A stretch of 64,000 nucleotides of DNA from Chloranthus sessilifolius. Lineage: Eukaryota > Streptophyta > Magnoliopsida > Chloranthales > Chloranthaceae. Of this stretch, positions 1 through 64,000 are shown piece by piece. The DNA lies in NCBI GenBank assembly GCA_021018995.1, contig CM037595.1, positions 78,679,159 to 78,743,158 on the forward strand, written 5' to 3'. A program made the translations under genes and the position numbers. The stretch's first letter is position 1. Each line of letters starts with the position of its first letter. The notes below the pieces were generated by a model. It searched no databases, was not told the DNA's origin, and worked only from the letters and a program-made list of their open reading frames with translations.

Positions 1-1749
1 AATGCTCGAATTCGAATTTATTTGGAAAACTAGAAATCTCAGAGAAGTTCGGAGAAGGAAAAGCACCTTGAGCGAAATCTAACTGTGATAGCCTCTTCCC
101 CTTGTTCCGAACTGATAGGAAAGGAAGAGTGTCTCACAGAAAGCCACCCAGGATCTGTGGGATCCATTGTTGGAAGCTCCCCTTGGACACATTAAAAAAT
201 GAGGAGCAACTAACACTGAATCCGCAGAGCCTACGGAGGAAAAATAAGCATCGGTCACGAGAACTCTGATCTTGCCTTATCCTTCGGTTTCCTCTCTACC
301 ACCTTTTTCTCTTCCATCTCTTCCCCCGATGGGGTGACACTTCGAGTTGGATTGATAGCACCAACCTTAGCATCACCTTGAATTCCCAATCCCGTCCATT
401 CTCATCATCCACTTAATAAGCACAGCTCATCGGGTCTAATACCCGGGATACGAAATAGAAAGGAATAAAAGACATTAATAAATAAAAAATGCTCAAACTT
501 ATAAACACAAGGTATCCCCCCCCAAAAAAAAACTTTTTAACCTATAAGCTTAAAATGAAAGTTCAAAATAAACAATAAACCCAAAGCCTTAAATTCACAC
601 ATTTATAAACTCTGTTTTTTTTGAATCACCAATGGACAAGTGCCACACATTTGAACCCCCTACCAAGATGATTGAATCCAAAACCATACACACCCCCCTT
701 TAAAAAGATCACAATTCATGACAACCAAGATGAACTAATAATTACACAACACTTGCCCCTCTAAAAGCACAAACTCCCCAAGTCTAGATAGACCAATAGG
801 ATTGAAACACCCAACCACCATCTAGAACCCATGAAAAACTCACACATTCTAACAAGTATCATCTCAGACTACACCTTGAACAAAATAAAACACCTCAAAC
901 AAAATAAACTACATTCAATAAGACCAAAACCTCAAACAAACAAAAAAAAACTCAAACAGGACAAAGCCTAAAAAAAATGCCCCAATAAGCCTGATAAAAT
1001 CAAGTGGCCCTACTAAGTAGGACCTAATAGGACGAATGAATAAACCAGGTCATTCTCATAACGAACTTTAAAATTATAAGCTAACTTAGATCTTAAAACT
1101 ATGATAAAGCAAGTAAGCCCAGTTAATTAATCAATAAGAATTTAAGCCCAATCAATGAGACAGTGAAAATATACAATAAAAAAAATGCCCCTTTATTTAT
1201 AATTTAAAATTTTACAAGTTTCATCGGAGGCATACCTCCCAAATTATAACCCAAAACAAAAACCTAAAATCTAACATACAACTCAAAATGAAAACCAAAA
1301 TTACGATGATCCAAACGAGGAGTAGAACGTCCAATCGGAGGCTTCAGAAATGTTGCCACCAGACTTGGGGAACTCAAACAAGCCACCGACAGAAGAGACG
1401 GAAAATGGGTTAGGGAGTGCAACCCTCCATTTATGGCACCTCTCCCCGCCATCTTCACTTCCTCCGTCGTCGCTCCATCAACGCTGCCTTCACTGCTCCC
1501 TAGAAAGGAACGGTGTGAAGACCAACGCTCTCATTCCCAACACTGTCCATTCTCAGAATAATATTGTGCTCAGACATCACACTAGCATAAAGATCATGTA
1601 AAATAACAAATATAGGAAGAAACCCCATCCCAATCTGACGGTTAGATCACTCAATATCACTGAAACACGAATCTCAGAATGCTAGAATACTTAGAAAAGT
1701 CAAGACTCGAGACTAAACCCGAGAATGAAAAGAAAATGAAGACTTCTTT

Positions 1750-2150
1750 GCTTATATAGAGTATGGCCTTAATCACGCGCCTAAAAATGTGCACTTAATC
1801 TGATCACGCTAGGAAGATCACGCTCAATCGAAAACCTGCGCTCCTAACCAGCCGAGCAATATGGCTGTCGCCCTCACAGATAGCGCGACCTTATGATTCC
1901 GCGCTGCCCACCAGCCGCACAATCCGATTAAATGACTCACTTTTATCGCACAATTTGAAAGATCACCCGTACGCTGTCCGGGTGATGCTTCAGTCGCGCT
2001 TAGGTATTAGAGCGCGTAATCTAATCACACGTTCACCTGCACACGCGTAAATACTTCCTTTAGACCTTGAATCGCACGCTTGGAATTGGGCATGTGATCA
2101 GTTTAAGCGGCTGATATCAGGCGCTTAATTCTTGATTTTGCTTGAAATTT
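1750..2150 (-). promoter_or_regulatory. Antisense promoter-like module of T1
   Basis: On the minus strand a TATATAAG box (1752-1759) is preceded by about 380 bases of closely spaced GCGC-containing words next to AAT, for example near 1770, 1900, 2010 and 2100. The same arrangement stands before TATA boxes at 34893, 44085 and 46784 in the related elements. Transcription would run leftward, toward the place where T5 holds its PMD gene. The promoter role is inferred from the TATA box and from conservation. Confidence 0.5.
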
Positions 2151-2164
2151 ACCCCTCCTCGAGC

Positions 2165-2930
2165 GAGAGTCCCCTTTGCCCCATCGCAAAGCCTCATGAG
2201 CCATTCAGATTGAAAAGGGACCGTCACTCGCTATCGTCCCATCGTAAAATTATACCCATGCCCTCATGGCCCATCGTGAAAAGCCAAAAATAAATCTCCC
2301 GAGAATGCAAATACACCAAACAACAAAAAAAGTAAGTCAATCACAACGCAACTACAACATAATCTCACCAAAACCCAAGATCTGCCAAAGAAAGAAACTA
2401 GACACACTTGTTACATGAACACCCTACCCAGCATAACGCTTAGCTCACTTCCCATCATGGACACCACTACCCAAAAAAAAATCATTCATAACACCGGTCG
2501 CACTAAAAGAAGAAAGGGAGAAAGCACGAGCACGTCCCATCGCTAAAACAAAGAGCCTCCTCCCAAAGTGCCCACCACAAACCTACCAGACGCCACTGCA
2601 ACAGAAAGGTAGGAAGACGTGAGACTACTCCCATGTCCCATCTCATTTCACTACTACCAAGCTACAATGCGAATATCTCAGCAATGCCTCTCAAGTCCCA
2701 TCTTGGTACCACTACAATCACCAAGGTCCCATCACGACATCACGCTGACAACCGCCAACCACCACTTAAGCAACAAGCAAAAAAAAAAAAAAGAAAAAAA
2801 AAATGGTACCCTACTACGACATTGCACCCGGAACATTTGCATTACAATGATAGCCACCGAGTCCCGTCGCGATGCTATAATACTGCCAAAGTACCACCGC
2901 TACAATACTCCCAAGGTCTCATCGCACAAT
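2165..2930 (+). repeat. Degenerate array of GTCCCATCGC words (PBS-complementary)
   Basis: About ten copies of a word close to GTCCCATCGC are spread at irregular spacing, for example 2236-2245 and 2534-2543, with others near 2180, 2266, 2450, 2632, 2694, 2726, 2860 and 2911. The family PBS ends in CGATGGGAC, so these words are its reverse complement in the same RNA. The equivalent regions of T3 and T5 carry the same array. Function unknown. Confidence 0.6.
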
Positions 2931-4051
2931 TCAGGTAAGTATCACCCCCAGGTAAGTCCCCCTTTTTAATTAATCAATATTTCTTCTAAGTTATAATTAT
3001 CTATGATTAAGTCAAAATATTTTCAAAACCCGTCTCTCTCAACTCATGAATTACTGTAGTTCTCCCATAAGAGATAATCATCAGTATTCGTCGAGAAGGT
3101 TAGATGGAGTATTCGGCATGCCAAGTGTCGTCTTGACAATCACATGACTGGTCGGGTCCACAAATCTCGTACCAGTAGATCTGCTCAGCGACATCTCGGA
3201 AGCCACATTTTTTACTATTTTACCACCGAATTGATCTTAAGTTAAAATCCCCAAAAGTTTAAAATCCCTTACTCATTCTAAAATCATTTCTTTCAAAAAT
3301 CTTTCTTCTCTTACTTGCAAAGCAAAAGAAAAAAAAATAAAAAAGAAAAAGAATAAAATAAACAAAATGAACAAAATACATAGACCCAACTCACCTTTCT
3401 TTAAATACCACAACCAACTACACTTAGCCTTGACCTTTAAATCTCGAAGCCCTCTGAACTCGCAATCAAGCGCATATGCCACTGCACAAGATCACTTGTT
3501 CAGATGTAAAAAAAAAATGACTCTAGATGAATCGAGCGCATATGCCACTACGCAAAATTTGACTGAGCACACTTCACAAAATTTACCTCAATTACCAGCC
3601 CAAATCAACCATTCCCCTGGGAAGCCAAACAATGAGTATACTCAATCTAAGAACTTACAAATGCCTATTGGAAATGAAACGCCTGACGTGCATTGGTGTG
3701 AGCAATGACGTGCCTGGTCTGACATGACTTGCAAAAGCTTTCGACACTACATACTATTTCATCTCTTTATTATCGGTCCTTGGACCTTGTTTTGGACATT
3801 TGATTGACGCCCCGGTACCTCGATTGCGTAAAATCTCTCTGTTAACTCGCGCCATGCGACGGGATGTGCCATGCACCCACAGACCCAGAATATGCCCTGC
3901 GATAGCTACCATTTGCCCTTCAAATGCTCCATTTTAGCTTGCGCTGATAGATAAGAAAGCCAAGCTTGCCATGTCAGCATCACCAATTCACATTTGTGAA
4001 TTCCCAAGAAACAGGAAGGCACCTTGAATGAGGGGGGTCTACTTCTTCGAC

Positions 4052-4089
4052 GCGTTCTTACTTCGCAAGAGCGCGCCAAAGAGGGGCAT
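4052..4089 (+). other. Hairpin and polypurine tract before the T1 3' LTR
   Basis: An 8-base inverted repeat (4052-4059 with 4067-4074, one G-U pair) lies just before the purine run AAAGAGGGGCAT at 4078-4089. The LTR follows at once. The purine run is the expected plus-strand primer. The hairpin recurs at the same place in T3 and T5. Confidence 0.65.
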
Positions 4090-6502
4090 TATAGACACCC
4101 CCATTTCGCTCTCTCGAAGTACACGAATTCGTTTGGTCAGCCCTTGATCTCTCTAACCCTCGACATGGGACCATGCAACTGTACATGGCTGAACACAAGC
4201 TGAAACAATAGCTTGGTGGCTCATATCCCAACATAGGGAGGCTATATACTAAGCAATAGTATATAGTCGGGATGCAGACTGAAACAATAATCCTTCATTC
4301 CATTCTTGAGATCGTACCCTGAATTAAACTGTTGAAAACTCACGCGTAATTCGATCACATGCAGAACCACAAGCGCACGATTAGTCTCCTTTCAGACCAA
4401 ACTTCCTTTCACAGACCATTTTGAGACTCGATTAGGCGCCTAAAATCAGACGCGCGATCAGATTGAGCGCTACACCACCAGCGCGCAATTGGCCTATGCC
4501 CGACCTAGTCTCCTACCCTCGACCCTTATGTTTCCTCGATTAAGTGCTTCAGGTAATACGCTTAATAGGATTACGCACGTCCCATCATGTGCATAATTAG
4601 TCCTGAATTCATTAGGACTAGGAAACCCGTTGAGTAATTCAGCCGGTTGCTCACTGAGTCGGTGACCAACTCAAAGCGATTAAGCGCCAGAAAACTGGCA
4701 CGCAATTCAATTAAATGCCCAAAAATAGGCGCGTAATTAAATGAAAACCTATAAAAGCTTTTTTCTCAAAGAGTGAGAAGAGGCTGGCAATTTTGAGAGA
4801 GAGAACGGAACTTTTTTGGGACTTCGAAACCAAAGAACTCCGAGGACAAGCCCATAGAGCAAATTAGTCATGATGTCGATATTCAAACCCCTGAATCTTC
4901 GATGATTCCTCTCCGCGGCCCCGACCCTAGGTAAGAATTTAATTTTGCTTTAGACTTAGGATTTCCCCTCAGTTTAATTAATCAATTCTATTTCTAATTT
5001 TTAGATCGTAGCACCTTCTATGAACCAAAATTCTCTATATTCGGTTCTAGTTCTCGATTTTTTAAATCGGTCCTTAATCTAGCGGTCCGATAGACCGAAC
5101 TTATGCTCTTATTCTACTCTAAAATCTTAATTTACAGTCCTATCATTAATTTTTTATTCTGACTCTCAGAGTTCAGAACCAGTCCTTAATCATACGGCCT
5201 GATTTTTCTGATTTCGAACCCGAATTCAGTCCTAAAATTTTAATCTATAATTTAATTCTATATTTTCATACCGTCAAAAATCTAAAAAAAAATATAAATT
5301 TCAGTTCATAACTTTAGTTTCTCAATCTAATTTCTTATTATAATTTCAAATTCAATTCTAAAAATCTCCCTTTTATTATTTAACCATTGACCTATCTTTT
5401 ATCTCAGCCATCCTATTTGCCCACGAGAGCTTACGAAGGGTACTCGAGAATGAGGCCAATCCTCCTTAGCATAGCGGGCCCAACCCCCCCTTTTTATTTA
5501 GATTGTTTAGGGTTAACTAGTTAGTTACATTTAGTTTTTCTATTTTAATATAATTGGCTAATTGCATCAAATAGGCCTTCATATCATTATTTGCTTTAAT
5601 TCAATTTAGTCTTCTAGTTCAGTCAATTTATTATTTCAACCAGAATTTAGAAAAGTTAGTTCGTTTATTATTAGTTAGATTTTTACCATAATTGATATGT
5701 AAATTACGATTCTAAGAAAAAGAGTTAATCTTGTTGCCTCGGTCATTTATTCCTATTTTAGTAAATTGATTTATTGCTTCAATCAGAGTCATAGTAAAAA
5801 AAGATTAGTATTTGTTTTCTTCAAATTAGAATGCTAGTAAGATTACCTTAAGTGTTTTAGTTGTGATTGTTATACAATTGATACATCTGCTTATCTAGAA
5901 TTGCAATAAAATTAGCGTACCTGTTTTATCCAGAATTGCGATATAATTGGACTCTTTTATTTAATTGGAATATTATTGGAACTAATACACATGCATTCCT
6001 AGTACCAGTAGGAGACTAAAAATGATTGGACTCTTAGTAGTACTAGGACTTTAATATTAATTGGACTCCTAATGATACCGAGAAACTAAAAATAATTGGA
6101 CTCCTGATAGCATCAGGACACTAAAATAACCCATCATAATAAGCTCAGCTAATCATATTTAACAACAAAAAAAGAGAATCTAAATCGACCATAACCGCAA
6201 TAAGGGAAACTAAAAAGAAAGCTGAAACTATCTAATTAAAATAGGACACTACTGCTAACGTTCAGGTGGACGATTCAGTATAAAAGTAACCCACACCTGC
6301 TTAAACGCGTGATCATTAACGTGTTACAGCGTCGATAAATATCTGTAGCTGGCGATCGCAAATCAACTAGAAATCATCCTAGGAAATTCCACTGATTGTT
6401 ATTTAACCCCACCTTATCACATACACTGCATCGCTAAAGTCCAACAGAACAGAATTGGAAGCCACTTATTCAACGAGAATCGAGAGGAACCCAGAAAAAG
6501 CG
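4090..6502 (+). repeat. 3' LTR of T1 (Tat-type)
   Basis: It begins with a form of TGTAGACACCCCC, the shared start of this LTR family. It is collinear with 35349-37736 (T4) and with the reverse strand of 26260-29331 (T2) and 39418-41836 (T5). Shared landmarks are the ACTATTGTTTCAG-type words near the start, the GCGC-rich U3, the TATA box at 4750, the stretch around 5400-5510 (family-wide wording about 700 bases past the TATA) and the AT-rich TTAATTAGA-like part to about 6240. The right edge abuts TG1. The copy is old and incomplete. Confidence 0.85.
4320..4770 (+). promoter_or_regulatory. U3 promoter of the T1 LTR
   Basis: TATAAAA lies at 4750-4756. Upstream are many GCGC words next to AAT (4337-4740) and a 17-base inverted repeat at 4656-4672 related to GAGTCGGTGACCGACTC. 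The same three elements occur in the same order in the other Tat LTRs. A transcription start about 30 bases past the TATA is inferred. Confidence 0.65.
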
Positions 6503-6504
6503 GG

Positions 6505-8618
6505 TGGCCCTGGAAGAGAGAGACGCCCAAAATTCCCCTCGTGTAGATCTCGTGCACTCTGGAGCCTTACAAGTTACTACGCGAGCACAGGAGCCCACCT
6601 GCGCGAGTACTTAGCGAGAGAGAGAGCTCCTGAAGCTCTACTGCGCGAAACACCCTGGCTCTCCAGATCATCTCCATGATAGCACTGCGATGCGAAGCAA
6701 TTGCGCGATTCACTAAAGGTTTACTGCATGAATGAGCCATTCCCATCAGCCAAAGGCAAATCCGTGAAAGTAAAGCAACTACGCGAGTAAACTAAAACAA
6801 CTGCCAGCCCCGCTAAGCGCGGGCTCTACACTTCTCAGTTTAACTCAGGGACCTTTTGGGAATTTCCCAAGGCTAGGGCACACTTCTCGAGGCATAGATT
6901 TCAAAGTGCATATCTCGAGGCATTCAAGGGTTGTAATAGTGCCACGTTTGCTAGAAAAATTAGGGTTAATCTCTTTAGAGCCAAGGCCATTTTGACAAAG
7001 TATATAAGCTGTACTTAGAGTTTATTATTTTCATCTTTCCTTCATCCTCTGCTAGCTGAGGCTCTAGCAGGCAAGGGTTAGGGTTTGATCACTTCTTTTG
7101 CCTATTTCTTTTCTCTCTTAGCTCAGTACTTGCTGGCTAATCCCCCTATAAGTAGCTAAGTTTAGTTTTGTTTTAGTCTTCTAATAGATTTTGTATACAT
7201 TGGGATCGTGGATGAGCAGTTGTGTATGGGCTGCAGCCAGGAGATAGTTCATTATAAGTTTTACTGTTATCAATGAACTGTTATTTTAATGCTTAATCAA
7301 ATCTATAGATCTTATGGTTTCTTTAGATGTCTATAGGATCCATATATTTGGGATTAGCCCATTAAGTTTCTAGTAGGTCTATTATTTACCATCTGATTTC
7401 TCTTGGTTTGATAGACACAGAGAAAATAATGCTGAATCTATAGTGAGATCCAGGGAGCTCGGAGGCCTGCAGACCATGGTGATTGCAGCAGTTTTCATGT
7501 TCTTTCTCAGGCCTCTGTGGGATGGACAGACCAATGGGATACCCTGTGACCATTCAAGTGGATAGAGTATAGCCCTAAGGTTGTGTCCATTCACATGTTT
7601 GAGAAGGATTCTTCTCCCCTTCACATGAGCTTCTAGAGCCTTGTAAAGAGGTTTGTACAGTAACTGGCTCCCCTCTGTTCTACCTAATCGATATCAAATA
7701 TTAGATTTGATCTCTTGTAGTAATTGCAGCTTGAGGCTGAGTCATTGCAGGCTGTTTGTAGTAATGACCAGCTGAGCTAAAGGCCTTATTCAACTTGTTA
7801 CATGGTCCTTTTTGCGAATACTAGTGAGTAGTAAGCCTTAGCAAAGTACTTAGGATCTTATGGGTTGGAATATCTATGGATGTTAGCCAGGTCTGTGTGC
7901 AGATCTGGGGAGCTTGTAGCACTGGCATTACATAGTGCTGCAATAGTATTCATGGCTAGAGCTGGTCCAGTGGCTGTGGAAATGATTAGTCCACTTTTTT
8001 GGATTAGACTAGCAAATTTCTGATTTAACTAATGAGATTTGACAAACTCTATCAGATACCCTATAACTATTATAGTGGACAGAGTATAGCCCTAAGAGTG
8101 CCCCAAATGGCATGGGTTAAACTGGGAGCTTTTACCTTGTTGAGACTATTTATAGCATCTCAGCAAGGAGCACTGTAGAGACAGACTAAATCTGAGTTAC
8201 ATTACTATATCATTAACTCTAGCTCAACCTGCTTACTTCACATATTTTTTGTATTTTATTTTGGCACATATTACCACCATCTTCTTCTTAACCCTTTCTT
8301 TAGGATAGGGCTACATTTTCTTTTTCTATTTTTAGGATTAATTTAGTATAGTCGTGACACCCAACTCCCTTTCTTTAGGATTGTCAGATCTGTAGTCAGA
8401 TCTGGAGGCCTACTATTATAGCCCATTTTGGGTTCTAGATCAATTTCTCTATGGGACAAACTCTTACTTATCAAAACATGCTTCAATGGACCCTGTATCT
8501 TGCAGGACTGTGTGTATTTCAGACTTGCTATGCTGACCCTTCTCTAATTCCCCACTCTTGATTTATTCTCTCTACTATTCTTAATAAAATAGCAGTAAGA
8601 GTCTCGAAAAAAATAACA
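6505..8618 (+). repeat. 5' LTR of TG1
   Basis: The part from about 7275 to 8618 is repeated at 16463-17792. The right end, AACA at 8618, is followed after six bases by a PBS. The left 770 bases (6505-7274) occur only here. They contain a TATA box and promoter words, so I take them as U3, with the start at TGG near 6505. Alternatively the LTR starts at the TG at 7274 and the left part has another origin. Confidence 0.6.
6560..7010 (+). promoter_or_regulatory. U3-like promoter of TG1
   Basis: TATATAAG lies at 7001-7008. Upstream there are about seven CTACGCGAG-like words (for example near 6575, 6601, 6645, 6702 and 6781). The same words stand before the TATA box of the internal promoter at 11209. 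The role is inferred. Confidence 0.5.
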
Positions 8619-8624
8619 AGTTTT

Positions 8625-8642
8625 TGGCGCCACTGTCGGAGA
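8625..8642 (+). other. Primer-binding site of TG1
   Basis: TGGCGCCACTGTCGGAGA lies six bases after the LTR end. It resembles the TGGCGCCGTTGCCGGGGA site common in Athila and Tat elements. Confidence 0.75.
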
Positions 8643-9077
8643 TATTGATCTTTTTAGTAGACCTGAGTTGTACTATAACTTAGACCAACAAATTCTTTGT
8701 AGTCGTGTTTAATTTAGAATTAAAGTACTACTGATTCTTTATGGAATTTTACAGAAATGGACAGCAGAAGAAGGGAAAAGCTAGAGCTGCAAGTGGAGTG
8801 TAGCTAGCTCTGTTTGCACTTTCTTTCTCCTAAATCTTATGTCATTTATGTTGAATCCCCTGTTATTTTGTTTAGTATAAATCTGTGTAGTTATTACTTT
8901 TTATTTGTTTGAAATTATTTCTGTGTGCTTGTAAGCATTTTTATTACTGTTGGTGCGTGTATACTCGGTAGAAGGTCCTTAAACCCTGACTTGGAACCCC
9001 CAAATCCGAAGGTGGAAAGGATCCTTAGACCTAGACACACCACCTAGGGCACTTCTATTGAGACTGAACCAGTTACC
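8643..9077 (+). other. Untranslated leader of TG1
   Basis: 435 bases between PBS and gag, T-rich in the middle, with no ORF. The last hundred bases (8950-9060) are richer in C and G and have the usual look of a gag leader in this lineage. Confidence 0.6.
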
Positions 9078-10422
9078 ATGGCTGAGAGGCAGAGGACATT
9101 GAAAGAATACAATGCACCTGGGGAGTACACCTCTCCCTTCTGCATTCAGTTTCCCTCTGTTGAGGGGAACTATGAAATTAAATCTTCCACCATCAGTATG
9201 CTGCCTTCATTTCATGGGATGAGTAAAGAAGATCCCTACAAGCATATTGACCAATTTTTAACACTTTGCACTACCTTCAACATTGCTGGCTTGGGGCCTA
9301 AGGCCACTAAATTGATGCTTTTTCCTTTTTCATTAAAGGATAAAGCCAGCACATGACTATCAAAGCTCCCAGTCATGGAGTGACCTTCAGACCAAGTTCC
9401 TGGCAAAGTTTTTCCCTATGAACAAAACAAACCAGATGAGGATAAAAATTTTGTCATTCACTCAGTCCTCAACTGAGAATTTTAATGAAGCTTGGAAAAG
9501 ATTCTAGGAGATGTTAAAACAATGCCCCCACCACCAAATCCTAATGTGGCAGCTTGTCCAAGTGTTCTATCAAGGAATTAATGTCAAGAGCAGGGATATG
9601 GTGGATGCTTCTTGTGGTGGTAGCTACCTCCACAAGACAGCTGAGGAAGCTTGAGAGTTGTTTGACATAATAGGGGAGAATTTCATGCAGCAAGAGTCTT
9701 TGTCATGCAATGACAGTTAGATTCCAGCTAAGATGGTGAAAGAGGCCACCCCTAGAGGTGGAAAATATAAAGTGAAGGTGCAAGGTGATCTGGAGAGGAA
9801 GGTGGATAACCTGAGCTTGAAGTTTGACAAATTGATGAATGTGATGCAGCCTCGGATGGTTGCATAGGTGGAGGAAGCATGTCTGATATGCCAATCCTCC
9901 ACACATTTTCTTCATGATTGTCCATCTGCCAACCAATTTCCAGATTTTGTTATGGAGTATGCCAATGCTTCTCAAACCTTTGGGCAGCAGTCTGCTGAGT
10001 ATTCTTGGAGGAACCACCCAAATCTGAGGTGGAGACAAGTCTCATATCTTCAATCCCAGCAGCAGCAGATGGTAACTCCCTACAGACCCCAGCACCAGGT
10101 TAATCAAGGTTACCCATTAAGGCAAAATTTCCTGTTACCTACCCTATAGTCTAACTAGTTGGCTATGTCCCCTCAACAGCCCAAATCTTCTTCATTTGAA
10201 GAGCAGATGCTGGCTTCAATACAGAACTTGGGAAACTTGGTGCAGACTGTCAATTCTCATGGACAGAGCATCAAAAAGATTAAGGACCAGCTTGGTCAAA
10301 TCTATAATGCTCTGAACAGGAGGGAGGAAGGAAAATTGTCTAGTCAGCCCCTGACAAACTCAAAAGGTCAGTTTATGATTGGTGATGCATCCTCCATTCA
10401 GGAGGAAGCTAGTGCCCAGTGA
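9078..10422 (+). pseudogene. Athila-like gag of TG1 (broken)
   Basis: Gag forms the inner shell of the virus-like particle. The start MAERQRTLKEYNAPGEYTSP and the following SMLPSFHGMSKEDPYKHIDQF match the N-terminal and capsid-start pattern of Athila-type gag (retrotransposon gag family). A cysteine-histidine stretch (CLICQSSTHFLHDCPSANQF, around 9890) is the zinc-knuckle remnant. The C-terminal part around 10200-10360 has the NLGNLVQTVNSHGQSIKKIK and LGQIYNALNRREEGKL type of wording typical of the Athila gag tail. The first ATG after the leader is taken as the start. It is broken in several places. The family call is firm, its activity none. Confidence 0.85.
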
Positions 10423-11556
10423 GCCAAATATTGGTGATAATTGTATCATATGTATAAAAAAAATTTATGTTGAATTGTGTTTTTTAGAATTCTATCATTT
10501 GTATTTTATGTGTTATGATTGGTTTGATTGTTTTGCTTTGTCTATATTTTAATTGTTTGTGAATGAAAACATGTGCCTTTGTATCATCTGAATTGGTTGT
10601 GTGTTTGTTGATGAATGGCTGAGATACCCTGATCATGATTTGCATGAAATCGAGCTAAAAAACTACTTTTACAATTCTGCAATATTGATGAACAACTGAT
10701 TAAAAATGGATATAAGCTTTTCATGAGTAAAATGAAGCCCCTGTCTGAGGCTTGGTGCTCATGCACAGTGGTTGGGTGCACAACAGCATGAGGCACCAAC
10801 CAATGTGTTGCACTAAGATTACAAGAGTGAAGGTTGTACAAGAAATACTATCTCGCTAAGTTGAAAGGCTTAAATTTGCTGTGCGAGCCATCTTTTGGCT
10901 TCCTCGTGCGCTAAGATAGCTATGCCCTGACAGTTAAAGTGTCTCACAGAGTTGCTTTCTACTCCGTGAGCTTAATTTGTGTGAAAAGGATGCCTTCTGG
11001 GTGTTCTACGAGAGTACTGCGCGAGGAAATTTCCTGAAGCATATCAAGGTCTCGTGCACTACAGCTAAGGCCTCAACACCACGAAAGGCACCGTGAGGAA
11101 GTTTGTTCTGCTATGCGACAGAACCTTTCACAGACTTAAAAGCCATCTACGCAACAATCCTACTCCGCGAGAGCCTTAAGCCAACTCCGCGAACCACGGG
11201 ATTTACTCTATAAACTCAGTGAATTCTCTCATTTGCTTCATTTTCTCTCTCTGCCCTAGCTCTCTCCGCCCAAAATCGAGCCCCTCTTTCTCTATTTTCC
11301 TCTCCATAGCTTGAGCCACTCCATCTGAAGCTTTTTCATCTCACCATTTTGCTCCCCAGCTATTCCTGGTTACTTTGAGCGCGGTTTGGGGGGATTTAAG
11401 CTACTGTGCACATTTCAACGTGGAACCCTAGCTCGCATTGGGTAAGCTCTGCAACTCTCCCTCTGTGCTTTGATTGGTTTAGTAAATTAGAGAGAGAGAA
11501 GATGAATTGTGATATTTTTGGTGCCTACTTAGAGTAATCTACATTCTCTAAGATCT
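10423..11556 (+). promoter_or_regulatory. Spacer with internal promoter for the second TG1 ORF
   Basis: The first 400 bases are AT-rich and hold nothing I recognise. From about 10850 to 11200 there are roughly nine words like CTACGCGAG or CTCCGCGAG, then TATAAAC at 11209-11215. A pyrimidine-rich leader (11220-11350) follows, typical of a plant 5' UTR. GGTAAGC near 11451 could be a 5' UTR intron donor, but I cannot place an acceptor. The shared word set with the LTR promoter suggests that the second ORF has its own promoter of LTR type. Confidence 0.5.
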
Positions 11557-14176
11557 GTGAGCCCTGTTTTGAGATTTGGAGCACCTATGGCCAAAAGTTC
11601 AAAATTTATTGATACATTGGCGGCTATGTTAAACCCTGCTCATAGTGGCAGCCCTATGGCCACTAGGAAATCCATAAGGATTGTAGAGGCCTCCACATTG
11701 GAGACCTCTGAGGTGCCCTCCCCTGGTGCTAAACCCACAATCTCAAAGGAAAAGAAGAAATTTGCCCCAAAGAAGAGGGCCAGAGAGCACCCACTTACTG
11801 AGGGCCCTGAAAAATCAAAGAAGCAGAAAAAGGGCAAGGTTGTGACCCCTGTAGCCCCTGAGGTTACGAAGGAAGAGAATACTGAATACCTCAAGGTCCC
11901 TTCTAAGTTTGTGTTGGCAATTCCGCTAGAGGCAAAAACTATTTTTGATAAAGCCTACTTTGAGGAGCTACCAGAGACCTCTACCTCCATTGAATATCTG
12001 AGTAAGGCAACTCTGCTGCCACTATTGAGACCCTCAATGCAGCTAGTGTTCCCAAGATTAGTCAGATTGTTTTATCATAATATAAGGTTGAGGACTGGTG
12101 ATGATGGGAACCCAGCACTGCTGGTACTGATTGATAATTTTGAAATACTGTTTAACCAGTCTGACATTGCAAGGGTACTAGGGATACTGGCTGGGTATGA
12201 TCCTAAGTTTGGCTTGGGACCTTCCCTGACTGCCACCATTACAAAGATAGCCAAAGAACTAACTGGAGGAATCATGGCTTTAGGGGACTCAATAAGGAAA
12301 AGAGATCTGCACCCCAACCTCAGATTCATGGATGGGGTGCTGAGGAAAATTGTGTTTTACTCGGTTCATGAGCAAGAGAGGAGGTCCCCCATAGCTGATG
12401 CCCTTCTCTCATTTAACAGAAACCACTACTTAGATGTAGCCAAGTTAGTTTTTGAAGGGATTAAGGACTTGTGTGAGAAAGTGAAGGTAAATAAGAAATC
12501 GCAAGCCCTTCCCTACTGTAGGCTGATTACTGTATTGCTGAAAGATGGGAAATACCCTTTCAAAAGGGAGGAGGAGATAGTGGCCCTTAACCCTAAAAAT
12601 AGTGAAAAGAAACAATGGGGTATCAGTGGCATAATGATGAGAAAGAGGGAGAAGAGGAAGGAATTATTAAGAGAAGCAGCCCCCACCATTCAAGAAGTGG
12701 CTGCTGCTGCTGCTGAGGCAGCAGCCTCTGTTGGGCCAGCCAGGCCACCAACCTCTACACCCATTGCCCCACCACCTCCATCCTCATCCCAGTTCTCACA
12801 ACCCCACACACGGATCCAATACTCATAACCTATGCACCAGAATCCCATACCTTTAACACCCCCTAGCAGTCCATTGAGACTTCCCCACCTATTGTACCTA
12901 TCCCTAGTGAGCCTGTAGACCAATCTATTCCCTTATCTCATGATAGTGAGCCATTTTCAGGAGAGAAATTTTCCACTATGATGCCTACTATCCTAGGAGA
13001 CATCAACATTGAGTATACAACTCTCCTTGACTCACCTCCCCTCCCACACTTTACCCCACCACACTTTACACCACCACAGGCCACTACCTTCACTCATAGA
13101 CCCACATCTCCCTTCCAGTCAGTTTCACCCATCCAACCCATCCCCAATACCATACCAGACCTCTTACTCTAAATCCTACGCCTCTTATTGTCCTTCCAAT
13201 CACAAATGTTAACCAATACCCAAAACCAAATAACCCTTGAAGCCTACCTTCACTCTATTCACTCCACCCTATCAAACCCTACCTCCATCCCCACCATTTT
13301 ACAATACATCCACACAACTCTATCCACTCTACACCAAACTTCCCAACAGTAACCTATTTCCCCATCAATCTGTCATCCTTCAACTACTCCCACACCCATT
13401 GTCCCTATCCTAGAAGCTTCTCCTATTTCCTCTCAAGATGCTTTCACCCAAACTGACCCCAAACCTCAGTCAAATCCTGAACCCACCCTTGACATACATC
13501 CAACTATATCATCCTCCCCACCTTTCCCTACACCCACCCCCTCTACTTTCATGGTTGGGCCTTCCATTACTGATCTGACCTTATTTCTTGATTTTTCTAC
13601 TCCCTCTCCACCCTATCCCACCCTACTCCGAGCCATGCAAACTAATGCCTACATAAAAAGGGATGTAATTCAAGGCATGACTGACTTGAAAGCAGCAATG
13701 TGGCAACTCCTCCTGGATAAAATTCAACTCTTGATGCTTACCCACAAGATTAAGAAAAAGGAAATCAAGGATGGCTGGAGAGAGATTATGGTCCAATACA
13801 ATCAGGAGAAGAAAAGGGTAGAGAGTCAAGAAGATTTTATCAAAGAACTAAAGAAAGACTCTGGCTGACTGAGGAGAGAGATTATGATTACGGGGTGACT
13901 ATTGCAGCCTTAGAGAAAAGGACAAATGCACAAACTGACTGGGAGATGGTTGAAGCTCTTTTTCAAAAACTCAACCCTAATGTACCTCTTCAATAATTCG
14001 GTTCGGATACCATGAGTCTTAGCCTCGCCAAACCTGGACTCAAAATCAAGGACCCTACTCCAAAGCAATCACCCACTTCTAAGAGCAAAAGTACAACCAA
14101 GCCTAGGAAAATCACTTCAAAAAGACCTCTGTCTAAGGCTACTTCTTTAAAGATAGCAAAGGGTAAAGAGATCTAG
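11557..14176 (+). pseudogene. Second ORF of TG1, putative plant transposon protein-like (broken)
   Basis: The first open piece (11557-12828) gives 423 residues: a basic lysine-rich N-terminal part with nuclear-signal-like KKRAREH and KKQKKGK (about residues 65-95), then a globular part (about 140-350). Its wording, PRLVRLFYHNIRLRTGDDGN followed by SDIARVLGI, resembles the plant domain called putative plant transposon protein (Pfam PF20167). An alanine- and proline-rich stretch follows. Downstream coding-like pieces are proline/serine/threonine-rich (about 12980-13550), then charged and coiled-coil-like (13620-13990), then a lysine-rich tail ending near 14176. Function is unknown for the family. 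It sits where pol would be, on the same strand as gag and behind its own promoter. Broken in a few places. Confidence 0.65.
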
Positions 14177-16462
14177 GAATCACCTACTGAACACAAGAAC
14201 TCAGATGATTGATATTTGCATATGTTTTGAGTTAGGAGTAGTGTGTTGTAAATACATTTTCTAATATAATGAACTTTCTTTTTATTACTTCTGTGTACCT
14301 CTTACTTTATTTCATCTTTGTTTGTTTGTTTGTGTGTTTGTTAATGTGTTGTGTCCATTTCTTGATTTTCTCTGCTTTAGTATAGTGTTTTATGTATCTT
14401 TGTTTGTTCACTGCTGCACACCCATTGTCCTTTGAATCAGTGAGGACACTGCTCCTCATAGGTTTGGGAGTGTGGCAGGTTCTGTCAATGAAATAATTAA
14501 CCTAAGTGCAACAGATTCAAGTGAGTAAGACAAAAACAGAACCATGTTCACCTAAGGACCATCAGATAAATGAGAAATTTAAAATTTTGCAAACCTTTAG
14601 GCATTATAAGCTTTTAAATTTTAACTTTTTCATAATGTGAACACTAAGTAAACTCACCTGTATCAGTACTGAGTGAATCATTAAAGAGAGAAAAAGGTAA
14701 GACATACTTAAAAATTCAATGGAAGACCATAACCAGTGAGAGTTAGACCTACAAAAAAAAAATTCCTTCCTTTGAGGAGTGACTGAGGCAATTCTTCTAG
14801 CTCTAAGGACTGGCTGAGGTAATGCCCTCACTAGAAGTTAGGCACCTCTAAGTTGAAACAACTGACAGTACTCATGAAACCTAGGAAAGGATCAAGGCCT
14901 TCTCTTGGACAGTTTGAGCTGAAACAGACCAAATCCTACTCAACTACCCTTGTGCACACACCTGTTGAGCCTTAATTTCTAATTTTTTTCAAAATATACC
15001 TGAGTACTTGCAGCTGAACCTATGGACCTGACTCAAACCTACCCTCACTCTGAGAATTCAAAAGGTAAAGGAGAAGGAGCTGAAGATGGATAAGATAGGG
15101 TCAACATTGGGTGAATGGAGAAAAGATATCTAAAGTTGAGCAGTGTAGCAACTGAGGAAAGAGGTGGCAAGTCACAAACACAAAAAAATATAAAAAAAAT
15201 AAATAATAATAATAATAATAAAAAAGAAAAAAAAAATAGAAAGAGAAATGTAAAAAAAGAAAGAAAAATAATAATGAAGAGGAGGGAGAGAGGAGTCAAG
15301 AGGAACAGTTCATTGGAAAAATCATAATGAAGAGGAGAAGTTGGCCACTTCAAGTCTAAAAAATTTGAAAGAAAATGAAAGGGACTAAACTACAAAGAGG
15401 TAAAGTCATGAATCACCTCCTCCACTTATTGATTTCTCAACTTTGAATCCCTTTTCAACCTTACATTATTTATAACCCAATTCATAAGCCACATTACAAC
15501 CGAGCTAAAGACCTTGTGATCCAAAGTTAATTGAGTTGTCACGAAGAGACAAGGAGTTGTCCAATCTATGGTGAGGACTTGCCAATGATGTCAGGACTTA
15601 GATGCTTTATCTATGCTCATGCTTACAGACCCATTTGGGGGCTGTAACTGTTCTTGAGCTTGAGAGAAAATGAAACCCTCAAGGTCCCTTGTGAGAGTAT
15701 GCCCTGGTGAGCATTGGGTTTGAAGTTGAATGTATTAGGCATGGCCTATAACCTGATTTTTGAATTCATGATGAGCTCAGTGCTGATATACATGTGTTGT
15801 CCCCCTTATTGTGAGCTAATTGGAACTGTTGTGCATTCATGTAGAGTTTGTGATGATTAAATGCCTGTGCTTTTTATATTCAAATTCCTCACATTTTTAT
15901 TGAATCAAAGGTGAAATGATGATCTGTTTCTTGACAGCTGACCTAAGAATGTTGCACCTTCGTTAACTGTTTCATTGAGAAGTTTATGGGTATCTTCACT
16001 GAAAACCCTCAGGAGACTTCACTCCTCCACTAGGGATCACCTAGGGGTTTAAAAGGCTCGGTACATATGCTAAATGTATCCGTGCTCCCTACGAAAGTGG
16101 CATTTTAATTTGTAGAGTAGTTGTTTTAATTTTTCCTTTGCTCAGGGACTAGCAAAGATTAGGTTTAGGGGTGTGTTATTCACTGAAAAGTATCACTTTT
16201 CACCTCTTAACCTAGCCTTTGATGGACCTTGAAGCCCATTAATAATTATTTGTTAAGTATGTTTTACAATTAGTAATAAAATGTACAGCTTAATACAAAA
16301 CCCTAGCTTTTTGACTCAAAGAGAGAGAATACAAGAAGAGATGACAGTTGAGCAAAAGTCTAATGGAACACCTTGGTAGTGCTCACCATGGTGCCTCACT
16401 GTTACTGATCATCATTGACCTAAAGTCGAGCAGATGACTGAAGTTAGCTGAGAAGGAAGGAT
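14177..16462 (+). other. 3' noncoding region of TG1
   Basis: About 2.3 kb without a supported gene. 14405-14490 has the 'TCAGTGAGGACACTG ... GTTTGGGAGTGTGG' style of wording common after the last ORF of Athila-like elements. 15180-15260 is an A-rich simple stretch containing (AAT)n. GAGAAGGAAGGA at about 16451-16462 is a candidate purine tract directly before the right LTR copy. Confidence 0.55.
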
Positions 16463-17792
16463 GCTACTATTTTAATGCTTAATCAAATCTATAGATCTTA
16501 TAATTTCTTTAGATGTCTATAGGATCTATGTATTTGGGACTAGCCCATTTAGTTTTTAGTAGGTCTATTATTTACCATCTGATTTCTCTTGGTTTGATAG
16601 ACACATGGAAAGCAATGCTGGATCTATAGTGAGATCCAAGGAGCTCGGAGGCCTGCAGACCATGGTGGTTGCAACAGTTTTCATGTTCTTTCTCAGGCCT
16701 CTGTGAGATGGAAAGACCAATGGGATACCCTATGACCATTCAAGTGGATAGAGTATAACCCTAAGGTTGTGTCCATCCACATGTTTGAGAAGGATTCTGC
16801 TCCCCTACACATGAGCTTCTAGAGCCTTGTGAGGAGGTTTGCACAGTAACTGGCTCCCCTCTGTTCTACCTAATCGATATCAGGTGTTAGATCTGATCTC
16901 TTATAGTAATTACAGCATGGGGCTGAGTCATTACAGGCTGTTTATAGCAATGACCAGCTGAGCTAAAGGCCTTACTCAACCTGTTACATGATCCTTTTTA
17001 CGGGCACTAGTAAGCAGTAAGCCTTAGCAAAGCACTTAGGATCTTATGGGTTGGAATACCTATGGATGTCAGCCAAGTCTGTGCCCAAATCTGGTGAGAT
17101 TGTAGCACTGGCATTACATAGTGCTTTAATAGTATTTATGGCTAGAGCTGGTCCAGTGGCCTTGGAAATGATCAGTCCACTCTTCTGGATTAGACTAGCA
17201 AAATTCTGGTTTAACTAATAGGATTTGACAGACTCTATCAGATATCCTGTGACCATTATAGTGGACAGAGTATAGCCCTAAGAGTGTCCCAAATGGTATG
17301 GGTTAAACTGGGAGCTTTTACCTTGTTGAGGCTATTAATAGCATCTCAGCAAGGAGCACTGCAGAGACAGACTATATCTGAGTTACATTACTGTATCATT
17401 AGCTCTAGCTCAACCTGCTTACTTCTCATATTTTTTATATTTTATTTTAGCACACATTACTACCATCTTCTTCTTAACCCTTTCTTTAGGATAGGGCTAC
17501 ATTTTATTTCTTTGTTTTTAGGATTAATTTAATATAGTCGTGGCACCCAACTCCCTTTCTTTAGGATTGTCAGATCTGGAGGCCTACTCTTATAGCCCAT
17601 TTTGGGTTCAAGATCAATTTCTCTGTGGGACAAACTCTTACTTATCAAAACTTGCTACAATAGACCCTGTATCTTGCAGGACTATGTGTATTTTAGACTT
17701 GTTGTGCTGACCCATCTCCAATTCCCCACTCTTGATTTATTCTCTCTACTGTTCTTAATAAAATAGCAGTAAGAGTCTCGAAAAAAACTACA
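16463..17792 (+). repeat. Right LTR copy of TG1
   Basis: Collinear with about 7275-8618 and roughly 94% identical by eye over its first 400 bases. It ends ...CTACA at 17792, and T2 integrase sequence begins within a few bases. The promoter-bearing left third of the 5' copy has no counterpart here. The expected target duplication is absent when the flanks of the two copies are compared. Confidence 0.75.
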
Positions 17793-18760
17793 AACTTGGT
17801 AGTCATTCGAGCCAGTCTTCTCTATTGCTTGTTTCTACTGTGTGTTTCAGAATTCAAATCAGCATTTTGTTTGTATCTTCTGCTTGTCCATTTCCTTGAG
17901 GGTAGGACAGTGATGAGTGATGTAGATCGATGCCGAACTTCTTACATAACTTCTATCTTTTCTGTGATGAGCTGTGGTCTGTTGTCGGTGACGAACGTCC
18001 TGGGTATTCCAAACCTGGTGATGATATTTCGAATAATAAACCTTACGAGTGTTGAAGCGGTGATTCTGACGTAGGATTTAGCCGCTGCCCATTTGGTGTA
18101 GTATTCAGTTGCCGTAAGTATGAACACATGCTTGTGAGTGTTCCCAACCGTGTCTGTGAAATGTACGATGACATCGAAGGCCCACATAAAAAATGGCCAC
18201 GACGAGGTCATAGTGTTCAATGCAACTAATGGAGCTTTGATAAGTGCAGCATGTTCTTGACAGTGCTTATAGAGTTGGACGTAGAGGTGACAATCTCTTA
18301 TCATTGTCGGCCAGAAGTAGCCTTGTCGTGTGATTTGATCAGCGAGTCTCTGTCTATCGGTGTGGGCATCGCAGGCACTGGTGTGTACTTTTCGGATGAT
18401 GTATTTCTCTTTGGCGATCGTGACGCATCATAGCAGTACTCCTTTGGTGATGGCTTTTTTATATAGTATTTCGCCGAGTATGTAGAATCAGGCGCATCGG
18501 TTTCTTATAGTCTTCCGTTCAATTTTCATGGTATATGGAGGGACGTGTTGATGCTTTAAGAAGTTCCAGATGCCAAAATACCATGGCTGTCCATTGTCGG
18601 TTGGTAATTTTTCAAATCTAAACATAGTGACTTTGATTTCTGACTTGACGTGCTTTTCTGGAGTGATTGCTTCTTTTGGTCCTACGCCGGTGGGGAGGAT
18701 TGGTAGTTCTCTCTTGACGGTCCATGCTACCTCGTGAGTAGGTACTGTCACCTTTTCGAT
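17793..18760 (-). pseudogene. T2 integrase (broken, partial)
   Basis: Integrase joins element cDNA to the host chromosome. The piece shows the zinc-binding tail (CQEHAALIKAP), the first catalytic aspartate context MWAFDVIVHFTD and the second one FVTDN, all collinear with T5 at 52900-53820. Upstream the N-terminal wording MTVPTHEVAWTVKRELPILP links it to the second RNase H. The far end is replaced by TG1. Fossil. Confidence 0.8.
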
Positions 18761-18849
18761 GAAGAAGGTCTTGGTATTTTTTCTAATGGGTATTTAAATG
18801 ACAGAGGCTAGCGTGGCAAGGGAGTCTGCGAGCTTGTTTTCTAATCTAG

Positions 18850-19350
18850 GGATGTGCGTGAAAGAGATTCTTTCAAAATTCTTTACTAAATATTGAGCGG
18901 TTTCTAGGTATGCCATTAGTCTCCTTTCCATAGTTTTCCATTCTCCTATAACTTGCAAGATTACTAACTTGGAATCACCGATGGCTTTTAATTGTTTAAA
19001 GCATAATTGTAGTGTTGCTCATAGTCCAGCTATGAAAGCTTCATATTCTGCAACATTATCAGTGACAGGGAAATCTAGTTGAAAAGCCTTAGGTATGACG
19101 ACTCCTTCCAGGCTTAGGAGGATTATCCCGATGCCTTTTCCTTTTTGATTTAGAGTACCGTCAAAGTAAAGGGTCCATGACATCTTATTGGGCTCTTCGT
19201 TATGAATTGTGAGTAAATCTTCATCGAAAAAATCTGCGTATATGGGCTCATCACTTGGGAGTGAAAGATCTGCGAGGTAATTGGCAATTGCTTGTCCTTT
19301 GATCGACTTCTGTGTGACGTAAGTGATATCGAATTCTTGCAATAGCATAT
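18850..19350 (-). pseudogene. T2 archaeal-type RNase H (second RNase H)
   Basis: The second RNase H is an extra nuclease domain gained by the Tat lineage, between the ordinary RNase H and integrase. Visible marks are SWTLYFDGTLNQKGKGIGII, with the catalytic aspartate in YFDG, and DNVAEYEAFIAGL, with the glutamate. This matches T5 at 53900-54365. Fossil. Confidence 0.85.
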
Positions 19351-19499
19351 GCCAGAGAGCGATCTTTCCTGACGTTGTGGGCTTTTCGAATAGTACTTCA
19401 GAGGATTCATTCGGGCTAGTGCTAGTATCTTATGTGCTTCGAAGTAGGGCTGTAATTTGGTTGAGGCCCACACCAATGTGAGGCAGGTCTTCTCCATCG

Positions 19500-20600
19500 A
19501 AGTTTTTTTTCGTTCATACTCGACCATCGTCCTATTAAGGTATTAGATAGCCTTCCCTCTCTTGCTTTCTTCTTCATATTATCCTAGAATTACTCCCATT
19601 GCTTTATCGTTTGCTGAGAGGTAGAGGATTAGAGGTCTTTCCGAAACTGGTGGCGATAGTATTGGCGGGTTAAGGAGGTACCTTTTAATATTGTCGAAGG
19701 CTTACTGACACTGGTCATCCCATTTGTACTCAGTTCCTCCTTTAAGTAGTCTATAGAAAGGATCGCATCTGTCTGAATGTTGGGAGATAAATCTCTTGAT
19801 GAATTGCAATCTTCCTATTAGGCCTCGTAATTCTTTGATATTACTGGGAGGTGGCATCTCAAGGATAGCTCTGACTTTAGTGGGGTCTACTTCAATCCCT
19901 CGCTTGCTGATTATGAAACTGAGTAATTTTTCGGAAGTGACTCCGAAGACACATTTCTTTGGGTTCATTTTTAGATGATATTTCTTAGCTCTTTGTAGTA
20001 CCAGGAGAAGTGCTTCAACATGTCCTACTCGCATTTGGGACTTTATTAATATGTCATCGATATAGACTTCTACACATTTATGCATCATGTCATGAATAAT
20101 AGCCGTCATGGCATGTTGATATATGACTCCTGCATTCTTGAGCCCAAAAGGCATGACGACATAACAGTAAGTTCCCCATGGTGTGGTGAAATAAGTATTC
20201 TCTTATTCAGACTCTGCTAATTTGATTTGATTATACCCAGAGAAACCGTCCATAAAGGATAGCATCTCATGTCCAGCGGTGTTGTCGACTAGAGTGTCAA
20301 TGTGTGGAAGTGGGAAGTCGTCTTTTGGGCATGCCTGATTGAGGTTTTGAAAGTCAATGCAAACCCGTACTCTGTCATCTTTCTTAGCGACAGGTACTAT
20401 GTTGGCGACCCATTTGGGATAGAGGACGACTCGAATGAACTTGGCTTTGTGCAACTTCCTCTTTAACTTGAAGGGCGGTTTGCGGGTGCATCCTACGGAG
20501 TTTCTACTTAACAGGTTTTGAATCGAGTTCCAAGACAAGACAGTGTTCTACTAAGCTTGGGTCTAAACCAGGCATATCTTCATAGGACCACGCAAGGGAG
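19500..20600 (-). pseudogene. T2 reverse transcriptase and RNase H (broken)
   Basis: RT copies the element RNA to DNA. The N-terminal RT block shows YPKWVANIVPVAKKDDRVRV, CIDFQNLNQACPKDDFPLPH and LSFMDGFSGYNQI. The active site is YIDDILIKS. The connection domain shows MNPKKCVFGV and GLIGRLQFIKRFISQHSD, and the first RNase H follows. All are standard Ty3/gypsy RT motifs. Collinear with T5 at 54600-55740. Several breaks. Confidence 0.88.
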
Positions 20601-22200
20601 TCGAGGTATTCTTGTCGGACTTATACGATTTGTTGGCATTCCTTAGAGTTGAGCGTTGCACTAATTAGTAGTTTCTTGGGTTTCTCTTCAGTGCCGAAGT
20701 TGATTTCTTCTGTAGGTTCCGCGGCAGCTTGGGTTTGCTGGTCGAAATGCTTGATGACTAGTTGGAAGTCCTACGCCTCCTCGGGGACTGGTGCTTCTTC
20801 TTCATTTTCGGTAAGCTCATATACTGCAAAATTGCTACACTGGAGATTTGATTTTGCCAAAGGTAACTGTTCATCGGTATAATTTATGACTGAGAGATCT
20901 TTCATAAGGTGAAGGTCAAGGCTATTGATCCTTTTCTCAAAGTCGTGAAGTATCTCGTCTGGTATGATCACTGGCTTGTTGTTTAGCCTGGACGCCTTGC
21001 GTCTTCATACGAGAGATGGGATAGTAGTCTTAGGAGAAAAGTCTCCTTGTTGGCCGCAAAATTGGTTCGGGGGTAAAGGATGGTTCTCTTTCTTTTCTGA
21101 GGTTTTATGATTTTTTTGGATTTTATATTTATGAATTTTTAGGATTTTCTACCTTTTCTATTTTTTTGATTTTCGATAGTAGATATGGTACATGGTCGGT
21201 TGCTTCAAGAGGCGCTTGGAGAGTTGCTTCCTCTAACTGAGGGGGCGAGACGGCTGCCGGAGTCGTTCGGGTGATTCTTCGGGATATGTGGACTTGTCCT
21301 GAATTTGACATTTTTTTTATAGAGTCTTCAGCTAATGAGACCTTTTGAATAAGTGACGCGGGTGACAATTGTACTAACGTTTGGATTTCCTGTCACATTG
21401 ATTGTCTCATTTTCGAAGAAGCTCCGGAGATCGTAATTGATCAAACTATCATCCTCTGGGTTATAATATGGTTGTTCTTCCTGCCGAGAATGACCTCTTA
21501 AGGGATCCTCAGAAGTAGCAAGCTCTTTCCCTTGAACTTCATAGTATGTTAGGATAAGCACGCATGCTCGGCAGCGAGGCTGATAATGGTGAGAAATGCA
21601 GAGAGATCCCCAAGGGCATTTCCATCCTTTCGAGTTAGAGTCGAGGCCAGCATCGAACTCATCTTCTTGATCTGACAGCGCTTGAAGTCCTTGGTTGGCA
21701 TGCTCTGCTAACTCGAGTGCAGGAAGGTCTATCCAATAGTCATTGTCATCACTCGGAGGGGGTTGTCACTCTTTCTCGAGAGATTTCTAGAATATTTGGA
21801 GTTGTAGCGTGTTTAGGGATGGAGGAGCATCTAGTTCGAATTCCTCTTCAAACTCAATGGGAGTGATGTGATTATCTTCTTTGGGGTCGACCAGATGGCC
21901 ATCGGGATTTTCCTCTTCTTGTGTCAGTAGCCGAGTTGGTAGGTCATTACTTATTTCTATTATTACGAGGTCAGAATCATTTGATCCTACTATCGCTGAG
22001 TGTCAGATCCAACTAGCAAAGCGTTCTAATATACTAGTGCATGCCCTATAGCGAGGTTGGTATGGGTGAACGATACAAGGGGAGTCCCACGGGCATTACC
22101 ATCCCCCAAGGCCGAGGCCAAGGCGGATGTTATGCGAGTTTAGATTTTCTTGTAGGGTGTTATCTTCTTCCCATGTTGAGTGTAAGTGCTCTTTACTATC
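20600..22200 (-). pseudogene. T2 linker between G-patch and RT (broken)
   Basis: This is the acidic linker found in Tat polyproteins ahead of RT. It includes a block rich in D and E (about 20770-20970, MIIPDEILHDFEKRINSLDL) and serine/proline-rich pieces around 21130-21560. It has no recognised fold. T5 has the same blocks at 55770-57450. Fossil. Confidence 0.65.
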
Positions 22201-22722
22201 TTACAAGGTAGCTATGTGAAAATCTTCATCGTTGATGGATTCCCCATCTCCTACTCGTGGCTCGAGTTCTAGAGGTTCTTCCTTTCTCTCTTTTATAAAC
22301 TCCTTAGCGCCGAACAAGGGTTTGACTCTCTCAAGCGGTTTATCAATATTGTCGTTCAGATTGGTTAAATCGTTGAATGCTTTAGCTATTCGTTTCATTT
22401 TCATGTCTTGGAATTTAGTGAAGGACACTTCCTTCTGTCTCGGTACATCTGATTTCTCAGTGGTCCCATAGACGAAGTGGTCATATAGAGACCATTTCGG
22501 TGAGGTAGGGAACAAGTCAGCTTGCGGGTCGTCTGATTGGTAACCTAACCCTATGTGCTTGTGTATTTTTGTTGTGACAGTGGGTCCAACGCGACCTTGC
22601 TTGTTTTTACCAAGTCCGGTGTGGGGGATGTACCCGAGCTGATATATAAGGTCCCACCCTTTTATCGCAGTTGGGTTGATGTCGTAGAGTTTGGCAAGGC
22701 CTGGGCCAACCTCTCTTCTCAT
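22201..22722 (-). pseudogene. T2 G-patch-like domain downstream of protease
   Basis: The piece starts MRREVGPGLAKLYDINPTAI and contains LIYQLGYIPHTGLGKNKQGR. This fits the glycine-rich G-patch pattern (hydrophobic, G, GLGK, QG), an RNA/protein-binding module best known from RNA-processing factors and from the protease C-terminus of betaretroviruses. A charged tail follows. T5 has the same piece at 57556-58215. The domain is recognised from its motif only. Confidence 0.7.
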
Positions 22723-22739
22723 TAATTTTTGTTAACGCG

Positions 22740-23400
22740 TTGGGGGAGAACTAGGACGAGTAGGGGGACAGACTTCTGCAACTGTTGTCTCATCAGGGAT
22801 TCGGGCCTTCTGAATGTGGCCTGTGTTCAATATGGAATCATGGGCTGTTGGAATACTCGTAGCGTAATCAGTGTCCATCTCCTAGAGGGGTGCATTAGCA
22901 TATATACGAATCATGGAGTCCTCGTACGAGAATTTGACGCATTGATGGTATGTGGATGCGATAGCTTTCATTGACTTTAACCATTTTCTTCCTAAGATAA
23001 GATTGTATGTACTAGTGGAATCATAAATATGGAAAGTGATGTCTTTCGTTACAGGTCCGAGGCGAACCTATAGTTTGATAGTTCCTTTGACAAAATGACA
23101 CGAGCCGTCATAAGCTATGAGTGATAGTGCCGAGGGTCTGACATCCTGCTCCATGTATTTGAGTGTCTTCAATGTGGTGATAGGGTAGATATTAAGTCCT
23201 GCTCCTGTATTGACCAATGAATGGGGTACGGAGAACCCTCTAGTTATGACTGTAAGGTATATGAGAGTTGTACTTTCGCGGCGGGACTCTTTAGGCATGT
23301 CTGCGTCCGTGAAAGTGAGTGCCGAAGGTTGTGCCATGACCGAGGCAAGTTGATGAAGTTCATTGAAGGTTCTGTCCTCATCCACTTATGTGTCCTCAAG
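22740..23400 (-). pseudogene. T2 aspartic protease (broken)
   Basis: The protease cuts the gag-pol polyprotein. The piece around 23068-23385 carries the active-site region SLVNTGAGLNIYPITTLK (D-T/S-G type pocket of the retropepsin family) and the following SALSLIAYDGS strand. The C-terminal half reaches the G-patch region. Matches T5 at 57990-58596. Fossil. Confidence 0.75.
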
Positions 23401-23459
23401 TGTCCTTATCAATAATCGGTGATGATCAGGCAATTTCTTGATGAGTTCTAGTATAGATA

Positions 23460-26149
23460 TTTAGGCCGAGATCTTTTGGAGATACCACAGAAGGTCATAT
23501 TCTTGCCCTGGCTCAAGTGTAGTTTCTTTGCTTGGCCGATGAGCCTTGGGTGCAGGTGGTTGGAGTGGTTGAGGTGTATGGATTAGTGGAGGGATAATGT
23601 GAGGTGGGGGCGGCAAGTTAACTTCTCTTTCTCGCACGTTCCCCTCTGGTGGTTGTATGTTCGTGAAATCCTTATTTCGAGGGAAGGGTGGAGGTGGATT
23701 ATTGGTTCCTGATTTAAGAATCAAGCAAGTCGGTTGTTGACCGAACCTGGTGTTATTCGATGTTGATGTGCTTGTGAAGTGAGTGAAATTTGAGGTTGGG
23801 GTGCATACTCGTACGGTGCCACTCTGAGGTGGGAGGTACTGTGTAATCCTCTTCTTCTAAGAAAGCAGAGACCAGTGTCTTACATGGGTCAGGATGTTCT
23901 TCTTGCTCGCTTTCTTCTATGTTTAGCGAACACTCGGTTATTATTTTGTTTTCTTGGCTTGGAGTCTTTCGAGTGACACTGTCTACCTATGCGGCAATTT
24001 GGGCTGCAGTTTGAAGAACATGATCTCCATATTCGGGCTCAGAATCAGACAAGGGGAGCGGCATTGGTGTTGGTTCAGGATTTGAAGGGGTTAAAGGTTC
24101 TGGTGGGTGACTATGGAGGAATGGTCTCTGGGCCCTAAAAGAGTGGACTCGTATCTGGGTGAACTTTGGATAAGGAGGTGGACTTGGCGGGGCGATTCGA
24201 GTGATCAAGGCCAAGGGGTGCGGGGGTGAAGGAACTCTCGTAGGTGTGGCAGAAGTATTAGAAGGTTGGATGTGAGTGATTATGGTGGAGGGCCAGAAGG
24301 AGGATTGACCGGGGAGATCTACGGTGGTGACCTGAGTCGGTGTTGCTTGGTTGTGGTTAGGCATGGGGTTATTAATGATCCCTAAGTTTTATTAGGGTTG
24401 GTTATTGTTAGGGTTAGGACTCCTAAGCGTCTCCTAGTCGATTTGGTTCTGATTAGTCATATCATAGATCATATCTCGGAGGACCCAGCAGTCCTCTAGA
24501 TTGTGTCCCGCGTACCGATGAAATGCGCACTATTTACTACAGTCTAGATTTGTCGGCTGTGGTCGGGGTCTTTCCTATGGGAATCAGAGGAGATTCTGAG
24601 TGTTAAGGAGATGGAAAATATTGGGGATCGTATCAAGCAAAGGGGGATAGTGTTCCCGCCTCGGTTGGTAGGGGGCTCTAGCTGGGTTGAAGTTTTGCGA
24701 TGGAGGTACGTTATTGTAGTTCTGCGTGTGGGCCAGTAGATTCTGTGTCACATTTTGGTTCTGATAGATGTTGGGATATTGGTTCCTATTTTGGTATTAG
24801 CCCTGATTTTGGTTTTGACCTTGGTTTTGGTTTCCATATCTTTGTTTATTAGTGATTTGGTTTTGGTTCTGGCATCATTGCTGATTCTGATTTTGCTCGA
24901 AATTTTGCAGTTGAAAGTTCTCATTCTCGGAGTTTTGTCCTTAGTTTACAACGGTGTTGACCTGTTCTATTCTTTAGGCTTTCTTATTATTTTTTGACTT
25001 TGATTCACTAGAAGAGCCTACTTTCGACATAACTATAGATAGGGCGAGGTCTTCGCCTTTAATGTGTCACGCTAGTCGGGATGCCCGGGAGTGGAGTGCA
25101 GTGAAGTCAAGGCAATCACTTATGACAAGCGCGCTCTTCAACGGTTCCCTATTATTGTCGATAATAATATCAACCGAGTCTTTCTCTTTCATTGAAGTGT
25201 CAGTCCTGACAGTGAGTTTCCTCCATTGGGCTAAGTCGGTGAATTCTTCATTGGGTCCTTGCTTTACCGCCATCAGATCGCTGAGACTGACTGTCTCTTG
25301 GATGAGATGCTTGTATTGGTCTAGGAATTGATTGACTAAATCATCGAATATTTCTATCTTATAGAGTGGGAGTCCCGCGAACCAATCTAGAGCTTCTCCT
25401 TCTAATGAGTGTTAGAAATAGTGGATGAGAAGTCCTTGATTATCACGTATGGGTCGACAATCGTTACAAAAGAGGGCCAAGTGATGGTTCGGATATCCCG
25501 TGCTGTTATATTTGATAAATTTTGGCGGTTTAAATCCTATTGGTAAGTTAACTTCAACGTCCCGACAGAATTTGTCAAATCCGAATGAGTGACCAGGGTG
25601 TTCCCTCTTGGCCATGTATTTGTCGAGCGCTATAGGGAAATCTTCAATTTTGATAGTGTTGTCTTTTGGAGCGGCACGTGAGCCAACCTTGTCTGGAGAA
25701 TCATTGTTGAAGAATGTGTGAATAGGTTGCCTCAATGGTGAGGCGTGGGCTGGCACCGTGCTCGGGGTAAGAGGTGGCCTTTCCTGTCGTTCATGATCTT
25801 CTGAAAATTGTCGTGACCTAATGGTCTAGTATGCGGCAGCCAATCCTCAAAACAATTCCTCGGAGGCATCATCTCCTCTTTATATTCTCTGAATACTAAG
25901 CTCTACAATTTGTTGAGCGGTGAGGTTTTGTTCAGTGTTACCATCTCTCCCGTTATGATTGTTACCGATGTGCGGGGTAGAGAAGGGATTTTCTTGTTCG
26001 CTAGCCATGTTAATCTTAAGTTGTCGTGGGCTGAAATTGTAAGGTGATTCTTCTTCGTACATGGGGTTGTCATGATATCCCCACAATGGTGGGTCTCCTA
26101 AACTCACTCTTCATATGCCGAATATGTCGAGTCTTTGACGAAGACTCAT
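23460..26149 (-). pseudogene. T2 gag (broken)
   Basis: It starts with MSLRQRL-type wording at 26149, about 90 bases after the PBS, as in T5. The capsid region (about 25070-25760) includes HPGHSFGFDKFCRDVEVNLP and KSALVISDCLDFTALHSRAS. A glutamine/asparagine-rich stretch lies around 24740-24950, then a zinc-knuckle-like C..H....H...C segment around 24480-24540 and a proline-rich tail (23460-24360). The order equals the T5 and T4 gags. Many breaks. Confidence 0.82.
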
Positions 26150-26238
26150 ATTTAAAAGGGTTCGAAATAATGTGAAGGAAATAATAATAGGAAAATAAAA
26201 TGAAACCTAACTATCTAAAAAAGGAGTTTGGCAAAACT

Positions 26239-26256
26239 GTCCCATCACAATCATCA
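26239..26256 (-). other. Primer-binding site of T2
   Basis: On the minus strand it reads TGATGATTGTGATGGGAC, three bases after the LTR end ACCAACA. It is a worn form of the T5 site TGGCGATCACGATGGGAC. The implied primer is a tRNA ending in ...GATCGCCA; an arginine tRNA is my guess, not checked. Confidence 0.7.
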
Positions 26257-28139
26257 GTCTGTTGGTGTGCGCTTTTTTTTCGGTTCCTCTCGGTCCCCGT
26301 TGAATCAGTGGCCCAATTCTGTCCAAATGGACTCTGGCAATACAGTGTTTAGAATGTTGAAAATAAAGGGGGGATTTCGAAGAAGATTTCTAGTTGGTTG
26401 CGATCGCTAGCTGCAGATATTTAATGACGCTGCAACACGTCAGTGATCACACTTTAGAGCGGGTGTGGGTTACTTCTTTACTGAATCGTCTGCTTGAAAA
26501 TGTCAGTAGCACTGGCTCTTCTTATAATTTAGATAGTTTAGTTTTCCTTTTCTTTCCCTGTTATTAATGTAATTCTGGTTGGTTTAGATTTCCTAATTCT
26601 ATTATGAGTCTAGTTGTGGTCTTATTTAGAGTCTAATTAATTTAGTGTCCTAATACTACTAGAAGTCCAATTTATATTAGTCTCCTAATTGTACTAGGAG
26701 TCTAATTAATTTAAATGTTCTGCTCTTATTAGAAGTTTAATTAATTTAATATCCTAATACTATTGGAAGTCCAATTAATAGCAGTCTCCTACTTGTACTA
26801 GGAATGCAGGTATGTTAATTCTAATGGAGTTACAATTGAATCAAGAATGCTAATTATACTGAAATTCTAAGTAAAGCAAGTATACTAGTTCTATTGCAAC
26901 TCTGATTGAAATAGAGAACTAATTTTACTATAACTCTAATTATAGCAAATATACTGGTTCTACTGAAATTCTAATTGAAATAGAGAACTAATTTTACTAG
27001 AACTCTAATTAAAACAAAGGAATTAATTTTATTAAAAATCTAATTAAAACAAATAAACTAATTTTATTAAAATCTAATTAAAACAAATGAACTAATTTTA
27101 TTAAAATTTTGATTAAAGCAATGAATTAACTATACTAAAAATCTAATTAAAATAAAGGAACTAATTTTATCAAATTTTCTAATTAGATTGAGGAATTAAC
27201 TTTACTAAAAAAAATCTGATTTAAAATAATGAATTAACTATACTAAATTTTAATTGAGATAAAGGAACTACCTTTTACTAATTCTGATTAAAGCAATAAA
27301 TTATATTATACTAAAATTCTAACTGAAGCAATGAATTAATTTTACTAAAATTCTAATTAAAGCAATGAATTAATCCTACTAAAAATTTAAGAAAAATGAG
27401 TTTTGGGCCCGTTATACTAAGGAGGATTAGCCTTGTTCCCGAGTACCCTCCATAAGCTCCCTTGGGCAAATCGGGTGGCTGAGATTAAAGTAAATTGAAT
27501 TTTAGATTATAAAATAGTATTTTTGAATTTTTAGAGTCATTTTCAGGATTATAATGATGAATTAAATTATGAAATTAGAATTTTAGAAAACTAAATTAAT
27601 ATTTGGGATTTTAGAAATATTAAACTAAGGAATTAAACTATAATTTAAAAATTTAAGGACTTAATTCGAGTCTGAAATCAAAAAATCAGACCGTATGATT
27701 AAGGATTGATTCTAGAAACTAAGAACTAGAACCAGAGATTAATGATAGGACTGGAGATTAAGATTTTAGAATAAAATTAAAGTCTATGGTCGGTGAATTA
27801 GGCCGTCAGATTAAGGATTAGTTCTAGAAACGGGGGATTAGAACCAGAGATTAAAATTACGGTCTAAAAAAGGTGCTACGGTCTAAGACTGAAAATATTT
27901 GATGTTAATAATTAAGACTAAGGAATCCTAAATCTAAAGACTAAAAGGCTACGGTCGTAAACTAAAACTAAATTCTTACCTAGGGTTGGGCTGCGGAGAG
28001 GAATCCTAAAAATACGAAGCTTGAATCTCGAAATCATAGCTATGTTCTCCATGGGTTTGTTCTCGAAATTCTCTGTATTTTTCGTTCTCTCTCTGTGAAA
28101 TTTTTAGCCTCTTTCATCCAACCTCTTGGTCGAATTAAA

Positions 28140-28600
28140 AAAAAAAAAGCTTTTATAGTTTTTTTTCTAATTAGACGCCCTGCTTTAGGCGTTTAACTGA
28201 ATTGTGTGTCGGTTTCTCGATGCTTAATCGCTTTGAGTCGATCACCGACTTAGTGAGCGATCCGTTGACTTGCTCAGTGAGTTTCCTAGTTTTAACACTG
28301 TTAGGACTAATTGCGCGCTTAGTGTGGGGTGCGCAATCCGATTAAGCATCTCTTTCAGGGCGCTTAATCGAGGAAGCTTGGGAGCCAAGAACTGTAAGAT
28401 TAGGTCGGGTGTATGACAATTGCGCACCGATGGTGGGGCGCTCAATCCGATCGCACGTCTCATGTGAGGTGTGTAATCAAGTCTCGAGGTGGTCTGGGAA
28501 AAGGAAGCCTGGTCTGAAAGGGGACTGATTGCATGTGTGGTTTCACGTGCAATTGAATTGCGCGCATGGTTTTAGGCACGTAATTCGAGGATGTTCGGAT
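28140..28600 (-). promoter_or_regulatory. U3 promoter of the T2 LTR
   Basis: TATAAAA on the minus strand at 28157-28151. Upstream lies a palindrome-like GAGTCGATCACCGACTT (28235-28251) and repeated GCGC-next-to-AAT words up to about 28600. The layout matches T1, T3, T4 and T5. Confidence 0.62.
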
Positions 28601-28619
28601 TTAGGTCGGGTATGAAATG

Positions 28620-29275
28620 CAAGACTATTGTTTCAGCCTGTATTTCAACTATATACTATTGTTTCAATCTATAGTCTCCCTACATTGGGATCTGAGCCAC
28701 AGAGCTATTATTTCAGCCTGTGCTCAACCATATACTATTATTTCAGTGCATGGTCCCTACGTGAGGGTTATGGGGTCTGAAATACTAGACTATTGTTTCA
28801 GTCTACATTTTGACTATATACTATTGTTTCAGTATATAGTCTCCCTACGTCGGGATTTGAACCACAGAGCTATTGTTTCAACCTACGTTCAACCATGCAC
28901 TATTGTTTCAGCACATGGTCCCTACATCAGGGTTATATGGTCTGAAATGCTAGACTATTATTTCAGTCTGCATTTCAACTATATACTATTATTTCAATAT
29001 GTAGTCTCCCTACGTCGGGATCTGAGCAACAGAGCTATTGTTTCAGCCTGCGTTCAACCATGTACTATTGTTTCAGCGCATGGTCCCAACGTCAGGGTCA
29101 TGGGGTCTGAGCTACAGAGCTATTGTTTCAGCCTGTGTCCTACCATATACTATTGTTTCAGTATATGGTCCCACATTAGGGCCATGGGATTTGAGCCACA
29201 GAGTTATTATTTCAGCCTGTGTCCAGCCATATACTATTGTTTCAGCATATGGTCCCAAAACAAGGTAAAGGAGTC
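28620..29275 (-). repeat. Tandem repeat in the T2 U3 (units of 80-86 bases)
   Basis: Eight units begin near 28623, 28703, 28788, 28867, 28953, 29032, 29117 and 29201. They alternate between two types, one with ...ATATAGTCTCCC and one with ...GCATGGTCCC, in the order a-b-a-b-a-b-b-b. Each holds two ACTATTGTTTCAG-like words. Other Tat LTRs here have only two or three units. The 256-residue plus-strand ORF in this stretch is a by-product of the repeat. Confidence 0.85.
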
Positions 29276-29331
29276 AAAGGTTGACCAAATAGATTTGTAT
29301 ATTCTGAGAGGGCAAAATGGGGGTGTCTACA

Positions 29332-30222
29332 ACAGGTATCATCAATCCAATATCGGATTTGTTCATTTAGGCCTTCATAGAGACTGAGCACTATTTCCCA
29401 ACATGAAACCCCATGATTAGGGCAACTCAGCAGAAGCTCGTTGAAGCGTGTTCAACAGTCATAAAAAGACTCATCAGGATATTGATAAATTGCAGTTATT
29501 ACCTTCCAAAATCGACTCGTTTTACAAGTTGGGAAGTAATTATTATAGAACATGTCTTGCAACACTTTCCAACTAGTAATCAAGTCGATGGGCAAAGAGT
29601 GTAGCCATAATCGAGTGGCCTCTTCTGTCAAGTTTTTAATTTAAAATAAGGCACAAATCTCTAAAAAGCACATTAGATGCATATGGGGATTTTCATTACC
29701 ATGCCCATGAAAAATTGGAAGTAGTTGAATCACGTTGGGCTTGATCTCGAAGACCCCATCCCCGGTGGTTGCAAGTACTCGGATACATGAGGGAGGTGCA
29801 AGACTAGCTGGTGTATAATACTCCCTCAAGGTCCTAGCCATATGTTCTTCTCCCTCCATAATAGGTATTATATACAAAAATAGGGCAGGGTGACTAGAAT
29901 GCTTAGAATCACAACGTTTTGAGAAAATAAGAGCTAGAGTGATTATGCCGGCTCGTTCTCTCAACCTCAAAGAGTGGTAGCTCGAGCGAAGAAAAGAATC
30001 GCAACCACACCTTGACCAAAATAGAAAATAAAAATAAAAATGATTAACGTAATTAATGAAAATCAGAAGCACGCACCTTGGCCTCTCGCAGCATCCCGTG
30101 ACAAGCCTTCAGTGCATTCGAGCCTTTGATCATCAATCCTACAACACACACACATCACAGTTAGTATAATGATACAAAAATATAGTAAAACAGAGATCAA
30201 ATATGAAATAAAAAGAAATCTC
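29332..30222 (-). pseudogene. D: Athila-like gag fragment with leader
   Basis: The minus-strand piece at 29641-30072 includes MARTLREYYTPASLAPPSCI, then EIKPNVIQLLPIFHGHGNENP. This is the same N-terminal gag pattern as TG1 but a different family. 29332-29640 continues with capsid-like wording (LPIDLITSWKVLQDMF, LNEQIRYWID). 30075-30222 looks like an untranslated leader. It is bounded by the T2 LTR start and the T3 LTR end, so it is probably the old element that received both. A few breaks; the rest of the element is not in the window. Confidence 0.7.
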
Positions 30223-32287
30223 TGACAATGCTTTTTCTGGGTCCCTTTCGGTCCCCGGAAAGAGCGGCCCAATTTGGTCCAAGTGGACTCTGACAAAGGC
30301 AGTATTTTTTAGAGGTAATTAAGTATTGAAAAAGAAGCGGTAAATCTCAAAGAAATACCTGGTTCGTTGTGATCGTCAGCTGCAGATATATATCCACGCT
30401 GCAACACGTCACTGATCACGCCTTCCGGGGTGGAGATATGGGTTGTTCTCTTTACTGAATCATCGACCGGCCGATGTCAACAGCACTGGGTCGCCTATAA
30501 GTTTAGTCAAGCTAGTTTTTCTAATTCTCTTCTAATTACTTTTCGCTTTTTCTACTCTTGATATGATTATCAGGGATCTAATCAATCTTAATCCTATTAA
30601 AAGTCTAATTAATTGGAGAGTCCTTATTCAACTAGGTCTCCTAATCTAACTAGAAGTCTAATTAATTTAAATATTTTAATCTAATTAATTAAGTCTCCTA
30701 ATCCTACTTGGACTGCAAATACGGAAATTAATTAGGATTGCACTACTTCTATTGAAACTCTAATTAATTAAAAATATACTAATTCTATTAAAATTCTAAT
30801 TAAAGTAAATATACTAATTCTATCGAAAATCTAAAAAGAGGGGTTTTGGCCCACTATGCAAAGGAGGATCGGCCCCGTTCGCAGGTACCCTCCATAAGCT
30901 CCCTTGGACAAATCGAGTAGCTAGGGATTATTTTAGTAATAATATGGAGTGAAAAACTGATGTTTAATTTATGAATTATGGATTTACGAATAAAAAATCG
31001 AGGACTTTGAGAATCAAGTTAGAACTAAAAAAGAAGTTTCAAATTTGAATTTAAGACTTAAATTAAGGACTGATTCTAGAAATTAAGAACTAAAATCAGA
31101 AAAACTAGAAATTTAGATTAAAACCTAAGATCTAAGATCTAGCATTTAAGAACTAGAGAGCTAGAACCTAAATCTAGAATCAAAAAAAGGAACTGGTCCT
31201 AGAACCTAAGAACTAGAACCAGAGAAAAGGAAAATGGACAATAATTAAGGATTAAAGAGATTTAAAATCTAAGATCTAGAACTAAAAGCTTAAGGACCTA
31301 AGGTCTAGAACTAATGATCTAGAACTAAGAACTAGAACTAGAAGAATAAAAAACTAGAAGGAAAGTATACCTGAGGCCAGAGCCACAGAGGAATCTCGAA
31401 ATCCTAAGCTTGGAAGCCGGAACTCGCGAGAAGTCCTTCTGATAATGAATTGATTGATGTCTTGAGTCGTGGTGGTGGGTCTTATTTATAGATATTTGGC
31501 CAATTGCGCGCCCTGTGGGGTGCATACAATTGGTCGGTAAATTTCAATTATGCGCCCAGTTCGGCGCGCTCAACTAAATTATGTGCCCAGTGTCAGCACA
31601 CAATCACTTTGAGTCGGTGTCTGACTCAGTGAGTGACCGACTGACTGGCTCAGCCGGGTAGCATAGTCCTAGTGTAATTAGACCAATTGCGCGCTCTAAG
31701 TAGTGCACTCAATCAATTATCCACTGAATTAAGAGCGCATAATAGGAGATTTTCAGACGGTCTAGGGGATTAGAGATCGGGTTGGCTTAGGAACCAATTA
31801 TGCGCCTGTGCTAATGCGCATAATCTGATTACATGCTCTAGGTAGGGCGTACAATCGCGTCTCTGGCGGTTTCTAGAAGGGTAAAAGGCCAGTCCAAAAT
31901 GGACTAATTGCACGCTGGTATTGAAGCGTGCAATATGATTGTGCGCACCTGGTAGGGTGCATAATCAAGGTTTAGGTGGTCCTCAGGAAGGATAATCCTG
32001 GTCCAAGGGGACCAATTGCGCACTAGAAGTGGGGCATGCATTCGAGTTATGCGCGCTATACAGGGTGCATAATTCGAGACTTTCTTGAGTTCAAGCCGAG
32101 TCTGAGCCACAAAGCTATTGTTTTAGCCTGGGTCTCGACCATGTACTATTGTTTCAATGCATGGTCCCCGTATCACGGTTTTAAAATCTTAAGAGATGGT
32201 TAGTCCTTTTTCGAAGATCGTGACAGAGGTCAAAGGTTGATCGAATAGGTTTGTATATTCTAAGAGGGCAAAATGGGGGTGTGTATA
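30223..32287 (-). repeat. 3' LTR of T3
   Basis: It starts (minus) with a worn TGTAGACACCCCC at 32287 and ends ...GCATTGTCA at 30223, about 2.07 kb. TATAAATA lies at 31500-31493, with the palindrome-like GAGTCGGTGTCTGACTC at 31611-31627 and GCGC-AAT words at 31500-32075. The family 'GGCCCACTATGCAAAGGAGG' block is at about 30845. It carries two copies of the ACTATTGTTTCAG word near its start. Confidence 0.72.
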
Positions 32288-32326
32288 GATGCCCCTCTTC
32301 GGCGTGTTCTTGTGGAATAAGAACGC
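32288..32326 (-). other. Polypurine tract and hairpin of T3
   Basis: On the minus strand AAGAGGGGCATC (32299-32288) meets the LTR. An 8-base inverted repeat (32304-32311 with 32319-32326, one mismatch) lies just upstream. Same layout as T1 and T5. Confidence 0.6.
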
Positions 32327-33336
32327 GTTGAAGAAGTAGGCACCCCTCATTCGAGGGACTTTCTCGTTTTCTTAAGAAATCATAAATGTGAACCGGGGAT
32401 GCTGACATGAGATGCTTGGCTTTCTTATCTATCAGCACAAGCTAAAATGGAGCATTTGGGGGCCCAGTGGTAGCTGTCGAAAGGCATATTTCATGTCATG
32501 GATGCGAGTGACATCCCGTTGCATATCACGACGTGCTGCTAGTAGCAATCAACGGGGGAAAAGAGGCATAACCTAATCCGTAGGTGCAAGGGGCATCCCA
32601 ACTCATATCGCGACCTGCTATAAGGGGCAATCAAACGGTAGGAGAGTCGTTATCCTAATCTGCAGGTGCAAGGGGCAATCAAACAAATGGATATATAACA
32701 CAAATCGAGGTACCGGGGGGCGTCATACGAATGTCTAGAGATAAGGTCTAGAGACTAATAATAAGATGAAATATCATGTAATGGAGAATGCTTTCGCAAG
32801 TCATGTCATACCGAGTGCGTCATTGCTCACACCAATGCGCATCAAGCATCCCTTTCCAGTGGACATTTATGATTTCTCATAATTTAATATATTTAATGTT
32901 CGGTTTCCCAGGGGAAAGAATGGATTGGAGAGGTGAGAAGTAAAAGTTTGACAAATAGGAGTTCATTGACTTTATTATTTTTTCATTATTTTTTCTTGTT
33001 TTTTTTTTTTTTGAAAAATTAGAAATTTAACTTAAGATCAATTCGGTTGTAAATCTTTAAAAAATGTGGCTTTCAAGATATCGCTAAGCAGATCCACTGA
33101 TACGGGATTTGTGGACCCGATCGTTTGCGTGGTTGTTAAGACGACACTTGGTATGCCGGATGCTCCGTCTAACCTTCTCGCGAATACTAATGATTGTCAC
33201 TTATGGGAGGACTACAGTGATTAACAGATAGAGAGAGATGGGTTTTGAAAACATTCGACTTAATATTATTTAACTATATTTTATAGGAATATCGAGTATA
33301 AGGGGGATGATAATACTTACCTGATTTATTACCTGC

Positions 33337-34330
33337 TAGGCTTTTGTATGCGATGGGACTCGTTGGTTGTCATAGTGGCATTGCAATGGGACATGAGAGG
33401 ATTTCCTCTCTTTTCTTCTGTTGCAGCAGGACCTGAGGGTCGTCATTGTGATTGAATGTTTTGGGGAGGTGAGGTTCGTAATGGGACATGGTGGTCCTCC
33501 CCTTATGGTCGTGTGCTATAGTGAGTCCTGTGGGTTATAGGTGTGATGGAACCTGAGGGGAACTCTAGTGAGATGTTCGTGCTGGAATGTGGTATGGGTG
33601 AGATGGGAGGTCAGAGAGCTTCCTCTCTTCTCCTTATTTCTGTGATGGTAGGGGCTCGCTGATCATCGCGAAATGGGACGGTGGAGGGTCAATCCTCCTC
33701 TATTGCTAACGAGCGTGTGTTTCGGTCGCGATAGAGTCTGGTGATTGCTACATGGCAAGGGATTTGGGGATTAGGTTCTCTGCTTTTGCGATGGAACATG
33801 CTCGAGCCTTCCCCTCTGTTGGTTATGCAAAGTTATGCGATGGGATTTGGAAGGTTCGGCTCTCTACGATGGGACGTTGATTGAGCCTTCCTTTCTGCAT
33901 CGTGACGAGATGTGTCCGAGCGTCTTGGGTAGTAATGTCACAATGAGACAGGCTTATGATGGGTTCAAGTTGTAGTTGCAATGCGATGGGACAAGTGCAC
34001 GGTTGATGATTCCTTAGTCATTTCAAGGTTGTGATGGGGCAATGATGGTGTTTCTTTCTTTAGAAGATCTTGCTTATATAATGGGTTAGAGTCAATTTGA
34101 ATGGTGTCGGGATTGTTATGGGATTTGACTTTAGTCTTGGTGATATAATAGGATTTTCGGGAGGCTCACTCTTGACTTTTCATGATGGGATATTAGGTCG
34201 AGCCTTCCTTTGGTCACGTTGGTGTTTTAAGTTGTGCGGTGAAATTTTAGCATCGTGGTGGGACATAGGTGTGGTCAATGGCTCTCTCTCTCTCCCTCTC
34301 TAAACGGCCTATGAGGCTACGCGATGGGAT
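33337..34330 (-). repeat. PBS-complementary array in T3
   Basis: About twenty degenerate copies of GCGATGGGAC on the plus strand, that is GTCCCATCGC in the element's sense strand. Clear copies are at 33350-33359, 33866-33875 and 33983-33992. Irregular spacing of about 30-60 bases. The same array is in T1 and T5. Confidence 0.62.
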
Positions 34331-34379
34331 GGAGGAGAAAGAGGGATTCTGATCGAGATGAGACAAAGGGGTGTGAGGG

Positions 34380-35340
34380 TGCGCATTTTGTTTGAAATAT
34401 TGTCGTAGCTGAGTATTGTGCGCAGGGTACTAGACGTTTGATTAAATTACACGGTGGGAGCCATGCACATGATTACGAGACTAGAGGGGTGATTGCGCGT
34501 TACCTTATAAGCGTGTAATGTTATTTTTTGCACTGTGAACAGCGTGCAATCGAGGAGTCATGGGGTTGATAGGGCAGAAGTGTTCTAGCGTCGACTCGAA
34601 TTCCACGCGTGAAGACTAGCATATAATCAGATTGTGCGCTAGAAACAGTGTGTGAGATCAGAGCATCACCAAGTCACTGTGCGGGTGTCCCTTCGGATTC
34701 CGCACTGTGAGACGGGCATACGATTGTATTGTGCACAGGCGTGCCTACGCGCGATGGTTGTGTTGGGATTGTGTGCGGGCGAAAGTTCAATTGCACGCCC
34801 CTTGGGGTGTGCATGATTATGTTTATACACTTCTATGTAGGCGCATGATGGAATTGCACATTTCATTTCGGGTGCTCAATTAAGCGGGTGTCTATATATA
34901 CCTGAATTCCTTTCATTTTTCTTCATTCGTTCCTGTTTTCTCTAATCTTTGAGTTTTAGCGATAACTTGTAATCCACCTATCGGATTTTGATGTCGTTTC
35001 TTCCTATATTCATGGTTTCACGTGATCTTTGGCCTGCCAGGGCTTCGGAAGGTGGTGTGACTTTGAGAATGGACGATATTGGGAAGGAGGAGGTCGGCAT
35101 TCACGTCGGTCCCTTTTAGGGAGCAGTGAAGGCAGCGTTGAGGCGGCAAAGGAGGTGAAGATGGTGGAAGGGACAATGTTATAAGTGGAGGGATGTGTTC
35201 CCCAACCAATCCTCTATCTTGCCTTTTCTGAAGCCTCCGATTGGATCCTCCAAGCTCGGGCTTTCGGACTTAGTTTTCATTTTAGGTTGTAAATTAGGTC
35301 TTCAGGCTTTCGTTTTGAGTTGTATGTTCAGGAGGTATGC
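34380..35340 (+). promoter_or_regulatory. Antisense promoter-like module of T3
   Basis: Plus-strand TATATATA at 34893-34900 is preceded by about 450 bases of GCGC-AAT words and followed by a pyrimidine-rich leader. A block at 35018-35340 shares wording with 44240-44600 and, reversed, 1260-1620. It would drive transcription away from the 3' LTR, toward the region where T5 holds its PMD gene. T4 is inserted just beyond it. Confidence 0.5.
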
Positions 35341-35348
35341 CTCCAGTG

Positions 35349-37736
35349 TGTAGACACCTCCATTTTGCCCTCTCGGAATATATGAATTTATTAGGTCAAC
35401 CTTTGACCTCATACCCCGACATGGGACCCATGCACTGAAACAATAGGACATGGTTGAATGCAGACTGAAATAATAGCCCTGTGGCTGAGATCCCAACGTA
35501 GGGAAACTATATATTGAAACAATAGTATATAGTTGAAATGCGGACTGAAATAATAGTCTTGCATTTCAGACTAGAGACCAGACCTGGACAACCCCTAATT
35601 AAGCGCCTGAAACCCCGTGAGAAATTCTATTGCACGTCAGACCACAAACGCGCAATCAGTCCCCCTTTCAGACCAAACTTCCTTTCCCAGACAATCTCGA
35701 GACTTGATCATGTGCCTGACACTAGATGCGCGATCGGATTGTGTGACACATCACCGACACACAATTGGCCTACACCCGGCCTAGCCTCACTGTCCTTGAC
35801 CCCTAAGTTTCCTCGATTAAACGCTATGAGATGGCGCTTAATTGGATTAAGCACCCAAAAATGGGTGCACAATTAGTTCTAACGTTATTAGGACTAGAAA
35901 ACTCGCTGAGTAAGTCAGCCGATCGCTCACTGAGTCGGTGACCGACTCAAAGCGATTAAGCGCCTAGAAACTGGCGCGTAATTTAGTTAAACGCCTGAAA
36001 AAGGGCGCGTAATTGAAGAAAAACCTATAAAAGCTTTTTTTATTTTCAACCAAAAGACATAGAAAGAACACGAGAGAGAACGGATTGTTTTTGTGATTCT
36101 GAAACCAGAGAACTTCGAGGACAAACCCATAGAGCAACCTAGTCATGATTTTAAAATTCAAGCTTCAAATCTCCGAGATTTCTCTCAGCAGCCCCGATCC
36201 TAGGTAAAAATCTTAGTTTTAGAACTAGGGTTTTTCTTTAGTTTTAATTATAGATTTTAATTTTCAACCCGAGACCATAGCACCCTTTTTTTAGACCTCA
36301 AATTTTTATATTTGGTTATGATTCTCCGAATTCAAAACCAGTCCTTAATCTGACGGTCTAATTTACCGACCCTAGGCTTTAATTCCATTCTAAAATCTTA
36401 ATCTCCAATCCTATCATTAATCTCTGGTTCTAGATCTTAGACTCTAGAACCAGTCCTTAATCATACAGTTTGATATTCTGATTTCGGACCTAAATTCAGT
36501 CCTAGAAATTTAAATTTTAGTTTTAATTTCTTATTTTAATACCTCTAAAAATCCTAAATATAATTTTAGTTTCTATAATTCTAGTTTCACAATTTAATTC
36601 ATAATTATTACTCCGAAATCGACTCTGAAATATCCAAAAAATATTATTTTATCATTATAAATCCAATTTATCTTTAATCTCAGCCACCCGATTTGCCCAA
36701 GGGAACTTATGGAGGGTACTCGAGAGCGAGGCCAATCCTCCTTAGCATAGCGGGCCCAAAACCCTTTTTTTAAAAGAATTTTAGAATTAATTAATTACTT
36801 TTTTTATCCTTTTAGTATAATTAATTAGTAGATTTATTTTATTTTAGCATAATTAATTAATTAAGTTAATTAGATTTTAGTATAATTAATTAATTTCTTT
36901 AAATCAGATTTTAATTGGTTAATTTCTTGTTTTAATCAGATTTTAATTGGTTAATTTCTTACTTTAATTAGAATTTAGTATGATTAATTCATTGTTTTAA
37001 TTAGATTTTTAATATAGTTAATTCATTGCTTTAATTAGAATTTAAATAAAATTAGTTTATTTATTTTAATTAGATTTTTAATAAAATCAGTTTATTTGTT
37101 TTAATTAGATTTTAATAAAATTAATTCATTTGCTTTAAATTAGAGTTTTATAAAATCAGTCTTCTATTTCAATTAGAATTCTGGTAGGGCTGTTATACTT
37201 GATTTGATTAGAATTCCAATACAACTAGTATACTTTCTCAAATTTGAATTTCAGTATAACTAGCATGCTTGATTTAATTAGAGTTTCACCATAACTACTA
37301 CATGTGCACTCCTAGTATAATTAGGAAACCTCATCACAATCAGACTTCTAATGAGATTAAGAGACTAAAATTAATCGGACTTCTAGTAGTATTAGGACAC
37401 TAAATTAATTAAAATTCTAATAAGATTAAGAAATTAAATTAATTAGACCCCCAATAGGATTATAATATTAGAATAGATTCACTCACTCTAACAAATTCAC
37501 AGCTAAACTCGCAACAGAATCAAGGAAGTCTAAACTGACCAGAACTATAACAATAATAGGAAATAAAAGGAAAATTAAACTATCTAAATTATAAGAAAAA
37601 GGCATAGTTGCTGACGTTCGCAGGTGGACGATTCAGTATAGAAGTAACCCATACTCGCTCTTAAGCGTGATCATTGACGTGTTGCAGGGTCGATAAATAT
37701 TTGTAGCTGGCGATCGCTATAAACTAGGAACCTTCC
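35349..37736 (+). repeat. 5' LTR of T4
   Basis: Begins TGTAGACACCTCCATTTTGC. The palindrome GAGTCGGTGACCGACTC is perfect here (35932-35948). GCGC-AAT words lie at 35600-36020, and TATAAAA at 36026-36032. The 'GCGGGCCCAAAAC' block is at about 36755, and an AT-rich TTAATTAGA part runs to about 37470. TGGCGATCGC at 37708-37717 repeats the first ten bases of the family PBS. Confidence 0.83.
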
Positions 37737-37763
37737 AAAAGACAACACTTTTTCTCACGGGTT

Positions 37764-39417
37764 GCTCCAAAAGACAACACCATTAAAATCGAAGATCTCC
37801 CTAAAATGCTCGATGAGTACATGGCTAAGAGAGAGCACCCCGGTCACTCATTTGGATTTGACAAATTTTGTTGGGACGTCGAGTTTAATTTACCAATAGG
37901 ATTTAAGCCACAGAAATTTATCAAATATAATGGCACGAGAAATCTGAATCATCACTTGGCCCTCTTTTGTAATGATTGCCAACCCATACGTGATAATTAA
38001 GGACTTCTCATTCACTATTTCCAACGCTCGTTAGAAGGAGAAGCTTTAGATTGGTTTGAGGGACTTCCACTTTATAAGATAGAAACCTTCGATAAATTAG
38101 TCGGTCAATTCCTAGACCAATACAAACACTTGAACCTAGAGATAGTCAGTCTCAGCGATCTAATGGCAGCCAAGCAAGGACCTGATAAAGAATTTACCGA
38201 CTTCGTCGCCAAATGGAGAAAACTCGCTGCTAGGACCTATAGCTCAATGAAAGAGAAGGATTCGGTGGACATTATCATAGATAAAACTAGAGAACCGTTG
38301 AAGAGCGCACTTGTCATAAGTGATTACCCCGACTTCACTGCACTCCACTCTCGGGCATCCCGACTAGCACGACACATTAAAGGCGGAGACCATGCTCTAT
38401 CCCTAGTCACATCAAAAGTGGGCTCTTCTAGTGAATCAAAATCGAAAAACAATAAGAAAGCCTTAGGAACCAAACAGGTCAACACCGTTGTTAATCAAGG
38501 ATAAAACGCTGGGAATAAAAATTTCCACTCACGAAACTTCAAGCAAAATCAAAATCAACAACGGTATATCAACCAAAACCAAGGTGCTAATCAACAAAGA
38601 TACGTGAACCAAAACCAAGGCCAGAATCAGAATCAAGGCCAATACTTGAACAGAAACCAATACCCTAACATCTCAAAACCAAAATACGACACAGAACCAA
38701 TCGGCCCACGCACGAAATTATAATAACGTACCCCTACCGCAAAACTTTAACCCAGTCAGAGGCCCCTACCAACCGAGGCAGGAACACTATCCCCCTTTAC
38801 CAGATACAATTCCCAACATCTTTCATCTCCTTAACACTCAGAATCTCCTCCGATTCCCGTAAGAAAAACCTCACCCATGGCCTTCAAATCTAGACTATAG
38901 TAAGTACTGTGCCTTCCATTGATATGCGGGACACAACTTAGAGGACTGTTGGGTCTTCAGGGACGTCATCTATAACATGAATGGCCAAAGTCAGATCGAT
39001 TGGGAAGCGCTTAGGAACCCTAACCCTAATAATAACCAACCCCAACAAAATTTAGGGAACGTTAATAACCCCATGCCTAATCACAACCAAGCAACACCGG
39101 CTCAGGTCACCACCGTAGATCTCTCCGGTCAATTCCCCTTCTAACCTTCCACCTTAATCACTCTCATTCAACCCTCTGCTTCTTTTGCCACACCAACAAG
39201 AGCTCCTTCACCCCCGCATCCCTCGGCCTTGATCACTCACATCGCCCAGCCGAATCCACCTCCTTATCCAAAATTCACTCAGATACGAGTCCATTCCTTT
39301 AAGGCCAGGAGACCATTCCTCCGTAGTCACCCACCAGAGCCCTCAACCCCTCCGAATTCTGAACCAATGACATTACCCCTCCCTTCGTCCGATCCTGAAC
39401 CCGAGTACGGAGATCAC
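37764..39417 (+). pseudogene. T4 gag (broken)
   Basis: Capsid wording HPGHSFGFDKFCWDVEFNLP (about 37840), then a second block (38130-38504) with GPDKEFTDFVAKWRKLAART and KSALVISDYPDFTALHSRAS. 38530-38700 is glutamine/asparagine-rich. A zinc-knuckle-like segment is near 38910-38960, and a proline-rich tail (39060-39410) ends where T5 is inserted. Same order as T2 and T5. A few breaks. Confidence 0.8.
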
Positions 39418-41836
39418 TATCGGTGCACACTTTTTCTGGGCTCCTCTCGGTTCCCATTGAATCAGTGACTTCCAATTCTGTCCTGGTAGACTCTAGCGAT
39501 GCGGCATTTGAAATAATTAAAGTAAAAAAATAAATAATGATAGGGGTTTTCTAGGAGGATTCCTAGTTTATTGCGATCACCAGCTACAGATATTTATCAA
39601 TGTTGTAACACGTCAATGATCACGCTTAAGAGCGGGTGTGGGTCACTTTTATACTGAATCGTCCGCTTGCGAACGTCAGCAACGTTCTGTTTCTTTAGGT
39701 TAGATAGTTTAGGTTCCTTTTTATTTCCCTTTGTAGTTATAATTCTGGTCAGTTTTTACTTCCACGATTCTGTTATGAATTTGGTTATATAGATTTATTC
39801 CAATCCAGTCAGGAGTCCAGTTAATGTTGATTTCCCAATTCTATTAGAAGTTTAATTTATATTAGTTTCCCAATACTACTAGAAGTCCAATTAGTTTTAG
39901 TCTCCTATTGGTACAAGGAGTGCATGTATAGTAGTTCTGGTGAGACTTTAATTTGTTCAGGCATATCAGGCGTACTAGAATTCTGATTGAATAAGGTATA
40001 ATAATTCTATTGAAATTCTAATTGTAGCTTATAACAGTCCTGTTAGAATTCTACTTGAAATAAAAGAATAATTTTACCGTAATTCTAATTTAAGCAAATG
40101 AATTAATGCTAATAAAATCTGATTAAGACTAATAAACTAATTTTTACCAAATATGATTAAAATAAATAAACTAATTTTATGAAAATCTCTAATTAAAGCA
40201 ATGAATTGACTATGCTAAAAAAATCTAATTCAAGCAACGAAATTAATCCCATTAAATTATAATTAAAGGAAGGAATTGACCAATTGAGTTCAGATTTAAA
40301 GAGATTAATCAGTCATACTAAGATTAATCACTCAATAAAATAAACCTACTAATCAATCATGCTAAAAATATAAAACTAAAGCAATTAATTAATTCTGAAA
40401 TTTCTAAAAAAAAAGGGTTTGGGCCCGCTATGCTGAGGATTGGCCTCGTTCCCGAGTACCCTCTGTAAGCTCCCTTGGGCAAATCGGGTGGCTGAAATTA
40501 AAGACAAATTGATTTTTGAATCGTAAAATAGTATTTTGAGCTTTTCAGAGTTGATTTCAGAATAATAATTATGAATTAGATTGTAAACTAGAATTATAAA
40601 ATTAGAATTAATATTTGGGATTTTTGAATGTATTAAAAATAGGGAATTAAAGCTATAATTTAAATTTTACGGACTAAATTTGAGTCCGAAATCAGGAAAT
40701 TAGGCCGTATGATTAAGGACTAGTTCTGAATCAAAGGATTAGAACCAGAAATTAATGATAGGACTGTAGGTCGAGATTTTAGAACTAAATTAAAGTCTAG
40801 AATCGGAATATCGGACTGATAGATTAAGGACTGGTTCTAGAAACAGAGAACTAGAATCAGATATATAGAATTTTAGTCTGAAAAGGGTGCTACGGTCTGA
40901 AAATAAAAAAATAATAGAATTCCTAGATCTAGTGATTAGAAGTTATGGTTGTTAATTAAAAGATCAAATCCTTACCTAAAGGTCGTGGCTGTGGAGAGAA
41001 ATCTTGAAGATTCGAAGCTTGAATCTCGAAATCATGACTAGGCTGCTCTATGGGTTTGTCCTTGGAGTTCTCTGGCTTTGGAATCCTAAAAAAAATCCGT
41101 TCTCTCTCGAAAAATTGCCAACCTCGCGGGCGAATTAGGAAAAAAATATTTTGTAGGTTTTTCTTTAATTACGCGCTATTTTTTGGGCGTTTAATTGAAT
41201 TACGCGTCAGTTTCCTAGCGCTTAATCACTTTGAGTCAGTCACCGACTCAGTGAGCGACCGGCTGACTTGCTCAGAGAGTTTTCTAGTCCTAACAAAATT
41301 TAGGCAAATTGTGCGCGTGATGGGAGGTGCGCAATCTGATTAAGCAGTTCTTCAGAAGCGCTTAATCAAGGAAACTTAAGGGTTAAGGGTAGTGAGACTA
41401 GGTTAGGCGTAGGCCAATTGTGCACTAGTTTTGTGGCACTCAATCCGATCGCACGTTTGATTTCAGGCGCGTGATCGAGTCTCGGATAGGTCTGAGAAGA
41501 GAAGTTTGGTCTGAAAGGGGGACTGATTGTACATTTGTGGTGTAGCGTGTAATCGAATTACGCACGGGGTTTCAGGCGCTTAATTCAGGGTTGTCCGGGT
41601 CTGGTCTCTAGAATGAAATGCAAGACTATTGTTTTAGTATGCATTCCGATTATATACTATTGTTTTAGTATATAGTCTCCCCATGTCAGGATCTGAGCCA
41701 CAGAGCTATTGTTTTAGCCTGTGTTCAGTCATGTACTATTATTTCGATGCATGGTTCCCATATCAGCGTTAAAAAGGGTCAAAGGTTGATCGAAACAAAA
41801 AATATATTCCGAGAAGGCAAAATGGGAGTGTCTACA
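39418..41836 (-). repeat. 3' LTR of T5
   Basis: About 2.42 kb, TGTAGACACTCCCATTTTGC (41836, minus strand) to ACCGATA (39418). Its left 0.9 kb is about 95% identical to 61429-62345. Palindrome at 41233-41249, GCGC-AAT words 41165-41590, and a worn TATA-like TACAAAA near 41150. The first part holds two or three ACTATTGTTTTAG words. Confidence 0.88.
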
Positions 41837-41875
41837 GATGCCCCTCTTCAGTGCGCTCTTGCCAAGTAAGAACGC
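41837..41875 (-). other. Polypurine tract and hairpin of T5
   Basis: AAGAGGGGCATC on the minus strand (41848-41837) directly before the LTR, with an 8-base inverted repeat (41853-41860 and 41868-41875, one G-U pair) upstream. Conserved in T1 and T3. Confidence 0.68.
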
Positions 41876-42884
41876 GTTGAAGAAGTAGGCACTCCTCACC
41901 CGAGGTGTCTTCTCGCTTCTCTTGGGAATTCACAAATGTGAATTGGTGAAACAGACATGACATGCTTGGCTTTTTTATCTATCAGTGCAAGCTAAAATAG
42001 AGTATTTGAAGGGCAAATGGTAGTTGTCGAAGAACACATTCTGGGTATGTGGGTGCATGGCGCATCCCGTCGCATGACGCGAGCTAACAGAGAGATTTTA
42101 CACAATCGAGGTACCGTGGCATCACTCAAATGTCCAAAATAAGGTCCAGGGACTCTGAACTAATGATTCTGTGCAGTGGCATATGCGCTTGATCCAATTC
42201 TGTGTAGTGGTATATGCGCTTGATTGCAGGTTCAGGCGGTCTTAGGAGTTAAAGGTTGGGTTCAAGTGTAATTTATGTGCGGGTGATAGGGCACTTAATT
42301 AGTGTTTTTTTTGGTTTCTTGGTATTTTCTTTTTTTTGGTATTTAGAGAAAGATGAGTCGGAGTCTATTCATTTTGTTACTTTATTTTTTTTTTCTATTT
42401 TTTTGGTATTTTTTTATTTATTTTATTTCTTTTGAAATAAGAGATTTTGTTTTGTGAAATAAAGGTTTTTTTTTGTTGTTTTTTTTTAAATAAAGAGGTT
42501 TAGAGATTTTGAAATTTGAGGGATTTTAACTTAAGATCAATTCGGTGGTAAAATGGTGGAAAATGTAGCTTCCGAGACATTGCTGAGCAAATCCACTGGT
42601 ACGAGATTTGTGGACCCGACCGTTATTGTGGTTGTCAAGATGACACTTGACATGCCGGATACTACATCTAACCTTCTCGGCGAGTATTGATGATTGTCTC
42701 TTATGGGAGGACTGCAGTGATTCACGAGTCGAGAGAAACGAGTTTTGAAAATATTTAATTTAATCATAGTTAACTATATTGATAGGTAATATCGAGTAAT
42801 TAAGAAAAAAGTGGGTAGTACTTACCTATGGTGATACTTACCTAGGTTGCATGCAACTTGTACGGTTCGTGGCGGTGTTGTAGT

Positions 42885-43050
42885 GTCGCGATGGGACTTT
42901 ATGGCTATTATTATGATGCAGTGCTCCGGATGTGATGTCGCGACGGGACTTTAGAGATTTCTCCTCTTCAGGTCTGCTGTGGTAGGACTTGGCGGTTGTG
43001 ATACAATGTCTTGGGATAAATGATGTCGCGATGGGACCTGGGGATTAATT

Positions 43051-43088
<38 letters not shown>

Positions 43089-43640
43089 CGTTGCCTTAGC
43101 GATGGGACATGACCGAGCTTTCCCTCTCTTCGTCATACGGCGTGCCATGCGCTGCCTGAGCCTTCTTTTATTTTCAGGTAGTGAGGTTTGCGATGGAATG
43201 TCAGCTGGACGTAGTTAGCGATGGGGCATTGGTAAGATGTTATTTGCACGATGGAACGTTGTTGTCTTTCTTTAGTGGATCTTGGGTTCCAGAAGAAATC
43301 GTGTTGCATTGTGATTGATTTCATCTTTGGGTGGTTTGTTTTCGGCTTTTCGCAATGGGTCATGAGGGTATGGTTAATTTATTCTGATGGGACTGGTTAT
43401 TGAAGTGGCATTGCATGTGTGCACGTTATCGCAGTGGGGTTTTCCTTCTTTGGTGGGGTCATGAGGGCATTACAGTAAGGGGTGTGTGTCTTGCCGCGGC
43501 AGGACTAAGAGATGATCGACGTTATAGGACGGGTGAGTATGTCTCTTTTTTTTTGTGGGGGCAGCCTGTGAGGCCACGCGATAGGACAAAAGGGTGTGAC
43601 CGCGACGTGATAATAGAATCTTGGCCGCAATGGGATAAAG
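42885..43640 (-). repeat. PBS-complementary array in T5
   Basis: About fifteen copies of a word near GCGATGGGAC on the plus strand. GTCGCGATGGGAC occurs exactly at 42885-42897 and 43025-43037, with a one-base variant at 42937-42949. Further copies are at 43099-43108 and near 43190, 43220, 43250, 43355, 43385, 43577 and 43625. The element's own PBS reads ...CGATGGGAC in the opposite direction, so in the sense RNA the array is complementary to the PBS. Confidence 0.68.
43052..43086. repeat. (GA)n microsatellite
   Basis: An uninterrupted GA run of about 30 bases within the T5 3' region. Simple slippage repeat. Confidence 0.9.
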
Positions 43641-43689
43641 GGTCTTGACCAAGGTGGGGTACAAAGGTGTAAGAGTGTAGATTTCGTCC

Positions 43690-44600
43690 AAAAATTAAGT
43701 ATTGCACTCCTGTTTTCGGTCGCTCAATACGATTGTGTGCCCTTTTTCAGGCGTGCGATCTCAAACTTGAGGGGCCATTTACGCGCGTGTATGTGTGTGT
43801 GCAAAATGGATTATGCGCTATAATCCTTGCGCGTGATTGAAGCATCACCTGGTCAGCGTACAGCCAGTGTATAGGTGGCCTTTCGTATTGTGTGTTTACA
43901 ATGGGTCGTTTAATTGGTTTGCGCGGTCTATAGACTGCGCGTGATCAGAGCGTCGCCCAGATGGCGCGAGCGATGGTTTAATTTCACGCTCAGGTCAAAG
44001 CGCGTATTTCGGATTGTGCGCCATGTGAGTGGCACGTGATCTAATTAAGCGCACGTGTTCGTGCACGTGATTGAGTCCATACTTTATATATAAGCGAAAG
44101 AACTTTCATTTGTTTTTCATTCTGGTTTACTCTCGAGTTTTGACATTTTCTGAATATTTTGTGTTCTAAAATTTTTGTTTTAGTGATATTGGGCGATCTA
44201 ACCGTCTGATTGGGATGTCGTTTCTTTCTATATTTATAAATTTTACGTGATCTCTGTCTCGAGGTGATGCTCATAGACAGTGTTATTCTGGGAATGGGTG
44301 GTATTGGGAATGAGTGGGCCTGTCTTCACATTGATCCTTTTTAAGGAGCAATGAAGGCGGCGTTGAAGCGGAGGCGGTGGAGGAGGCGAAGATGGCGAAA
44401 GAGCAAGGGTCAAAAGTGGGGGAATGTGTTTCCCAACCAATGCTCCCTGAAGTCTCTGATTGGATGCTCCAAGCAGAATTTGCTCCTCACTTCGTGTCAG
44501 TTTCGAACCCAGTTTTCATTTTGGGTTGTAGGTTAAAGTTTTAGGTTTTCGTTTTGGGTTGTAAGTTTAGGAGGTATGCCTCTGGTGATAATTATAAAAT
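43690..44600 (+). promoter_or_regulatory. Antisense promoter-like module 1 of T5
   Basis: GCGC-AAT words at 43690-44060, then TATATATAA at 44085-44093 and a pyrimidine-rich leader. A GA/CG-rich stretch follows (44340-44410), which reads as arginine-rich but has no supported product. It matches T3 at 34380-35340 and T1 (reversed) at 1260-2150. The direction fits transcription toward the PMD gene. Confidence 0.5.
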
Positions 44601-46430
44601 TTTAAATTATAAATGAATGGGCATTTCTTTTGTTCTTATTGTGCTTGTTTATCCGTTTAAATTTATTAACGGATTAGTTGGATTTATCTGATTGGTTTGA
44701 CTTAGTTTTAAGGTTTAGTTTAACTTGAATTTTTAGGATTCATTTATTCAGGGCTTATCCCGATGTTAATTCGTCTTATTGAGCCTGGTTTAGAGAATTT
44801 ATTTGGTTATATTTGATTAATTGGAGGCATTTTTTTTCAAACTAGTCAGGTCTCACTCTAGAGAATTGTTATTATTATTATTATTATTATTATTTTAATA
44901 TAAAGTTTTTGTTGGTTTCAGGTTTGATTTTTAACTTGAGTTTTATCTTTTGTTTAATTCAACATGAGGTTGAAAAAGTGTGAGTCTTCAAAGGTTCTAG
45001 ATAGGTGTTAAATATCTAAATCCTATTGGTTCATCCATTTTTCCTAGGATCTGTGCCTCTTAGGGGGTTAATTGTTGTGTAATTACTGGTTCATCTATGT
45101 TTTTCATGGATTGTGGTATTTCAGGGGGGTATGTGTTTGGTTTAGATTAGATTAGATTAGAAAGGTTTAAAGATGTAACACTTGTCATTCTATGGTTTAG
45201 GGGGTATAGTTTATAAATGTGTGAGCCAAAAGTTTTGGGCTCTTGTTCTTTTTTATTTTAAGTTTGGGATTAAAAGTTTTAAGGCATTCTCTTAGGGCAA
45301 TTTTTTTTTAATGTCTTTTCTTCCCTTCTCTTTTGTATCCCGGGTATTGGACCCTAAGAATTGTGTTTATTGTGTGGGTTCTTGAGAATGAACGGGATTG
45401 AAAATGCAAGATAGCAGTAGAATTGCTGCCGTGCTAAGGGAAGAGATGGAGGAGAAAAAGGTGGTAGAAAGGAAAGTCAAGGAAAAGGCAGGGTCAGAAT
45501 TCTCGTGACCGATACCTATTTTTCCTCGGTAGGCCTTGTGGATTTAGCGTTAGTTGTTCCTCCTTTTTAGTGTTTCCAAGGTGGGCTCCTAAGGGTGGAT
45601 CCTACAGGTCCTAGGTGGCCTTTCGTGAGCCACTCTTTCTTTTCTGCCGACTCGGGGCAAGGGGAAGAGGTTATTACGACTAGAGTTCGTTCAGGGTGCC
45701 TCCTTTCTTCAGGTTTCTCCGAGATCTCTAGTTTACCGAATGAACCCGGATTCAGGGATTGTCTGAACGTGCGGATTTTGAGTTTCTTATTTTAAGTTGT
45801 ATATTCAGAGGGTATGCCCTCGGTGTGTTTTGTAATTATTTATTTATTTATGAAGTGATTATGATTTTAATTCTTTTGTAAATTCCAGTTTAGGTTGTTT
45901 TGCAGCTTATTTGATTTATTTGGAGTGTGAGATTTATTTGTTAAATTTATTTATTCTGGATTGGGGCATGTTACGAGTATTTCTTTTGTTTTGATTTAGT
46001 TTGGGCTTAGTTGGAGTGTATAAATGATGAGGACATTTTTGTTTGGTCTTATTATATAGGCAAAAAAGGGGGCATTTTTTTTTCTTTTGGTTGTTTAATT
46101 AATATTAATTGGGGTTGTGTGTGATATGAGGGTATTCGTTTTAGTTTTAGATCGGTGTTAGTTGAGGCAAAATTTTAGCTTTAGTCATAGTTTGGGGCAA
46201 GTCTCCTTTTATATTTTTTTGCTTTGGTTGGGGTGTGCGAACGGTGTCAGGTCATTTTTTCATTTTTAGGGCATATATTTCTCCAAGTTAGAGGTATTCT
46301 TGGATCAGTCTTGACATGGAGATGGTTTGGACCGATAATTGGTGTTAGGAATCTCCTTGTTTAGGTCTGTGAAAGTGCTGTTTTGTATCCGTATATTTTT
46401 TTATTTTCCAGGGAATTGCGGCTTCATTAT
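44601..46430 (+). other. T5 spacer between the two antisense promoter modules
   Basis: T-rich, about 1.8 kb. It holds an (ATT)n microsatellite (44867-44894) and a block at 45300-45800 that is conserved in T1 (reversed, 1-430). The conserved block has short open pieces but no product I recognise; it may be an untranslated exon or intron of the antisense transcript. Confidence 0.45.
44867..44894. repeat. (ATT)n microsatellite
   Basis: About nine ATT units in a row inside the T5 spacer. Confidence 0.9.
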
Positions 46431-46960
46431 GGGCATTTAAATGAATTGTGCGCCAGTCTTAAAGAACATATTCCAAGGCATCAAAAAGTTATTTAGCGTT
46501 AATACGGTCGTTTAATCGAATTAAACGCAGGGTGAGCGGCGCTTGATTAGAGCAGTGGTGGTTACTGTGGAAGTGACTGTTGACATTCACGCGCACTGGT
46601 TCGTGCATTTGATGTGACTACGCGCCTGGAAGGCGACGCGCAACCAAGTGGTCGGGTTAATTTGAGCAGGCGACGATTAGATTGTGTGCTCTAGATCGGT
46701 CGTGTAATCCGAATTATGCGCTACCAAGGTGGTGCTCGATTGATTTGAGCGCCTGAATTTAAGCGTGCGATTCGACTGTTCCCTATAAATGGCTTAAAGT
46801 TTCTCATTTCTGTCGCGCGATCTATTTTTAATCTCTGATTCTCTGGTTTTCTTGTTTCTGTGCGCTCTGGTTTTCGTGTTTTCGTGATATCTTATGATCC
46901 GGTCGTCCGTTTCAGACATCGTTTCTTCCATTCTCTTTAATTTCTTGAGCTCTTCGTTCT
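46430..46960 (+). promoter_or_regulatory. Antisense promoter-like module 2, upstream of the PMD gene
   Basis: GCGC-AAT words at 46430-46770, TATAAAT at 46784-46790, then a T-rich leader. A GATCCGGTCGTCCGTTTCAG piece near 46895 parallels wording that follows the TATA boxes at 44085 and 34893. The first PMD coding block begins about 230 bases downstream. This is the best candidate promoter for the PMD gene. Confidence 0.6.
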
Positions 46961-47017
46961 AGGATAGAGTTTGAGGGTGGTGGTAGACCTACTCTTACTA
47001 TTTCTGAGTTAGGGAGG

Positions 47018-50000
47018 ATGCTAGGGGCGGAGATAGGTGAGACGTCTGAGGCCCGGACCGATATTGTTAGGGAGGCGGACGTTGGGAAGGTAGTTGGAGA
47101 GGAGGTATTGAAGTTTGACCAGTCGATGGTCAGGGAGGAGGCGCTCGAGATTGAGCAGGGGGCTGTTGAGGGCGAGGGTGAGAGAGTTGAGGATGAGATA
47201 CCCGCGGGTGAGAGAACTGAGGGTACCGTTGCAGAGCACCAAGGTGCAGCTATGGAGCATCCGAATCGTAGGCACTTCCCGCTGGATGATTTCTTTGTTC
47301 GAGGCTTGGTAAGCACTCACGAGCAAGAGTTCTTCCATTTCCTTAGTGGCTTAGGTTATAACATAGGCTTATTAGGATTTGGAACCCTTCTAATTTATGT
47401 CAAACCTGTATTAATGATTGATTGTGTGCTCACTCATGCATCATGATTGCTTCTAGGGGTAGGTTATGTTTCTACTCAGTTGTTCTTATCATATTTTTTG
47501 TGTTTATTATAAATTGTCATTGTGTTTGGGGCATATTTGACTTGCTTTTAGTTTCTTTTTTTTTTTAAATTCGTTTTCCTTTCATCATAAGTATGTGTTA
47601 GTTTTACTGTTATTGTTCATGTTTCGTTCAATGGGAGCCCTCGCAGCTGGCTATCAACTCGGCATGGGCTGAGTCTCATGCTTGGTATCATGCCTTATCG
47701 GAGTTTCAGCAGGCATGGTTAGTGTCTTTCGGTTTTGAACCGATCCTAGAGCTGGAGCCCTTTCAGGTTAATCGTGGCCTGATTACGACGATCTTGGAGA
47801 GGTGGAGGGAGGAGCATCAAGCGCTTCTCTTTCCAGTTGGGAGGATGTTACCGACTCTAGAGGACTGGGTCCGCATCACCGGTCTTCATTTTGAGGGTGA
47901 GCCGATCACTGGGTGGATGGCAGGACATTATCTAGAGGTGTGTGAGGAGATCTTGGGTGTACTATATAGGTCGAGCGGCTCGGGGCCAGGTGTAGTTCAG
48001 GTCACTTGGTTTTTTGATATGTTTACGAGTGGCTTCACCTCCCTGAGGTGCCATTCAGAGGCGAAGGTGACCTATGAGGTGCGTTGTATAGTAGTGGTGG
48101 GTCGGGAGCTCATGGTGGAGCCGATGGTAGCTGTGGATAGGGTGCTCAGAGCATTTTTGATGCACTTCCTCGATGCCGTACTTTTCTCTTCTTCAACTCG
48201 AGGATGCGTCATCGAGTTGTTTTTTATGGTACTTGGGGATCTAGATCGAGTCCCTACCTATGCGTGGGGTGCGACCGCGTTGGCGCATCTCTATGAGCAG
48301 CTTTACCGTCGAGGCTAGAGCGTCGCATCGATCGGAGGTTTCCTTTCGTTCATCCAGGTGAGTTTTAATTAATTAATGTCATGAGGTCCTTAGTTTGGTT
48401 ATGTTAGGTCTTTTAATGGTAAATGTTTCTCCTTGTGTGTTACTTTTGTTGTTGTTACTTTTCCTTTCAGTTTTGGGTGTATGATCATTTCTCTTTCCTA
48501 CATCCTGGAGTTCCATTGAAGGTGAGGTTTACGTTCCCACAGATGCACGTGTGGAGGGAGGCATTGAGGGGTCGTTGCTAGTCTTCGAACCTCCAAATCG
48601 CACACGGCCTCTTTGAGGATATGCATGCGGGGCAGGTATAGATCGTCATGTGTATGCTTCTTTTTTCTTTCGTTTTAGTGTTTTAGGATTTGAGTCTTCA
48701 TTGAGGGTCAGCTTGTTTGTTTGGTCGTAGGTGATCTGGAGGCCATATGAGGATGAGGAAGATGCGGAGGTACCGATGATTCAGTCTGGCCGGCCCTTCT
48801 TCGATGTGGATATATGGGTCCATTGTTTTGAGAGGGTGGAGAGGATCCACACTTCTCGCGTGGTACAGCAGCTGGGGCTCGCTCAAGGAGTCCCTCCAGA
48901 GATTCACCACTGAGTGGCGAAGAGGATGACCAGTCCTCTTGGCCAAAATTTCACGGCACGGATGGCTCTTCAGATAGCAGATTTTAGAGTTGGGGGGACT
49001 AGAGTTAGAGGGGCACACGATGAGGTGGAATGCATTAGTGGCTCTTTCGCGATCGGAGGGTCGGAGTCAGCGTCAGCTTTGAGAGAGAGGCTGGCTGCAT
49101 TAGAGCAAGGCCATCTCACCGCGAGTGTGCGAGGGGCATTAGACACTCTCCACAGGTCGATGGAGCGGATGGGGTGTGCTCCTTGTCCGGATGAGGAGAT
49201 GCTGCAGTCTTTAGCCTCCTCGGTTGCTCAGGCTAGGACAACGGAGGATGAGTTAGGGGTTCGGCTAGCAGAGGCTCGGCAGCTCCTGGTGAGTTAATTT
49301 ATGTTTTTTTTTGTATTATGTGGACTTAGTCTTCGGGTCACTCTAACATGGTTGAGGTGTCTCATTTTTTTATTTTGTTTTGGACAGTCTGAGAGGGAGG
49401 GTGAGGTTGCTCGTCAAGCGGCCCTGCTGGATGTCTATCGTAGTCAGCAGCTAGCCGACCGGGAGATAGCGGCCAGTATACGTTCTGAGATTGATCGATT
49501 GGTAAGTGTCTTTCTAAGTATGATTTTGTTCAATTGTTAACATCGTGAGCTTGCCAACTTATATGTTTATTGTTATTCGTAGAGAGCCGAGCTGGTCGTC
49601 GGAGGTCCCATTCCGGCATTTGATCCGTCTTCAGTTGCTTCCTCTAGTCGGGAGGATCCAGCGATGGCTCAGCTTCGGGCTGAGCTAGATCATTGGGTAA
49701 GTTCCGTTCAATCTTACTTGCATCATTGCATTAGCTTGTTGAGTGTCGTTGTTTTACTTTCTTAGTAGTTTACTAATATCATGTGACATTTCAGCGTCAG
49801 GTTGTCGAGGATCTTCAGACGAGGGCGGCGACTGCTACCTCTCTACGTCCAGAGAGCCAGGTAAAGTTTCTTTTGATGTGGGATAATTCTGTTTCGGTTA
49901 TTCCATCTTTATCTTATTCTGACATATCTTGTGTCGGATTATTTGGTTCTTTGTGCAGGCTATTCCGGATTTCGTTCCCGAGGCTCCCCCTCAGGAGTCT

Positions 50001-50832
50001 ATTCTCATCCCTACTCAGGTATGTTTTAGTTATTGTGTTTGTAGTTTGTTTATCATTATAGTATTTTTGATATATTTATCTATTTTTGTTGCAGCCGCCT
50101 ACGTTTATTGTTCCTCCTGTGCCTCCTGTCGATCCAGTGACCACTGAGATAGTTGAGCGACTCTTGAGGGAGAGGCTGGATCTGGTATAGTTCTTTCCTT
50201 TTTTAAAGTTTCTTATTTTGTTCATGTATATATTAGTTTTTACGTGACTTGATGCAGTTATGCAGGTTCATCAGCTAGAGGAGGTGCGTCTAGAGGCGAT
50301 GCGATCGCGAGCCACTCCTGAGGCGAGAAGAGTCCTAGGGGAGATGTAGAGTCATGCTGACTTATTTGCTGAGATAATGGCGACTCAGATGACTTATACT
50401 GAGGCATTAGAGGCAGCTCGTCGAACGATGTGGGCAGAGATGCAGGCGTCCCTAGATCAGCTACAGTATTGTCTGCTGAGGAGTGAGCAAGGGATATATA
50501 GGCTATCTCATCAGCTTGCTGGATCGGATTCGAGGGCGACGGGTTCCTCGACTGGATAGTCTCATCGCACGTCGCATGATCGTACTAGGTGTGATGCTCA
50601 TGACGATGCAGTGGTTCATGAGGTTCTAGCATGGTATCCTCCTCGTTCTCGATCGAGGTGGTCTATTAGTCAGACGAGTGAGGGAGGATCTGTGGCAGGG
50701 CCTTGTCGCTTAGAGGTTCCATCGACTCCGGGTATCGGGATCGTATTCTCGGAGGACCAGTCCACAGACCTCCGAGCTGATGATACTGGGGACAGCAGTG
50801 CTCGACCGTCTCAGTGGCAGCGTAGGGATTAG
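47018..50832 (+). pseudogene. Multi-exon plant mobile domain (PMD) gene, antisense in T5 (broken)
   Basis: PMD proteins (Pfam PF10536) occur in plant transposable elements and in host relatives such as MAIL1/MAIN. Coding-like blocks with GT...AG borders are 47018-47308, 47647-48357, 48471-48635, 48731-49288, 49388-49501, 49583-49696, 49795-49860, 49959-50018, 50095-50184 and 50266-50832. The first block is glutamate-rich. The second shows LLFPVGRMLPTLEDWVRITG, the PMD core, and the fourth VIWRPYEDEEDAEVP and RVVQQLGLAQGVP, late PMD marks. Later blocks are charged and coiled-coil-like (for example LRERLAALEQGH). It lies opposite to gag-pol, between integrase and the 3' LTR, behind its own TATA box. 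Few breaks. Borders are read by eye. Confidence 0.75.
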
Positions 50833-52502
50833 GTGTGTGAGTGTATGGTTTTTTTTTTTTGTATCTATAGCGTGCGTGCTGTTGTATATATAGGGGGTGT
50901 CCCCAGTGATAGATGTAAAAAGAAATGGAAATTTTTTTGACACATATATATAGAGATTTTTTTTTTATTTAGATGTACCTGATTGGCTCCTTTTTCTTTT
51001 AGTTACCCCTTGCGTCTACTTTTGCTTTCAATTTCTTTAGCGCTATCAACCTTCATTGGGATTTGGATGCTTCCTAAGCTGGCCTAGTGATGGTTGAAGG
51101 CTACTTCGTATTTGCACATGTGAGAGTAATGTTGTCAGTAGTTTTATTCGTCCCCTTGCTAGTTGTCAAGGGGGTAAGTGTCTCAGACTGGAGTCTAGTA
51201 GTAAAAGATGGATATGTGCTCTTCTCTTTTTTTTTTTCTTCTTTTTTTTTTCTTTTTTTTTGAAACAAAAATAATACAACAGGGAAAGTAAATAGCTAAA
51301 ATGGAAATAATAACAAAACAATAAAATAAAAATGCCCCAGTGTAGGAGCTTGGTAGGATCGACAGTATGGTATCTTTGGTAGTGCTTCCCGGAGGATAAC
51401 TTCATCATTTCTTATTTTCTTTGTGGACAAGCCGGCGCTTCTGACATGATTCTTTGTCTAATCCAAAAAAATGCCCCAGCGTCAAGATGTAATGGAGCTT
51501 TTTCGAGTTTTGAGATAAGCACTTTGGGTTTATAAGCAGTCATGGGTATCTGGTGAGTTAGTTTTAAAGAAAAAAGTTTATCGGTACTGTCACCCAACTG
51601 GTGAGGTCATCTTTACGATTAGGTCAGTTGTATACGGGGTCTATCCTAGGGTGGTGGTCACCCTATCCTATGGTTATTAGAAAAGTATGGTATGTATAGT
51701 AGGTGATTGCGCCAGTCGTCATTCATTAGTTTTCAGTTTCCTTTCTAGGAATATCCTGCAAGACTTCTGATTTATTGTCCGAAAATAAAAATAGCAGAGG
51801 GAGGTAAGGCTCAATGATGGGAGTAGTTTGTATCTAATGCTTTCCAAAAAGGGGTAGGTAACAGTCTTTTTCTCAGGGGGGTACGGGATGCCATGATCGA
51901 GCTCTTCATCATGTTTCGGCACCATCAAAATCTCACATTCTTTGGTTAGCAGGAGTTTATCCTCCTCCCGCCACCTTACGACGACATCTAGTAGTATGGG
52001 GACATCAGGGGTGCCCTCGCAGCTTGCTTATACACTTCTAGTGAAGTTACTAGAGATGTCCTCCCGGCCTACTTATGCTTCCCTAAGCTCATTGACTTGT
52101 TCATTCGTCGTAATGCTCTCATTCAATCTTTTTTTTTACATGTAAACGCATATATTTTTTTTGAAAGCATCCAACTAGTGCAAGAATAATGAGTTTTGAT
52201 TGAACCTAACATCTTCATTTTTTTTGCTCTAACATCTCCTCCAATGGCAGGGAAGGGAAGTGAGGATCGAGTGTTACTTATGTTTTTAAAAGGGGTTAGA
52301 TAGGTCACTAGTCCTTTGATCAAATTGCCCGAATGAGAAAAGGTGGGAAATAGATCAGAGGTCTTAAGGATATTCTAAGAGTTGAAGGCGTACGACCAAT
52401 GAATGGGTCGTGACAACTACGGAGGTGGTAAGTATAAGTATTTAACCACAGGATGTGATGATCACAGGATTAGGGATAGTATTTTCTAAGGTACATGGCA
52501 TT
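50833..52502. other. Spacer between the convergent PMD gene and T5 integrase
   Basis: 1.7 kb where the 3' ends of the antisense PMD gene and of pol face each other. It has pyrimidine runs around 51220-51265 and AT-rich stretches. I see no gene; short open pieces on either strand have no recognisable product. Termination signals for both transcripts would be expected here. Confidence 0.5.
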
Positions 52503-53820
52503 TCAAGGACTTGGGAGTTCTTCCCCATCTTGATTCGCTAGTTTATAGGCATTTCCAGGGTATGCAACTATTATGACATATGGGCCTTCCCAGTTCAGTT
52601 TCAATTTTCCTTTCGGGTGGGCGTGCTTGGAAGGCATAATTTTCTTTAAGACTAATTCTCCAATATTAAAGGTTCGTTCGAGGACTTTCTTATCGTAAGC
52701 CCTAGCTACTCTCCATTGATATACCTGAGCGTGCTCAGGTACCCTTAGATGTGTTTTATCAAGTTGCTCTAACTGTGTGAGTAGGGCAATTCTCCTCTCA
52801 TCTAAGGATAGCTCATCATTGAGTTGAATGCGTAAAGACGACACTTGTATCTCATATGGTAGGACTTCCTCCATTCTGTAGGTGAGGAGGTAGGGAGTTT
52901 GGCTAGTGGCCATACGAATAGAGGTCCTATAAGCTCAGAGTGCTTCTGGTAGTCGTTCAGGCTAGTCGGCTCCATTACTTATTTCTACTGTGCATTTTAA
53001 GATTCGAATTAGCATTTTGTTTGTAGCCTCTGCCTGTCCATTGCCTTGAGGCTAGAACAGTGATGAGTGGCGTAAATCGATGTCATACTTCTTGCATAAC
53101 TTCTTCATCTTCTCAATGATAAACTGTGGTCCGTTGTCAGTGACAAACATTCTGGAAACTCCAAATCGGGTGATGATATTCTGAATGATAAACCCCGGTA
53201 GTGTTGAAGCAGTGATTCTGACATAGGATTCAGCTTCTACCCATTTGGTGTAGTATTCGGTTGCTGTAAGGATAAATGCGTGCTTGTGAGTGTTCCCAAC
53301 TGTGTCGGTGAAGGGTCCAATGACATCGAAGGCCCACATTGAGAATGGCCATGGCGAGGTCATAGTGTTCAATGCAACTGATGGAGCTTTAATGAGTGAG
53401 GCATGTTCTTGGCATTGCTTGCAGGATTGGAGGTAGAGGTGACAATCTCTTATCATTGTCGGCAAGAAGTAACCTTATTGTATAACTTGATCAGCGAGTC
53501 TCTATCTACCCGAGTGGGAGCCGCAAGCACTGGCGTGTGCTTCTTGGATGATGTATTGTCCTTCGGTGGTCCTGATGTATCATAGTAGTACTCCTTTGGT
53601 GAAGGCTTCTTTGTATAATATTTCACCGAATATGTAGAATCGGCCGCATCGATTCCTTATAGTCTTTTGTTCGATTTTCATAGCGTACGGAGGAACATGT
53701 TGATACTTCAAGAAATTCCATATATCAAAGTACCATGGTTGTCCATCGTCAATCGGTGATTTTTCAAATCTAAACATAGCGACTTCGGTTTCTGCCTTGA
53801 CGTGCTTTTCCGGGATAATT
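52503..53820 (-). pseudogene. T5 integrase (broken)
   Basis: The zinc-binding part ends CKQCQEHASLIKAP. The catalytic core shows MWAFDVIGPFTDTVGNTHKH (first aspartate) and FVTDNGPQFI (second aspartate). The C-terminal part shows RTFNIGELVLKKIM and KLKLNWEGPYVII, the GPY-type end module of Ty3/gypsy integrases. Full family length is represented, with several breaks. Confidence 0.85.
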
Positions 53821-53899
53821 ACTCCTTTTAGTTTTGTACTTGTGGGGAGGATGAGCAGTTCTCTCTTGATGGTCCATGCTACCTAGTGGGCGGGTACTG

Positions 53900-54365
53900 T
53901 CAGTTTTTCAATGAAGAAGGTTTTGGTATTTTTTCCGATAGATATTTGGATGACCGAGGCTAGCGTGGCTAAGGAATTTGCGAGCATATTTTCTCATTTA
54001 GGGATGTGCGTAAAAGATATTCTTTCGAATTTCTTTACTAAATATTGAGCGGTTTCTAGGTATGCCATTAGTCTTCTTTCCTTAGTTTTCCATTCTCCTA
54101 TGACTTGTGAAATTACTTGTTTAGAATCACTGATGATTTTTAACTGTTTAACTCCTAATTGAAGTGTCGCTCGTAGTCCAGCTATAAAAGCTTCATATTC
54201 TGCGACATTATTAGTGACAAAAAAATCTAGTTGAAAAGCTTTAGGTATGACAACTCCTTCTGGGCTTAGGAGGACTATCTTGATGCCTTTTCCTTTGTGG
54301 TTTAGAGAGCCGTCGAAATAAAGGGTCCATGAGGTCTTGTCGGGCTCTTCGTTATGAATCACGAA
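53900..54365 (-). pseudogene. T5 archaeal-type RNase H (second RNase H)
   Basis: SWTLYFDGSLNHKGKGIKIV and NNVAEYEAFIAGLRATLQLG, then IISDSKQVISQVIGEW, hold the acidic catalytic positions of the extra RNase H found in Tat elements. It lies between RT-RNase H and integrase as expected. Fossil. Confidence 0.87.
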
Positions 54366-54599
54366 TAGGTCTTCGTCAGGAAAATTCGCATGTATGGGTT
54401 CATCGTTCGGGAGTGGGAGGTCCGCGAGATAATCAGTGATGGCCTATCCTTTGATCGATTTCTGCATGACATAAGTGATGTTGAATTCTTATAATAACAT
54501 GTGCTTGTGAGCGATCTTTCCTGATGTTGCGGGCTTTTCGAATACATACTTCAGAGGGTCCATTCGTGCTAATACTAATATTTTATGTGCTCCAAAATA

Positions 54600-55740
54600 G
54601 TGTCATAATTTGGTTGAGGCCCACACCAATGCGAGGCAAGTCTTCTCCATCGGAGTATATTTTTATTTGTACTCAACCATCGCCCTACTGAGGTAGTAGA
54701 TAGCCTTCTCTCTCTTGTCGTCTTCTTCGTATTGTCCCAGAATTACTCCCATTGCTTTGTTGTTCGCTGAGAGGTATAAAATTAGAGGTTTTCTGGGGAC
54801 AGGTGGCGATAGTATCGGCGGGCTAAGGAGGTATTTCTTAATATTGTCGAAGGCTTGCTGACACTGATCATCCCATTTGTATTCAGCTCCTCCTTTAAGT
54901 AGTCTGTAAAAAGGATCACATCTGTCTGAATGCTGGGAGATAAATCTCCTGATGAATTGCAATCTTCTTATCAGGCCTCGTAATTCTTTAATATTACTAG
55001 GAGGCGGCATCTCGAGGATGGCTCTGACTTTTGTAGGGTCAACTTCGATCCCTCGCTTGCTAACTATAAAACCAAGTAATTTTCCTGAGGTGACTCCGAA
55101 AACACATTTCTTTGGGTTCATTTTTAGCTGATACTTCTTAGCTCTTTATAAAATTAGTCGGAGCGCTTCAACATGTCCTACTCGCGTCTAAGACTTCACT
55201 AATATGTCATCGACGTAGACTTTTACACACTTATGCATCATGTCGTAAAAGATAGCCATCATGGCGGGTTGATATGTGGGTTCTGCTTTCTTGAGCCTAA
55301 AAGGCATAACGATGTAATAGTATGTTCCCCATGGTGTGGTGAAGAAAGTCTTCTCTTGGTCGGACTCCACTAACTTGATCTGATTATATCAAGAGAAGTC
55401 GCCCATAAAGGATAGCATCTCATGTCTCGCGGTGTTGTCAACTAGAGTGTCAATGTATGAGAGTGGGAAGTCATCTTTTAGGCATGCCTGGTTGAGATTT
55501 CAGAAGTCGATGCAAACTCGTACTCTACCGTCCTTCTTGGTGACAGGTACTATGTTGGTGACCCACTTAGGGTAAAGAACGACTTTAATAAATTTGGCTT
55601 TGTGTAGCTTGTCGACTTCTTCTTTGACTTGGAGGACAATTTGTGGGTGCATCCTACGGAGTTTTTGCTTAACAGGCTTTGCATCAGGTTCTAAGACAAG
55701 ACGATGTTCTACTAAACTCGGGTCTAAACCAAGCATGTTC
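54600..55740 (-). pseudogene. T5 reverse transcriptase and RNase H (broken)
   Basis: RT start GLDPSLVEHRLVLEPDAKPV, then YPKWVTNIVPVTKKDGRVRV and CIDF. The active site is VYVDDILVKS. The thumb and connection show MNPKKCVFGVTSGKLLGFIV and LQFIRRFISQHSDRCDPFYR, and the first RNase H shows PLILYLSANNKAMGVILGQY. Standard Ty3/gypsy order and length, with several breaks. Confidence 0.9.
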
Positions 55741-55769
55741 TCATAGGACCATGCAAAAGAGTCGAGGTG

Positions 55770-57450
55770 TTCTTATAGGACTTGTATAATTTGTTGGCGT
55801 TCCTTAAAGCTAAGCATTGCACTAATCAATAGCTTCTTAGGTTTCTCTTCAGTGCCAAAGTTAAGTTCTTCGGTGGGTTCTGCGGCAGCTTGGGTTTGCT
55901 CATAGAAATGCTTGATAACCCGTTGGAAGTCTAATACCTCCTGGGCAATTGGTGCTCTTTCTTCATCTTCGGTAAGTTTGTATACTGCAAAGTTATCAGA
56001 CTGGGGATTTGAATTTGCGAAAGGTAACCCTTCATCGGTACAATTTATAACCGAGAGATCTTTAGTAAGGTAAAGGTCAAGGCTATTGATTCTTCCTTCA
56101 AAGTTATGAAGTATCTCATCCAGTATGATCACTGGCTTGTTGTTTAGCCGGGATGCTTTACGTCCTTGTGTGGGGAATAAGTTAGAAACCTTAGGAGAAG
56201 AGTCTCCTTATTGGTCACAAATCTGGTTAGGGATGAAGGGTTCCCTTTCTTTTCTGAGGTTTTCTGATTTTTTTAGATTTTGCATTTTCGAACTCTTAGG
56301 GTTTTCTGTCTTTTCTATTTTTTTTATTTTTGATAATAAGTATGGTACAGGGTTGGACGCCTCAAGGGGCGCCGGAGGAATTTCTTCCTCTAGTTGAGGG
56401 AGCGAGACGGCTGCTGGAGCCGTTCGGACGATCCTTCGAGAAATGTAGACTTGTTGTAAATTTGGCGTTCTTTTTTTTTTTGGAGTCCTCAGCTAATGAG
56501 ACCTTTTGAATAAGTGACATAGGCGATAGTGGCACCGACATTCGGATTTCCTCTGTCACATTAATGGCCTCTTCATCGAAGAAACTTTGAAGATTGTAAT
56601 CGATCGAGCTATCCGCTTCTGAGTCATAATATGGTGGTTCTTCCCACTAAGGGGGATCTCCCAAAGGATCCTCAGGGGTAGCAAGTTCTTTTCCTTGATC
56701 TTCATAATATATTGGGATGAGCGCGCATGCTCGGTAGCGAGGTTGATAATGGTCAATAACGCAAGGGGATTTCCAAGGGCATTCCCATCCCTCTAGATTA
56801 GAATCGAAGATGGTATCAAACTCATCCTCTTGATCTGATAATGCTTGAAGTCCTAAATTAGCTCGTTCGGCTAACTCGAGTGTAGGGAGATCTACCCAGT
56901 AGTCTTCATCATCACTCGAGAGAGGTTGTCATTCCTCTTTGAGAGATTTCTAAAATATTTGGAGTTGTAGCGAATCCAGGGATGTAGAAGTGTCTAGTTC
57001 AAGTTCCTCATCAAACTCTATAAAAGGGGTTGAGTGTTTCCTTCGAGATCAAATGGATAGCCATCGGGATTCTCTGCTCCTTATGCCAGTAGCTGAGCTG
57101 GTAGGTCATTGCTGGTGTCTATCATCGCGGGGTTGGAATGGTTTGATTCCTCTATCGCAGACCGTCGGGCCCACTCAATGAAGCATTCTAATATACTGGT
57201 GCATGCCCTACAGCGATGCTGGTAAGGGTGAACGATACAAGGGGAATCCCATGGGCATTCCCACCCTCCAAGGCCAAGGCCGAGGCGGATGCTATACAGG
57301 TTAAGATTCTCTTACGGAGTGTCATCCTCTTCCCACGTTAAGTGCAAGTGCCCTTCGTCATCTTGTAGGGTAGCTATATGAAAGTCTTCGTCATTGGTAG
57401 ATTCCCAATTTTCTAATTATGGTTTGGTTCCTGGAGGTTCTTCTCTTCTC
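55770..57450 (-). pseudogene. T5 linker between G-patch and RT (broken)
   Basis: It contains the acidic block MIILDEILHNFEGRINSLDL and LNFGTEEKPKKLLISAMLSF, which leads into RT as in other Tat elements. Serine-rich pieces lie around 56360-56760. No catalytic motif is visible. Collinear with T2 at 20600-22200. Confidence 0.65.
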
Positions 57451-57555
57451 TTTTCTATAGACTATTTGAGATCAAACAAGGGTTTAACTCCTTCGAGTGG
57501 TTCATCAATGTCGTCGTTGAGGCTTGTCAAATCACTAAATGCTTTGGCCATTTGT

Positions 57556-58215
57556 TCAATTTTTGTTTCTTTGGGATTTGACGAAGGACACCTCCTTACT
57601 CTTCGGCACGTCAGCTTTCTCAGTGGTCCCATAGATGAAGTGGTCATATAGAGTCCATTTCGGTGAGGAAGGGCATAAGTCGACTTGTGGGTCGTCCGAT
57701 TGATAACCTAACCCTATGTGTTTGCACATTTTTGTTGGGACGACGGGTCCTATACGACCTTGTTTATTCTTACCGAGTCCGGTGTGAGGGACATATCCAA
57801 GTTGGTACATGAGATCCCACAATTTTGTCGCGGTGGGGTTGATGTCATAAAGTTTGGAGAGGTCTTGACCAACCTCTCTCTTCACTAGGTTCTGTTGACG
57901 CATTAGGAGAGAACTAGGACGGTCAAGGGGACCGATTTTTGCAACAGTTGCCTCTCTTGGGGTTTGGGTCTTTTGAATATGACCTGTGTTTAATACATAA
58001 TCGTGAGCGATTGGTATGCTCACCGCGTAATTAGTATCCATCTCCTGGATGGGTGCATCGACGTATATACAGACGATGGAGTCCTCGTATGGGAATTTAA
58101 CGCATTGATGATATGTAGATGCAATAGCCTTCATGGACTCTAGCCATTTCCTTCCTAAGATAAGATTGTATGTACTAGCAGAATCAAAAATATGGAAAGT
58201 AATGTCTTTCATCAC
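57556..58215 (-). pseudogene. T5 protease C-terminal part and G-patch-like domain
   Basis: The first part has STYNLILGRKWLESMKAIAS, the ILGR strand of retropepsins. About 110 residues later LMYQLGYVPHTGLGKNKQGR fits the G-patch pattern. The two lie in one open piece of 219 residues, so the module is part of the polyprotein directly after protease. Same order in T2. Fossil. Confidence 0.75.
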
Positions 58216-58230
58216 AGGTCTAAGGAGAAC

Positions 58231-58596
58231 CTAGAGTTTAATAGTTTCTTTCATGAAACGACGTGAGCCATCATAGGCTATAAGTGACAGTGCAGAGGGC
58301 CTAACATCTTGTTCTGTGTATTTGAGAGTCTTTAACGTGGTGAGAGGACAGATGTTAAGAGTTGCTCCCATGTCAACTAGCGTGTGTGGTATGGAAAATC
58401 CTCTAATTATGACTATAAGATATATGGGGGCCGCACTTCCGCGGAGGGACTCTTTAGGCATGTCTACATCTGTGAAAGTGAGCGCCAGAAGTTGCACCAT
58501 GATCGAAGCGATTTGATGATGCTCATCTAGAGTTGTGTTCTCATCCACTTGCATGTCTTCAAGTGTCCTTATCAACAACCGGTGATGATCAGGCAA
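58231..58596 (-). pseudogene. T5 aspartic protease, N-terminal part
   Basis: HTLVDMGATLNICPLTTLKT is the active-site pocket region of a retropepsin, followed by SALSLIAYDGSRR. Upstream wording TFTDVDMPKESLRGSAAPIY is shared with T2. Fossil. Confidence 0.78.
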
Positions 58597-58619
58597 TTTT
58601 TTAATGAGTTCTAGTATGG

Positions 58620-61312
58620 ATATTTGGGCTGGGATCTTCTGGAGGTGTCACAGAAGGTCATATTATTATCCTGGCTCAAGTGTCACTTCTTTACCTAGCC
58701 GGTGAACCTTGGGTGCAGGTGGTTGGAGTGATTGAGGTGCAGGGATTAGTGGAGGGATGATATGAGGCGGGGGAGACAAGTTGACCTCTCTTTCTCTCAC
58801 ATTCTCTTCTGGTGGTTGTGCTCTCGTAAAATCCTTACTCCGAGGGAAGGGAGGAGGTGGATAATTAGTTCCTAATTTGAGAATCGGGTAAGTCGATTGT
58901 TGGCTAGACCGACACGAGTCGACATTGATGTGTTTGTGAAGCGAGTGAAGTTGGGGATCAGAGCGTGTGCTTGCACGACACTGTTCCAATGTGGGAGATA
59001 CTGTGTGTAATCCTCCTCCTCTATGAAAGTAGAGACCAGTGTCTCGCACAGGTCGGGGTGTTTTTCTGGCTCACTTTCTTTCGAATTCAGTGAATGCTCG
59101 ATGGTTGTTTCGTTGTCTTGGCTTTGAGTCTTACGGGTGACACTTTCTATCGATGCGGCAACTTGGGTTGCAGCCTGGAGAATGTGATCTCCATATTCAG
59201 ATTTAGAATTGGATGAAAGGAGCGATAATGCTGTTGGTTCAGGATTTGGAGGGGTTGAAGGTTCCGGCGGGTGGCGATGGAGGTATGGTCTCCTGGCCCT
59301 AAAGGAATGGACTCGTATCTGAGTGAACTTTGGATATGGAGGTGGGCTCGATGGGGCGATTCGAGTGATCAGGGCCAAGGGATGTAGGGGTGTGGAAGTT
59401 ATTGCTGGGGTGGTGGAAGCGGCAGAGGGCTGGATGCGGATGATTAAGGTAGAAGGCTGGAAGGAGCGTTGACCAGGGAGATCCACGGTAGTGACCTGGG
59501 CCGGTGTTGCTTGGTTGTGGTTGGGCATAGGGTTGTTTATGATCCCTAAATTCTGTTGGGGTTGGTTATTATTAGGATTGAGATTTCTAAGCGCTTCCCA
59601 ATCAAATTGATTTTGATCGTTCATATCATAGATCACGTCCCGAAGGACCCAACAGTCTTCTAAGTCGTGCCCCGCATATCGATGGAAGGCACAGTATTTA
59701 CTATAGTCTAGATTTGCAGGCCATGGGCAAGGTTTTTCCTGCAAGAATCAGAGGAGATTCTGAATGTTAAGAAGACAGAAAATATTGGGAATCGTATCCG
59801 GTAAAGGGGGATAGTGTTCCCGCTTTGGTTGGTAAGGGCCTCTGGCCGGGTTAAAGTTTAGCAGTGTGGGTGCGTTATTATAATTCGACGCGTGGGCCGG
59901 TCAGTTCTATGTCGTGTTCTAATTCTGATAGGTGTTAGGGTATTGGTTTCTGTTTTGCTATTGGCCTTGACTTTGATTCTAGCCTTGGTTTTGGTTTGCG
60001 TTTCTTTGCTAACTAGCACCTTGATTTTGGTTGGTATATCGTTGTTGGTTTTGGTTATGTCCGAAATTTCACGATTGGAAATTTCCATTATTATAGTTTT
60101 GCCCTTAGTTGATGACAATTTTAACTTGCTCAGTTCCTAAGGCTTTCTTATTATTTTTCGATTTCGATTCGCTAGAAGAGCCCATTCTTGATGTGACTAT
60201 GGATAACGCGAGATCTCCGCCTTTAATGTGTCGCGCTAGTCGAGATGATCGAGAGTGGAGTGCAACGAAGTCAGGGAAATCACTTATGAAGAGTGCGCTC
60301 TTTAACGATTCCCTAGTATTATCAATAATAATATCAATCAAGTCCTCTTTCATTGAAGTATCGGTTCTAGCAGCAAGTTTTCTCCATCTGGCGACAAAGT
60401 TAGTGAATTCTTCATCAAGTCCTTGCTTGGCTGCCATTAGATCACTGAGACTGACTGTCTCTTAGATCAAGTATTTGTATTGGTCTAGAAATTGACCGAC
60501 TAATTGGTCGAAGGTTTCTATCTTACAAAGTGGGAGTCCCACAAACCAATCTAAAGCTTCTCCTTCTAACGAACATTGGAAATAGTGAATGAGAAGTCCT
60601 TGATTATCATGTATGGATCGACAATCATTATAAAAGAGGGCAAAGTGATGGTTTGAATTTCCGGTGCCGTTATATTTAGTAAACTTTAGTGGCTTAAATC
60701 CTATCGGTAAATTAAACTCGATGTCTTAGCAAAATTTGTCGAATCTGAATGAGTGTCCGGGACACTCTCTCTTGGCCATGTACTCATCGAGCATTTTAGG
60801 GAGATCTTTGATTTTAATGGTGCGGTCTTTTGGAGCAAGTCGTGAGCAAACCTTGTCCAGAGGGTCATTGTTGAATAATGTGTGGGCAGGTTATCTCAGT
60901 GAGGTGGCGCGGGCTGATACCGTGCTTGGGGTGGGCGGTGGCCTCTCTTGTCACTCTTGTTCTTCAGAAAATTGTCGTGACCTAATAGTTTCGTATGTGG
61001 CGGCCAACCCTCAAAGCAATTCTTCTGAGTCGTCATCTCCTCTTTGTATTCTTTGGATACTAAGTTCTATGATTTGTTAAGCGGTAAGGGTTTGTCTGAT
61101 GTCACCATCTCTCCCATCATGATTGTTCCCGGTGTATGGGTAGAGAAGGGATTCTCTTGCTCACTAGCCATTTTAATCTCAGGTTATCGTGGGCTAGAAT
61201 TATGAAATGATTCTTCTCCGTACATGGGATTGTCATGATATCCCCATAGTGGTGAGTCTCCTAAACTTGCTCTTCGTATACCAAACATTTCAAGTCTTTG
61301 GCGAAGACTCAT
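58620..61312 (-). pseudogene. T5 gag (broken)
   Basis: Begins MSLRQRLEMFG at 61312, about 95 bases after the PBS. The capsid part (60105-60740) includes GLDEEFTNFVARWRKLAART. A glutamine/asparagine-rich stretch is at about 59890-60100. The zinc-knuckle-like segment KYCAFHRYAGHDLEDCWVLR lies near 59640-59700. A long proline-rich tail (58670-59560) leads to the protease. Several breaks. Confidence 0.85.
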
Positions 61313-61407
61313 ATATATAAAAAAGAATCTAAACGACATGATGGAAAGGAGAAAAATAGGGAAATAGGCTGGAAACTAACGATCTAGAAACAGAGTTTGC
61401 AAAAAAA

Positions 61408-61425
61408 GTCCCATCGTGATCGCCA
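61408..61425 (-). other. Primer-binding site of T5
   Basis: Minus strand TGGCGATCACGATGGGAC, three bases after the LTR end. The implied tRNA 3' end is GTCCCATCGTGATCGCCA. The CCA end and stem-like spacing fit a tRNA; an arginine tRNA is likely but unchecked. Confidence 0.8.
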
Positions 61426-61428
61426 GTC

Positions 61429-62354
61429 TATTGGTGCGCGCTTTTTCTGGGTTCCTCTCAATTCCCGTTGAATCAGTGGCTTCCAATTCTATCCTGGTGG
61501 ACTCTAGCGATGCAACATTTGGAATAATTAAAGTAAAAAAATAAATAATGACAGGGGTTTTCTAAGCGGATTCCTAGTTTATTGCGATCGCCAACTGTAG
61601 ATATTTATCGACGCTGCAACACGTCAATGATCACGCTTAAGAGCAGGTGTGGGTCACTTTTATACTGAATCGTCTGCCTACGAACGTCAGCAACGTTCTG
61701 TTTCTTTAGGTTAGATAATTTAGGTTCCTTTTTATTTCCCTTTGTAGTTATAATTCTGGTCAGTTTAGACTTCCATGATTCTGTTATGAATTTGGTTATA
61801 TAGATTTATTTCAATCCGGTCAGGAGTCCAGTTAATGTTGATTTTCCAATTCTATTAGAAGTCTAATTAATATTAGTTTCCCAATACTACTAGAAGTCCA
61901 ATTAGTTTTAGTCTCCTATTGGTACAAGGAGTGCATGTATAGTAGTTCTGGTGAGACTTTAATTTGTTCAGGCATATCAGGCGTACTAGAATTCTGATTG
62001 AATAAGGTATAATAATTCTATTGAAATTCTAATTGTAGCAGTTATAATAGTCCTGTTAGAATTCTACTTGAAATAAAAGACTAATTTTATCATAATTCTA
62101 ATTTAAGCAAAGGAATTAATGCCAATAAAATCTGATTAAGACGAATAAACTAATTTTTACCAAATCTGATTAAAATAAATAAACTAATTTTATAAAAATC
62201 TCTAATTAAAGCAATGAATTGACTATGCAAAAAAAATCTAATTGAAGCAACGAAATTAATCCCATTAAATTGTAATTGAAGTAAGGAATTAGCCAATTGA
62301 GTTCAGATTTAAAGAGATCAATCAGGCATACTAAGATTTAAGACAATTAATTAC
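61429..62354 (-). repeat. 5' LTR of T5 (part next to the PBS)
   Basis: Matches 39418-40345 at about 95% by eye. The far part of the LTR, with U3 and promoter, lies beyond T6 and outside the window. GCGATCGCCA at 61584-61593 is the reverse of TGGCGATCGC, the PBS-like word in the LTR. Confidence 0.87.
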
Positions 62355-63392
62355 TGTACATATGCTTGGCGCAACTGTTAGTTACACCAAGCATATAAAC
62401 AGTACCTATGGTTTTTTGCTCCGAAAATTGAGATTAGGGTTTGACTTGTTGACCATCTTGATCTTTGGGGAGATTTTTGCTAGTTCTATTACCCCTTTTA
62501 ATGCCTACATGCAACCCTTAAGTGATTTGAAACACTAACCTATCATCCACCATTAAAACCATTCCCACACATCTCCAAGCTCTCAAAATCCTAGGAAACC
62601 TTAGATTAGAGATTACCTAATTGCTAATCCTAATTAGCATCTAAATAGCCTCCTAACCTACCCTTTTCCTATAAATAAATCTCCCCTCCCCTTGGATTAA
62701 AGGTTGGAAAAATTGCTTAAGAGAGAAAGAGCTTAGAGTGAGAAGATCTTTCCCTCTTTAGTGCTATTTTTCACACAAATTCCAGATTTCTCAACTTTCT
62801 TCCAAGCCTTATCCTTCATCAAAAAACCTTAGTTTAGGTAGGTGCTACCCCTTTGCTTTCCTTCTATACCCACTAGCTATCAAGCCCTAGGACCTATTTT
62901 TCATCACACAAGCCATGAAGAGCTCATCAAAGCAAGCCTACGCAAGGCTCTCCAACGATACAACAAGGGATCGAGGGCTCCGGCTCTCCCCTTTCTTCTC
63001 CTATCTCTTTTAGTTCTTCTTCCATCATCACATTTGTGCCGTTATGCCGCCGACTTTTCGGTAGGGACGGAGGGGCACAGATAGGATTTTATGGCCTTTT
63101 GGGCAAGAAGAAGACCTTTGTGTTATTTTCATTTTATTTTTATTTTGGCCATAAGTAGAAACTATATTAAGCGAATTGATCAGGTACCTAACACCTCCCC
63201 TATCGATAACCGAAGCCCCTACCCAAGAACCTTTGGTGTGGACCGGATTCAGAGTCATATTTGTGGCACTTTGGTGCTTATAAAAATAATCTAGGTTTCT
63301 TGGGACACTAAAAGCTCCGGGTGGCGACTCCATATTTTTTATTAGCGAGCGCATCACCGCGACGAGATCATCAAAAATCTCACGTTTGCACA
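62355..63392 (+). repeat. 5' LTR of T6
   Basis: About 1.04 kb, TGTACATATGC...TTTGCACA, with proper TG...CA ends. A perfect 10-base inverted repeat (62360-62369 and 62387-62396) lies at the start. TATAAATA is at 62670-62677, with a pyrimidine-rich stretch after it. Short open pieces inside are not genes. Confidence 0.75.
62660..62700 (+). promoter_or_regulatory. TATA box of the T6 LTR
   Basis: CCTATAAATAAATCTCCCC, a textbook plant TATA at 62670-62677. Transcription start inferred near 62700. Confidence 0.6.
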
Positions 63393-63394
63393 GA

Positions 63395-63412
63395 TGGCGA
63401 CTCTGCTGCGGA
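63395..63412 (+). other. Primer-binding site of T6
   Basis: TGGCGACTCTGCTGCGGA, two bases after the LTR end. Resembles TGGCGACTCTGCTGGGGA, frequent in plant gypsy elements. Confidence 0.8.
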
Positions 63413-64000
63413 GTAGCTTGTAGAGCTTCCCCTTAAACTTGGCCTCTTTATTTTTTATTTTACTAACCTTTTATTGCTATTTTTTATTTTATTTTTACTC
63501 ACCCCTCCGATTAAGTCATTTTACTTACCCCTACTTTTACGTCATTTACGAGCCTTAGCCGATTGGCGGGCCTACTTGCGTATTGTCTTTTAATTTTTTT
63601 TACTTTTTCGTCATTTTAGTGCCTTAGCCGATTGGCGGGACTACTTCCGCATTGTCTTTTAATTTTCTTTAAATTATCGTCATTTAAAGTGCCTTAGCTG
63701 ATTGGCGGGCCTACTTATGCAAACATATCCTAACAGTTGACATCGACCTGTAGTGGCGGCACGGGATCATCACCCCCGATCTTTGGACTTAAAGAAAACT
63801 TTCATAAAAAAAAGGCTTTGAAAAAAAATTAAAATTGAACCGAGATAGAGAACTTAATCAATTTATTTTTACGAGGTAGATTTTTAAAGAGTTGGGTTTA
63901 GGCGCACATACAACCACTCGGGTCTGAGTATGGCGGCAGCCCCTAGTGGTGATGATCTAGAAAAGTCCCAGCCCACCTAATATCTGAGAAGGCGCTTGCG
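63413..64000 (+). other. Leader of T6 with 69-base tandem repeat
   Basis: No ORF. Units starting CGTCATTT at 63540, 63609 and 63678 (the last partial, to about 63720) repeat with a period of 69 bases and share GCCTTAGCCGATTGGCGG. The rest is AT-rich with a GC-richer end. Gag would follow beyond the window. Confidence 0.75.

What the first reader, a model, noticed from the sequence alone, without database searches (positions are those of the whole stretch)
42885..43640. Array of PBS-complementary words in the 3' region of T5
About fifteen degenerate copies of GCGATGGGAC (plus strand) lie in the 3' region, while the element's own PBS (61408-61425, minus strand) ends CGATGGGAC. In the sense RNA the array therefore reads GTCCCATCG, the reverse complement of the PBS and the same as the primer tRNA's 3' part. 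The array could pair with the PBS (RNA circularisation, or blocking of early priming), act as a tRNA mimic, or be an unrelated protein site that matches by chance. The longest form, GTCGCGATGGGAC, also fits the CGC of the PBS-like word TGGCGATCGC seen in the LTR. I know of no description of such an array.
Basis: partly seen in the sequence, partly recalled or inferred. Interest (0 to 1): 0.8.

Follow-up and report, generated by a model that had tools for sequence, protein, structure and literature searches.

The report
Repeated primer-site-like words beside antisense promoter
A large plant jumping gene carries about fifteen worn copies of a short word near its end; the word closely matches the site where its copying starts, but it lies upstream of what looks like a backward-facing promoter, so its job is still open.

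Summary
The array is real. GCGATGGGAC with at most 1 mismatch occurs 23 times in the window against 1.66 expected; 20 of the 23 lie in three homologous arrays, T5, E3 and E1. Words within 2 mismatches all share one orientation (35 to 0). Spacings favour 24-34 bp (15 of 43 against 5.0): a decayed tandem repeat in a hypervariable 3' region of the Tat/Ogre kind. The PBS resemblance is also non-random: matrices from each array rank the window's two PBSs (T4, T5; homologous, so one event) first and second among 121,876 outside positions. Against a pure PBS role: a conserved right flank absent from the PBS, and words no better conserved than spacers (33 of 45 against 270 of 353 columns). Best reading: degenerate repeats in the upstream region of an antisense promoter. 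A PBS-linked origin or function stays open; no family with another PBS was available.

The parts
42888..43636 (+). T5 array: 15 non-overlapping words at <=3 mismatches, consensus Y-GCGATGGGAC-NTNRGNG; words at <=2 mismatches all in one orientation (antisense to gag-pol)
33350..34364 (+). E3 array: homologous array in the 3' region of a second minus-strand element (14 words at <=2 mismatches)
2178..2925 (-). E1 array: homologous array in the 3' region of a plus-strand element (10 words at <=2 mismatches)
61408..61425 (-). T5 primer binding site, TGGCGATCACGATGGGAC
   Evidence: rank 1 or 2 outside arrays in 4 of 4 core matrices
26239..26256 (-). T4 primer binding site (diverged copy), TGATGATTGTGATGGGAC
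44085..44094 (+). Putative antisense TATA box TATATATAAG; equivalents in E3 (TATATATA at 34893) and E1 (TATATAAG, 1751-1758, minus strand). TATATATA occurs 5 times on the plus strand of the window, so the argument is the shared place, not the word
43783..44072 (+). Proximal region: second repeated word GCGCGTGATT (6 same-strand copies at <=2 mismatches against 0.72; 2 opposite against 0.26) and raised CpG
47602..48318 (+). Antisense ORF with the first part of a Plant Mobile Domain (PF10536, 2.4e-25); a further PMD piece at 48731-48913 (4.7e-04, below Pfam's cut-off). It begins 3.5 kb after the TATA; that one transcript joins them is not shown
42500..42799 (.). Conserved block between array and 3' LTR (82-87% identity to E1, 73-84% to E3 per 100 bp)
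39417..42153 (-). T5 3' LTR; the outer 0.9 kb is 93.7% identical to 61428-62338 of the 5' LTR, the inner boundary is only inferred from homology to other LTR-like stretches
61584..61593 (-). LTR word TGGCGATCGC, similar to the start of the PBS; exact in 3 of 6 aligned LTR copies, one mismatch in 2, two mismatches in 1

Best explanation
The array is a decayed tandem repeat (unit about 30 bp, core GCGATGGGAC) in the hypervariable 3' region of an Ogre/Tat-type LTR retrotransposon, shared by three related elements in this window. It forms the distal upstream part of a putative antisense promoter: array, then GCGCGTGATT words, then TATATATAAG, then, further on in T5, an antisense ORF with a Plant Mobile Domain. 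Inferred, not shown: that this promoter is active and drives the PMD gene, and that the words act as clustered binding sites for a host or element-encoded DNA-binding protein that tunes antisense transcription. Shown: the array, its orientation and spacing, the TATA at the same place in three elements, and the PMD ORF. The complementarity to the PBS is a real sequence fact and unlikely for a random site; I leave open whether it reflects origin, function or coincidence. The odds given here and for the rivals are not exclusive of each other.
For: Spacings 24-34 bp in 15 of 43 against 5.0 (0 of 5000 random placements, made without a minimum gap, reach 15). Same orientation 35 of 35, as expected from tandem duplication. 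The array is hardly alignable (44-59% to E1, 33-56% to E3 per 100 bp, 42900-43699), next to better conserved sequence: 82-87% to E1 at 42500-42799 and 72-75% at 44100-44399. Arrays end 449 (T5), 529 (E3) and about 420-430 bp (E1) upstream of the TATA; GCGCGTGATT same-strand copies 6 against 0.72 in T5 and 5 against 0.41 in E1 (0 of 1000 shuffles each), 3 against 0.62 in E3 (22 of 1000); CpG observed/expected is highest in the two bins 43750-44249, 1.37 and 1.9, against 0.45-1.12 in the other nine bins. PMD on the antisense strand, 2.4e-25. Right flank beyond the PBS end in all three arrays. Precedents: Grande gene23 is transcribed antisense from a promoter upstream of it (PMC7264820, passages); Sirevirus repeated motifs lie upstream of the LTR TATA and at the start of ENV (PMC2829016, passages); hypervariable 3' tandem repeats are common in the Tat lineage (PMC7004042, passages).
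Against: No transcript data. The PMD ORF starts 3.5 kb beyond the TATA, and the ORFs between that I searched (44335-44541, 45571-45792, 46949-47443) match no Pfam family. The promoter word was chosen by eye and also occurs on the other strand. Conservation after the TATA is uneven (51% to E1 at 44400-44499; to E3 only 46% at 44000-44099 and 59% at 44100-44199). Strictly uniform orientation is not needed for protein sites. Words are not better conserved than spacers: 33 of 45 against 270 of 353 columns with strict gaps, 66 of 139 against 1160 of 1535 with lax gaps. Tandem Repeats Finder does not call the array. This reading does not explain why the PBS is the best outside match.
Confidence: 0.5

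Rival explanations
1. PBS pairing: in the genomic RNA the array (GUCCCAUCG...) pairs with the 3' part of the PBS, leaving its first nucleotides free. This circularises the RNA, masks the PBS before tRNA annealing, or shields it from tRNA fragments that target the PBS.
For: Core matrices rank the PBSs first and second of 121,876 positions, 4 of 4 matrices. The right edge of the core coincides with the end of the 18-nt PBS (information 1.74 bits at the last core base, 0.17 at the next). Windows pairing with T5's PBS at <= -18 kcal/mol: T5 6 (0.41 in shuffles), E3 7 (0.34), E1 3 (0.28), each 0 of 100 shuffles; with T4's PBS 5, 7 and 4. One-orientation rule. tRNA 3' fragments act on LTR elements through the PBS in mammals (PMC7472051, passages).
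Against: The flank NTNRGNG has no partner at the PBS. 29 of 35 words mismatch T5's PBS at one position. Words no better conserved than spacers. With a lax cut-off (-12) T5 does not exceed its shuffles (12 against mean 8.7, maximum 14). With the 18-bp matrix two LTR sites outscore T5's PBS.
Confidence: 0.2
2. PBS/tRNA-derived origin without present function: reverse transcriptase copied part of the primer tRNA into minus-strand DNA up to the modified base after the PBS end, and the insert was then amplified as a tandem repeat.
For: Orientation and right boundary are those expected for a copy of the tRNA made during minus-strand synthesis (inference; the block at tRNA position 58 is recalled). 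The strong core stops at the PBS end. Words agree between elements about as well as spacers.
Against: Only 10-12 nt match, no CCA end, no longer tRNA homology seen. The right flank does not resemble the PBS surroundings. The primer tRNA itself could not be identified here.
Confidence: 0.15
3. Neutral hypervariable repeat whose resemblance to the PBS is a coincidence picked out by a search over many features.
For: Such arrays are common in Tat elements (PMC7004042 and PMC11963269; passages and one Discussion). No conservation above spacers. T4 and T5 PBSs are homologous, so there is one coincidence, not two. The finding was selected for being striking.
Against: The chance that one given 18-nt site holds the top outside hit is about 18 in 121,876 before look-elsewhere (my estimate). 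Edge coincidence with the PBS end.
Confidence: 0.3

Closest known systems
Hypervariable 3' tandem repeats of Tat/Ogre elements (Macas et al. 2009, not seen; as cited in PMC7004042)
   Same: Position between pol and 3' LTR; hypervariable between relatives; repeat-like spacing
   Different: Unit so decayed that little more than a 10-18 bp motif remains; the core resembles the element's own PBS, which the passages I read do not mention
Grande gene23 / antisense additional ORFs of Tat elements
   Same: Antisense gene in the 3' region; precedent for a promoter upstream of the antisense ORF
   Different: Here the antisense ORF carries PMD and a word array lies upstream; transcription not tested
Sirevirus repeated motifs (PMC2829016)
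   Same: High-copy short motif upstream of a TATA box and near an extra 3' gene
   Different: Ty1/copia, palindromic, CGG-CCG core; here Ty3/gypsy-like and a non-palindromic word
Ty3 bipartite PBS (PMC5371799)
   Same: A 3' region that takes part in primer/PBS chemistry across the length of the RNA
   Different: Ty3's 3' segment binds the tRNA; here the sense array is tRNA-like and complementary to the PBS instead

Membership tests
Ogre/Tat lineage of Ty3/gypsy | gypsy-type pol with RNase H before integrase on the sense strand | tested here: met
   RT_RNaseH_2 1.5e-15, then RVT_3 3.5e-19, then rve 5.5e-09 along the minus strand; 9 of the 12 ORFs were searched, and the RT core itself was not matched in them
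Ogre/Tat lineage of Ty3/gypsy | extra ORF with Plant Mobile Domain (reported for 57% of Ogre elements) | tested here: met
   PF10536 2.4e-25, antisense, 47602-48318; 57% from PMC6317226 passages
Ogre/Tat lineage of Ty3/gypsy | placement in an RT phylogeny | not tested
   no reference RT set was used
Tat hypervariable 3' tandem repeat | repeat array between pol and 3' LTR, hypervariable among relatives | tested here: met
   array 44-59% identical to E1 per 100 bp, flanks 82-87% (42500-42799) and 72-75% (44100-44399)
Tat hypervariable 3' tandem repeat | regular tandem unit | tested here: inconclusive
   spacing peak at 24-34 bp, 15 of 43, but TRF finds no such unit
Sirevirus repeated motif | palindromic CGG-CCG core in a Ty1/copia element | tested here: not met
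   word GCGATGGGAC has no CGG-CCG core; RNase H precedes integrase, the gypsy order
Ty3-type bipartite PBS | 3' segment complementary to the primer tRNA in the sense RNA | tested here: not met
   the sense array reads GTCCCATCGC, complementary to the PBS, and no opposite-strand word at <=2 mismatches was found in the arrays

The most novel reading that the evidence does not exclude
An LTR retrotransposon carries in its 3' region a many-copy array of words complementary to the 3' part of its own PBS. The array folds the genomic RNA onto itself at the PBS and leaves the 5' end of the PBS free for the CCA end of the tRNA. It thereby times priming, or hides the PBS from host 3' tRNA fragments. The array began as a copy of the primer tRNA taken up to the base that blocks reverse transcriptase.
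Probability: 0.2. Interest if true: 0.85.

Novelty: new variant of a known kind. Interest (0 to 1): 0.55.

Why it matters
The function of the 3' repeat arrays and of the antisense ORFs of Tat-lineage elements is called unknown in papers read here (PMC11963269, Discussion; PMC7264820, passages). This locus gives two testable ideas: an antisense promoter region with two kinds of repeated words, and a repeat core that matches the element's own PBS. A scan of plant genomes for arrays that follow each family's PBS would decide between promoter sites and PBS pairing.

Tried and rejected
tRNA mimic: only 10-12 nt shared, and ARAGORN finds no tRNA gene in the window. Array as coding repeat: rejected, many spacings are not multiples of 3. 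Plus-strand strong-stop DNA priming on minus-strand DNA at the words: orientation is wrong (reasoned, no call). Control T2 (PBS at 8625): the nine 10-mers of its PBS give 0 to 5 hits at <=2 mismatches per strand of its interior, with no shuffles run and a laxer cut-off than the <=1 used for T5; T2's interior shows no cluster of array words. Word-masked alignment with low gap costs gave word columns 66 of 139 and spacer columns 1160 of 1535; with strict costs 33 of 45 and 270 of 353. In both calls columns with a word on one side only were left out of the two counts. Substitution types in the words showed no bias that favours G-U pairs (read by eye). Relatives outside the window: none by pol (viral, genomes), integrase-motif pattern or PMD. 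The exact PBS 18-mer hit one viral contig, L001; of its 11,735 bases I listed ORFs of 100 aa or more in bases 1-6000 only (14 ORFs) and noticed no retroelement ORF by eye, without a family search. A paper search for the letters of the PBS and the word gave 26 papers, 20 listed; among those 20 none is about LTR elements by title and none holds the 18-mer. Paper searches made: (listings capped at 10-20 rows); no title or opening of an abstract that I saw there describes an array complementary to a PBS. Macas 2009 and Gomez-Orte 2013 were not seen and are cited through other papers.

Full report
Observation. The word GCGATGGGAC with at most one mismatch occurs 23 times in the window on both strands against 1.66 (sd 1.36, maximum 6) in 100 shuffles. 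Six lie in T5, seven in E3, seven in E1, and three elsewhere: the PBS of T5, the PBS of T4, and 50559. Within the arrays the words at <=2 mismatches number 11 (T5), 14 (E3) and 10 (E1) in one orientation and 0, 0 and 0 in the other; shuffles give 0.56, 0.74 and 0.36 for the first orientation. An EM search started from windows of the arrays finds GCGATGGGAC in T5 and E1 and TGTGATGGGA in E3, each time behind low-complexity or pyrimidine runs. Among 10-mers that hold all four bases and are not dominated by one, the best counts at <=1 mismatch are 6 (GCGATGGGAC, T5), 8 (TGCGATGGGA, E3) and 7 (GCGATGGGAC, E1); 40 shuffles of each array never exceed 3, 4 and 4.

Anatomy of the word. Across 35 words (<=2 mismatches) the core is preceded by a pyrimidine (31 of 35) and followed by a weaker pattern: T at +11 in 23, G or A at +13 in 30, G at +14 in 23, G at +16 in 26 of 35. 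These four columns exceed the 99.9% null value; +10, +12 and +15 do not. The flank appears in each array separately. The score for the whole flank is 2.57 against 1.27 (sd 0.16), but that pattern was read from the same data. Word-to-word distances (<=3 mismatches, overlaps removed) have a minimum of 24 and 15 of 43 lie at 24-34 bp; 5.0 are expected and 0 of 5000 random placements, made without a minimum gap, reach 15. This is what an old tandem repeat of about 30 bp leaves behind. Tandem Repeats Finder does not see it.

The PBS link. T5's PBS is TGGCGATCACGATGGGAC at 61408-61425, minus strand. A weight matrix of the 10-bp core from all arrays, and matrices from T5, E1, E3 and E1+E3 alone, all place the PBSs of T4 and T5 first and second among positions outside the arrays (4 of 4 matrices, 121,876 positions). 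The words behind every matrix were picked as within 2 mismatches of GCGATGGGAC, so the matrices are not fully independent of that word. T4 and T5 are relatives (78% over 9.4 kb), so this is one event. With the 18-bp matrix the order outside the arrays is T4 PBS 15.4, an LTR site at 4572 15.1, an LTR site at 41316 14.3, T5 PBS 13.8, which weakens the link. At one PBS position T4 and T5 differ, and 29 of 35 words have the base of T4 there. Windows pairing with the T5 PBS at <= -18 kcal/mol are 6 in T5 (0.41 in shuffles), 7 in E3 (0.34) and 3 in E1 (0.28), 0 of 100 shuffles each; along T5's interior 7 of 9 such windows fall in the 42-43 kb bins, but at -16 only 10 of 25 do. At -20, E3 with the T4 PBS is no longer exceptional (1 window; 7 of 100 shuffles reach it). 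At -12 with longer windows T5 does not stand out (12 against mean 8.72, maximum 14), while E3 (21, maximum 14) and E1 (13, maximum 9) do. A 12-nt word pairs with T5's PBS at -17.7 against -36.0 for a full 18-nt match.

Setting. The MAFFT alignment of T5, E1 and E3 shows a conserved block beside the 3' LTR (82-87% to E1, 73-84% to E3), the poorly alignable array (44-59% to E1, 33-56% to E3), and mixed conservation around and after a TATA box (to E1 72% at 44000-44099, 72-75% at 44100-44399, then 51% and 79%; to E3 46%, 59-78%, then 74% and 80%). TATATATAAG stands at 44085 in T5, TATATATA at 34893 in E3 and TATATAAG at 1751-1758 (minus) in E1; TATATATA has five plus-strand copies in the window in all. 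The arrays end 449, 529 and about 420-430 bp upstream of it. Between array and TATA a second word, GCGCGTGATT, chosen by eye, recurs in the same orientation: 6 against 0.72 in T5, 5 against 0.41 in E1, 3 against 0.62 in E3; the other orientation has 2, 2 and 0 against 0.26, 0.33 and 0.20. CpG observed/expected is 1.37 and 1.9 in the bins 43750-44249 and 0.45-1.12 in the other nine bins; the array itself has 0.74-1.03 in the bins 43000-43749. From 47602, 3.5 kb beyond the TATA, the plus strand of T5 encodes the first part of a Plant Mobile Domain (2.4e-25) and later a piece of its second half (4.7e-04, below the curated cut-off). Whether one transcript links TATA and PMD was not tested. PMD is reported for 57% of Ogre elements (PMC6317226, passages). 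The E1 and E3 pieces in the window do not reach as far as the PMD ORF would lie.

Selection. In word-masked local alignments with strict gap costs, word columns agree in 33 of 45 and spacer columns in 270 of 353 (sums over three pairs; columns with a word on one side only left out). With lax gap costs the counts are 66 of 139 and 1160 of 1535. There is no sign that single words are held better than spacers.

Reading. The safest description is a decayed tandem repeat of the known hypervariable kind, placed in the upstream region of a putative antisense promoter. The most likely role is a cluster of DNA sites for that promoter (inferred). A role or origin tied to the PBS is the more novel reading. 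It is favoured by the rank of the PBSs, the shared right edge and the single orientation. It is opposed by the extra flank, the mismatch of most words with T5's own PBS at one base, the 18-bp matrix and the absence of extra conservation. The decisive comparison needs families with other PBSs. No whole genome was held for this window, and searches of the viral and prokaryote collections found no relative.

Literature seen. PMC11963269: outline, abstract, passages and the Discussion section. PMC7004042, PMC3305785, PMC6317226, PMC7264820, PMC5371799, PMC7472051, PMC2829016 and PMC12786077: passages only. None of the passages shown describes words complementary to the element's own PBS. Statements on the block at tRNA position 58 are recalled.

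Noticed in passing
61584-61593 (-), 6350-6359 (+), 37708-37717 (+): The LTRs hold a word TGGCGATCGC about 160 bp before the PBS in T5, one mismatch from the first ten bases of T5's PBS; its core GCGATCGC is a palindrome. Exact in 3 of 6 aligned LTR copies, one mismatch in 2, two in 1.
   Followed up: partly
43783-44072 (+): Second repeated word GCGCGTGATT just upstream of the antisense TATA box, enriched in T5 and E1 and weakly in E3. A similar string GCGTGATCA stands after the TATAAA of the LTR.
   Followed up: partly
7282-17793: T2, an LTR element with 91% identical LTRs and PBS TGGCGCCACTGTCGGAGA at 8625, next to the T4 fragment; no PBS-like array seen.
   Followed up: partly
28608-29331: Several direct repeats, offsets of about 80 and 165 bp, inside an LTR-like stretch.
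   Followed up: no
4572 (-) and 41316 (+): LTR sites in E1 and T5 score 15.1 and 14.3 with the 18-bp array matrix, in the same orientation relative to the element.
   Followed up: no
37708-37760: A plus-strand LTR breaks off shortly after the TGGCGATCGC word and is followed by internal sequence, so LTR end and PBS appear to be missing.
   Followed up: no
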